From: a virus
Strand: one strand, 5' to 3'
Length of the DNA: 44,963 nt
Virus record (IMG/VR): IMGVR_UViG_3300032224_000208
Location: 1-44,963 of that record
Shown: piece by piece, positions 1 through 44,963 of the stretch
How positions within the stretch are numbered: position 1 is the stretch's first letter
Layout: each line of letters opens with the position of its first letter
Notes under the pieces: model-generated
What the model was told of the DNA's origin: nothing
The model's database searches: none
What the model saw: the letters and a program-made list of their open reading frames with translations, nothing else
Made by a program: the position numbers and the translations under genes

Positions 1-380
1 CTGGGTATTTGATAGACGTTATCAACGTATACCATGACATTAGCATCGCCCGCCACATAGCTAGGAGCATAATCAGGATTCAAAGGTCCAAATAGAGAAG
101 TTTGATTATTGCCCACTCCCAGATTTTGAACAGCTAGAGTTGCCGGGCGAACTGTACGAACTTTTTCCCATACATCGTTTACTCGTGCTTCAACTTCTTT
201 TAGAGTTGTGCTGTAGCGTATTTGCCCATTAACTACCTGTGGTGGACGTTGAGTCTTTGTGCCACGAGGTAGTTCAAAACTATTAGTAGAGTCAGTTACT
301 AGGCGACCATCTACTAGAAGAGATAATCTATTACTAGTCGGAGCATGTGTATCTAATGGAAGTTTTTTATAAAATTTCAT
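1..380 (-). CDS. Phage structural protein, N-terminal part (cut by window edge)
   Basis: The frame opens at ATG (378-380, read leftward) and stays open to the window edge, giving 126 visible residues starting MKFYKKLPLDTHAPTSNR. A short charged, probably helical stretch (TTLKEVEARVNDVWEKVR) lies near residues 58-75, followed by a part rich in aromatic residues, Asn and Pro. The start lies one base past the stop of the preceding 104-residue gene and has no Shine-Dalgarno sequence, so translational coupling is likely. I do not recognise the family. Its place at the end of a late structural operon suggests a virion, tail or fibre component; that is inference. The C-terminus is outside the window. 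Confidence 0.75.
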   Translation of the reverse strand, partial: MKFYKKLPLDTHAPTSNRLSLLVDGRLVTDSTNSFELPRGTKTQRPPQVVNGQIRYSTTLKEVEARVNDVWEKVRTVRPATLAVQNLGVGNNQTSLFGPLNPDYAPSYVAGDANVMVYVDNVYQIP

Positions 381-381
381 A

Positions 382-696
382 TTAATAAGTAGGTACGTAG
401 CTTACTGTTGCAGCGATAAGATTTGAATCGACTGCTTCGGCAAAAATAGCATCTCCATCTGCCAGGATAAATCTTTCAGTGTCCATACAGAATGTTTCGC
501 CTGCTGGCATATAAACTGAATTAAGTATCATCATGGTATTGTTCAATGACGATCCTGCCGGAACCATCCATACAGTCATGTAAGTATCAACTACTCCTGC
601 GTTACAAAAAATTATAGTGGTAACAGCATTTTCTCCACTTGCTTGATATATGCTAGTAGGCGATCCTGTCCCAACTGATGTGCTTCTTATTCCCAT
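382..696 (-). CDS. Small hypothetical structural protein (104 aa)
   Basis: A 104-residue protein with AAGGA seven bases before its ATG. It has no signal peptide or clear membrane segment. The composition is rich in Thr, Val, Ala and Ser (for example TTIIFCNAGVVDTYMTVWMV) and reads like a small beta-sandwich virion or fibre-associated protein. It sits between a fibre-like protein upstream (nine bases away) and the truncated gene downstream (one base away), so the three are probably co-transcribed. No family is recognised; the structural role is inferred from position and composition. Confidence 0.7.
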   Translation of the reverse strand: MGIRSTSVGTGSPTSIYQASGENAVTTIIFCNAGVVDTYMTVWMVPAGSSLNNTMMILNSVYMPAGETFCMDTERFILADGDAIFAEAVDSNLIAATVSYVPTY

Positions 697-705
697 GTCT
701 ATTCC

Positions 706-1800
706 TTAAAATATAATGCTAAAAATTAGAGCTTTTTTAGCACTTACTAGTTCGTCTCTTGTTTGATTTCCGTTAACAAACATTAGTCCAGTACCACCTT
801 GCCCCACTGTAGAAGTACTATAAACCTTAACCTGATTTGGTCCATAGGCCGGAGCCGCATCTGGAACTTGATAAGTCAATGCACTATTTACAACAACTTC
901 GGCTCCGTTGTTTGTAACTAGATATATGTTTGTACCGGTATGGAACGGAGTTATAGCACTTCCGTTGACTGATAATTCTGCTAGCTGAACACTTTCTGGA
1001 CTGACGTCCATTGTTAGATAGTCGTCAATATACATGGAAATACGGCCTGTACCACCACCAGCATTTCTAGATATTGTTATATAAGACAACGGCAATCCGT
1101 CAATAGCCGGAGGAACAGGAGCTTCAACCCCGCCATTGTTGTTGACCAACATCTGAGCATAAGTTGCAGTGTTTACACCGATGGATCCAATAGTAACATC
1201 TACATACTTTTTGTTAGGAATGTCATCGTCATCTTTTACATTTAGATGATAGTTAGTTGTTCCTTTGACACTGACTACAGCGTTTCTTGTTAACGGGTTT
1301 TCACCAATTAATACCAGTCTAGGACTGCTGTCAGTGTTTAGTGTGTTACCAATATTAGTAGAATCTAATTGTAGTCCTGCTGTCCTGATCATAGTCGACG
1401 CACCAGCGGCCATGAATTTCCAAAGACCTCTATGTACTCCACCTTGTAAGTCTGTCCAACTACCGTTAGCTAACGAATCATCAAAGTATAATCGACCATC
1501 TAGACTATTAACACCTACACTGCCTCGATCAATTCTAAATCCAGAAATTCCACCTTTTACATGATTTTGAGAATCATAACCGCCTCGATTAAGGATAATT
1601 TCGTTATCTGAAATTACAGTATTAACACTTTCTAACTGTGTAGTTGCTCCCTGTACATCTAAGTTACCAATGATAGTTACTGTACCAGTATTGGTCAAAC
1701 TAGTGCTGGTTGAGCTTACATCAATCGTTAGATTTCCACCCGGGGCCGTGAATATTTTATAATCACCGGCTAATCTAACAATATCAACAGTAGTGGTCAT
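706..1800 (-). CDS. Tail-fibre-like / virion structural protein (364 aa)
   Basis: The N-terminal third is rich in Thr, Ser, Asn and Gly, with short repeated beta-strand phrases (for example GTVTIIGNLDVQGATTQLES, about residues 38-57). The phrase ISDNEIILNRGG follows near residue 63. Such sequences are common in fibre and tail-spike proteins of aquatic T4-like phages. The middle (LYFDDSLANGSWTDLQGG, near residue 104) resembles recurrent fibre-domain units. The start is supported by AAAGGA eight bases upstream, and a CATAAATA late-promoter candidate lies just before it. It probably contributes to a fibre or head/tail decoration. I cannot assign it to a T4 gene number, and the receptor-binding role is inference. 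Confidence 0.75.
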   Translation of the reverse strand: MTTTVDIVRLAGDYKIFTAPGGNLTIDVSSTSTSLTNTGTVTIIGNLDVQGATTQLESVNTVISDNEIILNRGGYDSQNHVKGGISGFRIDRGSVGVNSLDGRLYFDDSLANGSWTDLQGGVHRGLWKFMAAGASTMIRTAGLQLDSTNIGNTLNTDSSPRLVLIGENPLTRNAVVSVKGTTNYHLNVKDDDDIPNKKYVDVTIGSIGVNTATYAQMLVNNNGGVEAPVPPAIDGLPLSYITISRNAGGGTGRISMYIDDYLTMDVSPESVQLAELSVNGSAITPFHTGTNIYLVTNNGAEVVVNSALTYQVPDAAPAYGPNQVKVYSTSTVGQGGTGLMFVNGNQTRDELVSAKKALIFSIIF

Positions 1801-1818
1801 AGGAGTTTCCTTTAATGA

Positions 1819-1826
1819 TATTTATG
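1819..1826 (-). promoter_or_regulatory. Late promoter candidate CATAAATA
   Basis: Minus-strand CATAAATA matches the T4 late consensus TATAAATA at seven of eight bases. Start of transcription would fall near 1813, leaving a leader of about a dozen bases that still contains the Shine-Dalgarno sequence of the 364-residue gene. It overlaps the last codons of the upstream gene. The same eight bases occur before gp6 on the plus strand. Confidence 0.5.
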
Positions 1827-2361
1827 CAAAGTAATAGCGTAATGACACCTGTCGTATTGTAGCACCGCATCTATGAGGATAAAAAGGGTGACTTATTAGT
1901 CTTACAAAAACTCCAAACGTGGGGTCTTGTAACATAGCAGGAGTAATAGCGGCACCCCATAAGTTTTCTGTACCACCATATATGTTTTTATTAAAATTAA
2001 TCAAGTGATTTTCGGGGTCTTGATCGTAGTTTGTCTGATTAGATCCAATAATTTCATTATTATAGACAAGAAATATTTCAGAATCTGATATTCGTCCTCG
2101 CCTGTCAACATCTAAGTTAAGTTCGATACCGGTTATACTATCTGGAACATCTTGAAATCCAAAATTTGTAAATGTTAGACCCACTGTTTTATCTCGTACG
2201 TCGGTCATGCCCGGACCAGGTCCTCCTGTTCCTGCTATGTGAATTAGGTCTTTAGCAGTGAGAATAGGAAACTGTAATGGTTCTTGCCATCGTATAAGTT
2301 TAGCATCTTCGTCTGTATTCTGTGAAGATGAGCTGGGATTATACCATTGAGATGTTGTCAT
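1822..2361 (-). CDS. Hypothetical structural protein (179 aa)
   Basis: A 179-residue protein starting MTTSQWYNPSSSSQNTDED, with a globular, mostly beta-looking remainder (GIELNLDVDRRGRISDSEIF; VSLRYYFA at the end). No known family is recognised. No Shine-Dalgarno sequence precedes the ATG. Instead a terminator and a TAAATA element sit directly upstream, only six bases before the start, so the gene may be transcribed from its own promoter as a leaderless or nearly leaderless message. Its place among late genes suggests a virion protein. Confidence 0.75.
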   Translation of the reverse strand: MTTSQWYNPSSSSQNTDEDAKLIRWQEPLQFPILTAKDLIHIAGTGGPGPGMTDVRDKTVGLTFTNFGFQDVPDSITGIELNLDVDRRGRISDSEIFLVYNNEIIGSNQTNYDQDPENHLINFNKNIYGGTENLWGAAITPAMLQDPTFGVFVRLISHPFYPHRCGATIRQVSLRYYFA

Positions 2362-2367
2362 AGCTTG

Positions 2368-2375
2368 TATTTACC
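2368..2375 (-). promoter_or_regulatory. Late promoter candidate GGTAAATA, close to start codon
   Basis: Minus-strand GGTAAATA followed by CAAGCT and then the ATG at 2361. By T4 late-promoter geometry (octamer at about -13 to -6) transcription would begin at about 2362, essentially at the start codon. It follows the U-tract of the terminator at 2379-2402 by only four bases. Confidence 0.45.
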
Positions 2376-2378
2376 AAC

Positions 2379-2402
2379 AAAAAAGGGCTCCGAAGAGCCC
2401 TT
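2379..2402 (-). terminator. Rho-independent terminator with UUCG loop
   Basis: Read on the minus strand: an eight-base stem AAGGGCTC / GAGCCCTT closed by a TTCG tetraloop with a C-G closing pair (the very stable C(UUCG)G type), followed by a run of T. It lies 18 bases past the stop of the 316-residue gene and should end its transcript. Confidence 0.9.
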
Positions 2403-2419
2403 GGATAGTCTAATTGATA

Positions 2420-3370
2420 TTAAACTGTAATGTTAGCAATACTTACAACTGGACCGTTAGTAGAAGTAAAGGCCGCATTAGTTGTCCATTTAGCTTGACC
2501 GACTGGCCATGTGCTATTTGCTGTATCTGTTGTCAATGTTACAAGAGCTGTACTTGTGTTTGTACGAGAAACCAATGTAGCTTTGCGAGCTGTTAGTTTT
2601 GTGACATAATAAGTAGCACCACCTGCGTCAGTAGCAATCAAGTGCATGTAGCCTGCTTGTAGAGTATGGTTAACACCGTAACCAAAACTTAGACGAACTT
2701 GACCAACACCTTGTGAGTTACGAACTAGATAACGACGTGATGATTCTTGTTTGATAATATCGCCACCGCTAACTGCGCTTGAGCCAGTTGTTAGATATGA
2801 TGTAAACGATAATGAATCGTTTGAAGCATTAGTTGTTAGCAATGTTACTGTGTTAACTTGACCAGAACCTGCGTCATAAAACTTTAAGTTGTTTGCGTTA
2901 GTCCATGATCCCGAGTTAGGCTGATCAGATGTAACACGGTTTAATACTGGATCAACGACTGTAACTACACCACCATTGCTACCACCGTAGATTTTCATAC
3001 CAATTTGAATGCCAACTACGCTAGCAACACTCATTGTGTTAGTGCCACTAACACCAGAGTTAGTTACATATTGTGTAACTTGTGATGCTGTAGTTACAGT
3101 TAATACAGGAGCTGCAGTGTATCCTGAACCTGGTGCTGTAATGGTAACACCACGTAGCAAACCGTTAACAATTACTGGAGTACCAGTTGCACGTACACCA
3201 CCAACTGTTGTAGGTGCTGCAAAAGATACTGTTGTACCTTGTGAATATAGTGTACCACTGTTGGTAAATGTAACACTAGCTACACCTTCACCACCAATAC
3301 CACTAAATCCATTTAGTGCTTGGTTATCATATAAGTTACCAAAAAACTTTTTCTTAATCGGACGTCCCAT
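2420..3370 (-). CDS. Structural protein with GSGY motif (316 aa)
   Basis: The N-terminus is basic (MGRPIKKKFFGNLYDNQ) and is followed by Gly/Thr/Val-rich beta sequence. Around residues 70-90 is the phrase GVTITAPGSGYTAAPVLTV, a short recurrent motif of phage virion proteins that also appears three times in the giant protein at the far end of this window. The start is supported by AAGGAG ten bases upstream. The gene is isolated between two terminators and has its own late-promoter candidate, so it is a separate transcription unit immediately after the capsid gene. That position and the isolated, strong signals suggest an abundant virion protein such as a head decoration or fibre protein. The exact role is unknown. 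Confidence 0.8.
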   Translation of the reverse strand: MGRPIKKKFFGNLYDNQALNGFSGIGGEGVASVTFTNSGTLYSQGTTVSFAAPTTVGGVRATGTPVIVNGLLRGVTITAPGSGYTAAPVLTVTTASQVTQYVTNSGVSGTNTMSVASVVGIQIGMKIYGGSNGGVVTVVDPVLNRVTSDQPNSGSWTNANNLKFYDAGSGQVNTVTLLTTNASNDSLSFTSYLTTGSSAVSGGDIIKQESSRRYLVRNSQGVGQVRLSFGYGVNHTLQAGYMHLIATDAGGATYYVTKLTARKATLVSRTNTSTALVTLTTDTANSTWPVGQAKWTTNAAFTSTNGPVVSIANITV

Positions 3371-3442
3371 TTTGTTTCTCCTTGAATAATGTGAGCGTTC
3401 TAGGCTCTACGCGGTGGGTGCCGCATAATAATCTAGACACTG

Positions 3443-3450
3443 TATTTAAC
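3443..3450 (-). promoter_or_regulatory. Late promoter candidate GTTAAATA
   Basis: Minus-strand GTTAAATA followed by CAGTG, directly abutting the U-tract of the capsid-gene terminator. Predicted transcription start is near 3437, giving a leader of about 67 bases before the 316-residue gene, with AAGGAG close to its start codon. Confidence 0.55.
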
Positions 3451-3473
3451 AAAAAACCCGCCGAAGCGGGTTT
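3451..3473 (-). terminator. Rho-independent terminator after capsid gene, UUCG loop
   Basis: Minus-strand stem AAACCCGC / GCGGGTTT with a TTCG loop closed by C-G, followed by TTT. It lies 28 bases after the gp23 stop codon. Architecture and loop are the same as in the terminator at 2379-2402. Confidence 0.9.
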
Positions 3474-3501
3474 CTTGATTGTGTAAACACTTTAAAACTG
3501 A

Positions 3502-4677
3502 TTACTGGAAACTTACGTTAGCAGAAACAATCTTAACTTTTCCTAGGTAGTCAGCGGCATTACCTAGAGAAGAAGCTGTGTTGCTCAACTCTAAATAACC
3601 GTAACGTGTTAGGAAGCCAACTACTGGCTCAAATGTGTTTGGATCTAGAACAACACCAGAACTCATTAGAGGAATGTAAGGGCAATAGAATGCTGGAGCA
3701 TCCGCTTCGCTTGGTCCTTTGTATCCAACTAGGATCTGATTGTCATCATCTGTATCGCTCTTATATGCGTCAACATAAACACGCATTGCGTTGTTCAATG
3801 TACCAACGAACTTGGTGTTTGTTGGAGCTTCGAATGTACCTTCTGTAGTACGAGCAAAAGCGGATGTTGTTGCTGATTGTAGCAATGTTAGGGCTTGGTT
3901 AGAAATAACAGCCCAGTTTGCAGCGCCACGACGTGTACGCTGAGCAATCAAGTTAGCAACACGGTTGATCAAGATTGCCAATGCGGCATGCTCGTCACCA
4001 ACGAATGTAGCTGTACCAGAAACTAGAGCCTGGTCATATGTTGCTTCAACGCTTGCTAGAGCACGTAGACTAGCTAGAATCTCTTGATCGATTTCAGCTG
4101 TGATTTCTTGTGCTAGAGCAGCCATGATTTCTGCTTCAATATCAATACCTTGTTGAGCTTGAGCATCTTGAGCGGCTTCGAAGGTCCAACGAGCTGATAG
4201 CTTGCGTGACTTAGCTTCTACGGCTGCTTTCAAGATTTGAATGCTCATACGCTTACCTGGTAGACCTTCTAGCGCACTTGTAGCAGATGCTTTTGGTGTG
4301 CTAGCATTGTCGTTACCAGAATAGGCTTGAGCGATCTTGAATGGGCTCAATGCTTCTTCACCAGCTACAACTTCGTTGCTAGAATCAGCATAACGAACAC
4401 GTAGAGTGTGAATTTGACCAACTGGACCTGTCATTGGCTGTACGCCGATGATTTCGTTAGCAATAACTGTTGGCATAACACGACGAATTACTGGAAGAAT
4501 TACACGGTTTAGTGTAGCAATGTTTCCAGAACTTGTAGCGCCGCTTGTTGCAGCTTCTGCTAGGTACTTACGAGTGTTTTCTAAACAAACGCTCATCGAA
4601 GATTTACGGTTACCCTGTAGGCCTTCAAGCAGAGCGTCTTTGGTCTCTGACCATCTTTCATTTAATAATTGTGACAT
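3502..4677 (-). CDS. gp23: Major capsid protein gp23
   Basis: Recognised as the T4-family major capsid protein, the hexamer-forming shell subunit. Characteristic segments include LNRVILPVIRRVMPTVIANE (about residues 56-75), QPMTGPVGQIHTLRVRY (about 80-96) and a C-terminal GRF-like region ending near the last residue. At 391 residues it is shorter than T4 gp23 (521). A prohead-protease site of the L/I-x-E type is visible at L39-A40-E41, so mature protein would begin near A42. AAGGAG lies nine bases before the ATG, and the gene directly follows scaffold gp22, the T4 order. A strong terminator follows. Family call is secure; the cleavage site is inferred from the T4 rule. Confidence 0.95.
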   Translation of the reverse strand: MSQLLNERWSETKDALLEGLQGNRKSSMSVCLENTRKYLAEAATSGATSSGNIATLNRVILPVIRRVMPTVIANEIIGVQPMTGPVGQIHTLRVRYADSSNEVVAGEEALSPFKIAQAYSGNDNASTPKASATSALEGLPGKRMSIQILKAAVEAKSRKLSARWTFEAAQDAQAQQGIDIEAEIMAALAQEITAEIDQEILASLRALASVEATYDQALVSGTATFVGDEHAALAILINRVANLIAQRTRRGAANWAVISNQALTLLQSATTSAFARTTEGTFEAPTNTKFVGTLNNAMRVYVDAYKSDTDDDNQILVGYKGPSEADAPAFYCPYIPLMSSGVVLDPNTFEPVVGFLTRYGYLELSNTASSLGNAADYLGKVKIVSANVSFQ

Positions 4678-4697
4678 TTATAGTCTCCTTGAATATA

Positions 4698-5798
4698 TTA
4701 TTTTAGACCCGCTAACTTGCGAATGTCTAAGATGTTATCCACGCCTACCTGAGGCTGTTTAACTTCGCGATCACCTGTTACGGATGCGCTTTCATTGATT
4801 ACTTCTTTGGCTTGCGCCTTAGGAGCTTTCTTGATATCGCCTTCCATAACTGCTGGTAGATATTTGTCAAATGCCAAAGTCAGCTTTGGTGTTTGAACAG
4901 ACTCTAACAACTCTGTCATGATTGCTTTCTTTTCAGCACTCAGTGGTGCTAGTAACTCACTCATTACATTTTTGCGTTCCATTAGATCTTTAGTAACACG
5001 AATTTCGCGTTCCTTAGATTCTACTAGTTGTGCTTTCTGTGTAACGATTTGTTTTGCTTCCGCTAATTCTAAATCTTTCTTTTCGATGACTTTTAACAAT
5101 TTGCTTGTCTCAGACTTCTCATTTAAGTAACTTGAATTAAACTCTTGTGCAAAAGCTTCAAATAAACGACGACCAAAACTGTTTTGACGTGCGCTCTCAA
5201 TATCTTCCTTCAATTGTGACATCTCAGATTTCAATTGTTTGCTAATACTTTCTTCAACAATCTTAGCACTACGTTTAATAAACTGTGCTCTTACTTCATC
5301 GAATTTTGCCTTTGCTTCGCGAACTAACTTGACTTTCGTTTCAGCTAGGTCTTTCTTGTCAACAGCAAATTCGTTGATCTCTTTTGCTAGAGCAGTTACA
5401 ATGAACTGTTCTAGTTTAGAAAAATTCTCAGCAACTTTTTGACGGTCACCTTGGAACTCTCCTAATTCTTTGCCAAGTTGTTTGATAACAAATGATTCTA
5501 ATACCTGCGCATCAGATGTCATTTTGTTCTTATAAGCCAGTTTGGCTTCTGCCAATCCTTTCTTATCAGCAACAAGCTCGGCCATTTCTGCGGCCAATCG
5601 CTCGCTAACCATTGTGTCCAGTGCTTCAACCATAACGCTCTTATCTTGAGCATATTTCTGAGCAAACTCTTCACGCAGTTCAGCGGTGACTTGGTCGCGA
5701 TTTTCTTGAATCTTTTGGGTGAACGCAGATTCGATTTCAGAACGAATTTGTTCTGACATCACACCGCTTTCTACCAATTGTTTGAATGCGTCCAACAT
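4698..5798 (-). CDS. gp22: Prohead core scaffolding protein gp22
   Basis: A 366-residue, highly charged, mostly helical protein with long K/E/A/Q-rich segments and heptad-like spacing, as expected for the T4 gp22 scaffold that shapes the prohead and is degraded by gp21. The phrase FGRRLFEAFAQEF and the following SYLNEKSE (about residues 210-230) are typical of the gp22 family. I chose ATG at 5798 rather than GTG at 5801, because AAGGAG is then six bases away. It lies ten bases after the protease gene and 20 bases before the capsid gene, the T4 order 21-22-23. The C-terminus (ILDIRKLAGLK) may serve as the contact to capsid protein; that is inference. Confidence 0.9.
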   Translation of the reverse strand: MLDAFKQLVESGVMSEQIRSEIESAFTQKIQENRDQVTAELREEFAQKYAQDKSVMVEALDTMVSERLAAEMAELVADKKGLAEAKLAYKNKMTSDAQVLESFVIKQLGKELGEFQGDRQKVAENFSKLEQFIVTALAKEINEFAVDKKDLAETKVKLVREAKAKFDEVRAQFIKRSAKIVEESISKQLKSEMSQLKEDIESARQNSFGRRLFEAFAQEFNSSYLNEKSETSKLLKVIEKKDLELAEAKQIVTQKAQLVESKEREIRVTKDLMERKNVMSELLAPLSAEKKAIMTELLESVQTPKLTLAFDKYLPAVMEGDIKKAPKAQAKEVINESASVTGDREVKQPQVGVDNILDIRKLAGLK

Positions 5799-5808
5799 CA
5801 CTTTCTCC

Positions 5809-6441
5809 TTATTTTAACCCTTTGATAATCCCAAGGAGCGATTCCTTAAGATATCTCTGAGCTTTCGGATCTTCTTTTACTTCTTGCGCCAATCTCCAGG
5901 CACCGTATCCACCTTTATTGTTCATGAGATGTTCATAAACAGGAGTAGGATAAGCGCCAGGCGCACTTGGTTGAGCAACAATATCAACTGTAATAATCTC
6001 AAAGTCAGATACTTCGCCTGAGTGTTCGCTTACGTTTCCGGATCCACGACTACTCACACCAAGTTTTACACCAGCTTCAAGCATAGTTTTAATTAAATTA
6101 CCCATTGGAGTAGGAAGGATTTTCATCTTTCCATATCCGTTTGGACCGTCCATCCACATTTCTGTGATCATATGGCTGACGCGGTCTAAATTTACTTTTA
6201 GGTCATCAGGATGATCAACCTCACCTAAGACTGAATAACCATTAACAATTTGATCGTTTAGTGTTTTAACCGCGTTGGCAATTTCACCTACTGGATAAAC
6301 ACGTTGGTTAGCATTGCGAACACCGCCCTGAATAGCAATACCTTTTAAGTAAAGGTTCTTTCCATTCTTTTCTTCAGCCTCGTGTAGTTCTACACGGGCT
6401 TGATCAAATGTTAAATGTTCTCTTAGATAAGATTGTTTCAT
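5809..6441 (-). CDS. gp21: Prohead maturation protease gp21
   Basis: A 210-residue serine protease of the T4 gp21 / herpesvirus-like assemblin fold, which cleaves scaffold and capsid proteins inside the prohead. Visible motifs are GEVDHP with candidate catalytic His77, GVSSRGSG with candidate nucleophile Ser130 or Ser131, and VDIVAQPSAPGA (Asp153 region), a conserved segment of the family. Length is close to T4 gp21 (212). The start has AGAGAAA upstream. It is encoded between the acidic core protein and the scaffold gene, as in T4. Catalytic residues are assigned by motif, not by alignment. Confidence 0.93.
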   Translation of the reverse strand: MKQSYLREHLTFDQARVELHEAEEKNGKNLYLKGIAIQGGVRNANQRVYPVGEIANAVKTLNDQIVNGYSVLGEVDHPDDLKVNLDRVSHMITEMWMDGPNGYGKMKILPTPMGNLIKTMLEAGVKLGVSSRGSGNVSEHSGEVSDFEIITVDIVAQPSAPGAYPTPVYEHLMNNKGGYGAWRLAQEVKEDPKAQRYLKESLLGIIKGLK

Positions 6442-6453
6442 CTATTTCTCTAA

Positions 6454-7497
6454 TTAAGCGTTACGGTTAGGAGCGCCACTTAGTGGGCTCATTGTGTTTA
6501 CGCCGCCGGTTTGACCAGCTTTGTCACCTCTACCAGAACCCCAACCTTGGCCTTCGCCACTTGCGCCCTTTTTCTCAGCGCCGTGACCACCGGATACTTT
6601 GCTTAGAGCTGCACCATCTGGCATTGCTGTTTTAGAGCTACCTGTTTTGTTCTTTGTAACACCTTTAGTGAATTCGCCCTTTGTATTACCAACTAGACCA
6701 CGTGAGCCTTTGTCAGCATTAGGACTTGTACCACTCATTTCGCCTACGGCTTTACCACCACTACCTAGGATGTTGTGAGCTGTAGCGCCTGTTGAAGGCT
6801 TGCCCTTACCAGAGCTAACGATGCTTTGATGATTTGTTTCTGTTGCTTGGCCAGCTAGGTCACCCTTACCGCCGCCAACTGGACCAGGAGTCTTCATAGA
6901 AGAACCTTTTTCCCAATCACCGCCAACACGCTCAACGTATTCACGAACTTGGCTGTTTTCCATGCCCATCATGCCTTCGTCTTCGTCGTCTTCTTCGTCA
7001 TCAGACTCTTCGTCATCGGACTCTTCATCGTCACCGCCAAACATGTCATCATGTTCTGGCTCGTCTTTTTCACCGGCCATTAGCTTTTCAAATTCAGCTT
7101 TTAGTTCTTCTAGTGCGTCTTCTAGGTCTTCGATACGCTCTTCTTCGGATCCGTGCTCTGCTTCGTGATCGTCGATTTCACCATCATTATCAAAGTCCAT
7201 TTCGTCATCGTCACCGCCCATTGGGTCAGCATCGCTAACACCGCCAACTAGGTCGTCAGCTGGGTCACCACCGATTTCAAATGTTGTTTCTTCGTCAACT
7301 TGGTCATCAGACTCGTCTTCCATAGACTCATCTTGTTCCTCGTCTTCGTCGTCTTCTTCGTCTTTTGCTTCTTCAGCAATTAAATTCTCGTAAATATCTC
7401 TTGACTTTTCTACAACGATCTCGTGGAATAGCTCATGAGCTTTTTCCATTTCTTCGTTTACTAGTAAGTCCAAAAGTTGTTCCATCTTTGTAGACAT
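6454..7497 (-). CDS. gp67: gp67-like acidic prohead core protein with long Gly/Lys-rich tail
   Basis: The first 45 residues (MEQLLDLLVNEEMEKAHELF from residue 5 and onward) resemble T4 gp67, the small internal prohead protein, and are followed by a very acidic D/E tract as in gp67. T4 gp67 is only about 80 residues; this protein has 347. After further acidic blocks (about residues 46-180, with repeated DDEESDDEES) comes a Gly/Lys/Ser/Thr-rich, basic second half (about 185-347, for example GGGKGDLAGQ). The bipolar charge is unusual. It could be a fusion of a gp67-type core protein with a basic DNA-associated or gp68-type part. AAGGAG lies ten bases before the ATG. Confidence is good for the N-terminus and low for the tail. 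Confidence 0.75.
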   Translation of the reverse strand: MSTKMEQLLDLLVNEEMEKAHELFHEIVVEKSRDIYENLIAEEAKDEEDDEDEEQDESMEDESDDQVDEETTFEIGGDPADDLVGGVSDADPMGGDDDEMDFDNDGEIDDHEAEHGSEEERIEDLEDALEELKAEFEKLMAGEKDEPEHDDMFGGDDEESDDEESDDEEDDEDEGMMGMENSQVREYVERVGGDWEKGSSMKTPGPVGGGKGDLAGQATETNHQSIVSSGKGKPSTGATAHNILGSGGKAVGEMSGTSPNADKGSRGLVGNTKGEFTKGVTKNKTGSSKTAMPDGAALSKVSGGHGAEKKGASGEGQGWGSGRGDKAGQTGGVNTMSPLSGAPNRNA

Positions 7498-7683
7498 TGT
7501 AGGTTTCTCCTTAAATTAGATGCGGCAAGGCTGTCTTATGGTGTATTTACAGCCGTTCGAGTATAGTTATGTGAAATAGGCCAAAAACGGCCGGTTTTTG
7601 GTTAAACCAGATTTGGGCGCAGTAGTCCCTTATGAATTTTGTCTAAAATATTTAGTTGTGTGATCTAAATATTATATTAACAC
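7498..7683 (-). promoter_or_regulatory. Intergenic leader before gp67-like gene, with TAAATA elements and a hairpin
   Basis: No gene fits here. On the minus strand are two late-promoter-like elements, ACTAAATA (7649-7656) and TGTAAATA (7544-7551). The second would place transcription start about 40 bases before the gp67-like ATG. Between them is a perfect 8-base inverted repeat, CCAAAAAC / GTTTTTGG (7581-7601, five-base loop), which could act as a weak attenuator or RNA stabiliser. None of this is proven. Confidence 0.4.
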
Positions 7684-7926
7684 TTATTGAGCGGGTTGCT
7701 CTTCAGGCGTTTTATACATGACTTGTATCAATTGCATTTCTTCCATATGCTCTTCTTCTTTAGCATCGCTGGCCTTACGAAGGTCATGAATCATACGCAA
7801 GGTAAGTCTTGTCTTGCGTAGGTCTTTAGCTGTTACAACACTTTTGTCATGAAAGGGATCGTATATAGGATCTTCTTGCATTTCTTTGCTGTTTTCGTTA
7901 AAGTAAATGAATTCGTTAAGTAGCAT
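7684..7926 (-). CDS. Small hypothetical protein between portal and core genes (80 aa)
   Basis: An 80-residue, charged, mostly helical protein (KDLRKTRLTLRMIHDLRK near residues 34-51, then EEEHMEEMQLIQVMY). It lies where T4 keeps its small core genes 67/68, 17 bases after the portal stop. It has no Shine-Dalgarno sequence. Instead GGTTAAATA sits five bases before the ATG, so it may be initiated on a nearly leaderless message or by coupling to the portal gene. It may be a minor prohead core protein. No family is recognised with certainty. Confidence 0.7.
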   Translation of the reverse strand: MLLNEFIYFNENSKEMQEDPIYDPFHDKSVVTAKDLRKTRLTLRMIHDLRKASDAKEEEHMEEMQLIQVMYKTPEEQPAQ

Positions 7927-7931
7927 AGAGT

Positions 7932-15431: not shown

Positions 15432-15625
15432 TAAGCGGCCTTGGCTTCCTTACGTGCGTTTTTAGTTTCAGTGATTTCGTTACGGCGGGTCTTGATCAGT
15501 TTACTTAATTCTGCCAGGGCCTTACGCGAACGTGTACCTGCGGCTGAGTTGCCTTTTTCAAATTTAGTATCTTCTGCTTCCCATGCTGTAACAGCATCTT
15601 TAATTGCTTGAATTGTTGCGCTCAT
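15431..15625 (-). CDS. Small basic histone Hc1-like protein (64 aa)
   Basis: A 64-residue helical protein with a basic C-terminus. The segment EKGNSAAGTRSRKALAELSK (about residues 23-42) resembles the core of bacterial Hc1-type histone-like proteins (PF07432), in which a GN(K/S)AA...R(V/K) phrase begins the main helix. Such proteins bind and compact DNA. AAGGA lies eight bases before the ATG. Its 5' end overlaps the end of the 73-residue gene by 26 bases, and its stop overlaps the start of the GIY-YIG gene. Placement beside gp46/gp47 fits a DNA-binding helper. The family match is by eye and modest. Confidence 0.65.
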   Translation of the reverse strand: MSATIQAIKDAVTAWEAEDTKFEKGNSAAGTRSRKALAELSKLIKTRRNEITETKNARKEAKAA

Positions 15626-15821
15626 CTTTTTTCCTTGTTCTTATATCCATAATTTCCGCTCGTAGTTCTATTATTAGTTCCCGATTGGCGCTTAACGCTT
15701 GTCTTAACTTTACGCCCCGTTCATACGTCGGCTTGCGTCTGTACTCCAAATGTATATTATGGATTTCCGCAATCGTCTGTAAAAACTGGTTGTAGAGTTC
15801 GTCGTATTTGTTTATGCTCAT
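15600..15821 (-). CDS. Small helical protein downstream of gp46 (73 aa)
   Basis: A 73-residue, predicted all-helical, charged protein (ELYNQFLQTIAEIHNIHLEY, then RGVKLRQALSANRELIIELR). Its ATG overlaps the gp46 stop in an ATGA, so translation is probably coupled. The pattern RGVKLRQAL...RELIIELRAEI lines up loosely with TRSRKALAELSK...TRRNEI in the next gene, so the two could be diverged relatives with a two-helix hairpin form. No defined family is recognised. A nucleic-acid-binding or structural helper role is inference. Confidence 0.6.
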   Translation of the reverse strand: MSINKYDELYNQFLQTIAEIHNIHLEYRRKPTYERGVKLRQALSANRELIIELRAEIMDIRTRKKDERNNSSN

Positions 15822-17599
15822 TGCTCTATGAAGTCAGCAGAATTTGAATATGAAGTAAATCCATTTTCTTTTATCACTTTCAGCACATTGTTTACCCGCC
15901 CAATGAGCTCATCCTTGTGGCTGATTAGGTAAATGTTCTTGTCTCGCTCACGGGCCATCTTCTTTAAGACAGCAAGTCCTGCTTCGACTCCTGCGGCATC
16001 CATTCCTGAATCAATTAATTCATCAATGAACAGCAGGTTAATATGTTTGTATAGGTTTTCCCATACATCACGGAATGCCCAACTTAAACTTAGGATCAAT
16101 CTGTTGCGCTCTCCGCGTGATAAATTATCAAAATCTAGATCTTGTCCCAGCTGAGTGATCTCAACATTTAGATCATTCTGGAATATAACACGATGTGGTA
16201 AACCCATCTTGTCAATATAGTAACCTAGACGCTTGTTTAGGTATGTTAAATTTTGATCAATAATCTTTTTACGGATAAAACTGTCTTTGTTTGTCAACAA
16301 CTTGAGCAAAAACTCTTGATGATCTTTTGTTTTCGTTAAATCGTTAACCGCGGTCCAATCAATTGCCTGTAGGGCAGTGTTCTTTAACTCTTCGATTTGT
16401 TCTTTATAGGGGTTGTCTTCATTTGATCTAGCTGTCAAGCTCTGCTCTAGCGTTGCTAAATTATTTTTATGTCCCAGTGCTTCTGCTTCAGTGTCATAAA
16501 ATGTGTTAGGCTTTTTAGTTACCTCGCCTGTCCCTAGATCGTCTACGACCTGTTTAAGTTGGGAACTCATCTTTTGAAAGTATTCGTGTGCTTCTTCAAA
16601 GTGTTTTGTAGCAGTAGCGGTCATTTCTTCATGCTTGTGATCGTGAAGTTCCTGTTCACATGCGTGGCATGTCTTGTTTGCTAGACTTTCTAACTCTCGT
16701 GTATATTTGTTGAGAGTCTTTTCAGCTTGAATAACTGCTGATTCTAAAGTAGATTTTTGTTTGTTGAGATTGCGAACACGAGTGTTCTCTTCATCCCATG
16801 CTTTTAAAGCCACGTGAGCTGCCAGTTCTGCTTCAATGTCAACAGATTCTAAATTAACAATAGCTCTTCCTAGATTTTCTAGTTCCTGTTGTTGTTTATT
16901 TTCCCAAGCATTGCTTCTAAGTTCTAGACTGTCAATACTCTTTTGTACATTTTCATTGGCTGTCTTGATACCTTCGATCTTAAATGTTTCAGATTGAATA
17001 TTATCTTTAGACAGTTTAATCTGTGTCTTGAGTAGTTCGGCTTTTTCACTAAGCAGAGTAATACCCAGTAGTTGTTCGATGACTTCTCGTTGATCAGAAG
17101 CCTTCATTGACAAGAAAGGTTCAGTATAGGTATTAAGAGCCACAATATGCTTGAACATGGTATGGCTCATGCCTAGCATCTGTTCAATTGCCTTTTGTGT
17201 TTCGCGGCTATCACCTTGGCTCTCATCTTCGTCGGCGGCTTTTTGCTCTTGATCGTTGATGTAGAGTTTTAGAATGTTGGGTTTACGACCGCGTTCTATG
17301 CGATACGCAATTCCGTCGTTGTTAAATTCAACAGTAACCAGCATGGCTTTACCGTTGATCTTGTTAATCAAATTTTCTTTACGGATGTTTGTAAGTGCTT
17401 GTCCGTATAACGCATAGCTGAGTGCGTTGATAATAGTAGTCTTGCCTGTACCGTTACGTGAGCCGCTGTCATCTCCGCCTAGATCTAAGTTTTCTCCCAG
17501 TACAAGAGTTAAATGTTCCTTGTCAAAATCTACAGCTTGGGTTTGATTACCCACACTCATAAAGTTTTTTACAGTTATATTTTTTATTTTAAAGGTCAT
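15818..17599 (-). CDS. gp46: Recombination endonuclease subunit gp46 (Rad50/SbcC-like ATPase)
   Basis: A 593-residue SMC/Rad50-type ATPase that works with gp47 to resect DNA ends for recombination-dependent replication. Walker A is at residues 46-55 (GSRNGTGKTT). A long coiled coil runs about 190-420 and is interrupted by a zinc hook, C311-H-A-C314 in TCHACEQ. The ABC signature is LSRGERNRLIL (about 490-500), and Walker B is LLFIDELIDSG (about 525-535), followed by YLISHKDEL (H-loop). Length is close to T4 gp46 (560). The start overlaps the gp47 stop (ATGA). All key motifs are intact. Confidence 0.96.
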   Translation of the reverse strand: MTFKIKNITVKNFMSVGNQTQAVDFDKEHLTLVLGENLDLGGDDSGSRNGTGKTTIINALSYALYGQALTNIRKENLINKINGKAMLVTVEFNNDGIAYRIERGRKPNILKLYINDQEQKAADEDESQGDSRETQKAIEQMLGMSHTMFKHIVALNTYTEPFLSMKASDQREVIEQLLGITLLSEKAELLKTQIKLSKDNIQSETFKIEGIKTANENVQKSIDSLELRSNAWENKQQQELENLGRAIVNLESVDIEAELAAHVALKAWDEENTRVRNLNKQKSTLESAVIQAEKTLNKYTRELESLANKTCHACEQELHDHKHEEMTATATKHFEEAHEYFQKMSSQLKQVVDDLGTGEVTKKPNTFYDTEAEALGHKNNLATLEQSLTARSNEDNPYKEQIEELKNTALQAIDWTAVNDLTKTKDHQEFLLKLLTNKDSFIRKKIIDQNLTYLNKRLGYYIDKMGLPHRVIFQNDLNVEITQLGQDLDFDNLSRGERNRLILSLSWAFRDVWENLYKHINLLFIDELIDSGMDAAGVEAGLAVLKKMARERDKNIYLISHKDELIGRVNNVLKVIKENGFTSYSNSADFIEQ

Positions 17600-18609
17600 A
17601 GGTTATTATAAATGTCCAGTAACAGCTTTTTGTCAAACGATTCAGATTCGATATTGACCAGTTGTTCGGTAACAATTTGATCAACTGATTCAAATTTTGT
17701 ATCTGGACTATCATCTATAGTACCTTCTACATTATTTTTTTCTTGTATTAGACTAATTTCTCGTATGTCATGCTCTGTCATGAATGTTTCTTTTAAGAAA
17801 TTAGCCTCCTCAAATGTAATATCAATGTCTAAGTTGACTTTGAGATACATTTTAGATTTCATTATGTCATCTTTTTCGTCAATAAGCCTGCTTAATTTAA
17901 CAGTCCTATACTTAGGAGCATCTGGCCAGTCAGTAAATTGCGGCTCGCCGTTCCATTCTAGAGTCATCATACCACGTTCGTCGTCCCAGGTATCGGCAAA
18001 GTTATGGGGGAACGCATTGCCCATATAGACGATCTTACCTCGCTGTTGTCTTTTGTGGAAGTGTCCACTAAACACATAGTCTTGATGTTTAAAATGTTCA
18101 GCCTGTAGTTCACCGTGGTCGGGCATCTGTACCATGGCATTCATATAGAACAAGGGCAGTTCAAAATGCCCAAACATATACTTGCTCTTGGTCTGGCTAA
18201 TAGTCTTCCACTCATCGCCGACTAACCAGGGAACTAAGGTAACATCATCAAGTGTTGTAACACGATCTACAACTGTAACTCCAGGGATGTATCGGCCAAA
18301 CGCAGAACTGTGAATATCACGTTTGTCTTTGTAGAACAGATCGTGATTACCAGGAAACCAATAGAACTGTTCAAATGCCGCGCCTAGTTTTTCTAAGCAT
18401 CGGATAGAAGTATCTAACGTAATTAGATTGATACTGTTTCTGTTGTGATGCCAGTCACCTAAAAAGATACAGGTTTCGCACCCCTGCTTTTTTGATTCGC
18501 TAATAAACCAGTCAACAAAGTCCTCACAATCTTGATTGTGAGTATTTGAATTTGATTTTAAGCCAAAATGTATGTCTGTAAAACACGCTACTTTCTTAAA
18601 AAGTGCCAT
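17596..18609 (-). CDS. gp47: Recombination endonuclease subunit gp47 (Mre11/SbcD-like)
   Basis: A 337-residue calcineurin-type metallophosphoesterase, the nuclease partner of gp46. The metal-binding motifs appear in order: D12-I-H14, G51-D52-W-H54, G87-N88-H89-D90, then GHFE and GHFHK in the middle third. Length matches T4 gp47 (339). AGGAG lies ten bases before the ATG, and a sigma70-like promoter lies just upstream, overlapping the end of gp55. It precedes gp46 as in T4. Confidence 0.96.
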   Translation of the reverse strand: MALFKKVACFTDIHFGLKSNSNTHNQDCEDFVDWFISESKKQGCETCIFLGDWHHNRNSINLITLDTSIRCLEKLGAAFEQFYWFPGNHDLFYKDKRDIHSSAFGRYIPGVTVVDRVTTLDDVTLVPWLVGDEWKTISQTKSKYMFGHFELPLFYMNAMVQMPDHGELQAEHFKHQDYVFSGHFHKRQQRGKIVYMGNAFPHNFADTWDDERGMMTLEWNGEPQFTDWPDAPKYRTVKLSRLIDEKDDIMKSKMYLKVNLDIDITFEEANFLKETFMTEHDIREISLIQEKNNVEGTIDDSPDTKFESVDQIVTEQLVNIESESFDKKLLLDIYNNL

Positions 18610-18629
18610 TAATAGATTCTCCTAGATTT

Positions 18630-18659
18630 AGTATAGCAGGGTAGGAGGATTAAAGTCAA
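18630..18659 (-). promoter_or_regulatory. Sigma70-like promoter for gp47-gp46 operon
   Basis: Minus-strand TTGACT (18654-18659), 18-base spacer, TATACT (18630-18635); each hexamer matches the bacterial consensus at five of six positions. The -35 overlaps the gp55 stop codon. It would let host polymerase make gp47/gp46 independently of late transcription. Confidence 0.65.
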
Positions 18660-19591
18660 GCCTCTGCGCCTTCTTCTTCATCCGGAATATCTTCACTCTT
18701 GGGCATACGCATATTCTTGTATAGTTCGGCCTGTCGTGCGGTTTCTTCGGCAAACTCTTGTTGATTCTGACGAGTCATACTAGGCATTAAACCGTTCTCT
18801 TGTAGCATGTCGTCTCGAATATTTTGGTTCTTTTTTTCAATATTCAACACACGAGTGAAGCTATTTGTGACTGCCGCTGTGTAATAAGCGAAGGGGTTTT
18901 CCGACTTAGATTCGTCAAATTGAAGTCCAATTTGACTTAGTTGTAGTATAGCTTGACCACGCATTTCTTCAATATATGTATATCCGCGCCAGTTTGATCG
19001 CTGTGCGTAGCGTTCAGATAACTTGATAAACATTTTACCTAGGTTTTCTGTAATACGCCCGTGCTCTTTACTAAAGACACCAGTATCTAATGTGCCCTTC
19101 CAATGACTTTTTCCTACGCATATCAGTTCATCTGGATTAGTATCATCGTATTTCCAATGTTGGAATGGAGGAAAGTTTACTTTATCGTGTGCGTCTGCTG
19201 TGCTTTTAACTGTTTTCTTACGACCCGGTGCTTGTGGAACATGATCAAATGTCATTATACGGATAACAACATCTGTTTTAGCAATGGTTTTATAATCGGG
19301 GGTACATTCTGATAGTTTGATTTTCTTATCACCGGCTATTCTCGCGGCGGTAAATGCTTCAAGTCCCATGCGTTTGGCCCTATTGCGCTTGGCCTCGGCT
19401 ACGGTTCGAACATTTATTTTATCTAGACTTGATAAAATTATATCATGCTGTCCGTACTCTTTTTTGGTAAAACTTGAAAATGAATTTTTACTCTTATGTA
19501 TTTCTGCTAGTAAGTCTCTGTTGTTTAAGTATCTTACTTTTCTTCCTGTTGGGGCGATTGTAACCGCCTGGGGTTGTTGTGATATAGCCAT
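18656..19591 (-). CDS. gp55: Late transcription sigma factor gp55
   Basis: A 311-residue relative of T4 gp55, the small sigma-like factor that brings host RNA polymerase to TATAAATA late promoters. The typical core lies in the C-terminal half: FIKLSERYAQRSNWRGYTYI (about residues 191-210), then MRGQAILQL and ENPFAYYTAAVTNSFTRVLN (about 235-255). T4 gp55 has 185 residues; here an additional N-terminal region of about 180 residues precedes the core. The C-terminus is acidic (DEEEGAEA) and shows no hydrophobic tail like the one by which T4 gp55 binds the sliding clamp. AAGGAGG lies ten bases before the ATG. Confidence 0.9.
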   Translation of the reverse strand: MAISQQPQAVTIAPTGRKVRYLNNRDLLAEIHKSKNSFSSFTKKEYGQHDIILSSLDKINVRTVAEAKRNRAKRMGLEAFTAARIAGDKKIKLSECTPDYKTIAKTDVVIRIMTFDHVPQAPGRKKTVKSTADAHDKVNFPPFQHWKYDDTNPDELICVGKSHWKGTLDTGVFSKEHGRITENLGKMFIKLSERYAQRSNWRGYTYIEEMRGQAILQLSQIGLQFDESKSENPFAYYTAAVTNSFTRVLNIEKKNQNIRDDMLQENGLMPSMTRQNQQEFAEETARQAELYKNMRMPKSEDIPDEEEGAEA

Positions 19592-19622
19592 CTAATTGCG
19601 GCCTCCTTAATTATTAAGTACA

Positions 19623-19651
19623 AGTTTACAGGATGTCAACGGCTTTGTCAA
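19623..19651 (-). promoter_or_regulatory. Sigma70-like promoter for gp55
   Basis: Minus-strand TTGACA (19646-19651), 17-base spacer, TAAACT (19623-19628). A second TTGACA begins 12 bases further on. A GATAAATA late-type octamer also lies on this strand at 19668-19675. Early or middle expression of the late sigma factor by host polymerase would fit T4 logic. Confidence 0.55.
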
Positions 19652-19676
19652 CCATTAAATGAGCTGATATTTATCG

Positions 19677-19685
19677 GGTTAAATA
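19677..19685 (+). promoter_or_regulatory. Late promoter candidate GGTTAAATA for baseplate operon
   Basis: GGTTAAATA ends 22 bases before the ATG at 19708. Predicted transcription start is near 19691, leaving a short leader that contains AAGGA. It probably drives the plus-strand baseplate block. Confidence 0.55.
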
Positions 19686-19707
19686 AGCATATAAGGATAT
19701 TAAGAAT

Positions 19708-21048
19708 ATGGGATCAGTTAATACAAACGTAAATGGTGTATCTTTTACAATCACCAAACAGCCGGATGGTTCGTTTACCTACTCTACTGAATCTATGCCA
19801 GGTGCTAGTTTTGGCGCCAATAACGAAGCTGTTGCCGGTCATTATGGTGGACCGTTGACCGCTGATAGTGTTAGAAATTCTATACAAAGTTTACAAGATA
19901 ATTTAATTTCCTCAAAACAATCTTACATTGATGATGCTAATCGACAATTAAATTCTGCTACTATTGATCCGGATTATGCGGCCATGTTGAGGAATAATGT
20001 AGCAAAAGCATCAGCAGATATTGAAGAATTTAAATCTCAAGTAGGGGTATTGATAGCAATAGAAGGACAGGTCGGAAGTCTCCAGTCTCAGGCCACTGCT
20101 GCCGATGCCGCAGGCGAAAATCCAGAAGCCAAGACAGGAGCGCAGGCCAATGCGGATGCCGCGCAAGGAGCTACCGGAGCCACAGGTGCTTCGTCGACTC
20201 AAGAAGATCCTACCAATAACAATGCCGGACAAAAGGACTACAGTGATAATGGTAGTAATAATCCCCCAGGAACTGGTTTTGGTGACGACCAAGAAGAATT
20301 CACTAAAGACAGTCTTGGCAATACATTTAAAAATGGTCAATTATATAGAGCGGCAGAAGTAGAAGATTTTCCATCTCAAGAAAATTCTTCAAGAGTTACT
20401 CCTTCGACTATTTCATCTAAAGCGGCTCCTGCTCAAGCCTCTTGGAAAGAAGCGGCGGACCTTAGAGCAATTTTAAGAGTTCCTCCTAAGTATATTACCA
20501 GCTTTACCGATCCGTCTGGACAATTGAGTCAGTTTGGAGGAATTGTATTCCCCTACACACCTCAAATAGGATTTAGTGAGTCGGCAACCTATAACGCAAT
20601 TAATCCTTTACACAGTAACTATACAATCTACACATATAAAAATAGTTCTGTAGGTTCAATATCGTTGAATGCTAAATTCACAGTACAAAATGAAAAAGAT
20701 GGAATAGTATTACTAGGTGTAATACATTTATTACGGGCATTAACTAAAATGAAATTTGGTCCAGATGCTGACGCCGGAGCTCCGCCTCCTGTCTGTAGAC
20801 TAAACGCCTATGGCACATTCATGTTTAAAAACATTCCAGTAACTGTTGCTGACTTCAGGCATGACCTGCCAGAGGGTGTTGATTATATCGCTGTCGGGAG
20901 ATCAAGTTCGACCTTTGGGCCTAATCTGCTTCCTGTATTGAGCACAATTACCTTAACATTGAATCCAACATACAGTCGTTCAGAGATGATGGCGGCAGGA
21001 GTTGACACCTGGCTCAGTGGAGGCTTTGCTGGAAAAGGATATCTATAA
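19708..21048 (+). CDS. Baseplate / tail-tube junction protein (gp48/gp54-like, 446 aa)
   Basis: The N-terminal part (1-130) is helical and Asn/Gln-rich. A Gly/Ala/Thr/Asn-rich linker spans about 130-215. The C-terminal domain (about 260-446) contains FPYTPQIGFSESATYNAINP, a central FTVQNEKDG...LRALTKMKFG helix, and VCRLNAYGTFMFKNIPVTV, then LPVLSTITLTLNPTYSRSEM. This domain resembles tube-like or tube-initiating baseplate proteins, and the neighbour is gp53, so a gp48 or gp54 role at the tube-baseplate junction is likely. I cannot decide between them. AAGGA lies 11 bases before the ATG. The stop overlaps the next start (TAATG). Confidence 0.75.
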   Translation: MGSVNTNVNGVSFTITKQPDGSFTYSTESMPGASFGANNEAVAGHYGGPLTADSVRNSIQSLQDNLISSKQSYIDDANRQLNSATIDPDYAAMLRNNVAKASADIEEFKSQVGVLIAIEGQVGSLQSQATAADAAGENPEAKTGAQANADAAQGATGATGASSTQEDPTNNNAGQKDYSDNGSNNPPGTGFGDDQEEFTKDSLGNTFKNGQLYRAAEVEDFPSQENSSRVTPSTISSKAAPAQASWKEAADLRAILRVPPKYITSFTDPSGQLSQFGGIVFPYTPQIGFSESATYNAINPLHSNYTIYTYKNSSVGSISLNAKFTVQNEKDGIVLLGVIHLLRALTKMKFGPDADAGAPPPVCRLNAYGTFMFKNIPVTVADFRHDLPEGVDYIAVGRSSSTFGPNLLPVLSTITLTLNPTYSRSEMMAAGVDTWLSGGFAGKGYL

Positions 21049-21347
21049 TGACAACATACTCAAAACACAGCCCTTACTCTAAAACTGCTTTAAAAAACGG
21101 AGCATATTTAGATACACTTGTATATAGAGACATTCCTTCTCAGGCGAGTGATGTTCCGTGGGTAGTAACACCTCCGTATATGCATCGTCCAGATCTTTTA
21201 GCTTTTGACCTATACGGTGATGTGGGCTATTGGTGGGTGTTTGCCGTAAGAAATAAAAGCATTCTTAAAGATCCTATATATGACCTTGTTCCAGGAAGAA
21301 CAATTTATATTCCCCAGGCAGAGACAATTCGTTCTGCTCTAGGTTAA
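21048..21347 (+). CDS. gp53: Baseplate wedge protein gp53
   Basis: A 99-residue protein carrying the gp53 core RPDLLAFDLYGDVGYWWVFA (about residues 47-66) and ending in a LysM-like PGRTIYIPQ phrase. In T4, gp53 (196 residues) joins wedges to one another around the hub; here it is about half that size, as in other small gp53-type proteins (PF11246). The ATG overlaps the preceding stop, so translation is coupled. Confidence 0.85.
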   Translation: MTTYSKHSPYSKTALKNGAYLDTLVYRDIPSQASDVPWVVTPPYMHRPDLLAFDLYGDVGYWWVFAVRNKSILKDPIYDLVPGRTIYIPQAETIRSALG

Positions 21348-21350
21348 CCT

Positions 21351-24300
21351 ATGCTAATATCAGATAAACCAACAGCTCAGCCGGGCGCAAAATATAACGT
21401 ATTAAATGACTATAGGTTATATACTCCGTCATTTACTCTTGCCTGTCTAGGTAAGACAGCACTGGCTAATCCTGAAAGTTATAGACAAAGCAGTTTAGAT
21501 TTTGTCATATTAAAATCTGGAGGAAAAAATAAAGGTTTTAATGTAAATGCTTCTCAAGGAGTTGTGTCAGTATCTACATCGTCAAACGAAACCCTAGATG
21601 CCAAACAACTGGTTTCGGGATTCAATGCCGAAAGTCCAGGACGATTTGACATGTTTATTGACAACTTAGAATTTGATTGTCTAATGGCACCTGGAGAAAA
21701 ACAAGGGTCTTCAACAGCACTACAGATAAAATTTGAAGTGTTTGAACCTTATAGTCTTAATGGTTTCATTGAAGCACTCCATGTTAGCGCAGTATCAGCA
21801 GGCTTTAATTCCTATACCGAAGCGGCATATCTATTGAAAGTGGAATTTTGGGGATATCCAGACAAGGGAGATTTCAGCACACCTGAATTGGTACCTAATG
21901 CCAGTAGATACTTTGTTTTTAACTTTACTGGAGTTGATGTTACTGTAACAGAACAGGGGACAAAGTACAGTTGTACAGGAGTACCTAACGGAGATATAGC
22001 ACTAGCTGAACCTGACAAGTTATTAACAGATATAAAAATGACCGGAGCCACTGTGAAAGACGTGTTAACTTCGTTATTTGATAGCATCAACAAGACTTTA
22101 AGTAACAGAGCAGAAGAAGAAAAGGGTCCTGAAAAAAAATCTAACCACGATACATACGAAATTAAATTTCCTGATTTAGCGAAAACAGGAGAGCAATTAG
22201 ATTATACAACTGAAAGTGTGATCGCCAAAGCAAAGATGGCTCCGTTACTGACAACCAATTCTATTTTTAAAATGGTGCCTATTGAAAAAAAAGGCAATGT
22301 CAAACCTGGAGAAAGCAGTCAGGCGCAGGCTGCTGCCACTGATTCTGCTGCCGCCCCGACGCCACAGAGCCAAGGATTAAAATATGAGCCCAATGGCAAT
22401 GTGATTCAATTTGCTCAGAATACTAAAATTAGCGATGCCATAACTGCGGTTATTAGAGACAGTACATATCTTGAAAATATTCTTAAAGATATTAAAGGCA
22501 GTTGCGATGAGCAGGGAAGGATAACTTATTTTCTAATAGGAGTTGAGGTTATTCCAAAGAATCAAAAAGATTCTATATCTCAAGTTGATCTAAACACATA
22601 TCGTTATGTTGTAATTCCCTACAAGGTTCATTTCTCAAGATTTCCTCTACAGAAAGGAGTTGCGTGGAGTCCCGAAGATTTAATGCCTGCTGTGAACAGG
22701 ATTTACAACTATATCTACACAGGAAAAAATGTTGATGTTTTAAATTTCCAACTTAAATTTAATAATCTATTTTTCCAAGCAATACCTCCTAAAGCAGGTA
22801 ATGAAAAAAGTCAAGAGGCCACAACGGCCGCAGGACAAGGCAATACCACACAAGTCAGTGTGCCAAAAGCAGAAAGTTCACAGAGTAAAAAAGAAGTAAA
22901 TCCGTCTTCACCAGTGAGACCGTCCAACGCATCCGATGGAAAGGTTACTGACACACGAGCTAATCGAGCAGGTCCGCCAAGAACTGATCCCTACTATAAA
23001 TTTGCCGAATATGCCCACAATGCTATATTAGAAAGTGTTGACCAATGTACGGCAGATTTAGACATTATAGGCGATCCGTTTTATTTGGTCATGGGAGGTA
23101 TAGGAAATCATAAACCTAAAAAAGCCAGTGAAGGACTGACATTTGATTCGACTGCTGATAATCAAAGCGGTGATGTAGTGATTAGAGTAAATTTTAAAAA
23201 TCCAGATGACATCGATCCTGCCACCGGATTCGCTAGATTTAATCCCGATATTGTTCCCTACAGTGGAATATATAAAGTTATACAGGTCAAGTCTTCTTTT
23301 AAAGACGGAGGATTTAAGCAGACGTTAAGTCTGATAAGACTACCAGGACAGATCACAGACGATTCAGTTACAAAAGAAGAGCCAATTGAACTGGTTAACA
23401 AACCTAAAAAAGGAGCACAGGTAGTAACTGATACTGCTCCGGCAGGAGTTGACAAGGAAGGGGCACGACCTAGTGATTTTAGTATTACTAAATTATTATC
23501 AAGGGGATTGCCCAGTATTGGACTTCCGGGCAATCTAAGTGATTTCTCAGTTTCAGGCGCACTGGCATCTGTCGGATCTATCGGTGCGCTAGGAGTTGCG
23601 GCATTGGGCAAGGTAAGCGGAGCGATAGGAGCCGCAGGCAATCTAGCAGGAATCGCCAGCCAGGTTGGTATTCCTGTTGGTTCTAGTCTAAACGGTCTCA
23701 ACGCCTTGACAAATGGAATTAGGGCAAATGCCATAACACTAAATGGAGTTTCAAATGTTGCCGCAGGAACTGGCGCTCTAATCAGCGGAGCAGGCGCTTC
23801 ATTAGGATCGCTATCGACTGTAGCTAATCCTGCCGCATCAATTGCTAAAACACTTGGAGTTAGCAATGTCGTGAACCTAGCGAGTCCTGCCTCTGCTATA
23901 AATTCTATTGGAGACAAGGCCAAGGCGGCACTAAATGGCTTGCCGAATGATCCTAAAGCCGCACTGGCCGCCGCCGGAGTTAATCCGTCACAGCTGGCAG
24001 GACTATCGCCCGAATTACAAAGTAAGGTTACAGATCAAATCGCACAGGTGACAAAAGATCTGCCTCCGGATGCTGACCTGGCTAAATTAAAAGAAAGCGG
24101 AGTTTCACTAGCAAATATTCCGTCGGATAGAATACAAAACTTACCTGCTACCGCAAAGAAATTAATTGCCGCTGCCCCTGAGTTACCTGATGTTATCAAG
24201 CCAGACGCACTGAATAATTTAAATCGATTAAATGCCGCTCAGTTGGCCAGTGGCAAGTTAGGTGACGCAACGGCATTGGCAGGAAAATTTAGTTCGGCAC

Positions 24301-24527
24301 AGGCATTGGTTAACAGTGCAGCCGGAGGTGCGTTAGGTGGAGTTGAGTCAGCTTTAAATAAAGTTACAAGTATCACAGGTGGCAATCCGTTGGGAGGTAT
24401 AAGCGCAGGATCAATAGCAGACCTAAGTAGTTCTGTTAGTGCCAAGTTTGGAAGTAATGCTTTAAAGACTCCGAGCCCATTGGATACCCTTGTTGCCAAT
24501 GCCAGTAACAAGACATGGTCAATATAA
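21351..24527 (+). CDS. Large baseplate hub-like protein (1058 aa), gp27 candidate with low-complexity tail
   Basis: The first about 680 residues are globular: MFIDNLEFDCLMAPGEKQGS and FEVFEPYSLNGFIEAL (about 100-145), YLLKVEFWGYPD, a potential hub domain with YRYVVIPYKVHFSRFP (about 415-430), and a region of IRVNFKNPDDIDPATGF-like sequence (about 612-628). The last about 350 residues are Ala/Gly/Ser/Leu-rich with many short repeats (for example GLPSIGLPGNLSDFSVSGAL) and look helical or flexible. It lies directly before the gp5-type spike, where T4 has gp27 nearby, so a hub-forming partner of gp5 is my best guess. I found no diagnostic motif. The long tail is unlike T4 gp27 (391 residues). Confidence 0.7.
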   Translation: MLISDKPTAQPGAKYNVLNDYRLYTPSFTLACLGKTALANPESYRQSSLDFVILKSGGKNKGFNVNASQGVVSVSTSSNETLDAKQLVSGFNAESPGRFDMFIDNLEFDCLMAPGEKQGSSTALQIKFEVFEPYSLNGFIEALHVSAVSAGFNSYTEAAYLLKVEFWGYPDKGDFSTPELVPNASRYFVFNFTGVDVTVTEQGTKYSCTGVPNGDIALAEPDKLLTDIKMTGATVKDVLTSLFDSINKTLSNRAEEEKGPEKKSNHDTYEIKFPDLAKTGEQLDYTTESVIAKAKMAPLLTTNSIFKMVPIEKKGNVKPGESSQAQAAATDSAAAPTPQSQGLKYEPNGNVIQFAQNTKISDAITAVIRDSTYLENILKDIKGSCDEQGRITYFLIGVEVIPKNQKDSISQVDLNTYRYVVIPYKVHFSRFPLQKGVAWSPEDLMPAVNRIYNYIYTGKNVDVLNFQLKFNNLFFQAIPPKAGNEKSQEATTAAGQGNTTQVSVPKAESSQSKKEVNPSSPVRPSNASDGKVTDTRANRAGPPRTDPYYKFAEYAHNAILESVDQCTADLDIIGDPFYLVMGGIGNHKPKKASEGLTFDSTADNQSGDVVIRVNFKNPDDIDPATGFARFNPDIVPYSGIYKVIQVKSSFKDGGFKQTLSLIRLPGQITDDSVTKEEPIELVNKPKKGAQVVTDTAPAGVDKEGARPSDFSITKLLSRGLPSIGLPGNLSDFSVSGALASVGSIGALGVAALGKVSGAIGAAGNLAGIASQVGIPVGSSLNGLNALTNGIRANAITLNGVSNVAAGTGALISGAGASLGSLSTVANPAASIAKTLGVSNVVNLASPASAINSIGDKAKAALNGLPNDPKAALAAAGVNPSQLAGLSPELQSKVTDQIAQVTKDLPPDADLAKLKESGVSLANIPSDRIQNLPATAKKLIAAAPELPDVIKPDALNNLNRLNAAQLASGKLGDATALAGKFSSAQALVNSAAGGALGGVESALNKVTSITGGNPLGGISAGSIADLSSSVSAKFGSNALKTPSPLDTLVANASNKTWSI

Positions 24528-24536
24528 AGGAATAAA

Positions 24537-26786
24537 ATGCCAGAGTTAAAACGAACGGGATCGAACGCAACATTACCCAGCGCCGGCCCTTTTTTAGCAA
24601 TTATCACTAACCATTTAGATCCCACTTATATGGGAGCACTTGAAGTTGCTCTCCTGAAAAAAACAGGATCTGATCTACAAGAAACTGCTGAGACACACAT
24701 CGTAAATTATCTCAGCCCATTTGCGGGCAATACGGCAATACGTTACGAAGGCTCTGATTCTTCGAATTTTAATGATGTACAAAAAAGCTATGGTTGGTGG
24801 GCAGTTCCTCCAGATATCGGCGCGACCGTGATGGTTATATTCCTTGACGGAGATCCAAATCAAGGTTATTGGATAGGTTGCGTGTTGGACCGTTATCAAA
24901 ATCATATGGTACCCGGTATTGCCGCTAGTAAGAATGTTGAAATTACCCCCGATCAAGAAAGAAAATATGGAACAAAAAATCTTCCTGTAGGAGAATTTCA
25001 CAAGAAATCTCGTAGCGCCGAAAGTCCAAATGTAAACCAGTATAATAAACCTATCCATCCTTTCGCTGATAGATTATTAGCAAATGGATTGTTGTTAGAC
25101 ACCGTGAGAGGAATAGCCACCAGCAGTTCTCGTAGAGAAATTCCCAGTATGGTATTTGGAATAAGCACCCCTGGCCCTTTAGACCCTAACGGCAAAAAAG
25201 TAACACTACCAAATACTCCTGGTACTCAAATTCCTGTGAGCCGATTAGGCGGCAGTACTTTTGTCATGGACGACGGCGACGAAAGCGGCGAAAGTGAACT
25301 AGTTCGTATTCGTACAAGAACAGGACACCAAATCTTATTACATAACAGTCAAGATTTAATCTACATTGCCAATTCAAAGGGCACTGCTTGGATTGAATTA
25401 ACCGCTGACGGCAAGATTGACATGTATGCTAACGACAGCGTAAGCATTCGTACTGAGGGAGACTTTAATTTTAGAACTGAACGAGATTTCAACGTTGATG
25501 CCCAACGTAATATTAATTTTTATGCTGGCGGTGATTTCCATCAAGATGTTAGAAGAGCTTATTATCTCAATGTAACTGACAAGGCGGCAATTTCTGTAGG
25601 CCAAACCTACGATCTCAGTGTTACTGATAATATTACAATGAGCAGTGCGAACGAAGTTCATCTAACCGCGGCCGCCAACGGATATATTAAAATAGGAGCC
25701 AGTCTACATACTAGAGTAGCAACTGATTCATTCTCATACACTGCCAATAATATTAATATTATCTCGGGAAAGACTACATTTATGGCATCTGGATCAGATA
25801 CTAATATGTCAGTCGGCGGAGATTTAAAATTAACTGCTACAGGATCTAGCAACATTAACTCGTCGCATCACATTGAAACTGCTGGCACTATTGACATGAA
25901 TGGTCCTGCCGCGGCAGCCGCCGACCCTGCTACTGAAGCTGACTCTGCTGATCTAGCTGATCAAGTTAATGCGCTGCAGTTATTTCAATTACCTAATAGA
26001 GATAAAAATCTAGGTTGGGAGGAAGGCAAGTTCTATAAAGCAGAAGATTTGGTCACCATATTAAAACGAGCACCAACATTTGAACCGTGGGAACAGCACG
26101 AAAATATCGAACGAGACAAATTCAGTAAAGATGCGACAGATTTACAAACTCGTAATTCTGTTAATAAGATAGCACAAGGCAAAGATGCCAAGACATTTAA
26201 ATCTTCTGCGGTTCCTTATACAGAACCACCAGCGTCTAAGACTTCTCCTGTTATCAGCCAAGAATCAAAGACAACAACTCAGTACAAAGTTCCACCAGCG
26301 GAGTCTGGATCACCTCCTCCTCTATCTGGAAATGCTGCACAGGATAATATTTCAGCATTCTTGTTTATGATTCGTAAATGCGAAGGCACATCAGGACCTG
26401 ACGGTTATAAAACAATGTTTACAGGCAAGAAGTTTGATGATTTTGCCGACCATCCTCGCAAAGCAATTACAGCTGGAGTTAACGGTAAAGGATTAACATC
26501 AACTGCCGCTGGCGCATATCAGTTTTTATCTAGCACATGGGACGAGTGTAAGAAACAACTTGGTCTTACAGACTTCAGTCCAGCTAACCAAGACAAGGCC
26601 TGTATACTGCTGTTAAAACGTCGAAAAGCACTTGACGATATCAAAGCAGGAAACTTTACAGCGGCTATTAAAAAATGTAATCTAGAGTGGGCCAGCTTGC
26701 CAGGATCTCCTTACAACCAACATCCTAAAGATCTTAACGTAGCGTTAGGTTTTATTAAACAGGGCGGAGGAACCATAGTTGCGTAA
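24537..26786 (+). CDS. gp5: gp5-type baseplate spike with C-terminal lambda R-like lytic transglycosylase (749 aa)
   Basis: Domains in order: an OB-fold domain (about residues 15-125, with VPPDIGATVMVIFLDGDPNQ followed by GYWIGCV), as in T4 gp5; a VgrG-type beta-helix (about 270-450) with short strand repeats such as FNFRTERDFNVDAQRNINFY; a Pro/Ser/Thr linker (about 550-600); and a C-terminal enzyme domain (about 600-749). The enzyme domain has RKCEGT with candidate catalytic Glu616, DHPRKAI, STAAGAYQFLSSTWD, LGLTDFSPANQD and EWASLPGSPYNQ. These match lambda R endolysin, a lytic transglycosylase (GH104), rather than T4 lysozyme (GH24). It would open peptidoglycan at infection. In T4 gp5 the enzyme lies in the middle; here it is terminal. 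AAGGA precedes the ATG. Confidence 0.9.
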   Translation: MPELKRTGSNATLPSAGPFLAIITNHLDPTYMGALEVALLKKTGSDLQETAETHIVNYLSPFAGNTAIRYEGSDSSNFNDVQKSYGWWAVPPDIGATVMVIFLDGDPNQGYWIGCVLDRYQNHMVPGIAASKNVEITPDQERKYGTKNLPVGEFHKKSRSAESPNVNQYNKPIHPFADRLLANGLLLDTVRGIATSSSRREIPSMVFGISTPGPLDPNGKKVTLPNTPGTQIPVSRLGGSTFVMDDGDESGESELVRIRTRTGHQILLHNSQDLIYIANSKGTAWIELTADGKIDMYANDSVSIRTEGDFNFRTERDFNVDAQRNINFYAGGDFHQDVRRAYYLNVTDKAAISVGQTYDLSVTDNITMSSANEVHLTAAANGYIKIGASLHTRVATDSFSYTANNINIISGKTTFMASGSDTNMSVGGDLKLTATGSSNINSSHHIETAGTIDMNGPAAAAADPATEADSADLADQVNALQLFQLPNRDKNLGWEEGKFYKAEDLVTILKRAPTFEPWEQHENIERDKFSKDATDLQTRNSVNKIAQGKDAKTFKSSAVPYTEPPASKTSPVISQESKTTTQYKVPPAESGSPPPLSGNAAQDNISAFLFMIRKCEGTSGPDGYKTMFTGKKFDDFADHPRKAITAGVNGKGLTSTAAGAYQFLSSTWDECKKQLGLTDFSPANQDKACILLLKRRKALDDIKAGNFTAAIKKCNLEWASLPGSPYNQHPKDLNVALGFIKQGGGTIVA

Positions 26787-26795
26787 GGTTAAATA
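26787..26795 (+). promoter_or_regulatory. Late promoter candidate GGTTAAATA, five bases before gp25 ATG
   Basis: GGTTAAATA, then TAGAT, then ATG at 26801. T4 late geometry puts transcription start at the A of the ATG. No properly spaced Shine-Dalgarno sequence is present. A message running through from the upstream gene could also be translated here. Confidence 0.45.
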
Positions 26796-26800
26796 TAGAT

Positions 26801-27235
26801 ATGGCATATAAAAATATTCAAATAACTCCTGCGAGCGGCAACTCACAAAACACCGTCAAGTCGGCCCATTTTTATAAAGGGTTCAGTACACTAGACGATA
26901 AATCTGCCAGTATCAAGTTGTTTGACTACGAGCTTATCAAGCAGGATATATTGAATCAATTTAATACTCGCAAAGGCGAACGAGTTATGAATCCCGCGTT
27001 CGGAACTTCAATTTGGGATTTAATTTTTGAACCATTAACTCCTGCCGTTAAAGATAAAATTGCCAATGAAATTAATAGTGTATTAGCAAGCGATCCTCGG
27101 GTAGTACCAACAAATGTTGCTATTACTCAAGGAGATTATGGATTCCGTATTGAGTTAACCTTAAGGTATGTTAACACTGATCAAACAGAAACGATGCAGA
27201 TAACATTTGATAGAAATGTTGGTCTCTCGTTATAA
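26801..27235 (+). CDS. gp25: Baseplate wedge protein gp25
   Basis: A 144-residue member of the gp25/gpW-like family (PF04965), a conserved wedge subunit that binds gp6 and helps nucleate the sheath. The core RKGERVMNPAFGTSIWDLIF (about residues 57-76), followed by EPLTPAVKD, is typical. Length is close to T4 gp25 (132). The start has no nearby ribosome site, and a TAAATA element abuts it. Followed by gp6, as in many T4-like baseplate operons. Confidence 0.95.
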   Translation: MAYKNIQITPASGNSQNTVKSAHFYKGFSTLDDKSASIKLFDYELIKQDILNQFNTRKGERVMNPAFGTSIWDLIFEPLTPAVKDKIANEINSVLASDPRVVPTNVAITQGDYGFRIELTLRYVNTDQTETMQITFDRNVGLSL

Positions 27236-27254
27236 TATACCAGGTTTATTTTGC

Positions 27255-27285
27255 CATAAATACGCTATCAAAGGGCCGAGATAGC
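27255..27285 (+). promoter_or_regulatory. Late promoter candidate and leader hairpin before gp6
   Basis: CATAAATA (27255-27262) is followed by an inverted repeat GCTATC / GATAGC (27264-27269 and 27280-27285) whose ten-base loop carries AAAGGG. The ATG of gp6 is three bases after the hairpin. The loop could present or hide the ribosome-binding bases. Confidence 0.45.
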
Positions 27286-27287
27286 AA

Positions 27288-30200
27288 ATGATACCATCAA
27301 CAAATACAAAATTACTAGTGGCGGAAGATTGGAAAAAGGTATATCAATCTTTTAAAAACGCTGACTTCAAATCTTATGACTTCGACACCCTACGTCGAAC
27401 TATGATTGGGTATCTTCGTGCCAATTATCCAGAAGACTTTAATGACTATATTGATTCAAGCGAATACATTGCGCTAGTCGATCTTATTGCTTATCTTGGT
27501 CAAAATTTAAGTTTCCGTGTTGACCTTAATGCTCGAGAAAACTTTTTAGAGACAGCAGAGCGTCGAGACAGTATTTTACGTCTTGCTAACTTGATCAATT
27601 ATAATCCCAAGCGTAATGTTGCCGCTTCGGGGTTTTTAAAGATCACAGCAATTAATACCACTGATAACGTATTAGACACTAACGGTATCAATCTAGCAGA
27701 CACTTCAATAACATGGAATGATTCTACCAATGCTGAATGGTACCAGCAATTTTTAAGTATTATAAATTCGACCATGCCGGGTAGTTTTACCTTTGGCCGT
27801 CCTAATGATAGAGCTGTTATTTCTGGCGTCAATACAGAACAGTACAGTATCAACACACAGTTAGCAGATGTTCCAGTATTTGGTTTTAATAAATCAATTG
27901 ACGGTACAAATATGAGTTTTGAAGTAGTAGGTAGTACGTTTTCAGGAAAGACCTACGTTTACGAAGATACTCCCTTACCAGGTAGGAATTTTTCTGTTCT
28001 ATTTAAAAACGATAGTAAAGGCAGCGGTAGCCCAGATACCGGATTCTTTGTTAGTTTTCGTCAAGGCAATCTAAGTGCTAGCGGATTTTCTGTTGATGTT
28101 CCTACAGAAAACGAAATCATTGGAGTCAATGTAACTAATATCAACGATGATGATGTATGGTTATGGCAACTGGATTCAGCAGGAAACTATGCTAACGAAT
28201 GGAAAAAAGTACCAAGCGTTACAGGTAATAATATTATCTATAATAGTTTATCAAATTCTGATAGAAATATCTACGCAGTAATTTCTAGAGAAAGTGATCA
28301 GATTGATCTAGCATTTGCTGACGGCAACTTCGGTAACCTACCTAAAGGTAATTTCCGTTTGTTCTATCGACAAAGCAATGGTTTAAATTATATTATAAAA
28401 CCAGACCAACTGCGTGGTATTCAAATCACTGTGCCGTATCTAAACAAACAAGGTCAGAGTCATCAATTGACATTGACACTGAGTTTACAGTATACAGTTA
28501 GTAACAGTAGTGGTGCTGAGTCAAATGACAGTATCAAATTAAAAGCACCGCAGTCGTACTATGTACAGAATCGTATGATCACTGCCGAGGATTATAATAT
28601 CGCGCCTTTAACAGCAGGCACAGATATTTTAAAAGTTAAAAGTGTTAATAGAATCTCTAGCGGTATATCAAAATATTATGAATTGACAGATGTCAGCGGA
28701 AAGTATTCCAGTACTAATATTTTTGGAACAGACGGACTTCTTTATAAGAATATTTCACAAGATACATTAGAATTTTCTTTCACTAGCCGCAATGAAATCT
28801 ATGCGTTTCTGAAAGGAAGCATGTACACCGTAGTAAATTCAAATTCTCTACGTGACTTCTATTATGACAAATGGCCTAGACCAGATGTCACGTCTTTGGG
28901 AATAGAGTGGACTCAGGTTACTAAAAAAACTGGTCAGACTACAGGGTATTTCCAAGACACTCTTCTAAATCCTACCATACAAACAGTAGGGTATTTTAGT
29001 TCTAACAGTTTAAGTTATGTCACTCCGGGTGCGCTAGTCAAGTTTGTATCTCCTTATAACGCCACCGGACAATCAAAATATCAAAACGAAAAATATTTTT
29101 ATAATGGACAATTGATTAAAAATTCTATACCTGGTACCTCGCAATATGTATGGTCTAAGATTATCAATGTCATCGGTGACGGCGCCAACGGTGGCAAAGG
29201 CAAACTTGCGGACGGGTCTGGTCCTGTAATTTTAAATGGTACTATTCCATCTGATGCTGTACCTACTGAAATTATTCCTGAATTTGTAACCGTATGGGAC
29301 TACGCTTTAGAAACAACTATCGTTAATCTATGCGTTGCCTATAGAAACTTTGGATTGAGTTTTGATAAAACAACACGTCAATGGTTTGTTATCTTAGAAA
29401 CTGATCTAAATCTATATGATCCTTTCAGCCTGCTATATCAAGCAGATACTACAAATCAAAATTTAGATACAAGTTGGTTGGTTGCGTTTGAGTGGACAGG
29501 CAAGAGCTATAAAGTACACTATAGAACAAACCAATATCTATTTGAAAGTGAAAAACAAACTGCTTTCTTTTTTGATAAAACTCAAAAGAACTTTGATTTC
29601 GTAAGTTCTAAAGTTATTAAAGATCAGATTAATGTTTTAAGCGTTAATTCGCAAGCTACCAGTACATCAGCATTGGGTGTAGATTATAATTGGGAAATCG
29701 ACGGGCTGGTTGTAGAACCAGACGGATATACGGATTCTAGAAAAGTTAAGGTAAGTTTCTTTGATGCTAAAGATGACGGTCAAATCGATGATCCTGACAG
29801 TTTCAGTGTAATCGTTGCTCCAGAATCTACAGCAACCAGCGTTACTGGATATAAATCAAATTTTGTTTATTTTGAATTAAGTTCAGACGGATTAAAATAC
29901 AATCCAGTGGATCTTTCGAAGACTACAGTTGAAGCATATCCGAACGAATCGTTGGTAACGAATCCTAGCACATCTACTGTTTATTATTTCTATGATCCAA
30001 CAATTGATGTTCTTAAGACATATTCTGATGTTACCCATACATTCCAATTAGCACCAAGTTACAAAGCCTTTGTGGGGCGTAAGGGACTGAAGTTCCATTA
30101 TCAACATAACAGCGGTGACGATCGTAGATTAGATCCAAGCAAGACTAATTTGATAGACATTTACCTGTTGACAAAAACATATGACACTGCCTATAGGAAC

Positions 30201-30722
30201 TGGTTAGTTTCCGGTGGCACAGAACCTTTGCCGCCAACAAGTTCGAGTCTAGAAGAAAATTATGCTCCGTCTCTTGAAAATATTAAAACAATTAGCGACA
30301 CGTTAATCTATCAACCTATAACCTATAAGCCTTTATTTGGGGCGGCCGCACCGTTGAATTTACAAGCAACTTTTAAAGCTGTGAGAAACAGCAATTACAA
30401 CGTAAGTGATAATGATTTGAAAACAAGAATACTAACTGCTATTGAAAATTTCTTTAACATTGATAATTGGGACTTTGGTCAAACATTTTATTTTTCCGAA
30501 CTAGCCACCTACGTGATGAATTCGTTAACTCCGGACATTACAAATTTTGTTATTGTTCCTAAATCTAACTCAACATTTGGAAGTCTATTTGAAATCAGTT
30601 GTTTAACAAATGAAATATTTGTTAACGCCGCAGGAGTATCAGATATTGAAATTATTGATTCTATCACATCAAGCGCATTAGGATTGAGCAGTCCTATTGT
30701 AACAACGACTACCGGGGTATAA
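27288..30722 (+). CDS. gp6: Baseplate wedge protein gp6 (enlarged, 1144 aa)
   Basis: The N-terminal 110 residues are strongly gp6-like: YLRANYPEDFNDYIDSSEYI (about 43-62), LSFRVDLNARENFLETAERR (about 74-93) and LANLINYNPKRN. The C-terminal part (about 1020-1140) has a gp6-type gpJ-like domain, with NDLKTRILTAIENFFNIDNW and FGQTFYFSELATYVMNS. T4 gp6 has 660 residues, so about 480 extra residues, mainly beta-rich, lie between the two. gp6 dimers form the ring holding wedges together and switch shape at infection. The stop is followed after three bases by the next gene. Confidence 0.93.
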   Translation: MIPSTNTKLLVAEDWKKVYQSFKNADFKSYDFDTLRRTMIGYLRANYPEDFNDYIDSSEYIALVDLIAYLGQNLSFRVDLNARENFLETAERRDSILRLANLINYNPKRNVAASGFLKITAINTTDNVLDTNGINLADTSITWNDSTNAEWYQQFLSIINSTMPGSFTFGRPNDRAVISGVNTEQYSINTQLADVPVFGFNKSIDGTNMSFEVVGSTFSGKTYVYEDTPLPGRNFSVLFKNDSKGSGSPDTGFFVSFRQGNLSASGFSVDVPTENEIIGVNVTNINDDDVWLWQLDSAGNYANEWKKVPSVTGNNIIYNSLSNSDRNIYAVISRESDQIDLAFADGNFGNLPKGNFRLFYRQSNGLNYIIKPDQLRGIQITVPYLNKQGQSHQLTLTLSLQYTVSNSSGAESNDSIKLKAPQSYYVQNRMITAEDYNIAPLTAGTDILKVKSVNRISSGISKYYELTDVSGKYSSTNIFGTDGLLYKNISQDTLEFSFTSRNEIYAFLKGSMYTVVNSNSLRDFYYDKWPRPDVTSLGIEWTQVTKKTGQTTGYFQDTLLNPTIQTVGYFSSNSLSYVTPGALVKFVSPYNATGQSKYQNEKYFYNGQLIKNSIPGTSQYVWSKIINVIGDGANGGKGKLADGSGPVILNGTIPSDAVPTEIIPEFVTVWDYALETTIVNLCVAYRNFGLSFDKTTRQWFVILETDLNLYDPFSLLYQADTTNQNLDTSWLVAFEWTGKSYKVHYRTNQYLFESEKQTAFFFDKTQKNFDFVSSKVIKDQINVLSVNSQATSTSALGVDYNWEIDGLVVEPDGYTDSRKVKVSFFDAKDDGQIDDPDSFSVIVAPESTATSVTGYKSNFVYFELSSDGLKYNPVDLSKTTVEAYPNESLVTNPSTSTVYYFYDPTIDVLKTYSDVTHTFQLAPSYKAFVGRKGLKFHYQHNSGDDRRLDPSKTNLIDIYLLTKTYDTAYRNWLVSGGTEPLPPTSSSLEENYAPSLENIKTISDTLIYQPITYKPLFGAAAPLNLQATFKAVRNSNYNVSDNDLKTRILTAIENFFNIDNWDFGQTFYFSELATYVMNSLTPDITNFVIVPKSNSTFGSLFEISCLTNEIFVNAAGVSDIEIIDSITSSALGLSSPIVTTTTGV

Positions 30723-30725
30723 TAA

Positions 30726-33700
30726 ATGGGAAATAGTATTATTAATGTTGTAGACGCTAACAATCCCGGCTCTAACCGTCGCAGTGTTGACTTGCTTCCT
30801 AATGTCTTTAGAACAGATAAAAATACAAAATTTTTATCAGGAACATTAGATCAACTTATTCAACCAGCCAGTGTTGAGAAGATTAGCGGCTGGGTCGGAA
30901 GTAAGATTACTCCTACATACGATCCTAAAAAAGATTTCTATCTAAAAGAAACTATTCCTTTTAGAAAAAAATATCAATTAGAACCGGCAGTTGTAGTAAA
31001 AGATTCTAATCAAAATATAACAAAGGCCTTTAGTTATGATGATCTAATAAATCAATTGGCATTTGATGGAGCATTAACAAATGATCTAAACAGATTATTT
31101 TCTCCTGAGATTTACAGTTACGATCCTCATATTGAATGGGACAAGTTTGTAAATTTTGATCAGTATTACTGGTTACCTTTAGGTCCTGATGCCATTACTA
31201 TCACCGGCGTGGCTAAAAAGACTGTCAGTACATATACCGTTGTTGATGATACTCTAAAACAATATTTTATTTTAACTCCGGATGGCCTCACAGAAAATCC
31301 CATGCTGACTCTATACAGAGGAGTGACCTATGTTTTCAACGTAAACAGTTCACATAAATTCTGGATCAAAACTCAGCGTACTCAGGGAACTGATTACGCA
31401 TTTAACGATACTGTTACTAATAATGGAACTGACAAAGGTCAGATAATTCTAACAGTCGACGATGATACTCCTAAAAAATTGTACTACGTTGCTGAAGATA
31501 ATACTATTGCTGGTGGAGAAATAATTGTCAAGTCGTTGGTTGAAAACACAATAATCAATGTTGAAAAAGAAATTGTGGGCAAGCAATATTATACTTCAAG
31601 TAAAGGAGTATCGCTGTCCAACGGTATGAAAATTAAATTTGATGGTGAAGTTGTTCCTTCGAGATATTCCGATAAAGAATTTTTTGTAGAAGGAGTAGGT
31701 ACTGCAATTAAATTAATTGATGTTGCTGTTTTACAAACTCCCGAAGTTTATTCTGATTATCTAGATGATGACTTTGATGCCAGTCCATTTGACAAATTTC
31801 CTTTCGACGATTTCCTTACCCTTCCTATATATCCAGAATATATAACAATCAATAGATCAAGCATGGATAGGAATCCATGGAGTCGTTACAATCGTTGGAC
31901 ACACGTTGACGTTATACTTGCTACGGCAGCGGCAAATAATTCTGAAATAGCACTACCGCAAGAATATCGAGCTAAACGTCCAATTATCGAATTTAAACCT
32001 AATTTACAATTGGCAAATTTTGGTCGCCAGGCAGCGATTAATATTCAACACGTTGATACTATAACTACGGACGCCTTTAGTAATGCTGAAGGACAGATTG
32101 GTTATTATGTTGATGAAGTACTAGTCGAAGCTGGAGATCGTGTGGTATTTGCCTCAGATACCGATCCTCTTGTAAGAAACAAGATTTATAAAGTTGAATT
32201 TTTAAATAATGACGGTACATTTAGGATACACTTTGCCGAAGACGAGCATAGTCAGGTTTATGATAAAGACAATGTAGTTGTAACTAAAGGAGTCAACAAC
32301 GCAGGTACTAGTTGGTGGTTTGACGGATCCGGTGAAGGAGTATGGATAGCCGCCCAGCATAAGATATCATTAAACCAAGCACCGTTATTCGATGTATTTG
32401 ACTCTACTGGTGAAAGTTATATTTCTAGTTCAAATTATAATGCCGACTTTGGCGGGACAAAGATTTTTGGATATTCAGTTGGTACTGGATCAGTTGATCC
32501 TGTATTAGGATTTCCTTTAGAGTATAGGAATGTCGCAGATCAAGGATATTATCTATTCTCTAATTATTTCATGACTGATTCATTTACCAATGTAATGGAT
32601 GAAGTTAGTTCAACAATTAATACGAACTCTGGATTTTTAAAGTTGAACGGAGAAGTTGAAAAATTTATCAACGTATGGACAGAGTCTACTCCTTATCCTA
32701 TCCCAGTACTTCAATATCAAGTTATTGAAACTGCTACGTCAAATGTCACATTGAATGCGATTGCTAATCCAGGCTATCAGGATTTTAAATTAGATGTTTT
32801 CTTAAACAATATCAAATTAGTTAATAAAAAAGATTACGCAATACTGGGAAGCAAAGATGTTGTTATTATTAATTTTAATAATCCGTTAGCAGTAAATGAT
32901 AAAGTTCTTTTTAAAATTTATTCCAACGGAAAAATAACAGATACAGGAGTCTATGAAACCAGTATAGGTTATACAAATAATCCATTAAATGGTCCTAACA
33001 GTTATTTCACATTGAGCGAACTAAGTGACCATGCTCGATCAATGGCAGAGAGAGATCCTGATTTTGTTGGCGATTTTATAGGTAAGAATAATATTCGTGA
33101 TCTTCCGGATTTCAACAAATATGGAACAAGATTAATTGTAAATAAAAATCCTTTAAGTTTTTCAAATTATTTTGTCTGCGATCGATCTCATGATGTTGTT
33201 AAAGCCACTCGTAAAATTGGTCTTCAGTATAATCAGTTTAAACTTAATTTGTTAAAGGCATCAGCCGAGCTTAAGAATGTATATTCTAATCCTGCTGATG
33301 CGTTAGATATTGTATTACACAATGTTAATCTCACTAGAGATGCGCAATATCCATTTAGTCAAAGTGACATGTTGGCCTACGGCCCTAATGTGATTTCTAG
33401 GGATTACAAAGTTACTGATCCACGTATTAATCAATATACTTTACCTAACGGACAATTTACACTAGACAAATTAGTACTTCGTTCGGTACTGGTATATCTA
33501 AACAATGAACAACTACTAAACGGAGTTGATTATGTATTTGATCCTTATCTAGCGTTAGTCAATATAAAATCTACATTATCTAAAGGTGATGTAATTACAG
33601 TTAAAGATTATTCAACAACAGACGGTTGTTTTGTTCCGCTAACTCCTACCAAATTGGGATTATTTCCTGCGTTTGAACCTAAGAAATATGTTGATGATAC

Positions 33701-36700
33701 ATATTCTGTAACACAAACTGTAATACAGGGTCACGACGGTAGTATTACTGTTGCCTATGGAGACAGCAGAGACGACATACTTTTAGAATACGAGAAACGT
33801 GTTTATAATAATCTCAAAACTAGATACAATCCAGATTTACTAGATATTAATTCAGTATTGGCAGGTGGTTTCAGAAATAATCCGTTCTCATATTTTGAAA
33901 TTTCTAGGATACTTGAGAAAGAATTTTTAAAATGGGCAGGATTCTACGGGTTTGATTATACAGCCAATAATCTAGTAGACGATAATCCTAAGACATATAA
34001 TTATAGATCGGCACTAAATTATGTAACTGGTCGACCACTGCCCGGACACTGGAGAGGGATATACAAATATTTCTACGACACCGATCGACCTCATACATGT
34101 CCTTGGGAAATGCTGGGATTCACAGTTCAACCCATGTGGTGGGAAAACATCTACGGCCCTGCTCCTTATACCAGAGGAAACCTGCTGTTATGGGAGGATT
34201 TAGCCGCAGGAAAAGTTGCCGATCCAGACAATACATCGATTAATCCTCTTTATATTAGACCTGGACTGTTAGATATGATTCCGGTAGATGATGCTGGTAA
34301 TTTATTAGATCCTGGATTTGCCAACGCGGCATTAAATGTAAATCCTATTAATATTTCTGATAATTGGGAATTTGGAGATCAAGGACCGACAGAAACCGCG
34401 TGGAGACGCAGTTCATTATGGCCATTTACAGTTCAAATTTTATTAGCAGTAACACGACCTGCTGACTATTTCTCTCTTATGTTTGATACAAGCAGGATGA
34501 AAAAGTCATTAGCTGGTCAATATGTTTATACTGATACTGGTACATTTTTAACTCCTAACAATTTATCAATTTACGGTGACAACGGAATGCTGGCTGCTGG
34601 ATATATCGCATTGTTAGTTGAAGCTGGCCGTCAGACAACTAAAAATTATATAAGCAATCTAAAAGAAGAATTAGGTTCAATTAATTTACAACTGTTACAT
34701 AAAGTAGGCGGATTTGTCAGTAAAGACAAATTAGAAATTACTATTGATTCAGTTAGTCCTACTACCGCTAATCCTGGAGTAAATTTAAATAATGAAGATT
34801 ACACGATATTCTTAAATCAAGGTAGTCCAATCGCAGTTCAAAGTATTTCAGGATTGATAATTCAACATACTGATGCTGGTTACGTATTGAAAGGATATGA
34901 TAGAACCTATCCGTATTTTACTATATATCGTCCCGAGTATACACAAACTGATGTAACATTAACTGTTGGAGGAAAGTCTGAGCCCTATGTTGAGTGGAAG
35001 CCATCGTCATTATTAAACGACGGTGCTATTCAAATTGGTGTAGCCGAGACATCACCTTCTGGCAGTTCTTTTTATCAAACTGGTCAAGTAGTATCCTATA
35101 ATAACGGCTGGTATAGAGTTAAGGTATCGCATACTAGCGGATCAACTTTTAACGGTTTGTACTTTACACAGATATCAGGTCCAAATTTAATTGGTGGCGT
35201 TAGTGTAATAAAACCTAGAAAATTTGAAAAACTAGAGACCTTAATTCCCTATGGTACTGTGTTCTCTACAGTACAAGATGTATATGATGTTATCTGCGGA
35301 TACAGTGAATGGCTAACCAGTCAAGGATTTGTATTCGACGAATTCCAACCTGACCTAAGTCAAATACTTAATTGGGAATACGCCGCTAAAGAATTCCTAT
35401 ATTGGTCGAGCCAAGGATGGGCAGTTAATAGTGTAATCACGATTAGTCCATTTGCTAACGGGTTGAAATATCAAAATCCAAATGGAATTGTTGATAATGT
35501 ATTAAATCGGTTTTATGAATACAGCATATTAAAAGCCGACGGAACAGTTCTTCCTTCAAATAAATTAAGTCTACAACGTCTTGATAATATATTTAAAATT
35601 AAAACAGTAAACACACTTGACGGCATTTATTTTGCTCAATTAAATGTTATACAAAAAGAACACAATATTATTTTAAACAACGCAAGTTATTTCAATGATA
35701 TTATCTACGATATCGAATCAGGATATCGTCAACATAGAATTAAACTAAAAGGATTTAGAACAGCAAATTGGTCTGGCAGTTTAAACAGTCCTGGGTTCGT
35801 ATACGACGAAGCTGTTGTTACAGACTGGACAGCCTATACTGATTACAATGTAGGAGACATTACTAGATTTAATGGCAACTACTATAGTGCCGCTACAAAG
35901 ATTAACGGAACAAGTACGTTTGTCTTCAATAATTGGGAAGTTCTTGGTAGCAAGCCAGTTACACAATTATTACCTAATTTCGATTATAAGATCAGTCAGT
36001 TTGAAGATTTTTATAGTTTAGATATTGATAGTTTTGATGCCGGTCAGCAAAAACTTGCGCAACATCTAGTTGGATATAGTCCAAGGACATATCTTGACAA
36101 TATCTTCACGGATCAAATTACACAATATAAATTCTATCAAGGATTTATTAAAGAAAAAGGTACCCGTAATACAATCAATAGATTAGACAAGGCCAGTTTA
36201 GTAAGCCTACAAACTAGTATTGATTTCAATGAAGAATGGGCGTTTAGAATTGGTGACTACGGAAGTTTTACAACTAATCAAAATATTGAAGTATCTCTGG
36301 ATCAACAGGCTTTCAAAGAAAATCCTCAAATTATAAATTTCGTTGATCAAACACCTTATCAACCAAACAACTTTTCAATTTACAAAACTGAAAGTGATTT
36401 ATTGTTTAAGCCTGACAATTATGATAATAATCCTTTTGCCGTTACTATGTTTGAGGATCTTGATCCTGATACAATATTGCCTACAGCAGGCTATGTTCGT
36501 ATAGATGAAGTAGATGCTACGGCATATAGCAAAGCTAGTCTGCTTGATATTGCTAATAATAGGAGTATTAATGAAGGCACTAGCATATGGTTAGGATTTA
36601 GAGAAGACGGTGAGTGGGATGTTTATAGATATACCTTAACAAATATACGTATAACCAACGCGGTATTGACATTTCCTGGGTCATACATGACCCTCACAAC

Positions 36701-39700
36701 AAATTATTCTCATAATTTGAATGTGGGTGATATTATTTCAATAAGTCAGTTTAGCACTGAAATTGATGGGGTATTCCTTGTAAGGTCAGTTGAGGACTAT
36801 AATCAGATTACTGTTGTTACGAGTCTAAATTCTATCAGCAATACTTTCCAGCCTGCTGTAGGACTTCTATATAAATTTGCTTCATCGAGACATGCTAGTC
36901 TTGATGCTCTAGCAAATAATCCCTTATTGGTGAAATATAATGCCGGCGAAAGAGTCTGGATCGATAAATTAGTTCCAGGATCAGACGATCGTTGGTCAGT
37001 ATACCAAAAAACAGATGCTTATACAAAAACTACAGCTACGAATTATGATCCTGGTATAAGTCTAGTTAGTAATCAAACGTTTGGTAGTAAAATTGCGGTC
37101 AATGATATGGCCGGAGTTGTCATGGTCGGATCTCCAACATACCAGTCTACTATCAACTCAGGTGGCCATGTTAGTGTCTACAGGAAATTTGGAACAGATA
37201 ATAAACAATTAACAAAATTATTAAATGTTCAATTATCTAATTCTCAGTTGACATCCAATAAATTAGGAACAAGTATAACATCTTACTACAATGGTAGTGA
37301 TCCGTTACATCCTACTATAGATATTATTGCCGGCGCACCTGGTGGTAGAGGACTGGTGAAAATTGTAAGATTAAATCTTATTAATTTAACCTCCTATGAA
37401 GTTGCTGTAATACTTTCTCCTACTACTGATAAGTCTTTTGGACAAGATGTATACCTAGCACCAAATGGTGTATTGTATATTGGTGCTCCTGGAGAGGGTA
37501 AAGTTTATTATGTAGCTGACTATAATGTATCTACTACTCCTACCGTATTAGCTACTCACGCTGTAGGTTATGGAACAAGTATAAGCGGATCAGGAAATGT
37601 AATTTCTGTAGGTAGCCCTGCTGAAGATTTAGTATATGTATATACTAATACTACTCCTAAAGAAACTATTACCTGTCCGTCTGCGTATGTTGCTGGGTAT
37701 TTTGGTAAGAAAGTGGCAATGGCAAATGATGGTACATTATTTGTTTCTAGTGATACTGGTCAGAGAGTATTTGTCTATTCAACTGGATCGACGTACTCTT
37801 TATTCCAAACAATTACTGCTCCGGATCTGGCTAACGATACTGCGTTCGGAGTTGACATCGGAGTCAACGGTACTAGTTTAGTCATTAGTTCGGCAGGTAC
37901 AGGCATAGGTAGTGTTGCGTTTGATACAAACAAATCTGGTACAAATTTTGACAGTTCTAGCACTACCTTTATCAATAAGATAAATTCTTCTGGTAACGTC
38001 TATGTTTATAATAAACTATCGACGCAATATGTGCTTGGCCAGACTCTCAAAGAAGACCAACCTGCGAATCAATCTGCTTATGGTTATTCAGCAACTATAG
38101 GCAACGGTTATATTATCGTCGGAGCGCCGGGACAAGTTTCATCATCTAGTATCCAGACAGGAAAAATTTATATATTTGATCAAAAGGCAGGTGTTAACCA
38201 ATCTTGGAATCAAATTCATATTGAAGAAGATGTTGTTGATGTAAGATTAATAAATCGAGCCTTTACACTAGATAATGTAAATGATAAAATCGTTGATTAT
38301 TTAGAAATAATTGATCCAGTTAAGGGACGAATTCCTGGCAATGCCGAACAAGAAATCAAGTATAAGACAGTATTTGATCCTGCAGTCTACAGCATCGGAA
38401 TTACAGGAACGGTTAATGATACCAAGACAAATTGGTTAGATGATCATATAGGGGAACTATGGTGGGATCTAAGCAATGCCAAATATGTAAACTATGAACA
38501 AGGAGATTTAGAATTCCGTCGCAATAATTGGAATCGATTATTCCCAGGCTGTTCTATCGATGTCTATGAATGGGTCCGTTCTAAGTATCTACCTAGCCAA
38601 TGGTCTGCCTTGGCAGACACTAACGAAGGACTAGCACAAGGAATCAGCGGCCAGCCTAAATTTGTTGACAATTCCGTTATTAGTATCAAACAGATCTACA
38701 ATGCGACAAGTGGAGGTTTTACTAACGTTTATTACTACTGGGTTAAAAATAAAACAACTGTACCGACTCAGCTTAACAGACGGATCAGTGGATTTGAGGT
38801 AGCAAATTTAATTGCTGACCCCAAGGCACAGGGATTAAAATATGCCAGCATGATTTCTAAAAATGCCTTGATGCTGACAAATATTAAACCTACACTAAAA
38901 GATAATTCAATAAATCTTTCTGTAGAAATTGATTTAATAGACAACGATGTCAAGAAGCATACCGAATGGTTGCTTCTGAGAGAAAATGATCCTACTAGTG
39001 TTTTAGAAATTTCAAGTGCTTTGACACAGAAATTATTAGACAGTTATCTAGGAAGAGATCCTCTAGGTAATCCAGTGCCTGATCCTAATTTGCCTGATAG
39101 ACAAAAATATGGAATCGGATTTAGACCTCGTCAAAGCATGTTCAAAGATAGACTAGGAGCATTACGTACACTCTTAGAATATATAAACTCTATTTTTAAG
39201 AATTTATTAATTAACGAAACAGGTTATAATTTTTCAAGCCTATACGCAAAAGAACAACCAGAAGATTCTGCCGACGGGACATGGGATATAACAGTCTTTG
39301 ATAATATTGCCCGTTCTCAAATTGTTACAAGATATTGGAGACAAGGCCAGATTCAGATCAATCTAAAAAATGGACGGATTGACACCGTTGATATTATAGA
39401 TTCTGGATTTGACTATGGTCGACTGTCTGGAATAGATACTGATGAGTTTGGAAATTACACTACATGGAGAGGGCCAGTGGTCACTTTCTTAGGTGACGGA
39501 GCCGGCGCCGAAATTAGAACTATCATCGATTCTAATGGTAGTATTATTGATACAGTAATAGTCAACAGAGGATCGGGGTATACATATATCACTCCTTCAG
39601 TTCGACCACATGCTGTGATTGTAACTCTTGATGATACTGTGAACAATCGATGGAGCAAATATCTGTGGAGTTATGATTCAAAGACATATACTAGGGTTCA

Positions 39701-42700
39701 TACACAGAGCTATGATGTGACCAATTATTGGAAGTATATTGATTGGTCTAGTTCTGATTATATAAAAAATAGAACTATAACAAAAACATTGGACTACACT
39801 TATCAACTGCCAATTATATCTGTACCAGTTGGGTCATATGTTAGGATTAATAATCCCGGAGACGGAAAGTACATCATTTTAAAGAAATTAGATGTGGCTA
39901 ATTATCCGGGAACATTTAATACAGAATACGATATTGTGTTTAAAGAGCAGGGAACAATACAATTCCTGGATTCTATATGGAACAGTTCTCTCAATAATTA
40001 CGGCTATGACAGTTCGTCGTCTTGGGATCAAACGCCATTCAGCCAGTCTAATGACAAAGAAGTCGAATTAATTACTCAGGCATTGCTGATCGATATTTTG
40101 AATGGTCAATTACAGATATATAATAATATACTATGGTTTAAGGCTGTAAAGTATGCGTTAACTGAACAAAAATTCTTAGACTGGGCGTTTAAAACCAGCT
40201 TCATCTACGTTAATCATAACGCCGGAAAATTAGATCAGCGTCCCACATACAAACTTCAAAATACAAGTTATTATGAAAGTTATATCAATGAAACCAAGCC
40301 TTATCACACTAAAATAAGGAACTTCAAGAGCATATATACTGCTAGCGAAACAACAACAGCATATCCTACAGACTTTGATATGCCTTCTTATTATAACACA
40401 GCATCAAATACATTTGGTGTTGTATCGATGGGAAATCCTTTGTTGTTACAACAGCCCTATGTAAATTGGTTTACTAATTATACATTTACAGTATCTAATG
40501 TCATAGTCTATGACGGCGGTAGTGGATATAGAACTCCACCTCAAGTTAATCTAGTTAGCGTCGACGGCGATCCCGGATTTGGCGCCAAAGCCAATGCCTA
40601 TATTGCTCTAGGACAGGTCACGCAGATTATTGTTACAGATCCCGGGCAGGGCTATGTGACAGCGCCTATTGTTCAAATTGTCGGCGGCGGAAATGCTAAT
40701 CTAGTTCCTGCCAGAGCCAGTGCTAGAATATCAAACGGCAAGGTGCGTAACAATACTATCAAAATGAAATTTGACCGTGTTAGTGGGTCAAATGAGATAG
40801 GAGAAAGGCGAACAGTTGATACATTTACTGGAGATGGTAGTAGCCGTGAATACCAATTAACATGGTATCCTGAATCAGTGATTTCAAACTTCACAGTCAA
40901 GCGTAACGGTATCTTAGTATTATCGAGCAAGTATAGTTTAAGCAATTATACAGCCGAATATAACGGATATACTAAAAAATATTCTATTATCGTACTAGGA
41001 TTTATTCCAGATGCAGGAGATGTAATTACAGTTTCCTACAATAAGAATATTGATCTATATCATGCTGTAGATAGGATTAGAGATTATTATTCTCCAACGT
41101 CTGGCATGCCGGGAAATACTGCTACCATGTTAATGACTGGATTAGAATATCCGGGAGTTACTATTGACACCCTACCGATGAAAAATTCTTCCGGATGGGA
41201 CACGATAGGTTGGGATTCTAATACATGGGACGATTATGACCTAGCTGAAGGATTTTATTCTACATTTGGATCTCCAACGAATAAAGTATTCCAATTACCA
41301 TATACTCCTAAGACGGGTCAAAAACTTAACATTTACGTTACTACAACGTCAACTGGCGAGATCGTAACACGTAGAATAGATGATCCTTATTTTGGAACCA
41401 CTGCGTCAACAAATATCTACGCAACTACTTCAACATTTATTGGTAACGGGCAAACCAGTGTAATCAACATCGGAACATTGACCACTGTTGATACTATCAT
41501 TGATTTTAGACTATCAGGTCAAGACGGTGCTGTAACACCAAATGATGTTGATATTGATACTTTTATCTATGGTGGAACTTGGACAAATGCTCTAACAACC
41601 AGTGACGGGTTAACTGATGTCAACATAGAAGGCGATGGGTTTGTAACTCCTGATAACAGCTATGGCCCAGAAGAAAATCTACCAGGTCGTGTAAGTGACA
41701 CATTGGGAATAAGTGTGTACTCACGTCCTTCAACGTCATCACCTGTTGTTACCAGTAGAAAATATATTGTTGACGGATCTAATTTGACCTTAGACATTGG
41801 AGTCAAACCAGCAAACAGTGCCAGCATACAAGTACTGTTGGGAGAAAGTTTGTTAAATCAAGGAATAGATTATTCAATAGATTTTGCTAATGATCAAATT
41901 TTATTGTTTACAGCGACCAATACTGTGTCAACATCTACAGATGTCAGTGGACCATATTTTTCTTCAAACACTATTGGTCCTCGAAAAGAAGGGTACTTCT
42001 CTCAAATCGCTCAGTTTAACGCAGATGACTCATACCAGGGTCCTTATGATTTAGGATTTGAGTGGAATATGTTTGGTTCTAAGTTTACTCAGTTATACAT
42101 TGGAACAAATGGCTACTTGACATTTGGCGGGGGCTCGTCATTGTATTCTCCGGTTGAGGTCGGGGTATTACCTTATGCCGCTATCTACGTAGAGTACACT
42201 GACCTATGGGAAGGGTACGGTCCTAGCGGGCAACCGTTATCAAGCGGTGAAACTCCTGGTATATTTTATTCAACAGGCACTATAGGAAAATTCAAATATT
42301 TCAGAATGAGATTCCAGGGATCGCATTATATTGAAAGAACCCAAACTCCTACAATTCCTACCTATGATTATGAATGTACTCTATATAGTGACGGAGTTAA
42401 TCAGTATGTTGAAAACATCTATGAAATCATTCCTAGCACAGTGCGCGGATTAGGGTCTAATGATATTGGCGCAGTATTTGGAATCGCCGGTCCAGGCTCT
42501 ATTGGTAATCCGGGATCGGGCGTTGCTGTTAGTCCAAGAGATGTTGCCAATAACACTAGCCATGTATTCTATAGTACAAATAATGGCGGTAATTGGAAAT
42601 ATGCTGGCAAAGGAAGTTTTGATGCTTTCAAACAACAAGGTCAGGTCATTTCGATTAACACATCTTCTCCTAAGGCGTTATCTATAACAACACTAGGAGT

Positions 42701-44963: not shown

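Follow-up and report, generated by a model that had tools for sequence, protein, structure and literature searches.

A GH104 domain behind the needle of a gp5-like spike, in a putative exchange slot for cell-wall hydrolases of jumbo phages

Which cell-wall enzyme is carried by the gp5-like spike described here, where on the protein does it stand, and is it a fixed part of that protein or one that can be replaced? The window, meaning the whole stretch of 44,963 nucleotides analysed (IMG/VR record IMGVR_UViG_3300032224_000208), contains at 24537..26786 (+) an intact ORF of 749 aa. Over spike residues 18-467 it matches, with an E of 8.6e-50, the family PHROG 13211, named ‘baseplate hub subunit and tail lysozyme’, and it is syntenic with the spike genes of Pseudomonas phage PA5oct, Agrobacterium phage Atu_ph07 and Sinorhizobium phage Phosso. 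The ORF belongs to a plus-strand baseplate cluster that is preceded by a minus-strand gene for a late sigma factor. The cluster runs from a virion protein to a baseplate wedge subunit that is gp53-like by position (21048..21347, +; PHROG 7145, E 6.4e-24), a virion structural protein of 1058 aa (21351..24527, +; PHROG 11190, E 2.6e-19), the spike, a gp25-like wedge gene (26801..27235, +; PHROG 261, E 4.4e-22), a gp6-like wedge gene (27288..30722, +; PHROG 10646, E 9.7e-285) and finally a frame (30726-44963, +) that stays open for at least 4746 codons and leaves the window at its end, in the position taken by a giant virion protein in PA5oct and Phosso. This gene order matches that of PA5oct and partly those of Atu_ph07 and Phosso, and an arrangement of similar kind is found in RaK2-like phages. 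In the DNA-level comparison the right half of the window (21000-44963) had no match among phage records, and at the protein level all 613 matching phage records are less than 60% identical. The most likely explanation is that the ORF encodes the gp5/VgrG-type central spike of a jumbo phage with a contractile tail.

The N-terminal part of the spike contains an OB-fold domain (about residues 15-118; 24579..24890, +), for which PF04717 scored 23.4 bits, just below its cut-off of 23.8, and for which OB-fold structural matches span residues 14-117. It is followed by the needle beta-helix (about residues 254-456; 25296..25904, +), whose 3′ limit was set by eye at a conserved NGP. The needle region matches PF10106 above the cut-off (32.7 bits) and has structural matches to T4 gp5 and VgrG. 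The predicted structure of the spike, built with 36 sequences, has a mean pLDDT of 68 and a pTM of 0.45; it is confident for the C-terminal domain and weak both in the linker and in places within the OB domain. In the Foldseek search lambda lysozyme ranked first, and the 16 matches that reached E ≤0.001 also included T4 gp5 and VgrG spikes. As the model is a monomer with these modest scores it does not establish the geometry of the needle; a trimeric beta-helix would be in keeping with the PF10106 match and the spike structures matched.

Behind the needle, residues 601-749 (26337..26783, +) make up a domain that, on profile, sequence and structure matches, is of the GH104 (lambda R) type and a predicted lytic transglycosylase. 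PHROG 90 ‘endolysin’ was matched over spike residues 558-739 (E 9.4e-44) and lambda lysozyme (1am7/3d3d) over residues 606-747 (E ~8e-27). Alignment of 3d3d_A with model residues 581-748 gave a Z of 18.6 and an rmsd of 2.4, with 41% identity over 147 aligned residues, and the Foldseek match of lambda lysozyme to the spike had an E of 7e-9. Plasmid-borne entries named ‘glycoside hydrolase family 104 protein’ are 41-46% identical to the domain. Glu616 (codon 26382..26384, +) is aligned with the glutamate of the lambda R EGT motif, which we take to be the catalytic residue of this type; it is present in lambda R, in all ten aligned GH104 tails (window included), in Atu_ph07 and Phosso, and also in locus L117. 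The GH24 family was rejected as the identity of this enzyme, since PF00959 gave no match in the spike at E up to 1 with a Pfam library that does detect PF00959 in RaK2-like spikes and in locus L100. Searches with Pfam, PHROG and structure-sequence methods matched no hydrolase between the OB domain and the needle. The GH104 domain is separated from the needle end by a Ser/Pro/Lys/Thr-rich linker of about 77 residues (residues 524-600; 26106..26336, +), with pLDDT values of 33-56 over most of residues 521-580.

The first-pass annotation had proposed an OB domain and a beta-helix as in T4 gp5, followed by a C-terminal enzyme of the lambda R rather than the T4-lysozyme type, on the tip side of the needle or on a flexible linker. 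The domains, their order and the enzyme type held up: the searches assigned the C-terminal domain to a GH104 hydrolase and not to GH24. A different route of cleavage or activation, which that annotation took to follow from the placement, may exist. A very recent foreign origin of the tail is not supported by GC content, which is 0.419 in the hub and 0.415 in the tail. Related GH104 enzymes of named phages (60 of 553 records listed) almost all serve in lysis as stand-alone proteins, so that the domain need not be one selected for life in the virion.

Between needle and linker lies a short motif, R-x-P-T-F-E-P-W-E-Q-H-E-N (residues 511-523; 26067..26105, +), whose pattern occurs once in the window against 0.00 occurrences expected and whose general form is R-x-P-T-x-E-P-W-x-x-H-E-N. 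In alignment A2 its R, P, T, E, P, W, H and E are invariant in 36/36 rows. A scan of IMG/VR for a similar DNA pattern returned at least 120 stretches, a sample rather than a census, and an ORF with the motif is present at 120/120 of the loci listed, a count in which eight motif positions were set fully or partly by the search pattern itself. Beyond that pattern, R at position -2 is found in 106/107 and I at position -5 in 103/107 sequences of the loci listed, one of the 108 being too short to be counted. Weaker forms of the motif are present in four of twelve named-phage spikes examined, namely those of Atu_ph07 and Phosso and those of PA5oct and SCTP-2, in which the motif stands at the very end, where the protein stops; it is missing from the other eight, RaK2 and CBB included. 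The motif may itself serve as the needle cap, instead of a PAAR tip protein. PF05488 was found in 0/8 records of this virus and its relatives, records that are fragments and in which tips of T4 type may evade the model.

What follows the motif varies widely. The tail set comprised the scan loci (at least 120), 16 loci found by protein similarity and the window, giving 137 ORFs with 108 distinct tails. Of these, 42 are short (16-66 aa) and 64 are long (190-383 aa, including two that the locus end interrupts), and two were cut off before a class could be assigned. The long tails of these listed loci were typed as GH19-like (37), SLT-like (13), GH104 (11) and three singletons of other types, so that the slot holds six enzyme types, or none. 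Profiles were run on representatives (2/37, 3/13, 3/11 with the window, and the three singletons), and the other tails were typed by BLAST clustering. The GH19 representatives matched PF00182 (E 2.3e-7 and 1.5e-8). Two SLT-like representatives matched PF01464 below the cut-off (E 0.0007 and 0.013) and the third did not match; an SLT-like tail matched a solved lytic transglycosidase structure with an E of 1.5e-27. Among the singletons, the tail of L100 is a GH24 domain (PF00959, E 3.2e-15) and that of L044 a cell wall hydrolase (PF07486, E 1.2e-5, just below the cut-off). The tail of L102 fell into no Pfam family and resembled no solved structure (E up to 0.1); it matches the enzyme part of PHROG 27932 (positions 311-491 of 855).

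The L102 tail (L102:3686-4423, -) is about 40% identical to the mid-protein enzyme of gp5 of Sinorhizobium phage phiM9, so that one enzyme family is found in both spike positions. In L117 (L117:3393-4541, +) the GH104 domain is split by a stretch with GDS, GAND and DxxH blocks, perhaps resembling an SGNH/GDSL esterase; PF13472 matched this insert with an E of 0.09, and the model has a pLDDT mostly below 50 there.

The short tails deserve separate mention. A hidden hydrolase was found in none of 10/42 short-tailed spikes searched with Pfam (E up to 0.01) from the N-terminus to a point about 16 residues beyond the motif, nor in the short-tailed spike of L039, which was scanned whole with Pfam. 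The spike of PA5oct, gp350 (L002:8923-10356, +), is annotated as ‘baseplate hub subunit and tail lysozyme’, ends just past the needle-end motif and gave no hydrolase match; this label thus calls for caution, being placed also on spikes in which no lysozyme is detected. Given the 42 short tails and the enzyme-free spikes of PA5oct and SCTP-2, the enzyme may be dispensable or supplied in trans in relatives, which suggests that some hosts, or other enzymes of the virion, make it unnecessary. According to one regular expression, 29/42 of the short, enzyme-free tails end in a peptide like W-x-x-Y-S/T-x-x-x-D-T-F (e.g., L039, L055 and L025), and the enzyme-bearing L044 and L100 retain the DTF peptide ahead of their enzyme. 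This terminal peptide may be where a partner acting in trans docks.

The relation between hubs and tails was followed in an alignment of the hub region (window residues 15-325) of 102 spikes, from which truncated hubs were excluded (among them the GH104 rows L099 and L101). The hub closest to that of the window, L006, is 88.7% identical and bears a GH19 tail; the next, L004, is 81.6% identical and bears a GH104 tail. In the hub tree the window and L006 are joined with branch values of 99/75, L004 joins them at 97/81 and L137 at 100/99. Over the whole tree the tail types require 16 changes, the minimum possible being 8 (with GH19 split in two, 17 versus 9), and the starred branches alone require at least three changes for GH104, three for SLT and four for the short GH19 type. 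The tail-type labels are far more clustered on the tree than shuffled labels, which argues for inheritance with occasional exchange and not for free mixing. Replacement was also observed within a type, the hubs of L012 and L134 being 82% identical with tails of 30%, and those of L117 and L125 being 94% identical with tails of 41%. The enzyme had been called ‘swapped’ in the first-pass annotation, a description that fits near-identical hubs of relatives bearing GH19, SLT-like or no enzyme at this place.

At the DNA level, the window and L006 are 75-84% identical up to residue 300, 42% in the bin of residues 351-400, 70% at 451-500 and 53% at 501-550; the 150-nt bins of residues 551-750 each give 35-51%, and at the stop codon identity returns to 82%, a level kept through gp25 into gp6. 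The lower identity within the needle indicates that the needle body is also variable, and the left border of the slot is less sharp than the right one. The L006 contig has 4305 bases and could be a chimera, though two joins would be required and other pairs show the same pattern. Thirteen pairs, picked after the tree was known, were compared: eight with unlike long tails, four with like tails and one unlike pair with a short tail. In the eight unlike long-tail pairs, two of which oppose a GH104 tail to a far-diverged GH104 tail (L125), tail DNA identity was 41-54% versus 39-43% for shuffled sequence, and 62-90% past the stop codon; in the four like-tail pairs the tails were 71-84% identical. 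The ninth unlike pair, with a short tail of 63 nt, is little informative. At every locus with enough sequence, a gp25-sized gene begins between -50 and +39 nt from the spike stop. On these sequence comparisons, the segment from the needle-end motif to gp25 is an exchange slot, in which recombination in the conserved flanks would swap the hydrolase for another or for none.

It appears highly probable to us that this gp5-like needle bears its GH104 enzyme in cis on a linker and carries it to the periplasm, with the segment between motif and gp25 serving as the exchange slot. The OB domain and beta-helix would build the needle, and sheath contraction would drive it across the outer membrane; the GH104 domain, tethered at the tip by the flexible linker, would be carried into the periplasm (in three copies if the spike is trimeric) and, if active in the virion, would open the peptidoglycan for passage of the tube. 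In T4, the needle is described as crossing the outer membrane and the lysozyme as acting once the beta-helix is released (PMC7677548). That the enzyme travels in with the needle is inferred by analogy with VgrG spikes that carry C-terminal effectors, as presented in PMC10433429. A broader proposal, which we offer tentatively, is that throughout a widespread jumbo-phage lineage the motif is a general plug-in point on a spike acting as fixed carrier, where the whole terminal segment is replaced by hydrolases from unrelated families, perhaps tracking differences in the peptidoglycan of the hosts.

Other accounts of the same protein differ in where, and in what form, the enzyme would act. Before contraction it might be folded back against the hub or the needle side, at the place of the T4 lysozyme, and be freed by contraction: the linker, with its roughly 77 residues, could be long enough for this, activation in T4 takes place when the baseplate releases the beta-helix (PMC7677548), and a VgrG-bound cargo effector of a T6SS is reported to be kept inactive by the spike (PMC10433429). 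Yet unrelated enzyme families share the slot, so that the hub is less likely to offer a specific docking surface, and we regard this arrangement as doubtful. Cleavage of the linker during assembly or entry, after which the enzyme would work as a released soluble protein, is favoured by the length and low model confidence of the linker and recalls T4 gp5, which undergoes cleavage, though at another place; however, linkers vary among tail types and no conserved cleavage site was seen past the needle-end motif, so that we consider this course unlikely.

Two further accounts concern the enzyme itself. The absence of an enzyme from 42/108 tails of the loci listed means that it is not essential in the lineage, as would be expected if the GH104 domain were an inactive or binding-only remnant, but the EGT glutamate is retained in the window and in nine other aligned GH104 tails, and identity to lambda R is 41% in this domain, which makes a remnant improbable. 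Finally, since endolysins are the closest relatives of the domain in named phages (among 60 of 553 records listed), it might also be produced alone from an internal start and act as an endolysin. There is no in-frame ATG, GTG or TTG between residues 505 and 609; a free endolysin from a start within the linker was rejected for this reason, and separate production in any form is scarcely credible. The reading preferred here thus remains that of an enzyme borne in cis on the needle.

If it is correct, the needle carries a tool that can be exchanged and is in this the phage equivalent of effector-fused VgrG spikes. The loci would then form a natural series with a near-constant hub and a varying wall enzyme, making the effect of the enzyme on entry and host choice testable, and they would be a source of virion-borne peptidoglycan hydrolases from several families. 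In the titles and opening abstract lines of the open-licence literature covered, no account was found of spike-tail exchange at this place or of the needle-end motif.

The position of the enzyme has precedents, and C-terminal placement is common in this jumbo-phage lineage. Among the twelve named spikes, GH24 is the terminal domain of seven, preceded in six of them by a weak M23 match; one spike has SLT_3, two have a GH104-like domain plus a protease, and two have no enzyme. The first-pass annotation had presented the enzyme as relocated, a novelty that does not stand: RaK2 gp078 (2013) and CBB_240 (2017) are described, in sections of PMC3622015 and PMC5259590, as spikes with a C-terminal lysozyme domain, and so share with the window a gp5-like hub and a wall enzyme C-terminal to the needle. 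They differ in that their enzyme is GH24 with a weak M23 match ahead, that the needle-end motif was not found in them and that exchange is not described for them in those sections. The C-terminal lysozyme on gp5 is already in print, and the larger result here is the exchange slot behind the needle-end motif. The spikes of Atu_ph07 (gp699) and Phosso have the same domain order, the needle-end motif and a GH104-like domain (E 6e-12 and 0.003, respectively, with a profile of the GH104 tails). They differ in having a trypsin-like protease domain after it, with a Pfam match in Atu_ph07 only, and Atu_ph07 gp699 is only 28% identical to the window spike. In Atu_ph07 gp699 (L001:8905-11502, +) this C-terminal domain is trypsin/HtrA-like (PF13365, E 6e-17, with HtrA-type structures matched), and the Atu_ph07 paper names gp699 a predicted lysozyme. 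The Phosso spike (L003:8914-12048, +) has a very long Gly/Ser-rich linker from needle end to enzyme.

T4 gp5 has the same OB domain and triple beta-helix needle but carries its GH24 lysozyme between them, at residues 174-342 (PMC7677548). In hub gp15 of Anabaena phage A-1(L) (8kea_A; PMC10966104) a lambda-lysozyme-like domain (Z 13.7) is likewise part of a virion hub, yet it is located near the N-terminus of a hub barrel protein and not behind a needle. Specialised (evolved) VgrG proteins, as described in PMC10433429, resemble the window spike in having an effector domain fused C-terminally to a gp5-like spike; unlike them, the window spike is without a fused gp27-like part, its OB domain beginning at about residue 15 of 749, and its role would be phage entry rather than effector export.

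Follow-up and report, generated by a model that had tools for sequence, protein, structure and literature searches.

A giant virion protein of a jumbo phage, encoded directly behind a gp6-like gene, as a candidate baseplate wedge arm

The window analysed here, a linear IMG/VR virus record of 44,963 bases that is probably a fragment and was used in its entirety, ends inside a giant gene which is a real phage gene read in a single frame and not an assembly fluke, and whose product is among the largest known to be borne by virus particles. Its product is best regarded, with a probability of roughly 0.6, as a giant structural protein of a jumbo myovirus of the RaK2/Atu_ph07/PA5oct type that fills the gp7/gpI place in the baseplate wedge and carries surface-binding modules. 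Points in favour of this assignment are the single frame, membership of PHROG 10938, adjacency to gp6, the presence of homologues in virions, the resemblance of the KGT-containing segments to P2 gpI, and the modules themselves; points against it are the lack of profile homology to gp7, of a Tail_P2_I match and of a gp7/gpI fold match, together with the "head and packaging" label that PHROG 10938 carries.

Reading Frame and Expected Length

The giant gene (Table 1) begins with an ATG and runs for 4746 codons on the forward strand, still open at the last base. When its 14,238 bases were shuffled 200 times with composition preserved, the longest open frame over all six frames reached 182 codons at most (mean 116). 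The visible part of the protein, computed from the translation, has a mass of 527.1 kDa. The initial annotation had described at least 14.2 kb in one uninterrupted frame and a protein above 500 kDa, and both statements hold. No tandem repeats of note are present within the gene.

Since the window is the entire record, the stop codon falls outside it. Its position was estimated by comparing the window's final 130 residues with the C-terminal 260 residues of each of 132 complete relatives; ten of these have C-termini that match at i-E<0.01. All ten place the stop 38–67 codons (median 55) past the end of the record, which gives an expected full length of about 4,784–4,813 residues (approximately 4,800 aa). 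The possibility raised earlier that the frame is broken just past the window is thus not borne out, the end of the window being aligned with the C-terminus of the family. That the length of the frame is an artefact of assembly or of frame is very improbable: it does run out of a virus record that is itself fragmentary, and a handful of relatives have far shorter frames (2167, 2495, and 2608 aa), but colinear frames of similar length occur both in independent contigs and in the genomes of cultured phages. One such independent contig (L017) is 50.8% identical to residues 16–3511 of the window's protein in a single frame. The short relatives (L203:5342–11842, L123:5957–13441, and L128:2855–10678, respectively) look complete, and their shortness reflects either a broken frame or a version that is naturally short or split.

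Table 1. Features of the baseplate cluster and of the giant gene, in positions of the window; residue (aa) numbers are those of the giant protein.
Feature	Coordinates	Strand	Evidence
gp5-like hub/tail lysozyme gene	24537..26786	+	PHROG 13211 E=8.6e-50
gp25-like wedge gene	26801..27235	+	Pfam GPW_gp25 E=3.6e-12
gp6-like baseplate wedge gene, 1144 aa, directly upstream of giant gene	27288..30722	+	PHROG 10646 E=9.7e-285, PHROG 219
Giant wedge-cluster virion protein, 4746 codons visible	30726..44963	+	Open frame, PHROG 10938 E=0
N-terminal block, aa 1-160	30726..31205	+	Conserved in 12/12 aligned proteins, window included
Core, aa 955-2010	33588..36755	+	968-1083 aa in 64/68 aligned proteins; AlphaFold2 pLDDT 75.6
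Weak CBM5/12-like (chitin-binding) module, aa 1423-1482	34992..35171	+	Pfam CBM_5_12 E=0.0083 (below cut-off), VIA Z 3.7
CBM5/12-like module, aa 1695-1742	35808..35951	+	VIA Z 8.4, rmsd 1.1, 45 aligned residues to 8fqc_P1
KGT...EEW motif, aa 1808-1840 (KGT at 1811-1813)	36147..36245	+	Conserved; faint P2 gpI resemblance, hhalign 26.0%
Variable insertion site, aa 1956-2493, FG-GAP (beta-propeller) repeats	36591..38204	+	123-1360 aa in relatives
Conserved block, aa 2494-2850	38205..39275	+	Alignment with relatives
Conserved block, aa 2980-3230	39663..40415	+	Alignment with relatives
Variable C-terminal part, aa 3231-4746	40416..44963	+	521-1615 aa in relatives with complete ends
Stretch aa 3737-3973	41934..42644	+	Gap between matches; no counterpart in most nearest relatives

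A Widespread Family of Virion Proteins

Profile comparison places the giant protein, as a new member, in the known family PHROG 10938 ("virion structural protein"). The family profile matches it in four stretches (E=0, 1125.6 bits), the best of which aligns residues 688–1698 with positions 546–1466 of the 3324 in the profile. Members of this family are encoded by RaK2, 121Q, GAP32, PA5oct/MIJ3, Atu_ph07, and SCTP-2. A tblastn search with the first 3000 residues found relatives in 62 phage records, mostly jumbo phages, including PA5oct/MIJ3, SCTP-2, Atu_ph07, Phosso, CBB, RaK2, 121Q, and GAP32, and the conserved blocks of the protein are common to 11 members from cultured phages. In viral contigs, a profile scan detected at least 471 relatives. 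Relatives were taken from four such scans (the best 80 of 471, 80 of 467, 80 of 222, and 80 of 223), with loci reaching 10 kb from the match, and the length statistics refer to this sample. At least 195 non-redundant relatives were gathered in this way, and 135 of those among the matches listed are complete, with lengths of 2167–5343 aa and a median of 4408 aa; 24 of these 135, again among the matches listed, have at least 4746 aa. The window's protein is thus long for its family but not exceptional, and the rarity that had been implied for a protein of this size gives way to a widespread jumbo-phage family. One further member (L252:2516–21166) is larger still: its single frame runs for at least 6217 codons and remains open. 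The last 300 residues of the window, used as a query against viral contigs, retrieved no relative because that part is divergent, and a search of NCBIfam with one of the alignments (A1) returned unrelated weak matches only.

Two homologues of the giant protein have been detected in virions by published mass spectrometry. In phage phAPEC6, gp245 (381.88 kDa) was reported with 17 unique peptides and 7.6% coverage (PMC7247149), and the computed mass of 121Q gp582, 381.9 kDa, is the same. In phage CBB, CBB_236, which adjoins the wedge protein CBB_237, was reported with 21 peptides and 7.72% coverage (PMC5259590). For AP-J-162, a 4455-aa "Structural protein" is tabulated after a 1198-aa wedge protein (PMC11242549). 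A coverage of just 7–8% of the frame in these published data would also be compatible with a chain that is not intact, as in a tail polyprotein in which one translated chain is cut into several virion proteins. Such processing is unlikely, given that the accessible portions of the published proteomics make no mention of separate products and that one continuous frame has been kept across the 135 non-redundant complete relatives. In the literature and structure libraries searched, with subscription journals largely outside that search, no solved structure of or assigned role for PHROG 10938 was found.

Gene Neighborhood

The giant gene lies in a baseplate cluster behind gp5-like, gp25-like, and gp6-like genes, its ATG (30726) being situated 3 bases past the stop of the gp6-like gene (30722). 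Among the relatives, 184 members have at least 2.5 kb of upstream sequence, and 176 of these have a large open reading frame ending there; this frame matches the window's gp6 in 174 of the 176 testable loci. The gene position originally compared with that of T4 gp7 thus holds in the window and in nearly all of these relatives. PHROG files family 10938 under "head and packaging", yet the gene adjoins gp6 in a baseplate cluster in nearly all loci, and the label is probably mistaken.

Several other features of these loci deserve mention. Upstream of the giant gene of SCTP-2, gp141 (L006:2630–11920) is itself a 9291-nt frame (3096 aa) that may be a gp6 in enlarged or fused form. On the other strand of the window, positions 3502–19591 encode a T4-like major head protein, portal, tape measure, SbcC-like subunit, and late sigma factor, a gene content that is consistent with a T4-related jumbo phage. 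Within that region, a 142-aa protein (15003–15431, reverse strand) matches both a PHROG named "NAD synthetase" (E=1.1e-35) and homing-endonuclease PHROGs; the "NAD synthetase" name looks wrong.

Constant Blocks and Variable Modules

Alignment with relatives indicates that the giant protein is built of constant blocks interrupted by modules of variable size, namely the CBM5/12-like and FG-GAP modules and a long C-terminal part. The alignment comprised 68 proteins (the window, 56 contig members, and 11 reference phages). Relatives shorter than 3500 aa and near-duplicates were removed beforehand, which left 57 of 69 sequences, counting the window, to which the reference phages were added. Domain scans (A6, A7, and A8) covered 37, 44, and 42 of the 45 complete members, and the model alignments used 50 of 57 (A5) and 113 of 193 (A12) sequences. 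The core is nearly constant in length, the exceptions being two longer members (L043 and L041) and two that are cut at the 5' end (L072 and L091). The KGT triplet within it is conserved, with K in 206, G in 207, and T in 174 of the 207 alignment rows.

Both CBM5/12-like modules are located inside the core. The better supported of the two, the downstream one, has its closest structural match in an entry from the baseplate of phage Milano (8fqc_P1), other chitin-binding domains matching mostly at Z 5–7, and its Pfam CBM_5_12 score (E=0.0075) is below the cut-off; most of the 11 reference phages lack this module (occupancy 1.1 of 11). The upstream module gave a profile match to the chitinase A1 domain at E=0.02. 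This chitinase A1 binding domain was the only match that stood out in PDB sequence searches with the protein and four profiles (A1–A4), the other rows looking like chance. The insertion site that follows spans 123 residues in RaK2-like phages, 538 in the window, and 1360 in Atu_ph07, and FG-GAP_2 repeats occur there in 39 of 44 members, the window's own match being weak (E=3.5e-4). YHYH domains were found in 3 of the 37 C-termini scanned.

A Candidate Wedge Arm

In the proposed arrangement, the giant protein would take the gp7/gpI place in each baseplate wedge, where the conserved blocks (the N-terminal block and the core with its KGT...EEW motif) would bind the gp6 dimer. The inserted and C-terminal modules, that is, the CBM5/12-like modules, the FG-GAP propeller, and the variable tail, would project from the baseplate rim, and may there grip fibres or contact surface glycans. 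This reading is drawn by analogy with XM1 gp17 and T4 gp7. XM1 gp17 (242 aa) has been described as an ortholog of T4 gp7 (1032 aa) in which regions 80–106 and 201–242 hold the tail spikes (PMC10457771), and the wedge arm might be a scaled-up version of these short spike-holding loops. T4 gp7 is reported as a 119.2-kDa monomer present in six copies (PMC3004832); if the giant protein were likewise present in six copies, it would contribute at least 3.16 MDa as compared to 0.72 MDa for T4 gp7.

The identity with gp7 proposed in the initial annotation finds agreement in gene position, after gp6, and not in sequence, as no link to T4 gp7 was found by a method that is insensitive. Direct protein searches with T4 gp7 found no homologue in any of 11 phages bearing the giant gene, T4 and RB49 being recovered as controls. 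In profile comparisons with a T4 gp7 family alignment, 11 segments of the giant protein were used first, followed by eight deeper segments for which the alignment, built from six phages, was cut in three ways; the probability reached at most 2.9%. The accepted relation between T4 gp7 and P2 gpI scores just 0.1–0.2% by the same method, and because this relation is also missed, the missing link to T4 gp7 is no refutation.

A P2 gpI profile of ten sequences was likewise compared with 70 windows of the giant protein. The two best were those with KGT (26.0% and 17.9%), as compared to at most 3.8% for the other 68 and at most 3.7% for 70 reversed controls. The single-test P is 7e-4, or about 0.05 when corrected for 70 windows, so the resemblance is just a lead, and KGT...EEW, as a faint P2-gpI-type motif, is the only sequence hint toward gpI. 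Pfam Tail_P2_I (PF09684) has no match in the window, and the giant protein is hence not assigned to that family; T4 does not match it either, and XM1 has a clear Tail_P2_I gene. Among the 11 giant-bearing phages, no Tail_P2_I match lies above the cut-off, the single sub-threshold match (in 121Q) containing stops and lying elsewhere in the genome. As a query against contigs, P2 gpI retrieved near-identical P2-like copies only.

Structure prediction in segments, as originally suggested, yielded two AlphaFold2 models and no gp7/gpI fold match, although absence from the match lists does not argue for a difference in fold. Against PDB structures, the model of residues 955–2010 matched only CBM5/12 domains, with weak beta matches besides, and against predicted viral structures its matches were the structural protein of Atu_ph07 together with phage proteins that are either uncharacterised or annotated as YHYH. 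A model of a 436-aa 121Q-like segment (L099) yielded nothing beyond chance matches of the immunoglobulin-like type (best Z 4.3).

The main rival reading is that the protein sits at the baseplate periphery or acts as an adhesin and is no more than a neighbour of gp6, with a smaller, unrecognised gene supplying the gp7-like subunit; the absence of a firm fold or sequence link to gp7/gpI speaks for it. Most of the recognisable modules are indeed adhesin-like (CBM5/12, FG-GAP, and the occasional C-terminal YHYH domain), and this alternative is conceivable, if somewhat doubtful. It sits poorly with the near-invariant adjacency to gp6 and with the constant blocks being the most conserved part of the protein, as expected of a scaffold; moreover, no other T4 gp7 or Tail_P2_I candidate was detected in the 11 giant-bearing phages, albeit by insensitive tests.

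If the giant protein is indeed a wedge arm, a more far-reaching view may tentatively be entertained, in which the gp7/gpI wedge subunit of this jumbo-phage group has itself turned into its principal modular adhesin. A single wedge arm of 3,300 to more than 6,000 residues would then combine domains that bind glycans with a beta-propeller and a C-terminal chain of variable make-up, the conserved contraction trigger and the host-contact surface would form one covalent chain, and host range might evolve in part by swaps of inserts in a core baseplate gene. To know whether the protein is the gp7 of the wedge would reveal how far the core of a contractile injection machine can enlarge, and whether the trigger of contraction incorporates modules for host contact. 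With its constant core and variable inserts, the family lends itself to tests of this question in cultured phages, 121Q or RaK2 among them.

Comparison With Known Systems

Proteins of PHROG 10938 are very large virion proteins common in the jumbo phages of viral metagenomes, and the window's copy is one more divergent member. The named proteins of the family (121Q gp582/phAPEC6 gp245, RaK2 ORF070, GAP32_230, CBB_236, Atu_ph07 AUZ94962, MIJ3_00389, and SCTP-2 gp140) share homologous blocks with it at approximately 23–40% identity and occupy the same place behind the wedge gene. The homologues fetched are 3323–4555 aa in length, whereas the window's copy is longer, with a CBM5/12-like module that is mostly missing from the named proteins, an FG-GAP insert where the corresponding site of RaK2-like phages has only 123–126 aa, and a C-terminus that is long and divergent. 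The structural proteins of Atu_ph07, Phosso, and AP-J-162 (4449–4555 aa) are nearly as long as the visible part of the giant protein and share its gene order; those of Atu_ph07 and Phosso are approximately 27–41% identical to it over matching blocks, and differ in an insertion site of about 1360 aa as opposed to 538.

Among better-characterized contractile systems, the gene for T4 gp7, the wedge initiator, likewise follows gene 6, but T4 gp7 is approximately 4.6 times shorter than the giant protein and has no sequence similarity to it detectable by an insensitive test. P2 gpI and XM1 gp17 show the faint KGT...E(E)W likeness to the giant protein in one register, and XM1 gp17 uses extra loops for spike holding; at 176–242 aa, however, they contrast with a protein of about 4,800 residues that is without their Tail_P2_I Pfam match.
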